Shown here: positions 1 to 64,000 of the stretch, piece after piece | Numbering within the stretch: the first letter of the stretch is position 1 | How the letters are laid out: the number at the start of each line of letters is the position of its first letter | Assembly (NCBI GenBank): GCA_009746045.1 | Contig: RPFO01000132.1 | Location: 565,090-629,089, forward strand | Direction: 5' to 3' | Length of the DNA: 64,000 nucleotides | Source of the DNA: Mesostigma viride | Lineage: Eukaryota > Streptophyta > Mesostigmatophyceae > Mesostigmatales > Mesostigmataceae | Translations under genes and position numbers: made by a program | The notes under the pieces: model-generated | Seen by the model: the letters and a program-made list of their open reading frames with translations, nothing else | Database searches by the model: none | Told to the model about the DNA's origin: nothing

Positions 1-640
1 GTTGGATATCACACTGCAGATCACCAATGCTCTGAGGTAGAGCTTTGGCATGTGATTTCCTGGGCTTGTTGGAGGACAACTGGCACTTACACCGTGAGGC
101 AGCTTGCTGACACGCCTTAAGAAGGGGTGCCCTGCCCATACGGAAGGCAAAGTTGTTTGACAGAGAAGTGGCATGCCCAAACATGTTGTGGATTCGGGCA
201 CCCAACTCCTGGTACACAGAGGAAGCAGTCCCTGGCACAGTCAGGACTGTGCTGTCAGGTTGTCCAGCATCACCATGCTGACTTCCATCCTGTTCTGACT
301 CAGAGCCTGAGTCACCCTGCTCATGCCCAACACCTGGACCGCCAGCAGGGACCACATGCATACCACCAGAGGCCTTCACACCCCTCTGTGGTTGTACATT
401 GGTTTCTCTCAAAATGAGAGGTCCACCCTCGTGCCCAGCACGAGGATGCATAGGGTCAGACATACTTACAGCTGCATCAGCTGTCAAGGACGTCTTCATA
501 GGAACCTGTACCTCTCCAGGTGACCTGGGGCCACACTGAACCTGGAGATCACCCTCTTGTTGCCCAGATATAAAATCTGCATTGGAGCACCTGGCCTCCC
601 CCTTGGGTGAATTAAGGTGTGTAGGGGTTGCCTCAGACAG
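1..640 (-). CDS. Pol-like continuation of a retrotransposon polyprotein (partial, off the left edge)
   Basis: Reading the minus strand from the Gag stop codon at 641-643, the same frame stays open for 213 codons to the window edge. It has no start of its own, so it would be made only by reading through the stop. The first ~130 residues are acidic and low complexity (a run rich in GSESEQDG). The last ~70 hold IHNMFGH followed by RCKC and HAK, which lines up with the MHRAYGH ... CPAC ... RHAK segment of the neighbouring element and resembles the HHCC zinc finger that precedes a retroviral-type integrase. No protease motif is seen between Gag and this finger. The integrase core would lie outside the window. 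Confidence 0.55.
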   Translation of the reverse strand, partial: MSEATPTHLNSPKGEARCSNADFISGQQEGDLQVQCGPRSPGEVQVPMKTSLTADAAVSMSDPMHPRAGHEGGPLILRETNVQPQRGVKASGGMHVVPAGGPGVGHEQGDSGSESEQDGSQHGDAGQPDSTVLTVPGTASSVYQELGARIHNMFGHATSLSNNFAFRMGRAPLLKACQQAASRCKCQLSSNKPRKSHAKALPQSIGDLQCDIQ

Positions 641-643
641 TCA
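638..643 (-). promoter_or_regulatory. Leaky stop-codon context UGA-CUG between gag and pol
   Basis: The gag frame ends CAG TGA CTG on the minus strand and the downstream frame is open. UGA followed by CUA or CUG is an established readthrough context in RNA viruses and some cellular genes. Its use here is inferred from the in-frame continuation. Confidence 0.5.
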
Positions 644-1755
644 CTGCTCCTTGTTGTCTTCTTGCTGACTGCCCTTTGAAGGCTGGCCTGCCTGGGACTT
701 GTTGTTGTTCTTCTTGTTGTTGTTGTTATTCTTGTTGCTGCCCTGGCCCTGGGACTTCTTGAAGCTGGGACACTCCTTCTTGATGTGCCCCCACCCCTTG
801 CACAGGTAGCATTGTATCTTGGACTTGCCCTGGCCACTGCCCCCATTGTCAGACGCGTTGCCCTGCTTGGGCTGACCACCCACCCGCCTGAACACCGACT
901 TGGAGTGTGACCTCCTGTCAGAATCAGGTGAATGATCTCCCTTGCGCTTGTGATGGTTGCCCCTACGCCCTCCTTGGCTTCGGTCAGCCTCAGACGTCTT
1001 GGAGCCACCCTGGGTACGCCCGCCTGCCTGGGTAGCCTTCACTGCTGGCACTCCACCCTCAAACAGCTCCTCTGCCTCGAGTGCTTGTTTGATTATGACC
1101 TTGTAGGCCTTCAGGGTAGAGTGTGGGGCACACATGACTTTTAAGGAGCCACGTGTCGCCTTATCCAGCCCAGAAACCTTGAGCCAGTTGGTTAGGGCTA
1201 TGTTATCAGCGACATTAAAGCCGTGAGCCCTGCCCTCCTCAACCATCTTACAATAGTTGAGAAAGTTCTGGATCAGGTCCCCCTTGACCTCCCACCCTTG
1301 GTACTTGTCCTGCCAATGGATGCCCACTTCTTCCTCTGATCCTCCAGCAGCTCCTTCAGCTCAGCCACGTACAGTGCCCAGGCCTTATTGGCCTTTTTGC
1401 ACTCCCTGGTTAGGTCCTTAATCTGGTCAGTACACTTGCCAAAAGTGCTACTGCCTATCCAGATTTGATAGTAATTTGTACCACCGTACAAGCTAGGGAA
1501 CCCTTCCAATCCCTCCACAAACTCTTCAGCCTGCTTAGGCTTGGAGTCTGAGGTTACAGGCTGCAACTGATTGACAATTAAAAGACCCTGTGTGGTAAGA
1601 TCAAAGCCATGAATAGCTTGTGCATTATTATTATTGTGAGGAAGGTTGGTAATCTCTCCGGTAAGCCCCACGTCATCTACGTGAGCGGTTCCACTACCAG
1701 CACCCCCATTATTATTCCCACTGGCTGGACCCTTGCTACGGCGTCCCTCAGCCAT
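641..1755 (-). pseudogene. Gag polyprotein of an LTR-type retrotransposon, one frameshift
   Basis: Two overlapping minus-strand reading frames (1755 to 1273, and 1327 to 641) together make one Gag of about 370 residues. A single-base shift near 1,320 separates them. The N-terminal part starts MAEGRRSKG and is rich in Asn and Gly. The middle has the helical look of a capsid/UBN2-like region (NYYQIW, ALYVAELKEL, GDLIQNFLNYCKMVEEG). The C-terminal part has a nucleocapsid zinc knuckle CYLCKGWGHIKKEC, which fits C-X2-C-X4-H-X4-C exactly, followed by a Lys/Asn/Gln-rich tail. The stop is in a readthrough context and Pol continues in frame. No LTR or primer-binding site was recognised. Confidence 0.75.
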
Positions 1756-1924
1756 CCTGCACTACCAGCTATTCAAAGAACACCTTAACGAAGCAGCAGA
1801 AAATATGTACAAAATTTTTGTGTCGCCTCTGCCGCCTGCGCCGGTGTCGCTGCCGCCCCCGCGAATTGCCGCCGAAATTCGACAAAAAAATGTCGACAAG
1901 TACTGCAGAAGAAAATTAGGCCGA

Positions 1925-2725
1925 CTAGTAGTCAAGGCCCCTGAAGTCGCAGTACGTGTATACGAACTCACGATCCTCCATATCCAGCTCCGGACCTGCA
2001 CCGGTATGAATTAAAACCGGCGTGCTCCCCGCCGCGTAAGTTGCGACGCGCCGACGCGCGACGAGGCGCAGAGGATGTGTAAAGATCGTCAATAATTCCC
2101 ACCCCGCGGGAATCCACTCTCGCACAGAGGCGAGAAATGCCACCAGGTTAATTAAAACCTGGCGCTCGCGACTGCGTACGCCGCGAGTGAGCAGCGATAA
2201 CAGCGCGAGATCCTGAAACAAATTTGTCGACACCGCCGGCGCGCCCCCCGTGCGTAGCGATGCCCAGTTTTGCAGGTTTCTCTGGTAACCGGTGAGTGAA
2301 GAGAGGACGTTGTCCAACTCCTCAATGGCAGTCGTGACTTCGGTCACCGACCGCAAACCTCCCCGCACCTGGACCGTAAATGTCGATAAAATGTTTCGAA
2401 TCTGGTCCAACAGGTTGCGGATTGCCGGCACCAGTGCTGGCAAATCGGGGTCCTCGGGGTTATCCCCGAGCAATGCGTGAGCTGCACGCTGCTGACGATG
2501 AAGCTCGTCGAGCGAGACCGTTACTTCGTCGAGCAATTGCTGCCACGACGGCACCGTCGGTCTTGACGAAGAACCAGCCGGCGGAGCGGCTATTTCCTCA
2601 TCGTCCGGAATCCGAAATTCTTCCGAATTTGGCATCTTTTTGACAGAGCGTGTAATACGAGTTGTGAGGGTAAGAATGCCACGAATTCCGCCATGGTTCT
2701 TGCAGGAAGTTGCCTTTATTAACAA
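1925..2725 (-). CDS. Unrecognised 266-residue ORF upstream of the gag
   Basis: This is an uninterrupted frame on the same strand as, and upstream of, the gag. A start at the MPNSEEF methionine (near 2,635) would give about 236 residues. The N-terminus is acidic and proline-rich. The middle is Leu/Gln/Glu-rich with probable coiled-coil helices (LLDEVTVSLDELHRQQRAA, AIRNLLDQIRNILSTF, TTAIEELDNVLSSLTGYQ). The C-terminal third is hydrophobic with basic patches and the protein ends CDFRGLDY. There is no zinc knuckle and no catalytic motif. It could be an accessory or capsid-like ORF of either retroelement, or of an unrelated element. I do not recognise the family. Confidence 0.45.
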   Translation of the reverse strand: MLIKATSCKNHGGIRGILTLTTRITRSVKKMPNSEEFRIPDDEEIAAPPAGSSSRPTVPSWQQLLDEVTVSLDELHRQQRAAHALLGDNPEDPDLPALVPAIRNLLDQIRNILSTFTVQVRGGLRSVTEVTTAIEELDNVLSSLTGYQRNLQNWASLRTGGAPAVSTNLFQDLALLSLLTRGVRSRERQVLINLVAFLASVREWIPAGWELLTIFTHPLRLVARRRVATYAAGSTPVLIHTGAGPELDMEDREFVYTYCDFRGLDY

Positions 2726-3270
2726 TCAGGAAACACAGACGTAAGTCACGTCACTTCCAAGACTGCACGCAGCACAGACGACAGGGTCGCAGTGCCAAGA
2801 GAACGTGCACGCAAGAACTAGCGTCCCGGTGTGACCAAGTCACTCATATAGCTTACTAGGGACGCGTCCAAGTATTCAGCTGCACTGTCACAGCTGAACT
2901 GTCAATCAATTGATTACACAGACTCTGGCACGCCTTTGGCGCGCAGATCTATCAATTGTCCATACGGCTAGTCCTGTGGTCCTATCCGTACACTACTCAG
3001 CATCAATTGTCTCATAGGTCCTGGCGCGCTACAGTGCGCCTACCTATCAATTGACCATCAAGTCCTGTACAAGTCCTGTCAACGTCCTGCGGACTATCAA
3101 AGTGACACTTGTACATCCTGTGTCCGTACGCGCCCACAGTGGCGCGCCGGGTACTGTCGGCACAGCCTAGGAAACGTCATAACTTTTACGTTCCTTAACC
3201 AAATGAGGCGTTCAAGGTGCCGTTGGAAAGAGCGTAACAATCTCTATCCATCTAACGTAAATCCTTTACG
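2726..3270. other. No gene seen; spacer downstream of truncated retroelement
   Basis: No coding potential was recognised. Short motifs recur: CAATTG (six times between 2,900 and 3,060) and TCCTGT(C/G). The part near 3,180-3,220 has an AACTTTTACG motif that recurs in inverted form in the LINE 5' regions near 40,335 and 46,675. Confidence 0.4.
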
Positions 3271-4377
3271 TTAACTGTAGTCCTTGCCCGCGTTCCGCTT
3301 GCCCAAGTAGATGACCGTCAGTAGCCGATGCGAAACATGGTTGAGCCCAGGGGTATAAAGATCCTTGGCGTCCAGCGGGGAGGACCCCTTCGTCTCCGTG
3401 ACCACGGGCCTTACCCGGAACACCACCGAAGAGTTGGTCTCGTCCGGCTTGTAGGTGAGCACGAACTTCAACCGCAACCGCGTGGCCCCGGCTGGCACAC
3501 TCTCCAATCCTCGGTAGACCTCGCGCTCTCGCCACTGCTCCTTGGCTCGAATGAACGCGTCGCGCCACAAAGCAAACTTGAGAGGATCTTGACAGTCCAG
3601 GACAAGTTGCTCCCACGTCACAGGGCTATCCGCCGCCAGTGAGTGTGAGTGGAGGCCGAAGCTGCGCGGGTGCCAATCCTGAGGCTGAATGATGGACTGG
3701 ACGAGCGGCGGTGTGGAAAACGCCGCCATCGGTAAGCGCCGCACGACGCCGGGCTGCCCGACCACCACCCCCAATGGAGCGTGGTACTCGCGAAGCGGGA
3801 TGCTGCCCACCCCCGCGACTGACAGCAAGTCAGCGGACACTGAGAACCCCGGGTATGATACGAAAGGTTCGCCCAGCAAGGCCACATCCTCGTAGCCATC
3901 CACGACGTGAAACGGCGTGTCAATGCCCAACACCGGCAGCACCACCATCCCGGTAACTTGATATGCCGAAGTGCCTGCAAAGTCGGTCACCGATTTGTAC
4001 GGCGACTCTAGCACTGGATACAGGGTGGCTGCCCGACGAGAGATAATAGACACGGATGCTTGCGTGTCCACAGCCACCAGCTGCCACGGTCTACACGTAG
4101 GAAACAAGGCTGACTTAACCGGCCTGACCCCCTGTGAGAGAGTTTTGACCTGAGCCACCCCTGATGCAGCTTTCGCTTTAAGCGCCTGAGCACGCCACAA
4201 GGCCGTGACCGTTGAAGCCAGGTCCCTGGGTGGGCGAGGCGCATGGGCAGGACCCTGACCCTCCGGCGAGGCCACGCTAGGCGGGCCTCCCACATTATCC
4301 GTGGCTAGCACAGGAGGTGAGTCACTACGTGCACTAGGTCCCGTCAAACCCACCCCATCCTCATCCCACCCATCCAC
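3271..4377 (-). pseudogene. Protease-like segment followed by the start of a Copia-type reverse transcriptase (truncated)
   Basis: This 368-residue frame overlaps the end of the integrase frame by 34 nt in another register, so it needs a frameshift or reflects an indel. Around residues 100-170 there is a retropepsin-like segment: VAVDTQASVSII, then a LLGEPFV stretch like the second conserved LG block. The usual DTGAS is DTQAS, which may be inactivating. The C-terminal ~110 residues resemble the N-terminal part of a Copia RT (PLKFALWRDAF, LRLKFVLTYKPDE, RPVVTETK, YTPGLNHVSHRLL). It stops before the catalytic YVDD region and no further RT is found downstream, so the copy is truncated. The order integrase-protease-RT is not the usual Copia order. 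Confidence 0.55.
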
Positions 4378-6560
4378 GGGGTCATATTGGGGCCCAGGGG
4401 AGGGGGGGGTGTAGCTGTGTCTGCCCCTGGGAGCGACCCGTGGGGTACCACCTCAGATGCTACGACAGGCGCATTATCCTTCACTACCCACCCCAGTGCC
4501 CTGTTGGCTGCCAGCTCACTCTCCATGCTATCCCCTTGCTTATAGCCTGCCACCGATGCCCATGGTACCCTATACACCCGATCATTCCACTCTATGTCTA
4601 TGACCCGCAGCGGCCAGTCTAACTTTGTGATGGCCCCAGGCCCCTGCATGGTGCCCCGTTTGCCGCTGGGCGAGCTCTCCTTGTGGAACATGATGACCAA
4701 CTGCCCGACCTCAAAAGCGCTAGACAAATCAGGCAGCGTGGCATCCTTGAGCCGCAGCTTGGCGGCGGTATCCTGTAGATGCTGTTGGTATGCCTCTACT
4801 ACCTCGGGTGAGTAGGTGCCCGCTGACAGCCCCCGAGGCGTGACTAGCCCAAAGCCCTTGACATCGAGCACGTGTCTATGGTTGCACACATGCATGAGCT
4901 CCTTGCACCACGCCGTCTTGATCGCGTAGGATTTGCCATGTGGGTTATCCTGTCGCTTGGCTGCCACAGTCTTGACATAGCTTACAGTGCGATCTATCAT
5001 GCCCATATTGCCGTGATCCTCACGCCCCACGATGACCACGGCCTCCATCCCCGGTAAACCTTGCACACAGCGGAACTGCTGGTCTAGCATGAGCTCCACT
5101 ACGGGATGAAAGAAAGCCAGGCTGATCTTGATAGCCCTGTGCAGGTCAGCCTCAAACATGTGAGGCAGCGGCTCAATGTAGGTGGCCTTGCTGAACCTAT
5201 CCTTGACTATGAAATAGGTGTCCCCCCCTTCCATGTGCATGACATCCCCCACAAGGTACCCTCGCTCCAAGGGTGGAGTCTTGGCATGACGCCTACGCGA
5301 CTTCTTCCTGATCTTGATGCAGGCAGGACACTGAGCACGCACATTCTTCAGCTCGTTGTATAAAGGTGCCCCCAACATGTGTGCCCCCTCTACCTCGGCT
5401 TGGGCCTCATGCCCGTATGCACGGTGCATCTGGTATGCTAACAGTTTCAGGGTGACAGCCTGAGGTGCAGTGGCATTGTCAGGATTCTCAACAGGTGGGG
5501 TGACTACTGGGGTAGTGACATTGGCTAACTGGGCAGCTTCAGAGGCTGCACGAAAGGCCGCCCGTGTGAGCACCTTGCCAATGTGAAGATCCACACTAGG
5601 GTGGTGTGTACCGAGAACATCTGCCCGCCCAGCATTCTCTTGCACTGTCACAACATTCCTCATAGGCCCAACCGCCCCAGTATCTAGCTGGGGTGCTGCA
5701 GTAGTGCTTGGTCGCTCGGCGTTGTACACACCCGACCTAGAAGACACCACATTGCTTAGGTCACGCATTGTAGACCCGTGCTCAGGAAGCACGTGATCCT
5801 GGCGCGACAGAGCCAGAGCAGCATCAACGGATTGCGTGAGCACATCACGGAATGAGACAGAGGATGCAGTCACGTTGCTTTTAGGAACGACGTCAGGCTC
5901 TACGACGGCCCGGTTCAGCGTGACGCATTGAGCAAAAGAAGGGGTATCGAGCGTGCTCTCACCTGACTTTCGTGCTGCCCGTCGCTCTGCCCACTCCTCG
6001 CGTGTGCCGTGGACGACGATGCGCTTGGCCTTGCACGCCTCCACGCTGTGACCACGCAGAACGTCGTGGCACTTGCGGCAAAGGTTGTCCTCGAGCTCCA
6101 GGTCCGGGCGAACTCGGCAGTCATCCCGGACATGGCGACGTCCGAAGCAGCGCTCACAGCGTTGCTTGCGGTCAGTAGACGCCCCCTGCTGCCGCTTGGC
6201 CGGGGGATTATCACCCTGCTTGGCGTCGCCACCATGCCCGCGCTTGCGCCCTCGCTGGCCCCCGTTGTTGCCGTGGCCGACGACCTTTTTCAGGATGGCC
6301 GTAAGCTCCGACCGCGTAATTGGAGCCTCTGCGCCTGAAGAAGAAGACGCGCCGGTATCCACCTTGCGCAGGGATGGCAGAGCGGCCGAGGCAGTCGGCT
6401 TGGACTGCGCACTCTTGAAGCATGAGATCAAATACAGCATGCCCTCGTCGAAACTGACGGCACTCTTCTTTTTGAGTTCCGTCGCTATGGTCAGATGCAC
6501 ATCCGACGAGAGGTCGCATTTCTTGAGAAATCGATTGCACAGGAAAATGGGCTTGAGGTA
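4344..6560 (-). pseudogene. Gag C-terminus plus integrase of a second LTR-type retrotransposon
   Basis: This is an open frame of about 720 residues continuing the upstream Gag after a single-base shift near 6,560. In order it has helical Gag sequence, a basic linker, zinc knuckle CERCFGRRHVRDDC (C-X2-C-X4-H-X4-C) and a second Cys/His cluster (CRKCHDVLRGHSVEAC), a ~200-residue spacer, the integrase zinc finger (MHRAYGH ... CPAC), and an integrase core with GDVMHMEGGDTYF and LMLDQQF. The third acidic position lies in GNMGMIDRTV, where Asp stands at the usual Glu. No protease lies between Gag and integrase. The C-terminal region (VIMFHKES, RVIDIEW) resembles an integrase C-terminal domain. It belongs with the flanking frames 6,491-7,129 and 3,271-4,377. 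Confidence 0.7.
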
Positions 6561-7129
6561 TCTAGCAGCTTGTGCTTGTGCACGAAGACCTGGAAATCAC
6601 GTGCAGCCCCGGGCAAATTTGCCTTATTAACTGCATAGCCCTCGAAGTCGTTGAAGGCTTGCTCGTCGGCCTCTTCCTTAGACCGCGACAAGTGGGCATC
6701 TAGACCGTTGTAAAAAACTTCCCAGGTTTGTTTGTTGTCGTCCGCAATGCGAACTAGATTGGCAATGTTTGGGTGCTTTGTTGTACTGCAGAATACTGCA
6801 CGGAACTTGCCAATCAGCTCCGAATCTTTGTCTGCGCGTCCATCGCGCAGACGCTTGAGAGCAGCTAGAAAATCTGCTGCGTCGTCCGCCGTATAGTCGG
6901 CCGGTAGATCAGCGGGCACCTCCGTTTGCTTGAGAGGGCCGCGATTTAGTGCATCGTCAGCAGCAAGCATCAGATGCTTGAACTGCTTGGCCAGTTCAGG
7001 TTGCGCCACGAGGGTTTGCATCAACCTCGTGGCCTCGTCCGCACTAAAGCGTGGCAGGACGGACCCTGCGGCCTCGCCACTTGGCGTATCTGTGTGTTCG
7101 CCCGTGCGGCTCCGTGTACCGGAAGCCAT
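6491..7129 (-). pseudogene. N-terminal Gag of the second retrotransposon
   Basis: The frame starts MASGTRSRTGEH and runs about 190 good residues before a frameshift. After the shift the neighbouring frame continues smoothly as FLCNRFLKKCDLSSDV. The segment is helical and charged (RLMQTLVAQPELAKQFKHL, DDAADFLAALKRLRDG), as in retrotransposon capsid regions. It is the 5' end of the polyprotein that continues through integrase to 3,271. No 5' LTR could be identified in 7,130-7,600. Confidence 0.6.
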
Positions 7130-8396
7130 CGGGATTTTTATGAATACAAGTTAAAGCCCGACCGGCTCAGCTATGGCGGTCGGTCACGTTGAGCTTGGGA
7201 TAAGGTGAACACAGAGAACTGCCGTCGGAGCTGGCCCACCACTGGTTTATGTCTTAGCCAGCAAACCCTATCCGGTTAGCCGTAACCGTGGGACAAGCTA
7301 GCCGTCCGTACTGACCCGGATAAGGCCCCGGACTGGGGCCTAGGTGGCGCCGGCCCTAGGCGCCGCCCTTAGACCGGTCGCCCGCATCGGACCGCCGGAT
7401 TATAGCCGGCGGCTGAGCGGACGCTAGCGGAAGGCGTGCGGACGGACATGGGGAACTCAGAGCCAGATCCTAGGGCTCTAGAGTTACTCAACTCATGGGA
7501 GGCAGCAAGATAGACAAAGAAATGAACAGAGGTGAGAGGTGAGATCTTCCCAAGACAAGGATTAGCAAGCAAGGAAAGATCAGAAGGGGGTCAACAGGAC
7601 AGTGACAAGGATCAATGACAAAGGCAAGCAATTGACAAGCAGTGCGGAGTTTGAGCAACAAAAGCCACCGGTAAACTCCACACTTAATGAATGCTCGTCT
7701 GCATCCCTGTTATGATAGCCACAAAACGTCCTTGACACACCCTAGCAACTCTGTTCATGATGTCCACTGCTCCAAAAGATGCACACCATTAGGCCACTCC
7801 ATAGGCCGTGCGAATACTCAAAGCTCTCATAACGGCGAGAACTGAAGAAGATGAGTACTCTAGGTATGCACACAGTCTGTATACCTGGTGCACTGGAGTC
7901 ACAGACTGCACGCGGAGAGAGAGAGCTTGAAAACAGGGAATCACATGAGAAGTATGACTCCCACTGTTTCTGACCATATGAACTTCATCAGTAGTCAGCA
8001 GACAGCTAACAAGAAAGGCTTACATGCAGAGAAAGCCCAACTGATTGAAGTCCAGGTCACTGAGGAAAAAGCAAAATAAGTAAAACTCAGCCATGGCGTA
8101 CTGGCACATCATTTACTCTCAGGCAAGCTCTTATAAGACTGCAAACAACCAAAACCTCGTGGGGATTCTAGTATATCCAACACTGGGACAGATGCTAGTG
8201 ACTGCTTTCATGACTGCAAAACAACTCAGTCACGCATCTATCAACCAACTGTACATCTTTCCATAATAAGGCAACCAGGGGCAACTGTATAGACGTCATC
8301 CATGATAAGCACAACGTCTACTACACCATCCCAATGGCCACAAGAAAGATGTAAACCTGAGTGACTGACGTAAGAGTTAGGCACTTGGAATCTACA
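7130..8396. other. No gene recognised
   Basis: 7,140-7,450 is GC-rich with several short palindromes and could be leader or LTR sequence of the element to its left, but no second copy is present to prove that. The rest has only short, non-conserved frames. Confidence 0.4.
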
Positions 8397-8625
8397 GGCA
8401 GCCCTGGCAGGGTTAGGAGAGAAGCAAATTATTTTCTCCCAACAGGCATGCAGCCCAAAACTGGTACAGAAAATACCGGCAGCCTTGGCAGGGTTAGGAG
8501 ACAAACAAACTAAATTCTCCCAATGTTCAGGCGACCTAAAACTAGAACTACACAGTACAGGCAACCTTGGCAGGGTCAGGAGACAAACAAACTGTTTCTC
8601 CCAACAGGTGGCCTATAATACTATA
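8397..8625. repeat. Imperfect tandem repeat, three units of about 75-90 bp
   Basis: Each unit contains GCAGGGTTAGGAGA (third copy GCAGGGTCAGGAGA) followed by CAAA and a TTCTCCCAA motif; copies start near 8,400, 8,490 and 8,562. It is non-coding. Confidence 0.75.
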
Positions 8626-11339
8626 TAATACTGTATGGCCTAAATCAGGTGACAGGGAGACTGTTAGTGGCTCCCCTAAGCAGCAGGTCTTAACCAAGAC
8701 ACAGGGTGACAAGAGTCAACACGTCACAGCCCACGTGTCTAGGACAAGCCAGCTATAAAACTATGACTACAGCAGATTGCTAAAAGGCACTATTGCCAAC
8801 CTGAGTCATCAAGGGCAGACCTAAAGTACGTCCTATGCAGCCAACTTGATGACCATACTCCTTATGGGACCCAGTGAACAAGCATCCTTTCTACTAAAAA
8901 AAGAAGAAAAGGAAAGACTTGACACTGCCCATTACAATGTTCTCAGCAGTGAACAAAATAGCTAGTTCACGCAATCAAGGCACCTACTATGTGTGCAAGA
9001 CCAGAGAACATGCAGAGATGCGCCCAAGGAGGCACTGCAGAAGCATGCACTCAAAAGAGGCACCGCAGTAGCTACCTACAGCTGCAAGATGTCTATGCAA
9101 CTGAAGAGGTGCACGTCATACTATCTATAGAGTGCAGTACTCTATCACATCTACAGAGGCAAGCCAAGCCATAGATGCAATAGAGCACACCATCCATAGA
9201 TAATACAAGTGCCCGTGACTACCCAGGACAGGGGTACAAGTTTCAGCCTGCATCAAGAAATAACATTGAATGCTGGCTGACCCAAGTCCTGGTTGTATTC
9301 TAAATAAACTACTGACTATCAAAACCATCCTGGAATGGATAGCCTTTGTATTACTAACTATCTGGCTGTGTGCTGGTACGTGCCAGAACCATGCACAAGG
9401 TGTCTGGTCAGATCCACACCCTCCCAGAAAATTTTTACGGTGGGTGAGACCCTACAATGTACCAGATACACTACTAGAGGGCAGTGACAGGCACCAATCA
9501 AAACATTTACTCCACGCAAGCCTATGGTGAGTGCTAAAAGCTCAGACTCACACAGCAATGCTAAAACAGCATCACAGGCATGGAATAATGGAATGATGGG
9601 AACAACTAGGTTGTTCTCCTCCCACCCTATGAGGGAAGAAGCCAGCACTCCCTAACTAGGCACGCAGGTGTTAGGCACAACACCGTCAAGGTGTCAGCAG
9701 TATTACAGCACACCTTAAGAGACATGGGACTGTCACCCTTTTTACAAGCCATGACTAGAACAGGGAAAAGACCTTCCTCCAAACTGCTTACAGGACTGGG
9801 TCTTCTCCATTCTAGTATCATGGTGGTGAACAGAAAGAAAAATGTCTCATCCCCTAGGCATCTCTTCTGCAACCAAAAGAGATCACCAGGTGCCCACCTG
9901 CTTTTCAAGATGTTGGCCTAGCAGATGCCGTTGCAGCAGACGACGATTGTCGCCACAACCAGAAGTCGCTGCTACAGCCAAACGTCGGCGCTAGAGCGAA
10001 AGGTTGTTGCCGAAACATGAAGATGTTGTCACTAAAAGTGGCAGATGTAGTCGTTGAAAAAGAAGGCATTGGCACGACTGGAAGAACTCGTCGCCAGCAC
10101 CACACTGTGTCGGCTGATTGTTGTTGTCGTGCAGAGCTCGTTGCCGTTTCAGCGGGTCGGGCAGATTGACGCAGTGTCGAATAGGCGACAGCAGCAGAAT
10201 CACTTGAGTTGGCTGGTCTGGTGCGTTAGCTTGGGCTCAGGAAAATGTAGTCTGGCTCGGCTTGTTCGTGAGAACGTCCCATGCCAGACGCCTAGCCTAT
10301 GCCGCAACACAGACTGCAAAAAGAAATTCGCTGCACGGTGAAGAATGCGCTCTATACAGGTCAGCAGGGTTAGTGAAACCACCAGGTGACTGGCCGCTGA
10401 GCTAGATAGAAAGCTTTCTTCTAAATGTCTCAACCAAGACGAATGCTATCGTTCTTGTTCTTCCCTCGGTAGAAAAAACGTAGGTAGGTGGAAATGGTTG
10501 ATGTATACTGAAAGAGTCAGTACACGGAAACTCGTCCCATGCTTTGATAAGTCTGTTCAGAGGTCAAACCTCCGATTACCAATGTAACAGAATAAAATGG
10601 TGGTCTCTGCTCCACTACATGCACAGATCTTTTACCTCCTGTCATTAAAGACAGAACGGACTTATCAAACCCCAAGAGACAGGGGAGATTCCTAGCACTC
10701 TCCAGGAATCGTAGAGGGTGGTCGTTTCCCGTCTAGAGGCCATTCCTACGAGACGGTACTTACGCGGTAGAGAGCGGTGGTCCCCTTTTGGTCGGGCGTC
10801 TCTCTGCTTGTTCATACAGACACAAGACTTCCTGTCTATCGGATATGGCTGTCCAATAACAGGGCCTGAAGTGAGCATGTTTGGTTATTAGAAATAACTT
10901 CACATAATTGGGGGTTTCCGCGTGATGGCTATGGTGGCGGAAGGCAAAGCTTATGTCCCCGCCGACACAGAGGAGTCCAACGCAATCCTACAGGTCTCAG
11001 CCAATCAGAACACAGATGAACCGGTAAGGTTCTCTCTCTGTATGCTTTACACCCCTAACTTACGAAAGATACTAACTGACATCAGTCAGATTACACATAG
11101 ATTCCAAGGTACTGTCCCGTACCGTCCAGGGCCCAACACAAAGGACCATCAAAAGGGCACTCCGCATATAAGTCCCAAAGAGTCAAGTCAGGCCAGGAAT
11201 CATTACACTTTGGCCGTACAAAAGACTCAGCCATTTACACTGAACGTTGAACTCCAAGTTCACGTCCACTTGGATGTAACAGTATACACACTCAGTGTCA
11301 GAAAATACTGTTACACGCGGCTTCGCCCACCTCCATCCA
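8626..11339. other. No gene recognised
   Basis: Only short frames are found on both strands. Around 9,940-10,100 there is a weak 19-21 nt periodicity (GTCGCC/GTTGCC/GTTGTC-like starts), possibly a very old minisatellite. No promoter, tRNA or domain could be supported. Confidence 0.35.
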
Positions 11340-11391
11340 TCCAGCAAGGAATATGTGCTACATGCCAGTCTCACATTTGTAGCATAAGCTA

Positions 11392-12282
11392 CAAGTTTTG
11401 CGGGCTTCGCCCGCGACATTAGAGCTTGTACTTTTTGTGGCCGGTCCCCGGCCAGGGAGCCCCGGCTAGGGAGATGTGAGCCACCACGTACCTCCGTCGA
11501 GTGCCAAGTGGCGCTAGTCCCGCCAAGGAGCGCGCGCTAGCTTTAGAGTTTCGACCACAAGATTCATGGAGTTTGGCAAAAGGGTGAAGGAAAAAAATCC
11601 GAGATGTAATGGGAGGCCTATGAAGGTTCGAACCCGGTACGTCATGATTAATCGTACGATGAGGTGTGCCTTGGCGCCTGAAGTCTACGCAACCAAACTA
11701 TGCAGAAGTTTCACAATATGTACATTGCTACAAAGGGACAAACTGCGCAACCGCGCAGTGGACGGAGCTCGCGAACTACTTGCGGAGTTCAAGCTCCAGA
11801 TTGACTGCTACCCCTGCACGGGAGCGCGATGCGCGCGGGGATGAGTGACCTCGCCAAACCCGCAGACAGCAGGGGGAAATCGCTTACAAGCGGTGGAGCA
11901 GAGGAAAATCCACGTGTGAGCTTCCTGCGCGTTTGTAACGGGATTTTGTCAATGGAAAGTTTGGTCCAACAGCCCAAAAGTTTGCGACGGTTATATCTGG
12001 AGCTCGCGAACACAGGAAATCGCAGAGTTTTCGAGTAGGAGCCATCTGGGCATACGGACCTCTGCCAAATGGCTCATCTGGATATAACGCCCGAAAACCG
12101 TGATAATATGGACGCCGTGGTTTGACCTTTTCGTGATTGGTCGCAACGAAATTTCGCGCAGCTCATTCGTCAAGCGGACTGTAAGTCGCGCCGCTGAGTG
12201 GCTGGAGCCGAAAGCCGTTCGAAAGAGTGTTAGCTAAAATTGTGCCAGGGCTGCGTTTTACAAATTTTAGTATATATGTTGA
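11392..12282 (-). mobile_element. Non-autonomous Helitron (891 bp) at a verified empty site
   Basis: On the minus strand the element begins TCAACATATATAC at 12,282 and ends CTTG at 11,392. It has a 6-bp-stem hairpin (GCGGGC-TTC-GCCCGC, 11,400-11,414) four bases from that end. It sits between A and T with no target duplication, and the homologous site in the second repeat copy (16,194/16,195) reads straight through. The 5' TC, 3' hairpin and A|T insertion are Helitron hallmarks. The 3' terminus is CTTG rather than the usual CTRR. A second hairpin (11,439-11,453) is also found in the Helitron end at 58,076. It has no Rep/helicase coding capacity. Confidence 0.8.
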
Positions 12283-12420
12283 TGCGTCAGCCTACCTATG
12301 GTATTGCACCCACAGTGTTGCGCCCCGGCACCATGCCGTGGAGAGAGCGCTCTGTGGCCTGCCCACCTGCGGCAGTGAGAGAAGCTAGGGCGCCCTCCCT
12401 CCTTCTCACTGTGTATATAG

Positions 12421-12899
12421 CACTACAATACGGTTCGTAGGAGACGCGAAATGAGTGAGAATGTTACCCGAGCGGTAACGAGGATTCGCACCGTTGATTT
12501 TAACATATGTTTCTTTTTTTGCGCCATTTGGCGAGCATCGACTGGAGCCTGAACCTAGCGGGGGGAATCGTGCGGGGGAATCTTGCAGGGGAATCTTGCG
12601 GGGAAAAATTCCGAACGTGAATTTAGCGAAGTCCTACTACATTTTGCTTGGTACACGGTACTACAGTTTCGTCACTGAAAATTTTCTGTAGTTGCGTTAG
12701 TGTTTCGTACGTTCCGCTGAAATTTTCGTGTTCAGTGCCCAGATCACAATTTGATCCGGGCGCAAAATGATTGGCTGTACGGTACGAACCAAAAACGAAT
12801 TTTTAGTATCTAAGTTCCGCAGCGCTTGCTGAATTTGCCCCGGAAGCCCGGGGGCACTTTCCCCGCTGAAAAAGGTGTCCGCGGAAGCGTATTGTAGTG
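12421..12899. mobile_element. Non-autonomous CACTA (EnSpm-type) element, 479 bp
   Basis: It starts CACTACAATACG and ends CGTATTGTAGTG, a perfect 12-bp terminal inverted repeat with weaker similarity beyond. It is flanked by a 2-bp AG duplication (12,419-12,420 and 12,900-12,901). The homologous sequence at about 16,340 lacks it and has a single AG, so the insertion is demonstrated by comparison within the window. The CACTA...TAGTG ends and short duplication fit the CACTA superfamily. There is no transposase. Confidence 0.85.
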
Positions 12900-12933
12900 A
12901 GGGTTGAAGGTTCCTTTACTCTGTATTGGCACC

Positions 12934-12975
12934 CACGTGACGCAGTCACGTGCTTATAGTTAATTAATTAATTAA
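12934..12975 (+). repeat. LINE 3' terminus: hairpin CACGTGACGCAGTCACGTG plus (TTAA)n tail
   Basis: An 8-bp stem with a 3-nt loop (12,934-12,952) is followed by a TTAATTAATTAATTAA tail. The same hairpin and tail occur at 16,375 and 44,381, marking independent 3' ends of one retrotransposon family. Confidence 0.8.
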
Positions 12976-12982
12976 TGACAGT

Positions 12983-13370
12983 CTCCCAACGGAGTCATGT
13001 TATATTTTAATTTTTTAATTTATTAATTTGATGGTTGATTGTGTACCGTGCGTTAGCGGTGCACATGCATGACTAGGTATGGTGGCACGGCTAGGCAAAC
13101 ATTCTAGGCATGGCTGCCATGGCGGCAGTGACTACCAATGATTCAAGCTAGGGCTATTCTAGCCCGCTAGCTGGAGGCACGTGACGTCCACATCTTGTGG
13201 TTGATCATCAGGTCCCCGCCCCTCCAGTACACCTTGTTGGGCTTCTGGGGGTCCTGCATGCTTGTGGCGGAGGTATTCAGGCCACAGGTTGCGTCGCTGC
13301 TGTATGCTGCTGAGCGGGGGTCGTCGTCCAGCGTCCAGGTGAGGTCGTGCAACCTCTAGCTTGCGACGGG
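12983..13370 (-). repeat. LINE remnants with ORF1 C-terminal fragment (minus strand)
   Basis: A CTCCCAACGGAG hairpin and an A/T-rich tail (12,983-13,031) are followed by 3' UTR sequence (13,032-13,165), which recurs at 45,030-45,105 and 45,953-46,035. Next comes a minus-strand ORF1 fragment (13,352 to 13,167) containing TWTLDDD and KVYWRGGDL. The fragment is frameshifted internally. Confidence 0.65.
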
Positions 13371-13534
13371 AGAGGAACCGGCGCTGCTTGAACTACATGA
13401 TAGAAAGGGCGAAGCTCAGGTTATACAACCAGGGTGTGTGTCATCATGCGAGTTGGATTCGGCATACCATATCCAAGCTTGGTTATCTCACTTCACAGCG
13501 ACATATTGCAGCCCGATCGGTTTGGTTCCTCTCT

Positions 13535-13735
13535 AGTCGCAAGAACCTGGTGAACAACTCCTGGTCGCTTGACGACGACCTGACGCCAGCCCAGCAGCAG
13601 CAACGCCGCGACCAGTGGCCCGACTACATCCGCCACAAGACCCACCCCGAGAAACCCCAAGTGTACTGGCGGGGCGGGGACCTTTATCAAGGAGACTACC
13701 AGCGCAGGCCAGAAATCGGGAGAATCCGGACCATG
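13535..13735 (+). pseudogene. LINE ORF1 C-terminal domain fragment
   Basis: The frame contains SLDDDLTPAQQQQRRDQWP and PQVYWRGGDLY. This is the same domain seen at 38,900, 39,770, 41,680 and 48,150. It resembles the C-terminal domain of L1 ORF1p, with an acidic DxT/S start, an RR pair and a final beta-rich segment. There is no start and no ORF2. Confidence 0.6.
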
Positions 13736-14482
13736 GTAGCTCGAGCCTGCCGTTATCTTGTCCGCGTGTTCGAGTCGTTCAGGATGATGAAGATGAATGG
13801 TGATGGAAATGTGTATCCTTGTGCATTGAAATTATGGCTGGCTTACGTGTAGAGCGACTAGATGACCTAGACGGTGGGGCCGGAAACAGCATGCTTGATC
13901 AGGGCGTGTGCTTCGAGCCTATAACTGGCCGGGAGTGTCTAGTGGTGAGCACCATTGCTGCGATCGCTCTCCCACCATTTACGAGGAAATACCCGCAAAT
14001 GGAAAACCAAGTGCTGAAAAGGTCTAGCTTGTCAGTCATCACGTTAGCCATGCCATGATTCCAAACGTCCAAGAACTGCACACGGTGCAAAGGCAAAAAT
14101 CCGGAGGACAGCACTTTCAAATGTGCGGCGGGAACCAAAAGCCCGCGGATGCCAGAAAACATCGTGTTGCTGCAGCGACGCGACGATGTGGACAACGAAT
14201 CCAGTGCCAAGCTCGGAATGGCCGCAAAGGAGATCTGGCATCACAGGGTTCAGATGTGCGGAGATATACTATGCGATCCAGCCGGTCCACGACCTGTTTG
14301 TAGAGCTTGTGCCAAGGGGCAGCACCGAACAGATGTGGGTGACGTTGCAAAAACATCGGACTTGACGGAGCATAATGTCTCGGTCATAGTCTTTGACCAA
14401 TAAGGGCGGGGACCTTTATGTCAACAAGAAACTGTGGAAGCCCCCGCGGGCTCCCTCGGGATAGAGCACTCAAGCTAGTTGT
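13736..14482. other. Unassigned; possible decayed gene fragment on the minus strand
   Basis: Minus-strand frames 14,356-14,117 and 14,210-13,899 overlap and share sequence such as WHKLYKQVVDRLDRIV and FLDVWNHGMANVMTDK that look protein-like. They are broken by frameshifts and I do not recognise them. No other signal is seen. Confidence 0.25.
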
Positions 14483-14490
14483 CTAGATGG

Positions 14491-16031
14491 CAGTGTTCCA
14501 TTATACGGCGTATTATACGATATATTAATTACGGTATAATAGGCGTTATACAAGGTCGAGCGGATAATTTTTATCCGTTTTATACGATTTGCGTACTTTT
14601 ACGAATAATACGGCGAATAACACGTATAAGCGCGCGTATAATGGGGTTTTCGCGCTCATCTGAGGTCCGGCAGCCAAATTTTTCGTGCGGGAACCAAGGC
14701 GGGAAGGAAGGGAAGTTAGAAACACTACTGAAACCATCCACTGGTTGACATTTGGCGACCGTGAGACACAAGGATCTTACAAGCAAGCTACACTGTAGCA
14801 TGGCAAGTTGGCAAGGTGTTCCCTCCATGCTGTTTAGGTCTCTGCCCTTGCCTCTCGGGCAGGCGGGGCAGCCATGCACCGAATATTGAAGTCATATACA
14901 GAAAACTGACTGGTACGAGAGCATGGCCGCTTTACATTTTCAACTGAAATTTTGTATGCATGATCCTTAGGTCTTGAAAAGCTTGTATCCTTGGCCAGGC
15001 AACGTTTGGATGTGCGCAGATGTGTCTCGACCTTCTGCTCGATGTGGCAACCTCATTTCAGCAACCAGGTGGCGACCGTGCATGTGCTAACTGTTGATAG
15101 GCGGGAAACGCCCCTACATTTGAACGCGGATAGATGTTTCACGTTATTCCTTACATGATTTATAAGCGACGACGGCCAGGAAAGGCTCGCAGCTACGTCC
15201 ATCAGGTGGGCATGCTGGCTCCGTCAAGAAAGGCAATATATGCGGTTTTGATCTGCCGTACACGCTATCCTGTTCACGTGTTCATTGAACTGTATCAACT
15301 TGTTGGGTGGATTGTAAAATAATCGTAGACCTGTAACATTTGGAGGTTTTCTGCTTGTCTTTTGGTTGCTTTACTGCCTCTACGCATTATTGGCTTGTGA
15401 TGGTTGGGGAATACCACTACGACATGCAGATTTTGGACCAGATTTGTCTGCTATTAGCTTATGTTTCATCGAAAGCAGTGACGTAGTGCTTGGCATTGTT
15501 TATAAATATGATAAGCTTGATAACGCGATGTTTTTTCTTGCTAAAAACATCTCGAAGCAAGTGGTTTTCTGGCCATATCTAGATCTAGCCACTATTTCTT
15601 GTTTTGCTCGCCAAAGTCAGCCTTCTTCTTGTGTGCTCCTCATGCATACAAGAAACATGGAGATGCCCAGGACCTGCTTGCATGGAAGCATAGCCATCTT
15701 ACTTCTTTTGCTTTTTTCATCTTTCCATTTCATTTGGCGTTGTTTTTTAGGGTATAATGCATAGGTAATTATCTAGCTCCTCGTGAACCCCGGTTTACAC
15801 GTCCAGTGTTCCCATGCACTGCTGAGCAGTGGCAACCCATGTATCATGTGTAATTTAGTGTCAGAAACATGTGGACTGTATGCTTGAAATGATATCAAAA
15901 TGCATGAAACAAACCCAAAAACGATGAAATCTAGTATTCGCGTATAATTGCGTATAATGCCGTATTATACCGTATTATACATTATACGGGCCCCGCGCGT
16001 ATAAACGCGTATTGCGTATAATGGAACTCTG
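14491..16031. mobile_element. hAT-type DNA transposon, non-autonomous (1,541 bp)
   Basis: The ends are CAGTGTTCCATTATACG and, on the other strand, CAGAGTTCCATTATACG. They are flanked by a perfect 8-bp duplication CTAGATGG (14,483-14,490 and 16,032-16,039). An 8-bp duplication and a CAG-type end are hAT hallmarks. Subterminal regions (14,500-14,650 and 15,930-16,025) are packed with TATACG/CGTATAAT motifs, as expected of transposase-binding sites. Internal frames (15,134-15,322 and 15,366-15,764) show no hAT dimerisation or DDE domain, so it is probably non-autonomous or carries filler sequence. Confidence 0.8.
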
Positions 16032-16164
16032 CTAGATGGGGGCAATCAATTATGGGATAGCTTAGGCATTACAGCACCTGAAATGATATTAGCGCACAGC
16101 GTTTTAGTACCTTCAATTAGCTCTAGCACCTTGTGGCCATCAGCTTCGCCTTAGCCGACATCTT

Positions 16165-16412
16165 GAGCCCACCTCACCTTTGTAGCATAAGCTATGCGTC
16201 AGCCTACCTATGGTATTACATGGTTGTATTGCACCCACAGTGTTGCGCCCCGGCACCATGCTGTGGAGAGAGCGCTCTGTGGCCTGCCCACTTGCGGCAG
16301 TGAGAGAAGCTAGGGCGCCCGCCCTCCTCGTTGTGTATATAGGGTTGAAGGTTCCTTTGCTCTGTATTGGCACCCACGTGACGCAGTCACGTGCATATTA
16401 ATTCATTAATTA
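16165..16412 (+). repeat. Dispersed LINE-like 3' repeat, copy 2 (uninterrupted)
   Basis: It matches copy 1 at 11,360-12,977 without the Helitron and CACTA insertions. It ends in the CACGTGAC hairpin (16,375-16,393) and a TTAATT-rich tail. The empty insertion sites are at 16,194/16,195 (Helitron) and near 16,341 (CACTA). Confidence 0.85.
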
Positions 16413-18138
16413 ATCTAACTTCATATGGATTGAGAAGACTTCCTATTGACCAAGCTGGCAGCTACTGTAGCATGTGATTACACGCATGGCATCTCTAATA
16501 ACGCGTACGCTTGGCGGCATGGCGCGCATGCACGTGCTAGACACGAAGTAGCTTGACGGCCTAGTCTTGTTCGCGGTGATCAGATAGCTTGCAGAGTACA
16601 CGAGGCCGGCTACTTCGCTCGCTAGCTAGCCTGCAAGAATTTGTACAGACGCGACTTTAAAACGGCCGGGACTATAAGCTCGAGCAGAGGCAACACAGAC
16701 AAGCGCCCTCCAAGAAAGCCTGCGAAGCCGAGCGCCTCTAAGATAACGTACGTAATGGGAGAAGCCAAGGCGACCTGGACGTGGGGGATCAGGAGGGAAA
16801 GAACCTGAATACTACATTTTGAATTTAGTTAAACGTGTAGTACGTGGCAATACCGTGGCACCGCGGCTGATGTTGTTACAAAGTTGCGGAAACCTGGGAA
16901 CCGATCGCACACAGGCGCAGCCCACTCGGGCAGTCGCGGGCCAGGTATGGACTACCGGGGGGGGAATGCAATTCTGTCATAACTTAACGTGCGAAGTGGC
17001 TGCGGAGGGCGCCATACTGAACTTCCCGAACCTTTTGTACACATGTAAGCTAGCATTCAGTTTCTGCTTGAATTGCACGATAACGATATCATGCAAGCCT
17101 TGCTTCGTAAAAATAGGCTCATTTTTGTCGTTCACATCTGCTGTATGCTACCCTTTCGCGGTTTCGCCGGCTGTCAAAAGATGGCAAGTACACCACGTGC
17201 CCCAACACGTGAGCGGTGTAATTATAAGGTGTTACGTCGTGTACCTGTCGTGTACGCCAAAGTTAGAAAGGTACCTGCCACGTGCTGACTGCTGTGCCTA
17301 CACAGTGGCCAAGCTCCAAGCTTGGCGGCATCACCGTCCACACTGCATCACTGTCACCCTGAATCACTGAATCACCCTGTCGGACAACCGGCACGGGAAA
17401 TATTTAATAAAGTCAACTCAACTGAACTCAACAGTCAACACTGAATCACTGAACCAATATTTTTTCCACGGGCTCTGGACTCTGATATTTTCCAGCAACA
17501 CCGAGTTGGCCGAACCTTATCGTACAGTACTTGGCCACTACTCCTGACAATCCACGTTGACATCATACGAGCTCTTCAACTCAGCAATGTCACTCTGCCG
17601 TCCACAGAATCCTGCCGAAGTTAGATTTATCCGGCCGTGTATGGTGATTAAGTCGCGGGTCTCCCAGGACTGTGTGAGTAAATCCGGCCTGACAAGTGTG
17701 CTAAAAGTTCAGCATTCTGTCTGACCTGTATGGCACGGCCTCACCCGCTGGACTTGGGACGTGCTGCAATATTTCGTGGCTCGCGGCCTTCCGCCCTTCA
17801 GCGTTGTTTGTCACTTGTAGTTGGCCAGCAGTCTGCACAGCCCAAGTAGGTACCTATTTGGTAATCGGCGTCGGCACATTTTTACTGGATTACCGGTATG
17901 GCAGCCCCGGGGCCTTCCACTGGCACATTGACCTGGCCGTGGGCGGTAGATCTTGCTATGTGGTGGGGGGCCATTTTAGTAAAGGATTTTCTAAAGGCAC
18001 GGGATGGATCCGACCGGTTGTTTATATGCGTGCATGTCTAGCTATAGCATGACACGTTTCGCATATTTAACAATCGGGAAAACTTGCTAGCTAGCTAGCA
18101 TGGGTATCACCGAAAATAATAAGCTTAGAAAATGGTCG
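16413..18138. other. No gene recognised; upstream region of the histidine kinase
   Basis: A 183-codon frame at 16,819-17,370 shows no family resemblance and ends in repetitive TCACTGAATCAC sequence. The last few hundred bases (17,800-18,138) must hold the kinase promoter. A TTTATAT box-like sequence lies near 18,020 and GCTAGC repeats near 18,088, but none can be assigned with confidence. Confidence 0.35.
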
Positions 18139-21100
18139 ATGAGACGGTTTTGGACGAAAGAGGGCAGCTCCATCTTTTTTGCCCGTCTGGCCATGATAGT
18201 GAGTACTCATACCGCGCGTCGTTTGGATGTTTGATGAAAGATCGCGCAGTCGTGTTGGTTCCAATATGCGTACGTCGTGGATGGTGTGTATATACGTATC
18301 AGTGAGCGAAGTACCAACGCGCGACTCCATCTGACAATGGTTCACTTGACATCGTTCTTTTTAATCTATATCGGGCTTACAGGCTATCTTGGCGGGCAGC
18401 ATAATAGTGCTGATGTTGTTCGATTCGCTCTTCTATCACAAGAAGATGATGACATCAGTATCATTGCTCTCGGACCGTATTCGCGTGAGCGTGCTGAACG
18501 AGACAGGTATGATCTGCCTGATCATATGTATAGATATATGTACTGGCCCAATCCTTGTCTGCAATTGCCATGCAGTGACAGCTGATTGACTGGGCAGGCC
18601 GATAAAGATGACTGTGTATGCTTAGAATGTGAAATAATGGTAACAAGAATACCAGGACTAATGCCAAGTTTTGGTGACTGCATGCTGTCTCATTTCTAAT
18701 AAGGGCATCTAGCCTGTAATGATTATAGCAAGGGGCAGCAAGTGAATTGACTCCTTATAGTGAATGTCTATCTATTATGTCATTTTTGCGATAGTGCCCT
18801 TTTCTGGACAGTTTTCAGCACATGCACAAGGATGAGGTGTCGCAAAGTTGAATTTCCTATCACGTTGGATCGGTAGACTCCTACGGGTTCGACATTTCCC
18901 CCAATGTCTGAGGCATCTAACTAGCGGGAAAGGTAAGACTTATCTGTACGCAAACACCGTCACAGTCACCCCGCCATGCGTTTCCCTTTTGCTCCTAATT
19001 GCCCATGCTTCCACCTTGCATACCCATCTGCATTTGTTCCTAATTGCCCATGCTTCCACCTTGCATACCCATCTGCATTTGTTCCTAATTGCCCATGCTT
19101 CCACTTTGCATACCCAGTCAAAGTCACAGTCACAGCCACAGCCACAGTCACAGCCACAGTCACAGTCACAGTCACAGTCACAGCCACAGTCACAGTCACA
19201 GTCACAGTCACAGTCACAGTCACAGTCACAGTCACAGTCACAGTCACAGTCACAGTCACAGTCACAGTCACAGTCACAGTCACAGTCACAGTCACAGTCA
19301 CAGTCACAGTCGCAGTCGCAGTCGCAGTCGCAGTCGCAGTCACAGTCACAGTCACATTCGATGCTCAGCCCCATGCCTACGCCCACACCGATGCCGCTTT
19401 TCCCATTCCCCTCCTCGATCCCGTTACCCATTCCCCTCCCATGCCCGCACCCAATGTCATGCCGTCGCCATTCCCGTCCTGGCCATCATGGTTTTCCGAA
19501 TGCCTGTCCTCATTCTTGTCCTTGAATAACTCCATGCCTACCTCGATCCGGCAATGGCTTATTCAACCCCATTTACTGCATACTACCTTGTGCGCACTAT
19601 GTGTTCCACCACGGTGTTACGCACTTTGTTCTACAAAAAACACTATGAACCACATTAAACTAATCTAAACAAAAACGAAACAAAACAAAACAGAGCAAGG
19701 CGTGGTCTCGGTCCTCCACAGCGTGAAGCTCGTCTCCTCCTACGCGGCTGCCGTCTACTCGTCGCCCCTTGTCTGGGATGGTACCCCGACCGAGGTGCGC
19801 GCGCGTATCGACCACGCAAATTTTGCCACCGAGAAGCTGCTCCGAACCGAGGCCCATTCCATCACCTTCCTGACCGATAGCTTTTTTGCGGGGATCTTGA
19901 CGGGGCCGCTGGTCCGGCCCTACGTGGCCAGCTACTATGGCGAGTTTGATGTTGACAAGGTGGTCGGCTCGAGCGTGGAGGAGCTCCCGAAGTATCTGAA
20001 CGCTACCATGTTCTTGACGGATCCCATCACGGAGTTGCCCGTGTTCGGCCCGCTCGACACCAACGATTTTGTGTATGAGGGGCTGAAGGTACGCAAGCAT
20101 ACGTAATGAGGTATGATTCAACCAGTTTAGTAGCAGGGATGGAAGGCACACAAGTATAAATAATAAGGATTATACATCAAGTTTTTGTTTTGGAGGCTGA
20201 AGGTGCGCAGGTATAAATAATTATAAGTAGTGCACGACAAGTTGTGTAGGAGGGTTTGAAGGCACGCAAGTAGTAATGCAACCAATTTGTATACGAGGGT
20301 CGATGAAGCTACGCAAGCCTTGCAAGATGTTTGTGTACGAGAGATTGAAGGTACGCAAGTATAATGAGTATTGTATAATAAGGATTGTATAATAAGTATT
20401 GTATAATAAGGATTGTATAATAAGGATTGTATAATAAGGATCGTATAATAAGGATTGTATAATAAGGATCGTATAATAAGGATTGTATAATAAGGATCGT
20501 ATAATAAGGATTGTATAATATGGATTGCCCCAGACGTTGTATTGCCCCAGACGTTGTATTGCCCCGGACGTCGTGTTTCCCTCTATCGGCCCTCCATCTG
20601 CCCTCTATCAATCCTCCATCTGCCCTTTATCAATCCATCTGCCCTCTATCAATCCTCCATCTGCCCTTTATCTATATGTGTGTTTATCTGCCCTCGCTGC
20701 GTGTTTCCCACCAGAAAATGGTCGTCCTGAGCCAGTACCCAATCGACACCCAGCCGTCCTTCTTCATGCTGCCCAACCGATTTATCAACGCCAACACGGC
20801 GCAGCTGGTCGAAGAGCTGCTCTTCGTCTCCTTCACGGCCGTGAGGGTGCACGGGATCCACAAGGGCTACCTCTCGATCGGGTCGGACCTGTCCCAGGTG
20901 GAGGCGTTCATGCGGGAGCTCGACCTGTGGGGCGGCGAGCTATTCATAGTCACGCCCGAGGGATTCCTGTTCGGCGCGTCGAGCGGCTCGGTCATCGTCT
21001 CCGCCAGCGACAACGGCCCGCACCAGCTGCTGGCGGAGAACAGCAACAGCTCGACGATCGCGGGGGCGGCGGGGTTCTTGCGCCAGGTGGCACAGCGCAA

Positions 21101-24100
21101 GGACCCCAATGGTGAGCTGACAGGGAATGAGGGACTTTCGAAGGCAGAGATTCTTTCTTCTTTACAAGAAAGGAGTTATTGCTCGTTATCCGCGTTGCTG
21201 GGAGCAAAAGGGGTTGCCCTTGCACAGCACAGGAGATTCCTCTAACCCTACTGACCCTCGTCTGCCCCTGGTGTCTTGTTCTCGGTAGATAGTGAGCGGA
21301 CTGGGACTTAGGAATAGAGGAGCAAGGGAGGTTTCTCTAGTGGCCCCCCTCTGTGCCTAGCTCCTTGTCACTCTCCTTGTCGCATGAACTCCTTTTCCAA
21401 TGGTGGGTGGTGATTTGGGGTTGGAAAGTAACCTCGCTACAGCCGTAACGTATGTATCTGTCGTCCTCCTGAACCTGTTGTCAAACGTCTTCATATTGTC
21501 AAATAGACCCGTTGATATTAAGGCAGGCTTGAGCTACCATGGTCTGGATTTTCCAGGTTTCAGGCCTGCGCTGGTCGTCTCATGGACACCATGGTCACTA
21601 TAGTATAGTACTGCCATGCCTGCACTGGTCGTCTCATGGACACCATGGTCACTATAGTATAGTACTGCCATGCCTGCGGTGGTTGTCTCAGATGTACTAT
21701 TATTAGTGGCAGGCGGGTGGGCGTGCAAAGGTAAGTTGCGGCATGGATATAACCGATAATGGCAGGCACAGAAGGTCGGGGGCGCAACATGTCTCTTGTT
21801 TGTCGGCTTGTCCATAGTCAAACGGTAACTTTCCATGTCAATGTGGGTTTATTGGCGTGCCATTCCCATTTGAAATTTCCCCGTCAAACGAGACATCGTT
21901 TGAAGGCAAAGCCACGTGTTCTGGTCTATTATCCTCACACTTTTGCCTTGGTTCGCACAGCTCACCCCTCATCTCTGTCCCCCCTTACTCTCTTTGATGC
22001 CCCTCTTTCCTTCGGGTGCCACAGCCACGATGACCGGCGCGTGCACGCCGTACGCGGGCGAGGTCTTTGTGGGCGGACGGTCCTACTTCATCGATTGCCG
22101 TCTCATCCACAGCATCGAGCTGCCCCTCTTCACCGTGCTGCTCATCCCGCGCTCCAGCATTTATGATGACGTGGACGAGGCCACATCGGTCTCGCGCATC
22201 GTCATGATCGTGGTGGCGTCCCTGCTGTTCGTGGTCGGCGTCGTCCTCACGATCGGGTCTACGTCAAAGGTCTCCAGCGAGGTGGGTTTCATGAGACGAT
22301 GGGGGTGGTGTCCGAATTTTACACAAAACCTTGGAATTTTAAATAAGTGCCTGTGGAATGGCAAGGTGCCCACTTCCAGGTAGGTTTCAAACGGCAAGGT
22401 GTCCAGCGTGGGGGATGGTCTTACATAGCAAGGAATCCACCTCGAAAGCGACGTGGGTTTACTTAGATGGCAGGATGCAGTTTAGATGAGTAGGTGTCTA
22501 TCGAGGATGGGGTCTCATGAAATAGCACGGTCCCCACTTCCCCCGCGTCAAGCAAGATGTTGCTTCGGATACGTCACGTCGTCTACCCCGTGTGTCCTAG
22601 ATGGCAAGGCCTCTCAGATGACAGCGTGGCCAGCGAGGTGGGGTTTATGGCACAAGGTGCCCAACGATGTGGGTGTTATTTTACAAGGTATCCTTCCCGA
22701 TAGTATCCAGCGAGGAGCATCGTAGATACCACGATGCTCAGCTGTGTGGGCATTGGACGGTCAAGCATTTGGTAGGGGGAAGCACGGGATATCCTCTAGG
22801 GGCAAGCATGTCAATCCCGGCCCTTCTGTCCCCCCTCCTTTCCCACCTCGTCTGCTTTCCTCTCTGTCCTCTCGGCTTCCCTTTGGGTCCATCCTCGCTC
22901 TCCGTCTGTCCCTTTCCATCCACGCCACCAAATACGTGACCCATGCCGTTGTACAGCCTTCGAGCCTTCGTTTAGCCTTTGAACCCCTCTTAAGACCTGT
23001 TGAAGCCACGTTTAGACTCTTTCTAAAGCCTTGACGAAGGGGGACGGGCAGCTGGGTACTTCATGGCACCCTGGCCACCTCCCATATCATGTGGAAGAAC
23101 ACGTCATGAAACCCCACCCCAAGTCTCGTTCCTCCCCAAGTGTGCAGGTTCCGCTGAACATTAAGCCATCCGTCGTGCATCGCAAGCCCTCCATCCCAGA
23201 TCCACCCGTGTCCCTTTGGGTCTCCTTATTTGTCCAGGGTCATGCTCAAGACCACACGGTATGTGGCCATTAACAACCCAACACCAAACCACCCTGCGTG
23301 GCTCTCGCCTCTGGCTTTTCTTCTCTCCTCTGGCCTGTTCTTACTTGTCCAGGTGACCCTCAAGAACAAGCTGGCGGCGCTCAACCAGGACTACCTGGCG
23401 GCGCGCGACCGGGCGGAGGAGCAGGCGGCCATGGCAAAGGAGGCCAACGCCGCCAAGAGCCTGTTCCTGGCCAACAGTGAGTGGGGGCCAAGAACCTGTT
23501 CCTGAGTGGGGCCCAGTGTTGCATCCCTGTCAGGATGACTCTGGAGGGTTATTCTAGGGGGGCTGTTTCTTCGCTTTCCTGTTTCCTTGTTAGTCGCCAT
23601 GTTTTATATCATTCATTGAAGCAACGCAGACATCCACCCAGGCCATGTAACCACCCAGACAGTTCTGCTGCCAGATAGATTTGCCTTGCCTTTTCCACTC
23701 CATTCGCTATCTCATGGGCGTGAAGTCTTCATCGTTTCTAGATTCCCTCGTAGCTAACCTTTCTTTCTGTGCCGACTTTTGCAATGATGGACGATCCACG
23801 CGCTCTTGGATCTCCCCAGTGTCGCACGAGCTGCGCACGCCCATGACGGGCATCTGCGGGTACGTGGACCTGCTGCTGGAGGAGAGCGACCTCAAGCCGG
23901 AGCACATCGAGTCGCTCGTGCTCGTCAAACTGTCCAGCTACACGCTGCTGCAGATCGTGAACGACCTGCTCGACCTGTCCAAGATCGAGAGCCGGCGGCT
24001 CACGCTCGACGAGAACACCTTCAACCTTGTGGGCGTGCTCGAGAATGTCTCACGACTGTGAGTGATGCCGATATTTTTAAAATCAAGGTTTGAGGTAATG

Positions 24101-27100
24101 TTGGCGGGGTGTGGGGAGGGAGGAGCTTTCATGATAACATAGAAAAATCTGTATTTCCTCGTCAGCAATGCTGGAAGTGGGCTAAGTAGCAAACGTGGAA
24201 CGGGAAGGCTTTGTGGTCACAATTGTAGGCAGGTATATAGCCATGCAAATGGCTGCAAGGGCTAAGATCATAATGGGTCGTGAATGGGGCTTGGGTTAGA
24301 CAATTGAAAGTTTCTCATGCAGGAAAGAAGTTGACTGTGATAGCGCAACACCAGTAGCAAATTTATTAGTATGGGAAATAGCTTTTTGGAATCAGCAGAT
24401 GTCCGTGAAAAGGAAACTTTCTATAAAATTATCAATACTCAAGAAGGCTTTCAGAACTTTTAGCAAGGAGTAATATACATAGGAAGAGAAACAAAAAAAT
24501 GTGTAGACAAAGATTTGTGTTCGAGCTTAATGGAAATGATAGTGAAAGCGGAGAGGTGTTCAAGGGGAAAAAGCTTAGCCTTAAAAAAATGAGTTCCAAT
24601 AGTAGTAAGAGAAAGCAATTATACATGAATTAGTTTCAAAACAGCAGTTGAGGAGATTGTTTTAATCAGGGGGCGTCTACTCAAGGCTAAAGGTTAATTT
24701 GATGACAACGTTAAATATTCGTTAAATGAGCATGTCAAAAAAAGAAAATGCATTGAGAGTTTTTATTTTTGAAATTTACTTCTTTTAACATTGAAAAATT
24801 TTGAAAACAAGTTTGACTATCAATTTTGTTCAAAAGGCTTTCAAAATTCCAATAAAGAGGTGAGCCATTTTGGGAAGCACTCTCCAATGAGGAATCGGAT
24901 AACTAGGTTGATTTTGAAGTAATCGTGTCAATTAAGATACTGAGTTTAAATAGATTCAAATGTGCTCAAATTGGGCCAGATGTGGCCCATGTTGACCCCA
25001 ACCACCGCGTTCCATTCAATACTTCCGCTAGTTCGTACTTCATTTAATAGCTGAAGTGAAGCATCGAATGGAATACCGTGGTTATCTTTTCCCCTCGGTT
25101 TGAATGTAGTGCACATCATTTTCTCGAGCGCGTCCGTTGAGCGTCACAACTTCGCGATCATCAACAGAGGACGCCGTCACAACTTGGCGATCATCAACAG
25201 AGGACGCTGTATGTTGGGATCTTGGACATGAATTAGGTGTTATACCCCGACTGAGGATGTGGTCTACCTTTCTAGTTTTCATATCTTGTTTCTGCAGCAA
25301 CATTCCTTCCCCGAACCCCCGCCCTCGCTCCCCCCCCCGAACCCCCGCCCTGTTTTGGACCCTTCCCGCCCTCCCTGTACTCCCTGACCTCAACATGCCT
25401 CACCTCAATCGATGCTTTCTAATAACGATTTTATGGGCGAGTCCCCCCCTTTCTATCCCTCCCCAGCTTTGGCGTGACGTGCGCCAGCAAGAAGCTGGAG
25501 CTGGTTCTGGACGTGGACGACGCGCTTCCCACGTGGGTGGTGGGCGACGAGCTGCGGCTCACGCAGGTCTTCTCCAACCTCGTCTCCAACGCAACCAAGT
25601 TCACGCTCCAGGGCCACGTCATCATCCGCGTCAAGGCCACGCGCCGCAACGACGGCGCCAACCTGCCGCACCACCCGGCCTGCCGTTGCGCGTTTGGCAA
25701 GAAGGCCCAGGGCGCCGCGACGTTTGCCAGGCAGCTCCCGGACAAGAGGACGGTCACCATGGACAAGATGCGCTCGGTGGACAAGGCGGGCCATCATGGG
25801 GATAAGGCGGCACTTGGGGACAAGGCGGGCGGTGCCCTCGACACCAAGGTGGGCGATGGCATGGTGGTGCTCGACATGCACGGCCATGGGGGCCACAACG
25901 GGCAAACCGATCCGCGATGTCACGGGGAGGAGGACTGCTTGACGCCCAGCCATGTCTGTGCCGCGTGCAAGTTCCGGGGCAGTCCGTGCGTGCGGCTGGA
26001 CTGCGAGGTGGATGACTCAGGTGTCGGCATCAGCCCACGCAAGCGCGACGCCGTTTTCCAGCCGTTCGTGCAGGCCGACAACAGGTCGGCTGCTGTTTTT
26101 GCACATTGGTATTCTCTTGATAGTTCCTGTGTGATGCACTGTCCAGATAGTTCACGTGATGTATCTTTATTGATGATCACGTAATCCCAGCTTTCCCGAA
26201 TGTTGCAGCATGGGCCGTTGACCCCGGATTGATGTCGTTGTGGATGATGCTATTGCAAGTTCCAGGGCGGCATTGATGTCGGTAAATCAGCCGACGATGG
26301 GTGAGCTGTCACGACTTACAATCAACTGTCATTTGTGCACGTAGTAATTGGCACTGTATTTTATATATTCAGTTGTTTTGGGGTGGTGCACCCATGCTGC
26401 AGGGATTGGCGAACAACAGGCGAGTGCCGTTGTTAATGAGCAGGTGTATAAATTCTAGGGTGGTGCCCACTGCCAATAGCAAAGATCGTGCCAGCTCCAT
26501 GCCCTACTGGTTAAATGGGCTGAAGATATGCGCTGATGATATGTCAGGATCTTCGCCCCAACCGTGGTAAAAGCACCTTTTCTATTAATAGAGTTGCTGC
26601 AATTGGCTGCCGTGTGTTTCGGAGGAGCCACATGTCTCCTCCACTGTCAATTATTATGCGACGAGCAACGCAGGCCTATCCATGTCGCCTCGCGTTCATT
26701 TTGCTTCTTGCCAGTGTTCAGCCCACCCGATTCATTCTGGTTGGTCGAGAGGACTCGTCAGGCCTCGCCAGGGCGTCCCCTTGGTCCATGGAGTCAAATC
26801 GTGCTGGTGTCGATGCTTTATTTCTTGACATGCCCCTTGAGTGTGTGTGGGTGAGTATGAAGCTGATTCTAGCATACTGGCTTCCTCGCGCAACCGCTCA
26901 TACCCTGCTCTTTGTTTCATCTGCACCCCTGGTCTTCTCCCTGGGTGTGTATCGGAAACCCGTGAATAACTGTTGTGTCTTTATCTGCGAACACGGCGCA
27001 CAGCACGACAAGGCGCTTTGGAGGTACCGGTAAGCAAAAAGGCTCTTTCTTCCCTTTCTTTTCCTTCCTCTTTTTCTTGGTGCGCGTGTTGGCACAGGAA

Positions 27101-30100
27101 TTGCTGTAAGGGTAGAGAGCGCGTGATCGATATGCATCTGCTGGGATCGTTGAAAACGCTCCATCTTTATGCTAGTGCCAGGACTAATTTGGCGAAATTT
27201 CCGGGTTTTATGGCATTTCTATACGGATCTGGATATAGACGGGTATGGCAGGGTTATGGCAGATGCCACCCTGCCCATATCATGCTCAGTGCCAAGATGT
27301 ATCGGGTAGGATAGTTCGTCTAACCACCCCTTAACATACGGACAATAATGTCAGTCAACCTATGCTCGAGTGTGCAACCTGACTTCGAAAATGTAATGCA
27401 CGTTTCTCTTTTACAGTAGCCAGTAGTACAGTGCTTTAGCCATACCGAAGTAGTTTTAGCCCGAGCTACGAGTTTGAATAACACGCGCGCCCCCCACCCA
27501 CCCACCCACCCAACCAACCTAGTGACACACACACACACACACATAGTCACACAAGAGTATCACATGGACAATGCCTTCTGTGAAACAGCAACCCCTAATC
27601 AAGAGCGCACTAATATGACAAGTATCTGTTCCAGTAGTGCCAGTGCTACTAAAAGCAATAGCACTATAAGCAATAGCACTATAAGCAATGGTGGCACTAT
27701 GAGATGAGCCAGATGTGTGCTTGCGCACCCAGATGCAGCCCTCCCCACCCAATGCACCCAAACCAAACCAAGCCAACTAAAGCCGTCATGTTGTTTCTCT
27801 CACCCTCCCTCCCTCCTTTTTGCACCCCGCCCCCCCCGCCCCCCCCCCCCCAAGGCCTGGGCTTGCCCATCATCCAGTCGCTCGTGCGGCTCATGGGCGG
27901 CTCCCTCGCCATCGTCGACAAGGAGGGGCCCGGCACGCTCGTCGCCTTCTCCATGGTGCTGCGGCTCGCCGACCAGTCCTCCGAGTCGACCCTCGTCGGC
28001 ACCCCGTCACCGCGCTGGCTTGGGTCACCCTCCCTCGACAGAAGCCAGAGCGGGGCCCGGTCGCGCCCCCGTCAGTCCGCGAGCTTTGGCTCCGGGTCGT
28101 CCATCCGTAGTGGTCCCCCCAGCCCGCTGGGCGCCACCAGTCTGGGCGGCAGCGCATTGCCATGGGCCTCCCCCTGTATGCATGGGTGCCGACTGGATAG
28201 CAGCATCATGAGGCAGGGCGAGGCCATGGTCATGGGAGTCAAGTTTGACGAGCATCTTCATCTCCCGCCGCAGCAGACGATGCGGCCGCGCTCGCCCTCA
28301 CTCCAGTTTGACTACGGGACGTGGGCGTTTGAGAAGGCGCGTGCGATGGCGATCGATCTCGTGCGCACGACGTTCGAGGGAGGGAGCCCATCGGCCCATG
28401 CCGGCCACGCGCCCTTGACTCAGAGCATGAACACGCTGCTGGCTCAGCGCAAGACCCGGCCGAGGCCGTCCCAGCTGCTCTCCCCCGAGGAGCTGGGCCG
28501 CATGGATGACCTGTGGAGTGCATGGCTGGAGCGCCACGTGGCTTCCGCCAGTGGGGGCAAGGAAAACACAGGCCCCGGGCATGTCCCTGCGGTCCTCCTG
28601 GCGATGAGGGGCACCGTTGCGCGGTCCGTGCTCAAGAAGTGGCTCGTCAGGCACGGGTTGCGGGTGGTGGAGGCAGCAGACACGGCCACGTTGGTCGCGC
28701 AGCTGCGGCGGTTGGTTACGAACGCCAGCGGGTGCATGGTCTCGAGGAGCGAGGCTGCCGCCGCGGAAGCCAAGGAGTCTAGCCCGCGGAGCCCGCCCGC
28801 GGGGCGTGGCAGCACGAAGCAGCTCCTGCGGCAGAGGAGCGTGAGCAGCCCGGCGCTTCTGTCAAAGGGCCAGGGGGCGCTCGGGGCGCCCACCTCGGTG
28901 ATGGGCGCGCGTGCCCAGCTGAACGGGAACAGGAACGGGATCGCCAACGGGGATGGGAATGGGGGAGGGAATGGGGGAGGGGGAGGGAGCGGGAGTGGCG
29001 CAGGGAACGTTGTTGACGGGAACCCCGCAGGCTCGCGGCGCGACGCCTGGGTGTGCGACCCACCGGTCAGCCCGTTCGACTGGGCAGGGTCCCTGGCGCC
29101 CACGTGCGGGTGCCGCCTGCTGGCGGTGTTCATCGAGGACATGTTCATGGTGCCGAGCGCGGGGGGGGGAGAGGAGAATCGCAACAACAGCAGCAACAAC
29201 AGCAATAGCCACAACAACCACGATAACAGCAACAAGGCAGGCAAGGCGAATGGGGCCCAAATGGGGCCGGCAGGTGGGGGCCCATCGGAGCCAGCGTTGG
29301 GGGGGCAAATAGGGCCGGGCGGCCGTCCCGTGTTGGCGGAGCCGTCCCACGGGCGGCCCTCAACCTCTTCCTGTGGGCGGGTTGATCAAGGGGTTTCTTC
29401 CTCTTCCTCGTGGGTGGCCTCCAATGTATCTGTTCCAGCACGGGTGGACACCGAGGGCCATGGTGTGGTGGGTATGATGCATCACAGCAACTATCCCAAT
29501 GGGGGCAATGAGGCATTGTTCCGTGGAAAGGAGGGGGTGCAGGATGCCAGCAGCCACGGCGGCGGTGGCAGGTCCAGGGACGAGTCCACAGGCAGCATGG
29601 AGCTGTCCATGTCAGGGTGCGGGGTCGAGAAATCGGACTCATACGCGACGGGCAGCGGGAGCGAGGACGGCGGGTGCCAGGTGGCGGCGGCCCGTTCGCT
29701 AATCGGCCGGCTCCCCTCGTCGACCACGGTCGTGTGGCTGCTGGGGTACGGGTCGGGCGGCGCGGTGCGGCGCCACCTGCTGGACGTGCGCGTGCGCGGG
29801 CGCTGCGTGACGGAGGCCATGCCGCTGCACGCGCTGCGCGTGACGGCACTGCTGAGGGACGCCGCGATGGTGACCCCCAGGGGGGCCGACCCCAATCACC
29901 CCGACCCCGATGGTGATTGGGTCGTGAGCATGAACCATGGGGCGGGGGGACCGGCAAGCACTCCACCCCCCTTGCCCAGCCCACTTAGCCTTGGGCGATT
30001 CGATGCGCCAAGCTTCAATACATCCGGCTTTAACGCATCGGGCGGGGGTCCATTCATCCCGTCCGTCCCGTCGTTCAGCGCACTATCCCGCATGGCCAGT

Positions 30101-33100
30101 GAGGTGGCGGCGACGGCCGTCGCGTCGACACCACCTGGCAACCTCTCCTCGCTCGTGCACATGAGCCGCGTCGTCGTCAGCAGCGAGACGTTGCTCATGG
30201 AGGAGGCTGCGGCGGGAACGCTGGCGGAGTCGGTCGCGGCAGATAACCGGTCTGTGGCGGCGGCGGCGGCGGAGAGTGGACCAGGGGATGTCACGGTGGA
30301 GGCGGCGGGTGCAGGCACACCGAGGGAGGGGATCCAGAATTGGCGCATCTTGGTGGCCGAGGTGAGTCCCGGCGACATGCCGTTTGGATCACTGTACCTG
30401 ATCGTTGTACCTGGTCACGGTCCCTGGTCACTGTTCCTGGTTACTGTACCCAGTTAGTCTACTTGGCGACTGTGTTTGTTGGGTGTACTTGGTTACTGTA
30501 CTGCGCCCAGCATTGGCGCATCTTGGTGGTGGTGGTGGTTTGTTGGGTGGGTGGGTGGGTGGGTGGGTGGGTGGGTGGGTGGGTGGGTGGGTGGGTGGGT
30601 GGGTGGTGGGTGGGTGGGTGGGTGGGTGGGTGGGTGGGTGGGTGGGTGGGTGGGTGGGTGGGTGGGTGGGTGGGTGGGTGGGTGGGTGGGTGGGTGGGTG
30701 GGTGGGTGGGTGGGCGGGCGGGCGGGCGGGCGGGCGGGCGGGTGGGGTGGGGAGGGGAGGGGAGGGGCAGAGGGGGGGGCAGGGGGGCGGGGCGGGGCGT
30801 ATGTTAGTGGCAGAGGTGGGTTGTGCCACCATTCAAGTCTTACGTTTGGTTGTGGCAGAGGCGGGTTGTGCCATCATTCACGTCTTACATCTGTGGCAAA
30901 GGTGGGTTGTACCCTTATCCACGCGGGTCTCCAATCGGGCTGGCTTAACTTGCAATCTTGGTGGCGGAGTTGCGTTGGCATGGGAAGGAACAAGGCAGTA
31001 CGTCTTTTGTTGAAGTGGGAGATGTGCGTTGCAGTAACATGCTATACTAAAGCATGCTATAGTATGTATGTATAGCATCATGCGGTACTTCATTTCATGT
31101 TCTATAATTCTGAGCCTCCTTTCGTGGGCTTTGTGAGGGGGTATCAGATTGCGCTCCTTTTACTAGGCTCGGCGAGGGTGACCCTTTTGAAGATGGTTAG
31201 TGTTTCCCAGTGCCGGTATGTTGCCAGTCTGGTATCAACAACGGAACGTTCTTAAGGAATATGTGATAGTAATCACATGTCAATATTACATACTAAGGGA
31301 CGGAGTCATGTTTGTATATGCAAAGAATAGGACGTATCCTCTTATTTAAGGGGTGGGGCTTGGCTCTACACAGGTGCCTCCCCCCCCCCCTTCCTCTTCC
31401 CCCTAGCGAGGGGGCGGTTTGGTGGTTCTAGACATGTGCTTTATTGCAAAGGCTGGCGGGATGTTCCAATCCAACCTATCAAATATATACGCGGGGTGAT
31501 GCGTGGTAACTGGTTCTAGGCGGTCCTCCACTAAATAAGATGTACGATATGCTATGTACTGGATGTCCAAAAATCCCAACAGGCGTCCTAATTCAGTACT
31601 GCATCTGATCGGTGCACACGCCGGTGCTTTGCATGGCAACTACGAAGCGGAAAGCCTTGTTGTCCGTGTTTTGCATGGGGGGGAGAGGTACTTGGATGTT
31701 TCACGTACAGATATCTGCTTGGCTCTGTCTGCACCTACGGGTCATGCGTCCTTAGCCATCAAGCCAGGGCGCACTGGTGTGACTAAACACTCACCTACCA
31801 CACATAACAAACCGTCTGTTGTGTTACTTTGTCTCACTCACACCACCAGGAGGCGCTGGTGGTCCGCATCTGTTGTACTCACTTACCCACCACCGATAGT
31901 CAACCTTTTGTGTGTCCTACCCCCGCTTTGCCTCACCCATGTCAGGATGCCTTGACATACAAATCCCCAGGACGTGCTGGTGGCCCAAGCGTTTGTAAAT
32001 TAGTCACAGGCCACCAAACCTCCTCTTTTCTAATCAATTTGCCTCTCTCCCTTCACCAGGACGCGCTGGTGGTCCAAGTTTTTGTGCGCTCGCTCCTCAA
32101 AAAGATGGGCGCGCGTGAGGTGGTTATCGTTGAAGATGGCGTGGCCGCCGTTGACACGATCAAGCGCGAGCTGGAGGCGCGAGCGGACGCCAGCGGGGCG
32201 GACGCCAGCAGCGGTGGCATTGCGCCCGTCTTCGACGCCATCCTCATGGACCTACAGGTATAGGGATACTAGCACGAGGAGCTATAGTGACTGTAATGGG
32301 CTAGGATACCTGGCATTTTTGCCACCCTCATGGACCTGCAGGTAAGATGGAAGGTGGGAGGGGGAATGTTCCTGAGAGAGCGACTCATAAATGTTTTTTT
32401 GTCTCATCTCAGTCAACAAGAAGGAAAAAAATCGAGATGGAAGAAGAATCGAGGCAATTTGATCTTACTCTTTTATGTCTTCTGTGGGATCCTGTCTCTT
32501 TCTCCTATGCCACCCCTTGCCGTTTCTTTTTGTGCCGCCCCCACGGATGGGCAGATGTCAGGCATGGACGGCCTGGCCGCGACGCGCGCGATCCGGCGCG
32601 CCGAGCGCAAGTACCGTACGCGGCACTTTGTGATCGCCTTTTCGGCGTCGATGGGCGCAGAGCTGCGCGTGCAGTGTGCGATGGCAGGGATGGACGCGTT
32701 CGTGACCAGTGAGTTTTGCTGGTGTTTGTCACCAGTAGGTTTTGCTGGCGTTTGTCTCCAGTGAGTTTTGCCGGCATGGACATCAACGTGGTGCCCACAT
32801 CACACAGGCACGCTGACACCCCTACCCGCAGATACTTTCCTACCGCCACCCCGCATCTCTTCCCAACCCCCCCACCCCCCACCCCCGCCTGAGCCCGTAC
32901 CCAGGCACGAGCTTATGACTCGCTTCAACATGCTCCTGTTGACAATGTGCATCTGGCATTCCCCGCGCCCTTTCCCTCCATCAAACACCCTAGAGCCGAT
33001 CACCGTGCAGAAGCTCGCGAGCTTTTCGTTCGCAGATCGTTGGCGTTCGATCTGGCATCACCACACATACACACGTCCTCATCACAAGTACAGAGCCGGT

Positions 33101-36100
33101 CAACATGCACAAACTCATGACCTTTCTCTGATCTGCTCATGCTATCAATGTCCATGTGGCATCCTGCCCCCCCCCCCCCCCCCCCTGTCCCCCATAATGC
33201 CCCCTACAGAGCCGGTCAACATGCACGAGCTCCTGAGCGTGTTTGCCGACTGTCGCCGCGCGCGCCAGCAGCACAGCGCCACCGTATCGCGCCAGATGTC
33301 CTTGGACAGGCAGTATGCGCCCTCCTTAGCCGGTGAGCAAGCCTGCAGGGGTGGCGTTGCTTTCACCCCCTCGGCCGACCCCTCGAGGCAGACTGCTCGT
33401 TGTGTGAGCTTTGATGACGAGAGCACGACGATGGGGAGGACGATAATGATGACGACAATGAGGAGGGCTGCGTCGGGGACATCGCCACGCACGGCTGCGG
33501 CGATGGATGCGGCGAGAGTGGCTGCTGGGTTTCGTGAGGGCGGCTCCTTCAAGGGGGCAGGATTCCCTGGTGCTAGTGCCGGCGCCGGCCCCACAGCAGG
33601 GTCAGGGCATTTAGGGGAGCTATATTTGAACAAACGCGCCTCAGTGGCTGCAGCAGCCATGGACGCAGAGGCAGCCGCGGCAGCAGAAGCCGCCGCCACG
33701 AACGCAGCTGCAGCAGTGGCGTCAGCTGCATCGACTAGAGGAAAAGAAAGGAAAGAAGAGAGGCATGTGCCGGCCATGTACCCTCTGGCAACATCACAAC
33801 CAGAGACGACGGGGGCCGCAAGCGTGGCCACTCGCGCAGCGGCAGGTCAGCAATCACCAGAGGCGGCACCTGCCACGGGGCCCACTCACTCATCAAGCCT
33901 GCGTCCTTCGCCAAGCCTCCATGAGACACCCGACCTCCAACGCATATCCACCAAGCCCGGTGGTGCTGACCCGCCCACACCCATGCCGTCTCTGCTGCTG
34001 CCCTCACCTGCCGCGGGCCAATTCAGCCCGTTGCCCATGATGCCTGCTGTGGGCCAAGTTAGCCCTTGTCAGGCGATGCCTGCTGTGGGCCAAGTCAGCC
34101 CACCGCCCATGCAACCGGTGGGTGGCCAAGTCAGCGCACTGCTGGCAAGCAGCCCGTCGGAGGGTGGCAGCAAGGCAGGTGCTGGCAAGCTCTCGCCAGC
34201 AGGAAGCGTGTCGCCGCCCAACAAGCCTCTGGTGGGCTGGACGATTCTGTACGCGGAAGACACGCCTATCAACCAGGTAACCAAGTTATTAGACTAGTAG
34301 ACTATACACGAGTGGACTCCTACGCACCACTAGCTCACATTGTATATCTATCACATTTTTCGAAGTAACTGGCATAACTATCCGGTAAAGAGTTTTTTCG
34401 CAGTTGGGATATAGTTTGGGATGCCTCCAGATCCAGATCAGGAGGACCCCTAAAGCCGCGGAATCATTCCAGAGGTCCTAGTTCGAATCCGTGTTGGAGC
34501 TACTTGAACTTTCCTTTTTATCGTCCCGGTGCTCGGCAGCATTTAGTTTACTATTTGTTGCTTGCCACGACAATATACACTGGTGGTATATATACTTTAA
34601 GGCTAAATACATTGGCTGTTCAAAGACGACAGGCTGATCCAGCAGGTAATTATCTTCACACAACGGAACTCTCTTGGGTAGACTAGGCTTTGTACGCATG
34701 TACATACGTGTCTTCATATGCACATGAATATACTGTTGAAGGACGCGTTAACCGACCTCTCCCCCTTTCTCGCACCCTTTTGTACGCGACTGTATGGGTG
34801 AAGGGCGCACCAGTTAACCCTCTCCCCCTTGTCACACCGCTTCCCCCCTGTATCCTTTCCCGCCTTCCCTCCCTTGCCACCCTCGCAAAACCAACGTTTC
34901 CATTCATGCCCCCCCAGCGCCTGGTGCGGCTGGTGCTGGAGAAGCTGGGCGCGGCCGTGATCATCGTGGACAATGGGCAGAAGGCTGTGGACCTGATGGC
35001 CGCTAGCTTTGCGGCGCACGCGGCGCACACCGAGGGGGAGCCGCCCTCGCAGCGCATCGACGCCATCCTCATGGACCTGCAGGTAAAGGGATACTAGCAC
35101 TAGGAGCTTTAGTGATCTATGGGAAGGGCTAGGATACCTGGCATTGACACCACTCTCATGGACCTGCAGGTAAAGGGATACTAACACCAGGAGCTATAGT
35201 GATCGTAAGGAAAGGGCTAGGATACCTGGCATTGACACCACTCTCATGGACCTGCAGGTAAAGGGATACTAACACCAGGAGCTATAGTGATCGTAAGGAA
35301 AGGGCTAGGATACCTGGCATTGACACCACTCTCATGGACCTGCAGGTAAAGGGATACTAACACTAGGAGCTATAGTGATCGTAAGGAAAGGGCTAGGATA
35401 CCTGGCATTGACACCACTCTCATGGACCTGCAGGTAAAGGGATACTAACACCAGGAGCTATAGTGATCGTAAGGAAAGGGCTAGGATACCTGGCATTGAC
35501 ACCACTCTCATGGACCTGCAGGTAAAGGGATACTAACACTAGGAGCTATAGTGATCGTAAGGAAAGGGCTAGGATACCTGGCATTGACACCACTCTCATG
35601 GACCTGCAGGTAAAGGGATACTAACACTAGGAGCTATAGTGATCGTAAGGAAAGGGCTAGGATACCTGGCATTGACACCACTCTCATGGACCTGCAGGTA
35701 AAGGGATACTAACACTAGGAGCTATAGTGATCGTAAGGAAAGGGCTAGGATACCTGGCATTGACACCACTCTCATGGACCTGCAGGTTAGTGGGTGGGGG
35801 ATGTTTACAAAATCCAGTACTCATTGATATTTTTGGCTCTGCCTTACTTTCCTTCCTTTGCCCTTGCCCTCTTGCACCTTGCACCCTCTCTTGCGCTCCC
35901 CTTCGTGATTGCCTATTCAGCTGCGCTGCCAGTGCCCCTTGCACGCTTGTCCCGCCTGACTGGACACTAACAGCCTTTTCTCGCATGTTGTGCCTCCTTC
36001 CTTTCCCTTCCCTCTTGCCACCCCTCGGCCTCCCTTGCACAGTCATGGCTTTTTCCCTCCCCTTCGCCTCTCCTTGCACCCTGGGGTCCTCCTGCCTCTT

Positions 36101-37092
36101 GCCTCCCCACCTGCCGCCGCTCACGCTGGTTGTTCATGTGGCCACTGCGCCTTTGCCTTCCCCGTTAGCCTTCCCCTTAGCTTCACCCCTCGCCTTCCCC
36201 CTCGCCTCCCCTGATGCCCCCTGCTAATGAATGATGCGCCGGCCCCCCTTCTCCACCTGTATTGTGCGCGGCCTTCGCCCTGTTCCGTGCGCCAGATGCC
36301 CGTCCTGGACGGCTACGGCGCGACGCGTCTCATCCGCGAGCTGGACGCCTCGTTTGGCCGCACGACCGTCATCCTGGCGCTCACCGCGCACAACATGGCC
36401 AGCGACGCCGAGTACTGCAAGAGCTGCGGCATGGATGGATACCTCACCAGTACGTAGGGCGGGGAGCGGGGGCGGGGGGGGGGGGGGGGGGGGGCGGACG
36501 AGGGGGTACCTCACCAGTGAGTGGGGGCAGAGCGTGCTTGTTTGTTTGCTGGTTTGGAACCGAATAAAGATAAGCCTGTCGGTTTATCTGTGTGGCGCTG
36601 CTATGGTTTCTGCTTCCATGTTGTTGGGTTGCCGAGTTGGTGTGGCTCCCATTTGTCGTTGGTTTGGATTGGTAGTGTATTGCCTCTCCAATAGGTGCGG
36701 CGCACGCAGTGGATGGCTAACTCGTTGGTGCATTGGGGGGCGCTCATGTAGTTTGGTTGCCTGTGTTGTGTGTATGTTGGTCTCGCACACCGATGCATGC
36801 TGTCACTTGCGCGCGTTTGTTTCTGTATGAATGGGACATCCATCCCAAGAGTGGGATGGTTTTCATGCTGGAGTAGGCACCGCGGATGGTGCCTGCTATG
36901 TGCATGTAGGCCACGAGTTCTACGCCCACAACTACCACCTCGTCCTTTATCTGACCATCAAATCTGCCCTGGATTCACTGCGCGCCGGTGGCCTTGTTGT
37001 ATGTCATTTTAAATCTTCGTGACCACCCACCAGAGCCTCTGATTGTGGAAGCCCTCAAGAAGGAGCTGTTCCAGATCGGGAAGTCCCGATGA
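18139..37092 (+). CDS. Hybrid histidine kinase with Cache-like sensor, degenerate receiver and two receivers (16 exons, 2,180 residues)
   Basis: Exons: 18139-18198, 18383-18506, 19694-20088, 20715-21111, 22025-22281, 23353-23476, 23820-24057, 25467-26084, 27004-27029, 27855-30361, 32060-32257, 32555-32708, 33210-34276, 34918-35082, 36296-36449, 37034-37092. All are GT-AG and in phase, totalling 6,543 nt. The protein should sense an extracellular ligand and phosphorylate itself on a His, then receivers. Residues ~14-37 are a signal anchor and ~385-405 a second membrane segment, with a ~350-residue Cache-like sensor between. His455 lies in MSHELRTPM. The ATPase N box is NLVSNATKF (569-577), G1 is DDSGVGIS (714-721), the F box is FQPF, and G2 is GGTGLGLPI. 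About 100 extra residues lie between N and G1. Residues ~990-1410 look like a degenerate receiver. Receiver 1 has the acidic pair at 1582-1583, Asp1646 and Lys1700; receiver 2 has 2049-2050, Asp2108 and Lys2162. The start is the first ATG giving a signal anchor across exons 1-2. Confidence 0.9.
18994..19116. repeat. 45-bp tandem repeat, about 2.7 copies, in kinase intron 2
   Basis: The unit begins CCTAATTGCCCATGCTTCCA. Copies start at 18,994, 19,039 and 19,084, nearly identical. Confidence 0.9.
19122..19349. repeat. Hexanucleotide satellite (CACAGT)n with CAGTCG variants, kinase intron 2
   Basis: About 38 hexamer units, with a block of CAGTCG variants at 19,308-19,340. It stays open in several frames only because the unit is a multiple of three. 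It lies between exons 2 and 3. Confidence 0.95.
20067..20368 (+). repeat. Degenerate copies of the exon 3 donor junction in intron 3
   Basis: The true junction is ...TGAGGGGCTGAAG|GTACGCAAG at 20,088/20,089. Five decayed copies of the exon tail plus donor follow, near 20,121-20,155, 20,181-20,216, 20,239-20,273, 20,281-20,318 and 20,330-20,368. Each keeps GAAGGYRCGCAAG or a close variant. Confidence 0.7.
20369..20522. repeat. A/T-rich tandem repeat, TTGTATAATAAGGA units
   Basis: About ten units of GGATTGTATAATAA or GGATCGTATAATAA follow the donor copies inside intron 3. The repeat is followed by three copies of ATTGCCCC(A/G)GACGT at 20,524-20,575. Confidence 0.9.
21564..21690. repeat. 54-bp tandem repeat in kinase intron 4
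   Basis: Copies begin GCCTGCNSTGGT at 21,564, 21,618 and 21,672 (the third partial). They include CATGGACACCATGGTCACTA. Confidence 0.9.
22265..22715 (+). repeat. Degenerate copies of the exon 5 donor junction in intron 5
   Basis: The true junction is TCTCCAGCGAG|GTGGGTTTCATG at 22,281. Variants of GTCCAGCGWGG..GG followed by a (T)TTCAT/TTTAT stretch and CAAGG recur near 22,396, 22,445, 22,500, 22,630, 22,660 and 22,700, in decreasing similarity. Confidence 0.55.
27004..27029 (+). other. 26-nt micro-exon completing the ATPase G2 box
   Basis: Without this exon the F box (...FVQADN) and GLGLPI cannot be joined in frame. The micro-exon supplies the end of a Ser codon and TTRRFGGT, giving the canonical [15 protein letters not shown] across three exons. 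It has a CAG acceptor at 27,001-27,003 and a GTAAGC donor at 27,030. Confidence 0.85.
30541..30765. repeat. (GGGT)n array grading into (GGGC)n and (GGGGA)n, kinase intron 10
   Basis: Over forty TGGG units lie on the plus strand, then CGGG units, then a G-rich tail. The array is strongly G-quadruplex-prone and lies within 200 bp of the exon 10 donor. Confidence 0.95.
31843..32086 (+). repeat. Three copies of the exon 11 acceptor junction
   Basis: CACCAG|GAGGCGCTGGTGGTCC (31,850), CCCCAG|GACGTGCTGGTGGCCC (31,971) and the functional CACCAG|GACGCGCTGGTGGTCC (32,060) share acceptor and first exon bases. Only the last leads into an open receiver exon; the 31,971 copy soon meets a stop. Confidence 0.8.
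32240..32346 (+). repeat. Two copies of the exon 11 donor junction
   Basis: The exon tail CTCATGGACCTACAG|GTATAGGGATACTAG (junction at 32,257) is repeated about 86 bp on as CTCATGGACCTGCAG|GTAAGATGG. The same spacer and motif form the nine-fold array in the paralogous intron after exon 14, so the two receiver modules share a duplicated intron. Confidence 0.85.
32885..33250 (+). repeat. Decoy acceptor/pseudo-exon copies before exon 13
   Basis: Imperfect copies of AGAGCCGGTCAACATGCACG... begin near 32,890 (GAGCCCGTACCCAGGCACGAG), 32,994 (AGAGCCGATCACCGTGCAGA) and 33,090 (AGAGCCGGTCAACATGCACA), before the functional one at 33,208. The second could code [15 protein letters not shown], close to the real [14 protein letters not shown]. 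The third hits a stop after about a dozen codons. Confidence 0.75.
35060..35790 (+). repeat. 88-bp tandem array carrying the exon 14 tail and splice donor
   Basis: ATGGACCTGCAG|GT occurs at 35,071 (real exon end) and then at 35,158, 35,246, 35,334, 35,422, 35,510, 35,598, 35,686 and 35,774. That is a first step of 87 bp, then an exact 88-bp period. The copies are almost identical, so the expansion is recent. Each has a yeast-like branch-point sequence TACTAAC (TACTAGC in the first) and a CTGCAG|GTAAAG junction. Confidence 0.95.
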
Positions 37093-37203
37093 GGAGACCT
37101 AGGGACGAGAAGACCTAGGGACGAGGAGACCTAGGGACGAGGAGACCTAGGGACGAGGAGACCTAGGGACGAGGAGACCTAGGGACGAGGAGACCTAGGG
37201 GCG
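37091..37203. repeat. 16-bp tandem repeat overlapping the kinase stop codon and 3' UTR
   Basis: The unit is GAGGAGACCTAGGGAC, seven copies. The first copy begins inside the TGA stop codon (37,090-37,092). A TGTAA sequence at about 37,271 could be a green-algal-type polyadenylation signal. Confidence 0.85.
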
Positions 37204-37582
37204 AGGACACCCTAGAAGGAGGGCGTTTGACATGGCCATCATGGAGACCTCATGCAAGCACCTGTGTGCCCTGTAATATAAGAATTTTGGGGTGTTGAAT
37301 AAATTTCCTTGTCTCGTCGGCAGGTCTGAAGTGACTGCCGGTAGGGCAACGAAGTACTGAGTTATGCTGCTGGAGTGTAGGTGTCCTTCTCTGTACATCG
37401 TAACTCTGCTGTTGTAGAGCAGTATGTAGACTTGAAGGACATCGCACCCCTTAGCGGCTGTATTAATCATTATTACTATTATATTACTACTATTATATTC
37501 ATTAATACTATCATATTATTATCATAGATATAGAGTAGGATTGTTTTTTGTAGATAGATTAGATCGGTAGGATTGCGTGTAC
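37204..37582. other. Non-coding spacer downstream of the kinase
   Basis: No gene is seen. It contains the candidate 3' end of the kinase transcript and A/T-rich sequence (ATTATTACTATTATATTACTA) leading into a microsatellite. Confidence 0.5.
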
Positions 37583-37795
37583 CCATCCATCCATCCATCC
37601 ATCCATCCATCCATCCATCCATCCATCCATCCATCCATCCATCCATCCATCCATCCATCCATCCATCCATCCATCCATCCATCCATCCATCCATCCATCC
37701 ATCCATCCATCCATCCATCCATCCATCCATCCATCCATCCATCCATCCATCCATCCATCCATCCATCCATCCATCCATCCATCCATCCATCCATC
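37583..37795. repeat. (ATCC)n microsatellite, about 53 units
   Basis: An uninterrupted tetranucleotide array. The long [16 protein letters not shown] frames through it are artefacts of the repeat. Confidence 0.98.
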
Positions 37796-37812
37796 AGGGT
37801 TAATGCTTCGTG

Positions 37813-37862
37813 ACTCCCCAACGGGAGCACGAGTTTAATAAATTAATAATATCATTAATTAT
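37813..37862 (+). repeat. LINE 3' terminus (hairpin CTCCCCAACGGGAG plus TTAATAAATTAAT tail)
   Basis: It is the same signature as the other LINE ends at 39,485, 42,290 and 44,316. It is followed at 37,877 and 37,938 by a direct repeat of TACAGTGCTGGACTTTGGAT. Confidence 0.6.
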
Positions 37863-38174
37863 CTATCATGATAATTGTACAGTGCTGGACTTTGGATGGA
37901 TATGCCATGCGTCCAGGCATAGTTGTCTAGCTTCCTACAGTGCTGGACTTTGGATGGCATGCAACCTGAGGAGAAAGATTATCAAGTGAGACAACTATTC
38001 CTGGACGCATGGCGGTTAAGTAAGTACTTGCGTGGACAGCATGCGCATGGGCATGCCACAGAGTACTGTGCTAATCTCATTAATTAGAAGAAACGCATGG
38101 CGGTTTAGCGTTGCCTGAGGATCAGAGCATTTTAATTACTTAATTAACTCCGCTGGTGGAGCAACCCCGCCCTA

Positions 38175-38475
38175 CCCCGGATCGTCAAGCGTGACCTCTT
38201 CAAGGTCGTCATTCTGACGATCCTGGCCTACGGCGCCGAGACCTGGACACTGACGCAGGAGCTGGAGCAACGACTCGACGGCAACGTCACCAAGATGCTG
38301 CGCAAGGCCCTTAACATCCCCTTTGGTCTGCACATTAGTAATGAGGATTTGTACGCTGATTTGCCCTATGTTTCCCGTATTATTAGGCACAGGCGCCTGG
38401 GCCTAGCCGGGCACCTGGCTCGCACAGATCAGGTAGACACATCAGATAGACTAGCTGGCACCAAGCCCGCCTAGC
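38175..38475 (+). pseudogene. LINE ORF2 fragment: region C-terminal to the reverse transcriptase
   Basis: The plus-strand frame contains TILAYGAETWTLTQELEQRL, TKMLRKALNI, NEDLYADLPYVS and RRLGLAGHLART. This is the familiar segment after the RT palm in non-LTR retrotransposons (YG.E.W.lt ... RMLR ... LP.is ... RR..f.GH..R). No RT catalytic motif is present. It is 5'-truncated and ends after QVDTSDRLAG. Confidence 0.75.
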
Positions 38476-38829
38476 CTGGGCGATATGTCCTCACCTGGCG
38501 TGCCCCAGGCCGCGCGCGGCAGGGCCGCCACCCGTGGACTTTTCATGATAGACTCGGCATGGACATGTGCTACACTAGACGCGACGGGCTCACGCCCCGG
38601 CAGCCCCCTGGTTTGTCTGTAATATGAAGGCAGATGGTACGCAAGGATAGATGGCAAGTAGTGATGAAGGAGACCACCCCCAAGTCTGTGGGGGCTCCGC
38701 GTGTGACCGTGTATGGCATTCATAGCGATTCGGGCCGCGGTGCCCACACCCCTGTAACTAGGACCTAGATAGCTTACACCATCCATTCCATGCTGTTCGC
38801 CTCCCCCGCACGCGGGGTAAGGCTGGCCC

Positions 38830-39523
38830 GGCACCCGTGCTCCTCACCTTTAAGTACATGGCGGACAAGCTGTTGTTTCTTAAAAACCGCAAGAAGCTCT
38901 CGAGGATTCACTTCACGCTGGACGACGACCTGACCCTGGCCCAGCAACAACGGCGACGCGAGCTATGGCCGACCTACCTCCAGATACGGCAAAGCGCAGG
39001 GGGGATCGAACCCGTGTACTGGAGGGGGGACGTCATCCACGTCGACCACAAGCCATGGCAGGCACCCCCAGTCTAGGGAATATAGCAGTAGTGTAGATTA
39101 GTAAGGCTTAGCCTACCACGCGGCCCCAGCGCATGTGCGCCCATAATGGCCATGGATGATGCATTTGAGAATGTAGCCAAGCCCTGCCTATAATGGGACC
39201 CCCCCATGGATGCTGCATTAAGAATTAGCTCAGCCCTGCCTATACAGAGAGTCACTCTCTGATGAAAAGCCATGCCCTAGCTCTTGTCTAGCCATGATGA
39301 TCTTCCCCCCCCGTGACAGGCTCCCCTAAGCTGGGTGTTGCTTGAGACTCTGGGGGGTGCAGGTGAGTGCCCTTGGGGAAGTGCTAGCTAGAGCAAGTGT
39401 TGTTTACATTCCCACCCTTGCAGGAAGTAGCTTAGAATGTATTAAAAGCCATATGCCCTTTCTCTGGGGTATGTGCTACGTACACTCCCAACGGAGTTAT
39501 GTTCCTAATTAATTAATTAATCC
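38830..39523 (+). pseudogene. 5'-truncated LINE: ORF1 C-terminal domain, 3' UTR, hairpin and TTAA tail
   Basis: ORF1 frame 38,837-39,076 (KLLFLKNRKKL ... TLDDDLTLAQQQRRREL ... PVYWRGDVIHVDHK) is followed by a 3' UTR matching 48,330-48,540. The end is CTCCCAACGGAG and (TTAA)n at 39,485-39,523. Confidence 0.75.
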
Positions 39524-39539
39524 ATTCCATCCCATGTTC

Positions 39540-40190
39540 CTTCGACATGGAGGAAGGTGAGAATTCCGAGAAGCTTGCACGTACGTTTGAGAGCAAAATC
39601 GTTGCACCTTGGTGAGATTAAGCTGGCCGCCCATCGCCTTCCCCGCGCGCGGGGTAAGGCAGGGGCGCCCCCGCTTCTTCTCATCTTTAAGAGCCCATCG
39701 GACAAGATTTCGTTTCTCAGACGCCGCAAGCGGCTCAACTGAACACTCCCTTCACCGTGGCCCGGCCGGACGACGACTTGACCCTGGCGCAGCTACAACG
39801 GCGACAGGAGCTATGGCCGACCTACCTCCAGCTATGCGCATGCTCTCAGTCAAGGTCCTCGTCCTCACGTACGGTGCTCACGTATGGCGCCGAGGCGTGG
39901 ACACTCACGGCAACACTGGCAGCTAAGCTATCTAGACGGCACGGTAACCAGGATGCTCCGACAGGTCCTGAACGTAGGGTTTTCCCAGCGTAGGTCATTA
40001 GAGTCTTTGTATCAGGGTATGCCTCGTATTTCGGACGAGATTAGGCAGCGTAGGATAGCATTTGTAGGACATCTTGCTCGCACCAGCCAGGTCGACACCG
40101 CCCTTGGTCTGGCCGCCGGCCCCCAGCGGCTCGGCCAACCAGGGCGGCATATTTTGACCTGGCCTGGCCCCAAGAACATTAATTCCTAAA
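39540..40190 (+). pseudogene. Internally deleted LINE: ORF1 fused to ORF2 C-terminus
   Basis: It starts as ORF1 (MEEGENSEK-like, RLPRARGKAGAPPLLLIF, KISFLRRRKRL, DDDLTLAQLQRRQELWPTYL). It then switches to post-RT ORF2 sequence (VLTYGAEAWTLTAT, VTRMLRQVLNVG, RRIAFVGHLARTSQVDT). The join shows that ORF1 and ORF2 belong to one element family and that this copy lost everything between. Several frameshifts are present. Confidence 0.7.
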
Positions 40191-40309
40191 AGGGTAGGGA
40201 CACATGCCATGAACTACACCCAGATGTTGCTGGCCGACCTAGTGGTCCCAGCCCAGTTTGAACTCCGCATCCCCTCCGGCTCTAGTGCTTAGGTAGTCAC
40301 GCGCCACGA

Positions 40310-42333
40310 GGTAGGGCATGGAGTGACGGCGGCGCTCATAACTTTCACGTTTGAGCACCGAATTTAGTCGTGAATATCACAATCGCTTCGTCTTTCTAAG
40401 ACGCACATATGCTGATAGAATTTTCCGACGCTATTACGCAATATATGGCGAACAAACGCGCCTCGAAGCAACGCAGCCTGGCGGCTGCGCTCGGCAATGA
40501 AAGTACGTCTGCAGCTTCGGCTGCAGCTTCGCCCTCAGGTCCGGCAGGCAGCGGTGACACTAGTCGCGCACTGGTGGTCGCCCAGCACCCTCCCGGGCTT
40601 CCTGCCTCGCCATCGGCCTCGCCAGACCCTAAACGCAGCCGATCATCCTTTCCACGCGAACCGCGTTTCAAGCTCCACTCCTTCCATGCCGACGATTACG
40701 ACTGGTACAACAACATTTCTCCGGTCACTGCTCTGCATTGCATTTTCTTCGGGGACTACGCCTCGCTTCTTGAGCTGTGCCTCCACCTTCACAGCATCCG
40801 CCGCCTACTGGAATTTGACGGCACTGATTTTAAACAGAGCCGCGACCTGCTGCTGACGGGCCTTTACCCCCGGCCCGAGCTTCAGCACATGATTCTCTGT
40901 TCCCTGCATGCTGACGAAGTCTGACGGCGAGATCTGGGCCCCCACCATCTCCGCAGCCACATACCGCTCCATCCTCACGGAAGCCTTTCAGCAGCACGTG
41001 ACCCCCCTTGCCGCAGATGTGGCGGCAATGGGCGGCACGCTGGCTACTGAGCTCCCTCACATTTCCACCACCGTCACCTCCACCTCCACCCTCCTCGCCT
41101 CCACCTCCCGACTGCCACCTCCACCTCCACCGCCGACATCAAAGCCCAGCTCCTCGACATCGACCAGCGTCTTAAGAACAATGCCATCGCTATCGAGGTC
41201 CTGCAGAACACCGCAGGCCTCACCGCCCAGGCAGTGCAAAGGACATTGCCGCCAAGCCATGCAGCCGCTGCTGCATGGCCTGGCCGGCGATGCTCCTCCC
41301 ATCACGACTGACCTGGGCAGACATGCTTAAGCAACATACCACCTCCACCACCTCCGCCGTCGCAGCCCATGCAGCTCCAACGGCAGACGCTTGAGGTGTA
41401 CGTTGACCTCCGCGAGGAGGCCGAGCTCGCCAAGCGCAGCCTCAACGCCATACTCAAGAACTTCGACATGGAGGAAGGTGAGAATTCCGAGAAGCTTGCA
41501 CGTGCGCGTTTGAGAGCAAAATCCTTGCACGCATGGGCCTTCTTGGTGACCGCCCACCGCCTCCCCCGCGCGCGGGGTAAGGCAGGGGCGCCTCCGCTTC
41601 TTCTCATCTTTGAGAGCCCAGCGGACAAGATTTCGTTTCTCAGACGCCGCAAGCGGCTTGAGAAGACTCACTTACTGTGGACGACGACTTGACCCTGGCG
41701 CAGCAACAATGGCGACGGGAGCTATGGCCCGGACCTACCTCCAGCTCCGGCAGACCAAGGCGGGCCAGCCGGTGTACTGGAACTGAGGGGGCGGCCATCT
41801 ACGTCGGCCACAAGCCCTGCATGGCACGCGACCCCCTCGACCACTGCGGCCCCAGCAACTCCAGAAGCCCCAGCCTAGGGGATTCAATACAGCAGCAGTA
41901 GTGTAGAATAGTTAGACAGTGGCCTTGTACATGCCCGCCTACTACAGGCACTATACCAGCTGAGGCCTAGCCTTTTTAGTCATGTACATCATGTGTGCCT
42001 ATGATGAGCCACCCTCCAGATGATGCCTAGCTTTATTTTATTAATATGCAGTGCCCATGCAGGGAGTCACTCTCTGCTGAGAAGCCATGCCCTAGCTCTT
42101 GTATAGCTATGCTGATCTTCCCCACCTATGACGGGCTCCCTGGTGTTACACCGAGACTCTGGGTGGTGCAGGTGCCCTAGTGCACCTAGAGCAAGTGTTG
42201 TTTACATTCCCACCCTTGCAGGAAGTAGCTTAGAATGTATTATAGATAGGCCATATGCCCCTTCTCTGGGCTAATATGTGCTACAGATACTCCCAACGGA
42301 GACTCATGTTCCTAATTAATTAATTAATTAATC
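40310..42333 (+). pseudogene. ORF1-only LINE, copy 1 (5' UTR, ORF1, 3' UTR, TTAA tail)
   Basis: ORF1 begins MLIEFSDAITQYMANKRASK at 40,409 and is spread over three frames: 40,409-40,924, ~40,908-41,330 and 41,369-41,900. It has an Ala/Ser/Pro-rich N-terminus with a PKRSRS basic patch, a globular stretch (FGDYASLLELCLHLHSI ... SRDLLLTGLYPRPELQH), a Thr/Ser-rich region, a helical EEAELAKRSLNAILKNFD segment and the L1 ORF1p-like C-terminal domain. The 3' UTR follows directly with no ORF2. It ends CTCCCAACGGAGACTCATG plus (TTAA)n at 42,333. ORF1 probably binds the element RNA, as in L1. Confidence 0.7.
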
Positions 42334-42339
42334 CCCTCT

Positions 42340-42615
42340 CTCTCCCTTCTTTGGACTGCCATGCACTGAGGACAAGACGCGGTGGCAGTCCAGATTGTCA
42401 AGGCGCAAACGCCAGCCCCTGTGGGCAAGCCACCTCCCAAGAGGAGGAGGCGTTTTGATGAGTAGTGAAGTTAGGCTTTGCTAGACTAGATAGCTTATTA
42501 GAGTTAGGTTAGTTCGATTACGCGGCTTCCTCCACCCCACCATGGATCAATCATGGAATATGTGCTACATGATCTCCCAATGGAGGCATGTTATAATTTA
42601 ATTTAATTTAAATTT
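42340..42615 (+). repeat. Short LINE 3' fragment with its own tail
   Basis: It contains CAGTCCAGATTGTCAAGG and CCCACAAGAGG-like sequence whose reverse complement recurs near 44,600-44,710. It ends CTCCCAATGGAGGCATG and an AATTTAATTT tail at 42,573-42,615. Confidence 0.55.
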
Positions 42616-42617
42616 AC

Positions 42618-43628
42618 CTCCAGCTCCGGCAGACCAAGGCGGGCCAGCCGGTGTACTGGAAGGGGGCGGCCATCTACGTCGGCCACAAGCCGGCTGGCAC
42701 GCAAACCCCGCAACCACCGCGGCCCCAGCGACTCCAGACGCCCCAGCTTAGGGGAATACAGCAGCAGTAGTGTAGAATAGTTAGACCGTGGCCTTGTACA
42801 TGCCCGCCTACTACAGGCACTATACCAGCTGATGCCTAGCATTTTTAGTAGTCATGTACATGTGTGCCTATGCTGTGCCACACTCCAGATGATGCCTAGT
42901 AGCTTTATTTGACGCTATTGGCGAGAAACCGGTCCACGCAAGGAGACTGGGCCTCGGAGATCGACCCCAAAATTAAATTTTACTAGTGCAATCGACAGAT
43001 CTCTCCAAGGGAATTCCAAATCTGCCCTCGGGTATTTGAAAGTCCTTTTCCGACCGGAGGTGATAGACTTGTTATGAGACTGGCAAAAATGGCTCAAACG
43101 TCATTCTCTTACGCCAAGTAAGCCATAGTCGAGTATGGCAAGTACGAGGTAGGGTGGTCTGATCTCAAGTATAAGTTGCGCAATCGATAGATCTCGGTGA
43201 GCCGGGCAGTCAGGATCTGCCATGGAAAAGCCGAACCTTGGTCCAAAATGGAAGGTAGGTTTCGAAATCGGTCGGAATCCGATACATTTTGGGCAAAAAA
43301 ATAATTAATTCGCCAAAAGGTACCTTTCTGCTACCGTGGACCGGTTTCTCGCCAATAGCGTTATTTAGTTATGCTCACGCCCATGCAGAGAGCTGCTCTC
43401 TGCTGAGATGCCACGCTCTAGCTTTTGTATAGCTATGCTGATCTTCCCCCCCATGCATGACAGGCTCCCCCTTAGCTGCTGGGCATAGCTTAATAGAGCA
43501 TGCATGGGGCTGCAGGTGCCCTGGGGCACCTAGAGCAAGTGTCGTTTATACATTCCCACCCTTGCAGGAAGTAGCTTAGAATGTACTACAGTACTGTATA
43601 GTAGGCCATATGCCCGTTCTCTGGGCTA
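42618..43628 (+). repeat. LINE ORF1 end plus 3' UTR, interrupted by a MITE
   Basis: 42,618-42,905 repeats 41,735-42,040 (TACCTCCAGCTCCGGCAGAC onward). The UTR then resumes at 43,361 (GCCCATGCAGAGAG...) after a 450-bp insertion. Comparison with 42,040-42,260 shows the uninterrupted UTR. Confidence 0.75.
42911..43360. mobile_element. MITE-like element, 450 bp, with a 26-bp perfect inverted repeat near its ends
   Basis: 42,913-42,938 (starts CGCTATTGGCGAGAAACC) and 43,335-43,360 are perfect inverted repeats. TTATTT flanks both sides (42,905-42,910 and 43,361-43,366), a probable 5-6 bp target duplication; the related UTR near 42,035 lacks the insert. It is non-coding. The superfamily is not assignable from the ends. 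Confidence 0.75.
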
Positions 43629-43629
43629 T

Positions 43630-44348
43630 GTGCTATACATATACTCGGTTTTCCCCCACGCGAACATCCGGTCCGAGGATGCGGATGGCGCTGCCTTCTA
43701 TTCCCCCAACCACCGGCCTGACATCGTGGTGCTGGACTTTGAGGGGGGTGGCCGGCATCTGCATGCTTATCGACGTAACTTTCGGTGGCGCAGCCCTTGG
43801 CTCTTAGCCACGTGGCTGCATGGGCCTCCCTCACGGCAGGTTACACGGCGGACCGGGCGGAGCGGGCCAAGCTCCTGGCCTACGGCGACGTCGGGCACCA
43901 TCGTGTGGTGCCCTTTGTCCTGGAGGAGTTTGGGGCCATGGGGCCCCTGACCTCCGCCTTCTTCAAGGAGTGTTGCCGGCTCCGGGAGGACCGGCTGGAC
44001 CTGGAGGGCCAGCGGGCCTCATGGTCGGCGCGGACCTGGACGTCATATTGGCGTCAGCGCTTGTCGGTGGCGCTGACTCGGGCCATGGCTGACATCATGC
44101 TCCGCCGTACGCGGGCTGATTTTGCGGTGCAGCAGGGCTATTAGGTTCCTCCCGTTAGGAGTTTCCATTGGTCTTATCGTAGTATAGAGATTTGACATGG
44201 CTCTGTATAGAGGTTTATAGCTGGGCGTTTGCTTTGGTTTGAGTGATTTCACTCTGCTGTAAGTAATTATATACTCCCGACTATAATCATATACTCCCGA
44301 CTATAATCATATACTCCCGACGGAGTTATGTGCCTAATTAATTAATCC
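43630..44348 (+). pseudogene. LINE ORF2 C-terminal fragment with 3' UTR and tail
   Basis: Frame 43,630-43,785 gives SPNHRPDIVVLDFEGGGRHL. A one-base shift then leads through LIDVTFGGAALGS-like sequence into 43,785-44,144 (HVAAWASLTAGYTADRAE, FVLEEFGAMGPLTSAFFKE), ending at a stop at 44,144. The PDIVV...F..GG...L.DV core resembles the conserved region found near the C-terminus of many RT polyproteins in algal genomes. The UTR ends CTCCCGACGGAG and TTAATTAATT. It is 5'-truncated. Confidence 0.6.
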
Positions 44349-44380
44349 CATGTATACCCCTCCCACTGAGGACTTATGCT

Positions 44381-44420
44381 CACGTGACGCAGTCACGTGT
44401 CTATTAATTAATTAATTAGT
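44381..44420 (+). repeat. LINE 3' terminus: CACGTGAC hairpin plus TTAA tail
   Basis: Third copy of the hairpin seen at 12,934 and 16,375, with (ATTA)n after it. It abuts an inverted CTCCGTTGGGAG hairpin at 44,423-44,434, so two elements lie tail to tail. Confidence 0.8.
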
Positions 44421-44722
44421 TAACTCCGTTGGGAGTATTTAAAAAATAAATAAATTATAACATAACTCCGTGGGAAGATCATGTAGCGCACGAATTCCCT
44501 TGCTTGATGCATCCATGGATGGAGGTGAGCGAAGCCGCGAATTACCCTAACTAAGCTGACTCTAAGCTAATCAAGAAAATCCTAACTGCTCTATTCAGCA
44601 AAGCGCCCCTTCCTCCTGAGGGGGGGGGGCTTGCCCACAGGGGCTGGCGTGTGGGCCTGGACAATGGTCTGCCACCTCTTCGTCTTCTTGTTCTGCATAG
44701 CAGTCCAAGAAAGAGAGAGGGA

Positions 44723-45105
44723 GGAAATTAATTAATTAATTAATTAAACTCGTGCTCCCGTTGGGGAGCGCCCGGTCACGGAGCACCGGAGTGCTTTTAT
44801 TCCGGGGCCTTTTGTGTGCACAACAGGAAGGAAGGGCAGAGACCCCCTTTCTCCTTCATGCCAGAGGCATGCCACAGCTGCAATCGGACATGATAAACGA
44901 TCCGGCAAGATCTGTGGGTGCAATAAGACCCATGTGAGCATATCATAACAAGGATCTATAGCGTGGGCAAGCAATCTGAGCACAGCCAGGACGTAGCATG
45001 GCTGTACAAGGACTAAGCTAAGGCTATGGCTGGTTGTGTACCGTGTGTTGGCGGTGCACGTGACTAGGTATGGCACAGCTATAGGCAAACATTCTAGGCA
45101 TGGCT
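44723..45105 (-). repeat. LINE 3' UTR copy, minus orientation
   Basis: The tail (TTAA)n at 44,728-44,750 is followed by CTCGTGCTCCCGTTGGGGAG and UTR sequence. This UTR recurs at 45,665-46,035 and, more diverged, at 56,380-56,640. Confidence 0.75.
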
Positions 45106-45447
45106 GATGATGGTCAATTTTCCATCCATATGGGATACGGCGGCGCTGCTCACGTCCACAAGGAGGACTTGTACCTAGGCATGCCACTTTTATCACCAGG
45201 CACCAGCACCATCAAGCAGCGGCGCCTGCAGCTAGTAGGACACTTAGCTCACAGCCTCGCACCATGCAACCAGGTAGACACCTCACGTACGTGGCGGCCT
45301 CCGCAGGGCTGCGACCAGCTCAGCCTGCATGACAGGCACCTCCTCACGTGGGAGGGGCCCAGCATTGATTGCTACATAGACGCCACAAGGCCCGCACTCT
45401 CAAAGTCTGAGCAGCTAGAAGAGGACATGGGGGGGGCTACTGTGTAG
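45106..45447 (+). pseudogene. LINE post-RT fragment
   Basis: The frame contains HVHKEDLYLGMPLLS and KQRRLQLVGHLAHS followed by NQVDTSRTW. It is homologous to the ORF2 segment at 38,330-38,450. It is truncated on both sides. Confidence 0.65.
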
Positions 45448-45649
45448 TAGGCCTCTCCGTGCTTTGGAAAAAGACTATGAACAAGGCCAAGTGGGCTCAG
45501 GTTGTAGAGGACAACGACCCCCCTCCAGTGGCGAATCGAAGCGCCTGCGTGTTTGCAAACGGCGGGAAGCATGCTGTAGGCAAGACCCCTAGGGTCTAGG
45601 GCACAATAGAACTGATATAGTAGGATTGTTTTTGTACCTAGATAGAATT

Positions 45650-46190
45650 AATTAATGAATTATTAATTAAACTCGTGCTCCCGTTGCATGGGGAGTCACG
45701 CAGCACCGGAGTGCTTTTAATCCCTGTGTGTGCACAACAGGAAGAAAGGGCAGAGACCCCCTTTCTCCTTCATGCCAGAGGCATGCCACAGGAGCAATCG
45801 GACACGATATACGACGGATCCAGCAAGTTCTGTGGGTGCAATAAGACCCGTGTGAGCATATCATAGCAAGGAACGTGGGCAAGTAAGCTGATCATATGTA
45901 GCCAGGACGTAGCATGGCTCAGGTACTGAACTAGGGCTAAGCTAGGGCTATGGCTGGTTGTGTACCGTGCGTTAGCGGTGCACGCGTGACTAGGTATGGT
46001 GGCTCGGCTATAGGCAAACATTCTAGGCATGGCTGCCATGGGCCGGGGGCGCCGTTTCGACTACCCATTGGGACCTGGCTTGAGGCGGAGGTATTCAGGC
46101 CACAGGTCGCGTCGCTGCTGCTGAGCGGGGCTCAGGTCGTCGTCCAGCGTACGTCCAGGTGAGGTAGTGCAACCTCTTGCGACTAGAAAG
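45650..46190 (-). pseudogene. LINE fragment: 3' tail, 3' UTR and ORF1 C-terminus, minus strand
   Basis: The TTAA tail at 45,652-45,682, the CTCGTGCTCCCGTTG hairpin and the UTR share sequence with 44,750-45,105. A short ORF1 segment follows (46,080-46,190, same as 13,260-13,370). It is heavily decayed. Confidence 0.65.
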
Positions 46191-46640
46191 GAACCGTTGC
46201 ATGCTTGTCCTCAGGGGAGGGGAATTGAGCAGAACTGGTGGGGGGGCCACCTTGTCCCCTGAGTGGGGAATTAAGGCGGTGGCCCCCGCGCAGTTCTACC
46301 TCACCTACCAGGCCCATGAGGGTAAGAAGCTGCATCATTGGTCCTTGAGCTCGTCGGCGAGGGTGGTAACTTGACGTCTCACCTGGCTTCTGGGGGAAAC
46401 GACGCAGCACCACTCGGCATTCCGCGGCGAGCGCGGTCGGTGGCCTCCCTTCCGAGTTTTGCCTGGCGAAGGTCGACCTCAAGCTCCTGGAGTTTCGTAG
46501 CGATGGCGTCTGCAGTCGAGGCGGTCGCTCAGACCGCAGCAGGTCCACGTAATTAATTAATTAATTAATTAAGCTCGTGCTCCCCCGTTGGGAGCAGGTC
46601 CATGATGTAGGAGTGCGGCGAGAGGCTATCATATATGCCG
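46191..46640 (-). repeat. LINE-related sequence and a further 3' tail (minus)
   Basis: 46,550-46,590 is a (TTAA)n tail plus CTCGTGCTCCCCCGTTGGGAG in minus orientation. 46,191-46,549 carries frames that look like the Ser/Pro/Arg-rich part of an ORF1 but cannot be assigned firmly. Confidence 0.4.
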
Positions 46641-48540
46641 GCCGGTTGGGCTGCCGGGGCTGCGATGGTGGTCAAACGTGAAAGTTATGAGCTCCACCGT
46701 AAGCCATGGCTACCTCCTTAGTTATGAGCTCCACCGTCAGCCACGAGCCACGAGGTAGCCATGGCTGACGGCGGAGCTCAGAACTTTTGCGTCTGAGCCC
46801 CAAACTCCGTCAGATCACTCGCAACCGATGCATCTTTTCTAGGCGCATCTGCTACTATCAACAGTTACAGCTGTAACGCAGTATTGTGACCAGCCTGCAG
46901 CTATTACGCGAACTGATATAATTCCCGAAGCTATTATGTCGAACAAACGCGCCTTGACGAATCGCAGTTTGGAAGCTGCGATGAGCCAAGCAAATACGCC
47001 TGCAGCTTCGGCTGCAGCTTCGCCTCCCGGCCTCGCAGGCAACGGTGACCCTAGCCAAGCGTTAGTGGTTCACTCCTCCGCGGCCTCGCCATCGGCATCG
47101 CCAGACCCTAAACGCAGCCGCTCATCAGTCCTTTCCACGCGAACCGCGTTTTAAGTTCCATTCCAGTTCCATGCCGACGAGCGCAACTGGTACGACATTT
47201 CCCCGGCAACTGCTATGCATAGCATTTTCTTCGGGGACTACGCCTCACTTCTTGAGCTGTGCCTCCACCTTTAATTACGACATCCACCGCCTCCTGGAAT
47301 ATGACGGCATGAATTTTAAGCAGAGCCGTGACCTGCTGCTGACGGGCATGTACCACCGGCCCGAGCTTCAGCACATGCTTCTCTGTTCCCTGCTGACGAA
47401 GTCTGACGGCGAGATCTGGGCCCCCACCATCTCCGCAGCCGCATACCGCTCCATCATCACGGAAGCCTTCCAGCAGCACGTGACCCCCCTTGCCGCAGAT
47501 GTGGCGGCAATGGGCGGCACGCTGGCTGCTGAGCTCCCTCACATTTCCACCACCGTCACCTCCACCTCCACCCTCCTCGCCTCCACCTCCACTGCCACCT
47601 CCACCTCCACCGCCGACATCAAAGCCCAGCTCCTCGCCATCGACTGGTCAGCGTCTCCAGGACACCGCCATCGCAATCGAATGCCTGCAGAACACCGCCG
47701 GCATCACCGCCCAGTCGGTGAAGGATATCGCTGCCCAGCCGGCCTCTGCTGGCCCTTAAGCGGCGACGCCCCTCCCACCCAGACATGGGCGGACCTGCTC
47801 AAGCACCACGCCACCTCCACCACCTCCACCATCGCGGCACATCTTAAACAGCAAGCCCTCGACCTCCGCGAGGAGGCCGACCGCACCTAGCGCAGCCACA
47901 ACGTCATAGTCAAGAACTTCGACCAGCCGGCAGGTGAGGACTCGACGACTCTTCTTGCGGCATTTAAGCGCAACATTTTTGCCCCCATGCACATTACAGT
48001 TGGTGAGCTGCACATGTCCGACGGCTGTTCGCCTCCCCCGCGCGCGGGGTAAGGCTTGCCCGGCACCCGTGCTCCTCACCTTTAAGTACATGGCGGACAA
48101 GCTGTTGTTTCTTAAAAACCGCAAGAAGCTCTCGGGGACTCACTTAACACGCTGGACGACGACCTGACCCTGGCCCAGCAACAACGGCGACGCGAGCTAT
48201 GGCCGACCTACCTCCAGATACGGCAAAGCGCAGGGGAAAAACCGGTATACTGGATCGAGGGGGGACGTCATCCACGTCGACCACAAGCCCTGGCAGGCAC
48301 CCCCGGCCACCTCAGCAAACCCAGTCTAGGAAATATAGCAGTAGTGTAGATTAGTAAGGCTTAGCCTACCACGCGGCCCCAGCGCATGTGCGCCCATAAT
48401 GGCCCCCATGGATAAGGCCTTTAGAATTTAATAGCCACGCCATGCCTATAATCGGACCCCCCATGGATGTTGCACTGAGAATTCAGCCATGCTATGCCTA
48501 TGCAGAGAGATGCTCTCTGTCGAGAAGCCATGCCCTAGTA
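46640..48540 (+). pseudogene. ORF1-only LINE, copy 2
   Basis: The 5' UTR (46,640-46,935) contains AAGTTATGAGCTCCACCGT repeats. ORF1 from 46,936 begins MSNKRALTNRSLEAAMSQ and matches copy 1 (40,409 on) through SRDLLLTGMYHRPELQH, SDGEIWAPTISA and QQHVTPLAADVAAMGG. The C-terminal domain is near 48,060-48,300 (TLDDDLTLAQQQRRREL, PTYLQIRQS). At least three frameshifts are seen. The 3' UTR follows directly without ORF2, as in copy 1. Confidence 0.7.
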
Positions 48541-48574
48541 TAGCCGTCGCCTCCGGCGCTTACAGCGCACGCAT

Positions 48575-50823
48575 TTGTCGCTTACCAACTCCACTCGCCC
48601 ACACCCCGAAAGCACCCGTCGCGTCATTTATGCCATTTACAACCGCAGGTACCCTCAGCGTATCTACGTTGGCCAGACGCAACGGGATGCCTGGACGCGT
48701 TTTCAGGAACATGTCCGAGCGGCACGCCGCCTTCATATTGGCCGCCCTGCCGCCAACGACGACACCCCCCTACATGGCGCCATGGCCCAATACGGGTGGT
48801 GGGATTGGCGAGTCGTACCCTTGGAACATGTCCCCGGCACCTTTACCGGCGCAGCTTTTCGCAAAGCCGCAGGGCATCGGGAAACGTTTTGGAAACGAAT
48901 GTTACATGCATTTCTGCCCCACAGTTTTTGCATTGAAGGCAAGAGCTTCAAAGCTCGGTCTCGCCGCCGCCCGCCTCCCCCCGTCCCCGCCCTCTTATGT
49001 TCATCCGTGCCTGGCGTCTGAAGCACAATCTCCACCCATATCGCCCCTATCCCCCCAGCGTCACCCCTGCTGCCCCTCCACCTTCCACACTGTCATGTGT
49101 CCACCGATCCTTCCCTTTACTCCACCAGTCTCCGCTGCTTACGTCACATGTCTCGGCTTATGCAACGCGGCAACTTTCATGCATCCTATCTCGAAGCCTG
49201 CAGCTTGAAGAAGCTTGCCAGCTTACACATTGCCGTCGGGTCGTGCTCCCCAGCTGATCTGCAAGTCCCCCGCTCCCATGCCACTAGTCTGCGAGGCCTT
49301 CTCTCACGTATCATTCGGCACCGTGTCAATGGGAATGCAGATGCACTGCGTCCGCGCCGTTTACTGATCTTACCTTTCATTCATGCTGCGATGGATGAGC
49401 TGTGTTTGCCACACATTCTGCCAATTTGCCGCAAGTGCAGGCTGCGATGCCGCTCGTGGTGCGCAACACTTTCGGCACTCCCATTGCCGCCTGGCATTAC
49501 TCTCCCACCTTGGGACAAATGGTTTTCAGCAATTAACGGGAAGGTCAGCCGCGATACAACGCCCACTGAGCTGGCCACCATCTTGGCAGGGCCCTGCCCC
49601 TGCCAACAACAACGGTATTTCAAGTACCTTGATCCCACCTCACAGCACGTCATGACCGCTGACCTCAGCATCCTGCCGAGCCACACGCTTGTAGACCTTT
49701 TTGCCAAAGGCACCAAGTTTCGGCCGTGGGTCCAGCGCACGTGTGCCAAAGAGGTGAATGCAATGCTCTCAACATCACTGCGCAAATTCTGCAATGCCAT
49801 GTGCACGGACCTACCGCTTGCTCCCCTTGCCATGGAACCGTGGTTTCGCGCCGTCATTCACGAATGCAATGCACGTCTCACCAGGCTTGATTACCGTCTC
49901 CGGCAGGTCCACCGCACCACCTGGCTCAACACCACAGATAAAGCACTTCTTGACCACTTCAAGCAGGACTTCATCATCACGTGTGTTGACAAGAGTGCCA
50001 ACAACTTTGCTTTTATATGCAAGAAGCACTACCTTGCTACTTTGCAACACGAGTTGGCGTCCAGCCCTACCTATATTCAGCGTGCACAGTCCACCGCCAG
50101 TATCACTGCTGCTCATCGGGCTTTTCTGCACAGCCAAAACATTGTTGCTCGGGCATTCCTTAAGCGGCAGCGACGCGCCACCACCACTACGTTCCCATAT
50201 CTGTATCTCACTCGTAAGCTGCACAAAACTCCTGTTGCTTTGCGCACCATTGCTGCGTCGCATTCAGCCCCACTGATGCCTCTCTCGAAACTCATCTGCC
50301 ATGCTTTGAATGCTCTTCTCCCCGAAGCCAATGCATTATGGGTGGAGGTGCTGTCGAATGCCGGGTATGAATGCGCTGGTAGTTGGATCGTCATAGACTC
50401 AGCCCAAGTACGCCTACGCCTTGCCGCCCTTAGTATAGCCGTTCGAAGACAGCAGCAGAGAAGCGTATACCTATGCCCATAGCCACCTATGATTTCACCA
50501 CTCTATATACCACACTAGATTCAGTGCACGATTTGAAAGCTCGTTTAGATAGCCTCCTTACTCGTCTGTATGCACGTAGGCCTCACGGGCGCAACCACCT
50601 GCACGTGCGTGTTTCTCAGACCAAGCTCACGGCAACGTGGCTCTCAGGGATTACGGCAGGTGCTATCGTGCGGGATGCTTATAATTATATTATCACGAAG
50701 GCTGACCTTGTTCATTGGATCTCTTATCTTGTTGATAACACCTTCATTTGTTTTGCGGGCAATGTATACCAACAAGCTATCGGCATCCCTATGGGCACTA
50801 ACTGTGCCGGGCTCCTTGCAAAC
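48575..50823 (+). pseudogene. Penelope-like element with N-terminal GIY-YIG endonuclease and reverse transcriptase
   Basis: The first frame (48,575-49,021) is a GIY-YIG domain: VIYAIYN ... RIYVGQT, then RFQEHVRAAR, and a Glu in HRETFWKRM. The RT follows in 49,097-50,482 (ITCVDKSANNFAFICKKHY, FPYLYLTRKLHKTPVALRTI) and 50,473-50,823. The latter carries motif A as TYDFTTLYT and motif B as QQAIGIPMGTNCAGLL. The two or three frames are separated by frameshifts. A GIY-YIG upstream of the RT defines the N-terminal-nuclease Penelope-like group known from algae and some other eukaryotes; canonical Penelope elements have it at the C-terminus. The RT is cut at LLAN by the MULE and resumes at 58,059. Motif C (YxDD) is not in the window. 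Confidence 0.85.
50815..50823. repeat. Target-site duplication CTTGCAAAC (left)
   Basis: It is identical to 58,050-58,058. Removing the intervening 7,226 bp plus one duplicate copy restores the RT frame. Confidence 0.9.
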
Positions 50824-51033
50824 GGAAGCGCATAATTTGGCTCTGATGACACAAACTCTAGTGCGGGGGTGAGTGCGGGGTTCCGGGACACCACCGCACT
50901 AAGTCCGACGCGCCTGCCCAGGCCACGCCGCGCCGGACCGGCACACGAGTTACGCGGGAAAAAAGGGCCTGCCGCGCCAATTACTGTAGGACTTGGCTAA
51001 TTTCTTTGTTGACTACAAGCGCAGTCAGGGATG

Positions 51034-52399
51034 ATAAAACGTAGCAATGGCGGACATGTTAGGGTGATGCTCGGCTTAGGGACAGTGGACATGTTTGAGT
51101 GATTGCTCGCCAGACTCGAGCTCGCTGGCATACACGTCCGTGGCACCCTCGGCATTTAGCTGGGTTGACGCAAATCCTTGTACTGTTTACTGGTGTGTGC
51201 GATAATAAAGGAATGGTTATGCACGACATCTAAATGCGAATATCACACAAAAACTGGTTCCTGGAATTCTCGCGAGCTGCGCGGTGTATGACTGGCGCTT
51301 TCCGTTTTTAATTTGCTTCTCGCCTTTTGTGCTCCAAACAGGGGGGTCGTTTACATCCACTGCAACAAAGTGCTCGTGACCTCCAGCTTTCATGGCCCGG
51401 CCCTGCCTTTGCTGCTTGACCAGCACCAGACAGGGTGTGCTGGTGGCCATCCTCGCAATTTTTCTAGCGGTCAGCGGCATCGTGTGGGTCTGTGCCTTAG
51501 GTAAGGCGTTAAGCCCTTATTCCAGTTTCTGTCCAAATGGCACATCATATTAACTGTACTTGCTTCGTCTTGCGCATGCGGACCCCCCCCTTGTTAATGA
51601 TGCGTTGTCCTGACATTAGCTTCGCATGTGCATTAATGGGACGTGTTCCCGATGTGCATATTTCGGCCCATTATTACTTCAACATACAATTTCATGGCGA
51701 TATTAACTATATGAATTAAATGCATTTCCTCTTTCCTTAATCCTTCTAGTTATACCCTTTTTTCATGTTTGGTTGGTGGTTATCCATGTAGGGCATGTGG
51801 CGGTGCAAGAGCGCGCGCGGGTGCCTGCGAAGTTTTCAGTTGTCGCGCCTATCAACCCAGGTAAGCAAGGAGTAGAGGGAAAGACTAAGAATATATTTTC
51901 TGAATTTCTAGGTCATAGTTGTCCTTTTGCACGAGATGGAAGCGTTATGCCATGGGGCTTTATGGTTGGGTAATAGCCCTCCTGAGAACGGCTTGCTCTG
52001 CAACTTTGTTGGTATGTTCATACCTTGTCACGCGGCAATGTGGTGCAGATCTTCATGCATCCACATGGTGGATCACCTTGGCGTTATTGGCACTACATGT
52101 TGGTCTGAGGTAAGGAATCCATGCTACCCTAAAACGACTAATGCACTGAATGCTCCTCTTTCAGTTTCCAGCGGAATACACAATGATGAGTTGTTTCAGA
52201 TACTTCTTGGCGCCACGCGGTGGGCCTAGCCTATTGGGATCTAGCGGAAGCTATTCTTAAGTTAGGGTTTATTTTTGGAGTTATATTGGCAGCCCCATGC
52301 AGCTATGCCTAGACTTGCTTGGCCATTTTGAGGTGCGATCGAGGTAGTTCATAACTTCTTTCTTCGCTGCCCTTTTTCCTTTTGCGCGTTGCTGAGCAG
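51034..52399 (+). other. MULE interior, left; possible additional exons
   Basis: Two intervals look like exons on the plus strand: about 51,342-51,500 (CAG before, GTAAGG after; GVVYIHCNKVLV, PALPLLLDQHQTG) and about 51,805-51,859 (ends at GTAAGC; ERARVPAKFSVVAPINP). They could be 5' exons of the downstream gene, but phases to it could not be confirmed. Nothing else is recognised. Confidence 0.3.
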
Positions 52400-52772
52400 G
52401 GATATGCCGAGGTGCTCTCCTTATGTCCATGTCTGCATTTGGCACAAGGCACAATGCATCGCTCCAAAACGGCAGTCAGTTCGGCGACCCAGGCATCGCG
52501 GTATTGTTCGCCGCCTTCTCGCTCGGCGTAAAGCGGTGCGGCAACGCAAGCATCCTTCCTCACAGCGCGGGGAAAGCATCCCTCCCCCTCCCCCGCCACC
52601 TTCCCCGCAAAGGGAAATAGTGTGGCATATGATACGTTTCGTACGCAGACTATACATCATACGCAGCTTTGCCGTACGGATGTTAAACGTATGCCTACGG
52701 ATACGCGTACTCTTGCGTATTACGTACTCTCACGTATTATCTTTCTCTGCTTCCCCGCCACCCCCACCGCCA

Positions 52773-52804
<32 letters not shown>

Positions 52805-55611
52805 GCCACCTTCTCCGCCACCTTCTCCGCCACTTTCTCCGCCACCTTCCCATGTTGGAGCACCTCCACCTGCGGCAGCGCCGGCACCGATTGGTCAGCA
52901 CGGCGGACAACCGTTTTCCAACGTACGTTGCCCTTCCATGTCGTTATCTCATTTTCCCGTTCGAACTCGCTCATGCTTGGTAGCGACATGGTCTGGAATG
53001 TTCTTGTTGTAAGCATCTTTCCATGATAATGGAGTTATTTGCATATAAGGCAGTTAGTGAGCTTCATAATGGCAACTTATGTTTATGGCGTCCCCAGCTA
53101 ATTGCACCCACCAAATCCATGACTATGTTGTAACTTGTAATTAGTTTCTGAACATCGTGTTTAATTTCTTATGTTGCTGACCCAAAACAGGGAAGTTCAA
53201 GACAAAATCCAACACCAGTGCCCAGTTGTGAAGGCACAAACAAGGCAACCAGGAAAAGGAAGGCCTCCTACAAGTGTGCTCGCAGAGGTATTTCTGGGAG
53301 GCGCTGCTGTGACAACACGGGCACCCATCCGGACAATCCACTTGTGGCCGGCCGTGAACCACTTCAATTCGTTGGCTCTCATTTATACTGCACGGGGTGC
53401 GCGGATGCTGTACGCTCCAAGAAAAGGTACGCCTGGGTATGCGCGTGTTGTTTTTACTCTACATGTCATCAATACATTGAACAACCTTTTTCTGATTTGC
53501 GTCGTTTATCAAGCACAGTCTCTTAGTTGCCTTAGCTTTCATGGTGTTCACCAAGGCCATATCAAATATTGTAGTAGTGCATAATGTAACTCTTTTGGCT
53601 GAATGTTCTTTGGGTTTTGTTGATTGGCCTGTGATTGGTCTTTATGGCCTGCTAGTTTTGGTTTACGGTATGGTTTTGCTTGGAAATAGATTTTTATTCT
53701 ACAGAAGCCTTATTGCAGCGTTTATGGTAGATGAGCCCGTTTGGCAGCCCTATGCCGGGCGTAATCTTATCTTAACCTCGTGGCTTGTCCTTTCCTACTA
53801 GCACATTACTGACAAGCCACACACAACATGGGGTCGCAAGAAAACCTTAGCATAGCGCTCCATGGGGTGTTCATGGCAAGCCCAATGCGTGGTGGCTAAA
53901 TGTTTAACCTTTACTCGGGGGCTCGGCGTGCCATGCTTCCAAGTTCGTTGTCTCTTTTCATTAATATAACTCTCCCCATTTGTTACCCATTTGTCCCGCA
54001 TTGTCTTACATGAATGCTTTGTACTTTGCTGTATTCCGTGTTTGTGGCGTTTCAATATCGAGCAGCACCTTGAGCACTACGGAGATTAACCAATTTATTG
54101 ACGCCCTGAAGCCTTACCCCAATGTTGACTGCGGTCAAATATATGAGACCCCCAAGCTCGCTAATCAGGCGCTCGACAAAGCCAACAAGCAAGAGCTCAA
54201 GAATGGGCCCCTAAATTTTCACGACCTCAACTGGGTGTTGGTGTTTTGCGATAAAGGTCCAAAGCAAAGGGTCCTTTTGCGATCTAGCTTACCAACCAAC
54301 AGAACCGCTGACTATTTGAGCGGCGAGGGCGAAAGGGCAAACTGCAAGCCTCGTTGTAGACGAAACGAGAGCAATGCACAAAAGACATCAAAAGCTTGCG
54401 CCCCGCCTTCGGACGCCCCACTGGATGCCGCCCCGGCTGCCGTGCCCTCTGCCCCGGCTGCGGTGCCCTCCGCCCCGGCTGCCGTGCCCTGCGCCCCGGC
54501 TGCCGTGCCCTGCGCCCCGGCTGCCGTGCCCTCCGCCCCGGCTGCCGTGCCATGCGCCCCGGCTGCCGTGCCTCCGCCCCGGCTGCGGCGCCCTCCGCCC
54601 CGGCTGCCGTGCCCTCCGCCCCGGCTGCGGTGCCCTGCGCCCCGGCTGCTGTGCCCTCCGCCCCGGCTGCGGTGCCCTGCGCCCCGGCTGCTGTGCCCTC
54701 CGCCCCGGCTGCGGTGCCCGACTGCCCGACTGCCCGACTGCCGGACTGCCCGACTGCCCGACTGCCCGACTGCCCGACTGTCGGACTGCCCGACTGCCCG
54801 ACTGCCCGACTTCCCGACTGCCCGACTTCCCGACTGCCCGACTGCCCGACTGCCCGACTGCCCGACTGCCCCACTGCCCGACTGCCCGACTACCGGACTG
54901 CCCGACTGTCCGACTGCCCGACTGCCCGACTGCCCGACTGCCCGACTGCCCGACTGCCCGACTGCCCGACTGCCCGACTTCCCGACTGCCCGACTGCCCG
55001 ACTGCCCGACTGCCCGACTGCCCGACTGCCCGACTTCCGGACTGCCCGACTGTCCGACTGCCCGACTGCCCGACTGCCCGACTGCCCGACTGCCCGACTG
55101 CCCGACTGCCCGACTGCCCGACTGCCCGACTGCCCGACTGCCCGACTGCCCGACTGCCCGACTGCCCGACTGCCCGACTTCCCGACTGCCCGACTGCCCG
55201 ACTGCCCGACTGCCCGACTGCCCGACTGCCCGACTGCCCGACTGCCCGACTGCCCGACTGCCCGACTGCCCGACTGCCCGACTTCCCGACTGCCCGACTG
55301 CCCGACTGCCCAACTGCCCGACTGCCCGACTGCCAACCTAACGAACTCCCTCTCACTGCGTCTCTCTCTGCTGGGCTTCCTTTTCCCTTTTTCTCCCCCG
55401 TTATTGTATTGTGGTTGTGCATGTGCATGTAATGCCCATATGTACGCAATTAGAAAAAGAGATTCCTGAAGTTTTTCATCCATAGCTTGTCACGAATCAT
55501 TGTTTGTGTGTGGTTGAGTCCAGGGTTCTAAACTCAGTGCTTGTCTATTTGCTCTTAATGCAGGAGGTGGTGACCGAGCTTTCGGCATGAAGATTCCAAG
55601 ACTACCCTGAT
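52400..55611 (+). CDS. Unrecognised spliced gene inside the MULE (Cys/His-rich domain, then coding satellites)
   Basis: Proposed exons: about 52,400-52,922 (proline-rich, ending GQHGGQPFSN before GTACGT), 53,191-53,426, 54,066 to an undetermined donor, and perhaps 55,562-55,611 ending in TGA. Joins 52,922/53,191 (phase 0) and 53,426/54,066 (phase 2) keep the frame. Exon 53,191-53,426 has a basic stretch (KATRKRKASYKCARR), then Cys-Cys, His and CTGC, suggesting a zinc-binding or DNA-binding domain. Exon 54,066 on encodes a compact segment (TTEINQFIDALKPYP, NFHDLNWVLVFCDKGP) and then runs into GC-rich repeats. It matches no transposase I know, so it may be a captured host gene or an unfamiliar MULE gene. 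The large proline tract could instead be intronic. Confidence 0.45.
54428..54722. repeat. GC-rich satellite of CCCCGGCTGC(C/G)GTGCCCT units
   Basis: About fifteen units of ~18 bp encode Ala-Pro-Ala-Ala-Val-Pro repeats in the gene frame. It is directly followed by an 8-bp satellite. Confidence 0.9.
54720..55335. repeat. 8-bp satellite (GACTGCCC)n, about 75 units
   Basis: Nearly perfect octamers with scattered CCGGACTG and TTCCCGAC variants. The unit length is not a multiple of three and contains no stop in any register, so all frames on both strands are open and give RLPDCPTA-type or GSRAVGQS-type peptides. Confidence 0.95.
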
Positions 55612-56349
55612 ATTGGAGCATTATCAGCTGGCAGCTGCAAATGCCCAAGGGCTGCAATGGATGGAGCTCTCGAGTTGAAGGGCCCATTATCATAAAGGCC
55701 TGCCTTCACGTTGGCCATGTTACACAGTCATGAATGAATAAATTAATAAACACGTAGACAGCGTCAGCATATTTCCTGATGGAATGGGGAAGGGGGGATG
55801 GGGACAGTCATAAGCTAGCCGCAGTGGTGCAGTATCATGTGTCTTATATGCATACTGCTATAAAACTGGTTGTCTCTTTGATAAAACTGGGCACCTTGAA
55901 AATTTTCCTCGTGGGCTAGCTAGGATCCATGCGACAACTGGATGATTGTGAGGTTCTTCAACATCTACCTGGTCAGTAATTTTGCAGGTGGCCGGCCAAC
56001 ACAAGGTATGCGTTGCTAACATTCAACACATGCATGCGTCTGCTGATTAAATAATGCATACCGATGCTGGTTGACCTTGATAGCTAATTTATTGGCGGAT
56101 CCACACGTCACGTTGCCGTAAGTAATAATCATAAGATGTCATGATTGACTGCGTCAACGAGAGCATACATCCCCATTGGAATGGTTGAGCAATGAGCCCC
56201 GACCAAATTATCAGTCAAACCTTAATTTGGGTTGAAAGAGCGTCAAACACATTCTTGATTGTCCAAATTCTTACTATATGATCTGACGTGCATCCATCCT
56301 CACAATGCCAATGGCCGCTATCTCATGGATGACAGGAACATGTTTCCTG
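55612..56349. other. MULE interior, right; no gene seen
   Basis: Downstream of the presumed gene end. An A/T-rich stretch at 55,735-55,755 (AATAAATTAATAAA) may include a polyadenylation region or another small LINE tail. Confidence 0.35.
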
Positions 56350-56850
56350 CTCTAAAATTAAATTAAATAAATTATAGCATGCCTCGGTGGGGTGGGCATG
56401 TAGCACCTAGAGTGCTTTCCAATCCCTGTAAGTTGCACAGTGGGAAAGGGGCAAAGACACCTGCGTCCTCACTCATGCCCGAAGGCAGGCCACAGCTGCG
56501 TTCAACGCTCGTTGGACTGCAAACTGTGGGTGTGCTAAAGCTGAAATATGCGCGAGTATGCTGGTATGTTGGCTGCTCTAAGGACCGAGCCACTGATGGC
56601 CAGTGGTGGAATCATCTTGCACGTAGTCTAGCTAGCCAACCCCAACACTGTCCCAAGGTACCTAGCCACAAAGACCCCACTAGCTGCAGGCATGGGTGCC
56701 AACAAAGTGTGATTCGGCTAGGATCGGCTCCCAAACATGCGAGCCATACATGTGTGCTTTACATTTACGCACACACTGACAACCTCAGCCCAGGTCGATC
56801 CACGTTGGTTGACATTAGACAACGTATTGACGCTGTAATTACCAAATAAG
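56350..56850 (-). repeat. LINE 3' fragment nested in the MULE (minus)
   Basis: The tail AAATTAAATTAAATAAATTA (56,354-56,375) is followed by UTR sequence matching 44,760-44,940 and 45,700-45,850: the AGAGTGCTTT..ATCC, GGGCAGAGAC..CC and CATGCC.GAGGCA..CCACAGCTGC blocks. The 156-codon plus-strand frame here is therefore not a gene. Confidence 0.65.
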
Positions 56851-57841
56851 CAAAAAAGCTCACCATGGGCTCAACAATTTTCAGGCACGGCATGTGCACG
56901 GCAGTTGCCTGCACCTATTTTACAATGCACGTCAGTGGTAAAAAGCTTGGTACTGTATTTCATTGATATTTGTAATGCCATCCTTGCCTGCATGTCCCAA
57001 GGGCTACTCTAAAAAAAGAAGAAGCAGTATCAACGACAAGCTTTCTACTTTAGGACACAAGGATCCCTATACAAACACTCATACAAGAACAAACCCAGCA
57101 TTCAACAAACCCATCACCAAATGATACAGTGGTCAGTCACACTCTGCTACACTAAACTTGAAGGATACAGCAACACTAGCAACCTACGCAAAATAAGCAA
57201 GATACTGTGACAGATACATGTGGTCCAGTTCCCAGATACGGGCTGACAGTTCCGCGAGGGCCGACAAGGTGTGCTACCAAGCTTTACGCAGAAAATCAGA
57301 AGAGAAAGGCGCGCACGATGACCCCGTCCAGACGCATTTCCCGGTATATCTCTTCAAGGTCTACTTGGAAACTTGGTAGCGAGGTATGGAGAGGCAATGC
57401 ATAAAAAGCTCGGAAGCTAACGAGAGAAGGCAGGGTGGGGGGAAGAAGACAGGACGGGACGTTGGAGGAACGCATGAGACGGAGGGAGGGAGCGAGCAAG
57501 GGAGGGAGGGAGGGAGAAAAAAACGAGAGAGGGAAAGATTGCCAGACAAAAGATCGATTCGAAGAGGAAACTAAGTGTGCCGACATTACTGCGAGTAGAG
57601 AAAGCAGAATTTTTATTGCTATGGATCCCAGAGACGTCAAAGACTGTTTGTCTCCTACTTTAGACAAATTAGGGTCCGATGATTATACTTTAGAACAACC
57701 ATGGCATTCTCGTCGCCCAACTTCCCGGCTGCGCAATTGCCAGGCAATAGTCACTACTGCATCACAAAGAAACCAGATTTTTGCCACCTTCAAGCGTAAA
57801 TTGCCAGCACCTTGGCAAAAATTATGCAATGATGCCAATTG
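56851..57841. other. MULE interior, no gene recognised
   Basis: It includes a purine-rich GGGAGGGAGGGAG tract at 57,480-57,520. The opposing frames over it are low complexity. Confidence 0.35.
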
Positions 57842-58049
57842 CATCCTTGACTGCGCTTGTAGTCAACAAAGAATAGCCAAGTCCTACAGTAATTGGCGCG
57901 GCAGGCCCTTTTTTCCCGCGTAACTCGTGTGCCGGTCCGGCGCGGCGTGGCCTGGGCAGGCGCGTCGGACTTAGTGCGGTGGTGTCCCGGAACCCCGCAC
58001 TCACCCCCGCACTAGAGTTTGTGTCATCAGAGCCAAATTATGCGCTTCC

Positions 58050-58075
58050 CTTGCAAACCTCTATCTATACACTTA
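58050..58075 (+). pseudogene. Right target duplication and resumption of the Penelope-like RT frame
   Basis: CTTGCAAAC (58,050-58,058) is followed by CTCTATCTATACACTTA. Joined to 50,823 it reads GLLANLYLYTY, the expected continuation after motif B. It is broken after 17 bp by a Helitron end at 58,076. Confidence 0.85.
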
Positions 58076-58215
58076 CAAGAACGGGGGCTTCGCCCCCGGG
58101 CCCCCGGTAGTAACCAATATTGTGCCTGTCCGGCGTTTGTGGCCGGTCTCCGGCCGGACACGTCACCTACTCTACTACAACCGTCTACGGAACGTGTGCA
58201 CATTTAGGGCCCACT
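58076..58215 (-). mobile_element. Helitron 3' end (second copy, partial)
   Basis: It begins CAAG (CTTG on the minus strand) next to A, with a hairpin GGGGGC-TTC-GCCCCC at 58,083-58,097. A second hairpin GGCCGGTCTCCGGCC lies at 58,141-58,155, matching the layout of the Helitron at 11,392. The other end was not located, and the RT frame is not found again to the right. Confidence 0.55.
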
Positions 58216-58994
58216 GAACGCGAGCAAATATTCCAGTCCGGGCGACCAACTGGAGTGAAAATCTGTGAAAATCGTACGCTAGTTCCCGGCCAATCGGAGA
58301 TTCTGGAGACATTTGCCCTTCCCATTGCGCTACGGAGATGTGCGACTGAGGCCGTAAGCATTTGTAACCGTTGGGGTAACACAGCGAACACGTCTTGCAC
58401 TTTGTTCACTGTGCGATGTTCAGACGGAGGTACGTGTAAATTACGTATGCGTATATCATTGCTTGTGCGTTAGGTTTAGTTGTGACATTTATTGAGCGTT
58501 ACGGAAGCATTTATATTTCATTGGTAAGGCAGGGAGGACCATGAGCGCGACATTAACACTCCGTCTGTGAACTTATAACGGGTGTGGCCCGTAATTTTTC
58601 GTAGAATGCAGAATCGCGCCAAATGCGGGCGCCGGAGCGTCGCGCCGAATCTGGAAAAACGGTTCGATGGGATCCGAGATCCAATGCTGGGCTATTTGAA
58701 TATATTTTAAATATTTTTTTTGGATAACAAATATTGGTGAATTGCACGTTGCCATCTGAGGGGGTTTGGCTACAAACGTTAACAAAAAAGGGGTGATGAG
58801 ATGGTTCTAAATTGGGGTATGATGATAAAGTTGAGGGCACCAAAAACCTCCTAAACCCAAAAGTACACTACATAATGGACGCTTGGTGAGAAATTCAGCA
58901 TCAATCATGCACAAGCTTCCAAATATCTAGGCACTCAAACCATTACGGGTGACACCCGTAATAAGAACTAGAATGCTCCATTCTAGCCTTTGGG

Positions 58995-59370
58995 TGTGCC
59001 ATTCATGTGGCATGGCCATCTGTGGTACCATGGCACATCCTCTCATTAGAGGATGATATGGTGATGAAATGGGCACATAGGACATGCTTTTGCACAAGAA
59101 ATATTTTACTAAAGCTATCAAATGTAGGGCACAATGAGGGTTCAACCCATAGGTGCACCATGCTATGGGTCAAATGCGCCGTGCATGTGGCATGGCCGTC
59201 TAGTATGGTGTCATGGCACATCCTCTCTATTTTGAAATGATATGGTGTTGAAATGGACACATAGGATGATGCTATTTTACAAGAAATATGATTACTGAAG
59301 CTATCAAATATAGGGCACTTGTTATGAGGGGCCAGCTCATAGCATGCACCATGCTATATAAACAAATGCA
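58995..59370. repeat. Direct tandem duplication, unit about 190 bp
   Basis: GTGGCATGGCC.TCT..TATGG onward is repeated: 59,009 and 59,178 share GCATGTGGCATGGCC-like, CATGGCACATCCTCTC, GAAATGG.CACATAGGA and GAAGCTATCAAAT blocks. Confidence 0.8.
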
Positions 59371-60905
59371 TAGATAATAACCCACCGCTCGTCGTCCAGC
59401 ACAACTGTCAATGCATAAGACGGCAACACATGTAAATCCACGACGTGGTGCAAGTCCACATTCTGAAAATGTTGAAAAGAAAGGCATCGCCATATCATCA
59501 TCCTAATCATCGTATGTGCCTGTCTGGCAGGCAAACGCATACGACGCAACAATATAGCCTGAGAAACTCATGGCCACGTGCATACCATGAATGTCCGGGA
59601 ACATCGATTAACCGCAAGTATCTTTCGGGCCTTGCGAGGTTTGCCCGCGATACGGTTAGCATGGCAAGGCACGGCATGCTCCCCAAGGGACCGCACACAC
59701 ACATGCACGGCTGGGGCTGTCGCAAAGCACTGCAGGCAGTAATAGCCTGCCATGGGTATTGCATGTTACTACGAGGAATCCACAGCCTCTATATACAAAC
59801 ACGCAAGCGGTTCATGCATTATAATGACAGTTGTGAACTTCCAAGCGCTTAACTTCGCAAACCATGCCCAAATACCTATTCAATTATCAGAGTTTATGAC
59901 AAGGTGTTGCTGTTAAGGTAGCACATGAATAGCTAGCATCAGGCAAGATATGTATACAAGCATGAATGGACACCCATACCCAGTTCTCTAAACCTCTACC
60001 TCGCTTTGGGGGACCGTCTTGCAAGGCTTGCTTGTGACATGGGCAACGTAGCAGCCGGAACTGTCATGCATCTTAGAGAAAGCACCCACGTTTACGCAAC
60101 GGGGCGCAGCCGCGCGCAGAGCTTAGCATTATGCAGTAACCTGCCTTCAGTTGAAGTCACACCGGCCATGTGCCGTGATCACATGTGATAAAAACTGGCA
60201 GATTTACAAACCAAAAGTTGCCATAAACCTTCTCCCAGCCGGATGCAGGTAATCTTCACACGCCTCGACACCCGGAATCATGAAGCGCGCACTAGCTACT
60301 GAAGGTCCCGTCCTCCACGGGCCACCTTTTCTTGAGCATGAAGTACATAACCTCAGCGACACTGCCTGGCCGGGCGAGGTCTTCTCCCACTACGTAAGGT
60401 TCGCTACCCATCGCCTCGAGTGAAATCTGAATTCCTTGCTGCTCCTTGCTCCTTCGACCAAGCAGGACCCTACGTGATAAAGTTGTCTTGATCAATCAAT
60501 CGCCCAACACGGCCGCCAAAAATCCTGATTTAAAGCCGAGGCTCACAGCCCAACCATCAAGGACTGCGGACAGTTCATCGCCAGTGCCAAGATTAGGAGC
60601 ACCCGAGGATACCTCGGCATACGACATCGCGACCGAAGCAGTCGTGACGAAAAGACAGTCTCCTTCTGCAGCCGACGTTGCTAGCATTTGCCTGCATCTG
60701 CACCGTTGTTGGCATTCGGCGGTCCGATTGCAAGCCCAAGAAAGTCCAAAAAAGCACCTTTTTCCATGGGGTGGCCACGGAGCATCTGACATGGGGTGGC
60801 CGTGAAAATTAGATATTCTTTTAGGCCTTGAAGTCAGCTTTCATCCTATCCAATAAAAAGCGCATTCTGACAATTAGTTCAATAGTAACCACCAATAGAG
60901 TAACC
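59371..60905. other. No gene recognised
   Basis: Frames such as 59,445-59,852 and 60,446-60,805 show no known motifs. No splice-consistent gene model could be built. Confidence 0.35.
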
Positions 60906-61359
60906 ATGCCTCCATTACGGGCCACGCCCGTAATACGGGCCACGCCCGTAATTACAGACGGAGTGTTTTCTATTCATCCATTAATTTATCACAACCGGTT
61001 ATACCGTAGGACAATTTACACTAAAGTTGGTCGCCCGGAGTGGAAGCAATATATGCATTGCAGACGTCCGTCCTATAGTCAGCAAAATTGGTGCGAGAGG
61101 TCCCCAGTTCGATTCCGGTCGGATTCATTTGCAGATCGCGTTTTCCGCGTTTTCCGCGGCCTGGCACTGAACGCAAAGGTTTTCACCTTTGCGGAGTGTC
61201 TGATCAGAATATGCATTCATTGAGAATATTAGAGGCGGGTGAGAATGGCATGCAACATAGGGAAATTAAACCCCGAAAAGAAGAACCTGAAATATATGTA
61301 TCAAGGAGACAACCATGTATACCTGGCATTATATAATGCTTTACCAAAGATGCCCTCTA

Positions 61360-61815
61360 CCTACATGCAGTTTCACCCATGGAGTATCAAAGAGACAACT
61401 GGATGGAGTATGCCCCTTAGATCAACCCCTGTCACGCAGTGCGTTACCAATGATGATAGGTATTGGGCATACGTACATGCAGCTTCACCCATGCCGTACG
61501 CCCCTCAGGTCAACCCCTGGCACGCACCGTGCCTTACCAATGACCGGACAGGTAAGGAGTACCTAGTGCAGTTTCGCCCATGCAGTATGCCCCTGAGATC
61601 AACCCCTGTCACCTTTCTTTCCAGCACAACCCTTTGGTAAGAAACCAAAGCTTGCCACAAGGCCAAATTCAATATACGCATACGCATAATGCAACCTACG
61701 CATACGCAAGATATGTATACACATAACATACAGCCTTACCAATGATACTCCCTACCTGCATGCGTTTCACCCGTGCAGTATGCCCCTCAGATCAACCCAT
61801 GTCACTTTCTTTCCA
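61360..61815. repeat. Degenerate repeat, four copies of an ~95-bp unit
   Basis: Copies share CAGTTTC.CCCATG, AGTATGCCCCT(C/T)AGATCAACCC and TACCAATGA. They lie near 61,375, 61,470, 61,570 and 61,765; the last two also share a CACCTTTCTTTCCA-like extension. Confidence 0.75.
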
Positions 61816-62439
61816 ACACATCCGTTTGCTAAAAATACACAAGCTGGTGAGCCTCCAAGCATAGTGAAGCCTCCAAGCACAGTGAAGCCGGTGCTAACTA
61901 AGAAACGTTTAATTGCCTCAATATTTACATACAACTGAGCAGCCTGCAGCAAACACCTTCCAACAAACCACTCAAAAACCACTCGATAAAACCCCGACAG
62001 CCGACATGTTTCGCTTCTTAGCAACGTTATCAACGTGAGGTTATGCCTTCTTTCCCGTCAGATAGCGCCAGATCCCTTGCCATGCCGCCCTGCAGCGCCG
62101 CCGGAGTTTTAATGATGTTATCTACGTTGCATGCCTGTGAGGTGTCAAGGCGCGAGCCACCACAAAAGATGATCCCACCACAAAGTAGATCCCACCACGA
62201 AAGGTATCGTCCCTCGCCCGGGGGCATAAGAAATGGTCCGAATTCTCCCGATTTCTGGCCTGCGCTAGATGTCTCCTTGATAAAAATTTTCCCCCTTCCA
62301 TGCAGGACGCGCATCCCGCGAGACTGGTGGCGCAAACCGATAGTTATGGAAATCTTGACGTAAAGCAGCACACTTTCGACTCAAAGGCCAATATAAACGC
62401 TTCCTTGCCGTTGATTGAATCCCACAACACCTGACTTAT
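61816..62439. other. No gene recognised
   Basis: Frames on both strands (62,043-62,363 and 62,030-62,371) overlap each other and have no recognisable motif. Confidence 0.3.
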
Positions 62440-62860
62440 CAAAATGCACAAACAACATCATTCAACGACCTTCTTTCACGAGTTCGCATGATTTCTCTGC
62501 ATTCCGCATGCTATCGTTGTCTTCGTCCCTTCGTGCCTTCCTTGCATCCGTTAAAATCTGTTGAAATCATTGAAACCAACGCTACCGAGCTGTCCTTTGG
62601 CACGCAGCGACTGCGGTCGCCACGACACGCAAAAACCAGGCAGCAACCGGGCAACCTGCACAAACAACACCATTAAATGACCTTCTTTAATGGAAATCGT
62701 GCGAATTCTCTGAATTCCGCATGCTATCCTTGTCTTCGTCCCATCGTGCACTCGTTGCGTCCGTTGAAATTATTGAAACAAACCCTTAACGAGCTGTCCT
62801 CTGGCACGCAGCGACTGCGCAGTCGACATGCAAAGTGACGAACCAACACGCAGCGACTGG
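62440..62860. repeat. Direct tandem duplication, unit about 210 bp
   Basis: GCACAAACAACA onward at 62,448 and 62,656 share ACCTTCTTT, CCGCATGCTATC.TTGTCTTCG, GAGCTGTCCT.TGGCACGCAG and GCGACTGCG. A partial third echo follows (CAATGCCG.AATTCTGTGG at 62,868 and 62,967). Confidence 0.8.
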
Positions 62861-63539
62861 GCAACAATGCCGCAATTCTGTGGTCAAACTGACGCTAGTT
62901 CCCGGCCAATAACCGGGCAACAACCCCACCACGTTTGTCGCACACATACCGCTTGAATCGGTCGCAATGCCGAAATTCTGTGGTCAATAGGCCACGCTAC
63001 TCGAATACGGAAGAGTTTGCGCAACACTTTTGGCAAGAGTTTGGGCAAACAACTTTCAGTAGGCCAGCCAAAACGCTGTCTGACAAAAGTTTGGCCGCAA
63101 TGGTGGCACAAATGGGACAAACTTTGGCGCGCAACCAGTGGACGCAACCAAGCCAACAACACGCATGTAAGGGAACCCCTACGGTCGACCCCCCAATCGC
63201 GGTCGCCGCGGAACGCTACTCGCACGCGGCAACAGTTTGCTTTTAGGGTTTGCGCAAACTTTTCGCTGTCTAAAATTATAATATAAAGGGCAATGAGCTT
63301 GCATTCATGGACACATCAGTCCGGCGCAGCGCCGGTACCACCCCGGTAATTCCCGCGCGAAAGTTGACGAAATTCGGTGCGCGCGTGCAATGTTGACTGA
63401 AATTCGGTGTGCACGGCTATGGTGACGCGAAAATTTATTGCGAGCTGATTACGCAACCATTTTGGACGTTATTTCGCTTGTTCGGACGTTGATTACATAA
63501 GGAAAAGTATCGTACATTAAAAAACCTGAAAAACAGTTT
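62861..63539. other. No gene recognised; upstream region of right-edge gene
   Basis: It includes ATTATAATATAAAGG near 63,275, which could be a TATA-like element, and paired CGAAATTCGGTG(C/T) motifs near 63,370 and 63,397. No domain is seen. Confidence 0.3.
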
Positions 63540-63553
63540 CTTTTTTTTCTGCA

Positions 63554-63619
63554 GCGAGGGCACGTGGGCAGCAGGCGGGCGTTTTGCACACCAACCGGCC
63601 CGACCCGTGTGTGTGCAAG
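63554..63619 (+). CDS. Possible exon upstream of the right-edge zinc-ribbon exon
   Basis: Bounded by a T-rich tract and CTGCAG acceptor before, and AAG|GTAAGAC after. It is 66 nt and open in all three frames. The link to the next exon is inferred from splice signals only. Confidence 0.35.
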
Positions 63620-63832
63620 GTAAGACACAGACAGGAAAAACATGCTCTCAGCGGTCATGAACACATTCTACCAGTTCCTAACATCATTTCAAAGAAACCC
63701 AGCGATGGATTTCCCTTAATTTTGCGTTTCCGATTTTTACGCCCCTTCCGCGAAAAAGTGAGAATTATAGGAGCGCTGACAGGGGCAACACTGCATGTCG
63801 TGCTTTTAATCGCTTTTACGTCTTTTCTTGCA

Positions 63833-64000
63833 GCTATATGACTTCCCTTGGGCGCAGCAACATCGCCCGGTGTTTATCCTGCGGGCGGGGCTTGCTGGCC
63901 CCGTCCGGAGTGTGCTCGGGGTGCGGGAAAAACCACAGCTACTGGTTTATAACGTCGACAACCCCCCATTTTCTGGTCATTAACCGGCGTATTCTTGTGG
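63833..64000 (+). CDS. Zinc-ribbon exon of an unidentified gene (partial, off right edge)
   Basis: A TTTTCTTGCAG acceptor precedes a frame that is open to the window edge. It reads MTSLGRSNIARCLSCGRGL then a second CSGCGKNH pair, giving two Cys-X2-Cys knuckles about ten residues apart, a compact zinc ribbon. The ATG at 63,838 lies just after the acceptor and could be the start or an internal Met. The family is not recognised. Confidence 0.5.

Follow-up and report, generated by a model that had tools for sequence, protein, structure and literature searches.

The 64,000-nt stretch of Mesostigma viride DNA analyzed in this study (the window; C1956:565090–629089 of a 440-Mb genome) includes a gene for a hybrid histidine kinase that spans positions 18139 to 37092 on the plus strand. 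The rebuilt, spliced model for this gene has 16 exons encoding 2180 amino acids with 0 internal stops. Its best match is the Mesostigma protein P0001 (eukprot jgi/Mesvir1, Mv19823-RA.2), which is 100% identical to residues 167 to 2180 of the model and whose Pfam domains include HisKA, HATPase_c, and receiver domains. Given this identity, the public annotation carries the same 13 introns (introns 3 to 15), and the exon boundaries of the rebuilt model agree exactly with that annotation over all 13. We infer that P0001 derives from the published annotation of Mesostigma strain NIES-296. Passages of the paper describing that assembly report a size of 441,847,188 bp, introns averaging 1142 bp, and gene predictions that combined ab initio and homology evidence with that from isoform transcripts via PASA (PMC6947507).

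The kinase gene is flanked by coding stretches at positions 1 to 7100 and about 48570 to 50840 that, as judged by eye alone, resemble retroelement remnants. Farther downstream, an 8-bp unit (TGCCCGAC) is repeated about 77 times at positions 54715 to 55334, adjoining a 21-bp array at 54428 to 54719. No RNA families or tRNAs were found in the window at the thresholds used, with ARAGORN set to the bacterial code.

Segments that span the exon edges of the kinase gene recur within its introns. Each of 15 donors was represented by a query of 20 exonic and 10 intronic nucleotides, and each of 15 acceptors by 10 intronic and 20 exonic nucleotides. Every query was aligned to its own intron, and the result was compared with 300 dinucleotide shuffles. 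Donors 3, 5, 10, 11, 12, and 14 and acceptors 11 and 13 reach p = 0.003, which is the floor of this test. The signal is weaker for donor 15 (p = 0.007) and donor 6 (p = 0.010), and is weak for acceptor 6 (p = 0.013), acceptor 7 (p = 0.020), and donor 13 (p = 0.047). All seven donors that had been named in a prior, sequence-only reading of this DNA therefore have copies in their own introns (p ≤ 0.010), the copy at donor 6 being only a short one. Among the acceptors named there, 11 and 13 are strong and acceptor 6 is weak. The copies at donor 10 were absent from that list.

On the donor side, all on the plus strand, exon 3 (exon end 20088) is followed by five copies at +58, +117, +173, +218, and +262 (array and junction at 20061–20362), and exon 5 (end 22281) by six partial copies between +96 and +433 (22238–22715). 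Donor 6 (exon end 23476; 23454–23504) has the one short copy at +35, with 15 of 16 nucleotides matching and a score of 21. Copies of donor 10 (exon end 30361; 30334–30975) are located at +173, +454, +542, and +608. Donor 12 (exon end 32708; 32696–32775) is part of a 26-bp array of 3.1 units as defined by TRF, with copies at +26 and +52, and donor 15 (exon end 36449; 36437–36526) has one copy at +67 that carries a stronger donor motif than the real site (9.9 versus 7.6). The example copies cited in the earlier reading were placed correctly to within a few bases, at 23489 to 23504, 32724 to 32746, 32748 to 32771, and 36504 to 36526. On the acceptor side, also on the plus strand, one weak copy of acceptor 6 (exon start 23353; 23226–23381) is present at −115 with a score of 23. 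Acceptor 11 (exon start 32060; 31756–32085) has copies at −89, −210, and −294, and acceptor 13 (exon start 33210; 32882–33249) at −116, −214, and −318. Overall, the copies occur at regular offsets, and the best-resolved periods are about 24 to 120 bp.

The largest array follows exon 14 (exon end 35082; 35054–35787, plus strand), where TRF defines an 88-bp unit with eight further copies of the donor. These copies span −29 to +12 relative to the junction, and thus the unit has both exonic and intronic parts. The single copy of donor 11 (exon end 32257; 32237–32344, plus strand), located at +84, belongs to the same repeat unit, such that the introns following receiver-domain exons 11 and 14 (32258–32344 and 35083–35787) carry one unit in common. 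This shared array may predate the duplication of the receiver domain or may have been copied between the two introns. Introners are dispersed families of similar introns found across a genome. The 88-bp unit has at least six matches, all within four introns of two sister genes, in a search that skips very common words and that therefore gives a lower bound. On this distribution we rejected an introner or other dispersed element as the source of the 88-bp unit, although the coincidence of repeated sequence with intron boundaries is a feature that introners share in passages of one report (PMC4457414).

The sequence-only reading had also held that copies decay in quality with distance from the exon, which proves not to be general. 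For donor 3, the nearest copy (+58) matches 28 of 40 nucleotides and the most distant one (+262) 34 of 40, the top-scoring copy of donor 5 is at +386, and of the two donor 12 copies the one at +52 (21/24) is better than that at +26 (19/23). The description is roughly true of acceptor 13, where the identities are 29/32, 36/49, and 27/37.

For counts across genes, a junction was scored as copied if a match with a score of at least 26 was present within 600 nt. By this standard, 7 of 15 donors and 2 of 15 acceptors of the kinase gene are copied. When 30-mers from the intron interiors of this gene were scored in the same manner, with low-complexity windows excluded, 13.4% passed downstream (n = 3130) and 13.2% upstream (n = 3117). 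Exonic 30-mers at least 20 nt from an edge gave no match at a score of 26, either in the next intron (0/924) or in the previous one (0/954).

The same count was applied to additional genes. A GBA2-type glucosylceramidase gene (P0122, Mv19827-RA.2, GH116), whose first 13 exons were mapped exactly and the rest by exact pieces in a model that omits exons in two stretches, has copies of 7 of 16 donors and 1 of 16 acceptors, with intron interiors at 17%. The choice of this gene was biased, in that it was found through three of its seven positive donors by way of gene-finder exons. Without those three, the kinase and GBA2 genes together still give 11 of 28 donors versus 3 of 31 acceptors (p = 0.013). 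A chaperonin set was picked by family (PF00118) regardless of repeats, wherein 23 of the 58 genome matches fall on the four loci used, and its junctions were set from domain matches and splice motifs before being scored. These four genes have copies of 9 of 20 donors versus 1 of 21 acceptors (p = 0.004; interiors 14.9%), counts that include four sites placed at GT or AG by inspection and one repeat (L033) spotted before scoring. One chaperonin donor is followed by nine further copies at a 48-bp spacing. Because the period of this array (L033:4313–4805) is divisible by three and the frame is open to 4805, splicing from an inner donor would add peptide repeats in frame.

Pooling the three gene sets yields 23 of 51 donors versus 4 of 52 acceptors (Fisher p = 1.4e-5), or by arithmetic 20 of 48 versus 4 of 52 if the three GBA2 discovery donors are removed. 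None of the pooled queries is found inverted in its own intron (0/51 donors, 0/52 acceptors). When matched to other introns, donors pass in 3 of 2450 comparisons, two of which are the two sister receiver introns, and acceptors in 0 of 2550. The shuffles, the inverted queries, and the mismatched introns together rule out chance similarity. The rate for intron interiors is 13 to 18% of positions across gene sets. Across the 304 kb that surround the window, 5.3 to 5.7% of random windows have a downstream copy, and minisatellite arrays make up 5.6% of bases. Outside the pool, the single verified donor of an annotated LRR gene (P0121, Mv19829-RA.2) is copied, a DUF4440 gene known from predicted exons alone has one donor copy and one acceptor copy, and three other predicted genes have copies of 2 of 10 donors and 0 of 11 acceptors. 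Among the exons called over the 304 kb by a purpose-written gene finder, which heavily overpredicts and whose exons are mostly unverified, 8 of 106 donors and 4 of 106 acceptors are copied.

The claimed association of the repeats with splice junctions is thus borne out, and on the donor side they exceed both chance and the intron-interior rate, also in unrelated genes. The same is true of the argument that microsatellite slippage is insufficient. The repeats are not microsatellites, the interior controls were purged of low-complexity windows, and low complexity was flagged for none of the junction queries in the three gene sets, and we set this explanation aside. The proposal of junction-targeted intron growth survives in part. 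The copies do lengthen introns, but symmetric targeting of junctions is unsupported, as acceptors (4/52) do not exceed the intron-interior rate.

An inverted paralogue of the kinase gene (paralogue B) is located about 5 to 20 kb beyond the end of the window and is open over 14 modeled exons. It lacks intron 3, which occupies positions 20089 to 20714 of the window gene; the other 13 of introns 2 to 15 are common to both genes. At a score of 26, copies are found for 2 of 13 donors and 1 of 13 acceptors of paralogue B, and at a score of 20 for 7 of 13 donors. This gene was kept outside the pool as nonindependent; with it included, the count is 25 of 64 donors versus 5 of 65 acceptors. In the numbering of the window gene, its copies have a similar spacing: donor 6 at +35, donor 11 at +70 and +157, donor 12 at +24 and +50, donor 15 at +63, and acceptor 13 at −103 and −191. 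No copy of donor 5 is among those listed for paralogue B. Donor 14 has one copy there versus eight in the window gene, which argues for turnover.

Affinities of the copies differ among junctions. At acceptor 13, where 13 exon-edge sites differ between the window gene (A) and paralogue B, the copies match their own gene (A:B sites of 10:2 and 7:3 in A, and 1:7 and 0:7 in B). Copies of donors 10 and 11 have mixed affinity. The donor 15 copy of paralogue B carries the A-type base at the sole informative site, where its own exon differs, and copies of this kind may retain older versions of an exon edge. These patterns indicate that some junction copies are probably older than the split of the paralogues and that others were probably re-formed or homogenized later. 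Exons 14 to 16 (34918–37092) are 90 to 98% identical in amino acid sequence to those of paralogue B (L007, C1956:629090–639089, minus strand) versus 36 to 93% for most other exons, and the introns between them are also unusually alike. The similarity of exons 14 to 16 suggests recent gene conversion with paralogue B.

Among the 29 donor copies listed for the kinase gene, 5 lack a GT within 4 nt, others are weak, and several equal or exceed the real donor on motif scores trained on the same genes as were scored. All 7 listed acceptor copies of this gene have motifs weaker than the real site. Each of the 24 listed donor copies of the kinase gene that bear a GT would give a stop or frameshift if used, and therefore the annotated protein requires the outer donor. 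By the annotation and the open frame, the outermost donor appears to be the one used.

Arrays of this type have precedent in amphioxus. Passages on "mirage" minisatellites in the Adh3, globin (BflGb6 and BflGb9), troponin C, and PGBD5 genes describe minisatellite-like tandem copies of exon–intron boundaries at both intron ends, with units of 10 to 72 bp in Adh3 and 150 to 160 bp in the globin genes (PMC3087553, PMC3902484). In the same passages, the authentic copy is the outermost one, the arrays undergo turnover and concerted evolution, and splicing is reported to be undisturbed (PMC3087553, PMC3902484). Like mirages as so described, the Mesostigma arrays consist of minisatellite-sized units joined head to tail (TRF periods of 26 and 88 bp, and the 48-bp chaperonin spacing), the units cross the exon–intron boundary with exonic and intronic parts, and both boundary types are duplicated, albeit very unequally. 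In structure, these arrays are mirages. They differ from the amphioxus cases, which concern few genes and both intron ends, in occurring in a streptophyte alga, in their donor bias, and in that many copies are old and diverged. Parts of a report on human segmental duplications likewise describe internal tandem repeats at exon–intron boundaries, which alter gene structure and may give rise to new introns (PMC2812944). Those described are recent, paralogue-specific expansions, half of which are coding, whereas the Mesostigma copies are on the intron side and leave the annotated exons unaltered.

It is likely, in our judgment, that the arrays are mirage-type minisatellites that result from ordinary tandem duplication, a filter imposed by splicing, and the conservation of the exon copy. 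Slippage or unequal exchange would often duplicate short segments across noncoding DNA. For the second step there is some support: a duplication that crosses a donor would be tolerated because the copy adjacent to the exon stays in use, and one that crosses an acceptor would place a competitor upstream and would mostly be lost, or kept where weak. Thereafter, as the data support, selection would freeze the exon copy as its intronic counterpart drifts, such that junction-crossing duplications would be recognizable for longer than purely intronic ones. Unequal exchange would then alter copy number, and introns would grow. Some observations fit this account poorly. Often the best copy lies beyond the nearest one, unlike what is expected if duplications arise one at a time beside the exon, and the rates in paralogue B and among the unverified exons are low.

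Junction targeting is unnecessary under the mirage-type account, yet a modest donor excess is left over. Because tandem repeats are common in intron interiors, much of the donor excess can stem from the frozen exon copy. If a frozen partner doubles the interior rate of 15%, about 30% of donors should be copied. The 45% observed exceeds the interior rate (p = 3e-7) and, mildly, this two-fold expectation (p = 0.016), which leaves room for donor-directed duplication, wherein a mutational process acts at 5′ splice sites, for example through trouble where nascent RNA and U1 contact the template. The near equality of donor rates in the three gene sets (7/15, 7/16, and 9/20) also fits such a process. 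The profile of copying along the junction peaks over the exon end, where windows that begin at −20 and −12 give 37 to 40%, which fits a frozen partner. Intronic windows just past the donor are slightly raised (9/49 at +4), with 12 to 18% for starts from +4 to +60 and 4 to 25% further in, although windows starting at +68 to +84 are also high (17–25%). Acceptor windows around the junction give 2 to 10%. Considering also how common interior repeats are, how much of the excess a frozen partner explains, and that the results invoke no known enzyme or mechanism, we regard a donor-directed process as unlikely.

The copies could also be retained by selection, as the sequence-only reading had suggested in proposing a role for redundant splice sites. 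Extra donors might be beneficial, for example if U1 recruitment protects long introns or reinforces exon definition. A survey of the identity of 62 copies to their junctions (score ≥24; 26 of 51 donors) bears on this as well as on the frozen partner. Codon positions 1 and 2 are identical at 523 of 581 sites versus 247 of 297 third positions (p = 0.005), a difference that fits a frozen exon copy, and the GT of the donor is identical at 101 of 106. Both GT bases are intact in 42 of 47 copies, whereas the other inner dinucleotides average 0.73, a pattern that selection on the copies could also explain. Furthermore, some copies match or surpass the real donor in motif strength, such as that of donor 11 (8.4 versus 5.2) as well as that of donor 15. 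However, in the fairer comparison with codon positions 1 and 2 the GT is not significantly better kept (p = 0.10), intron positions +3 to +6 are kept at just 149 of 180 sites, and the copies that are weak or lack a nearby GT also argue against a need for extra donors. The GT in the copies is neither purged nor significantly favored. The suggested selective role is thus not demonstrated, and we consider it improbable.

A still less probable origin for the copies is as remains of intron gain through tandem duplication of exonic sequence bearing AG/GT, a process that, in passages on such gains, likewise joins tandem duplication to splice signals (PMC4974935, PMC2891723). It is true that paralogue B lacks intron 3, and the donor 3 array covers 274 of the 626 nt of this intron. 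However, 13 of 14 of introns 2 to 15 are common to paralogue B, and the copies derive from one junction rather than from both ends of the intron. Finally, long-read arrays can be miscounted, but it is hardly credible that the arrays are an artifact of incorrect exon boundaries or assembly error, as independent annotation is exact over 13 kinase introns and 13 GBA2 exons, most copies are diverged, and copies are found in multiple genes across four contigs.

A broader reading of the mirage-type arrays is that donor-anchored intron growth occurs genome-wide, with ongoing seeding of copies of exon ends and donors. About half of all introns would then start with competing and often equal donors, from which splicing would pick the outermost by position. 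We hold this to be a speculative and rather unlikely extension.

Among open-license papers, what is apparently new is the frequency of such arrays, their donor bias, and their occurrence in the green lineage. The Mesostigma genome paper ties long introns to repetitive elements, which account for 30.1% of intron space, and its passages on introns, tandem sequences, repeats, and exons make no mention of splice-site arrays (PMC6947507). Nearly half of the tested donors, but few of the acceptors, have been copied into the intron, which suggests one way in which introns grow. In the kinase gene, the stretches between the copied junctions and their most distant copies total 2614 of 12411 intron nt. 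Junction copies therefore constitute about one-fifth of its intron DNA and offer a concrete way for introns to lengthen. The rows of near-identical donors, with eight or nine further copies, provide a natural test of how the spliceosome chooses among sites, and the asymmetry between donors and acceptors provides a quantitative prediction for a genome-wide scan. What has been a curiosity of a few genes in amphioxus looks common in the genome of an early-branching streptophyte.
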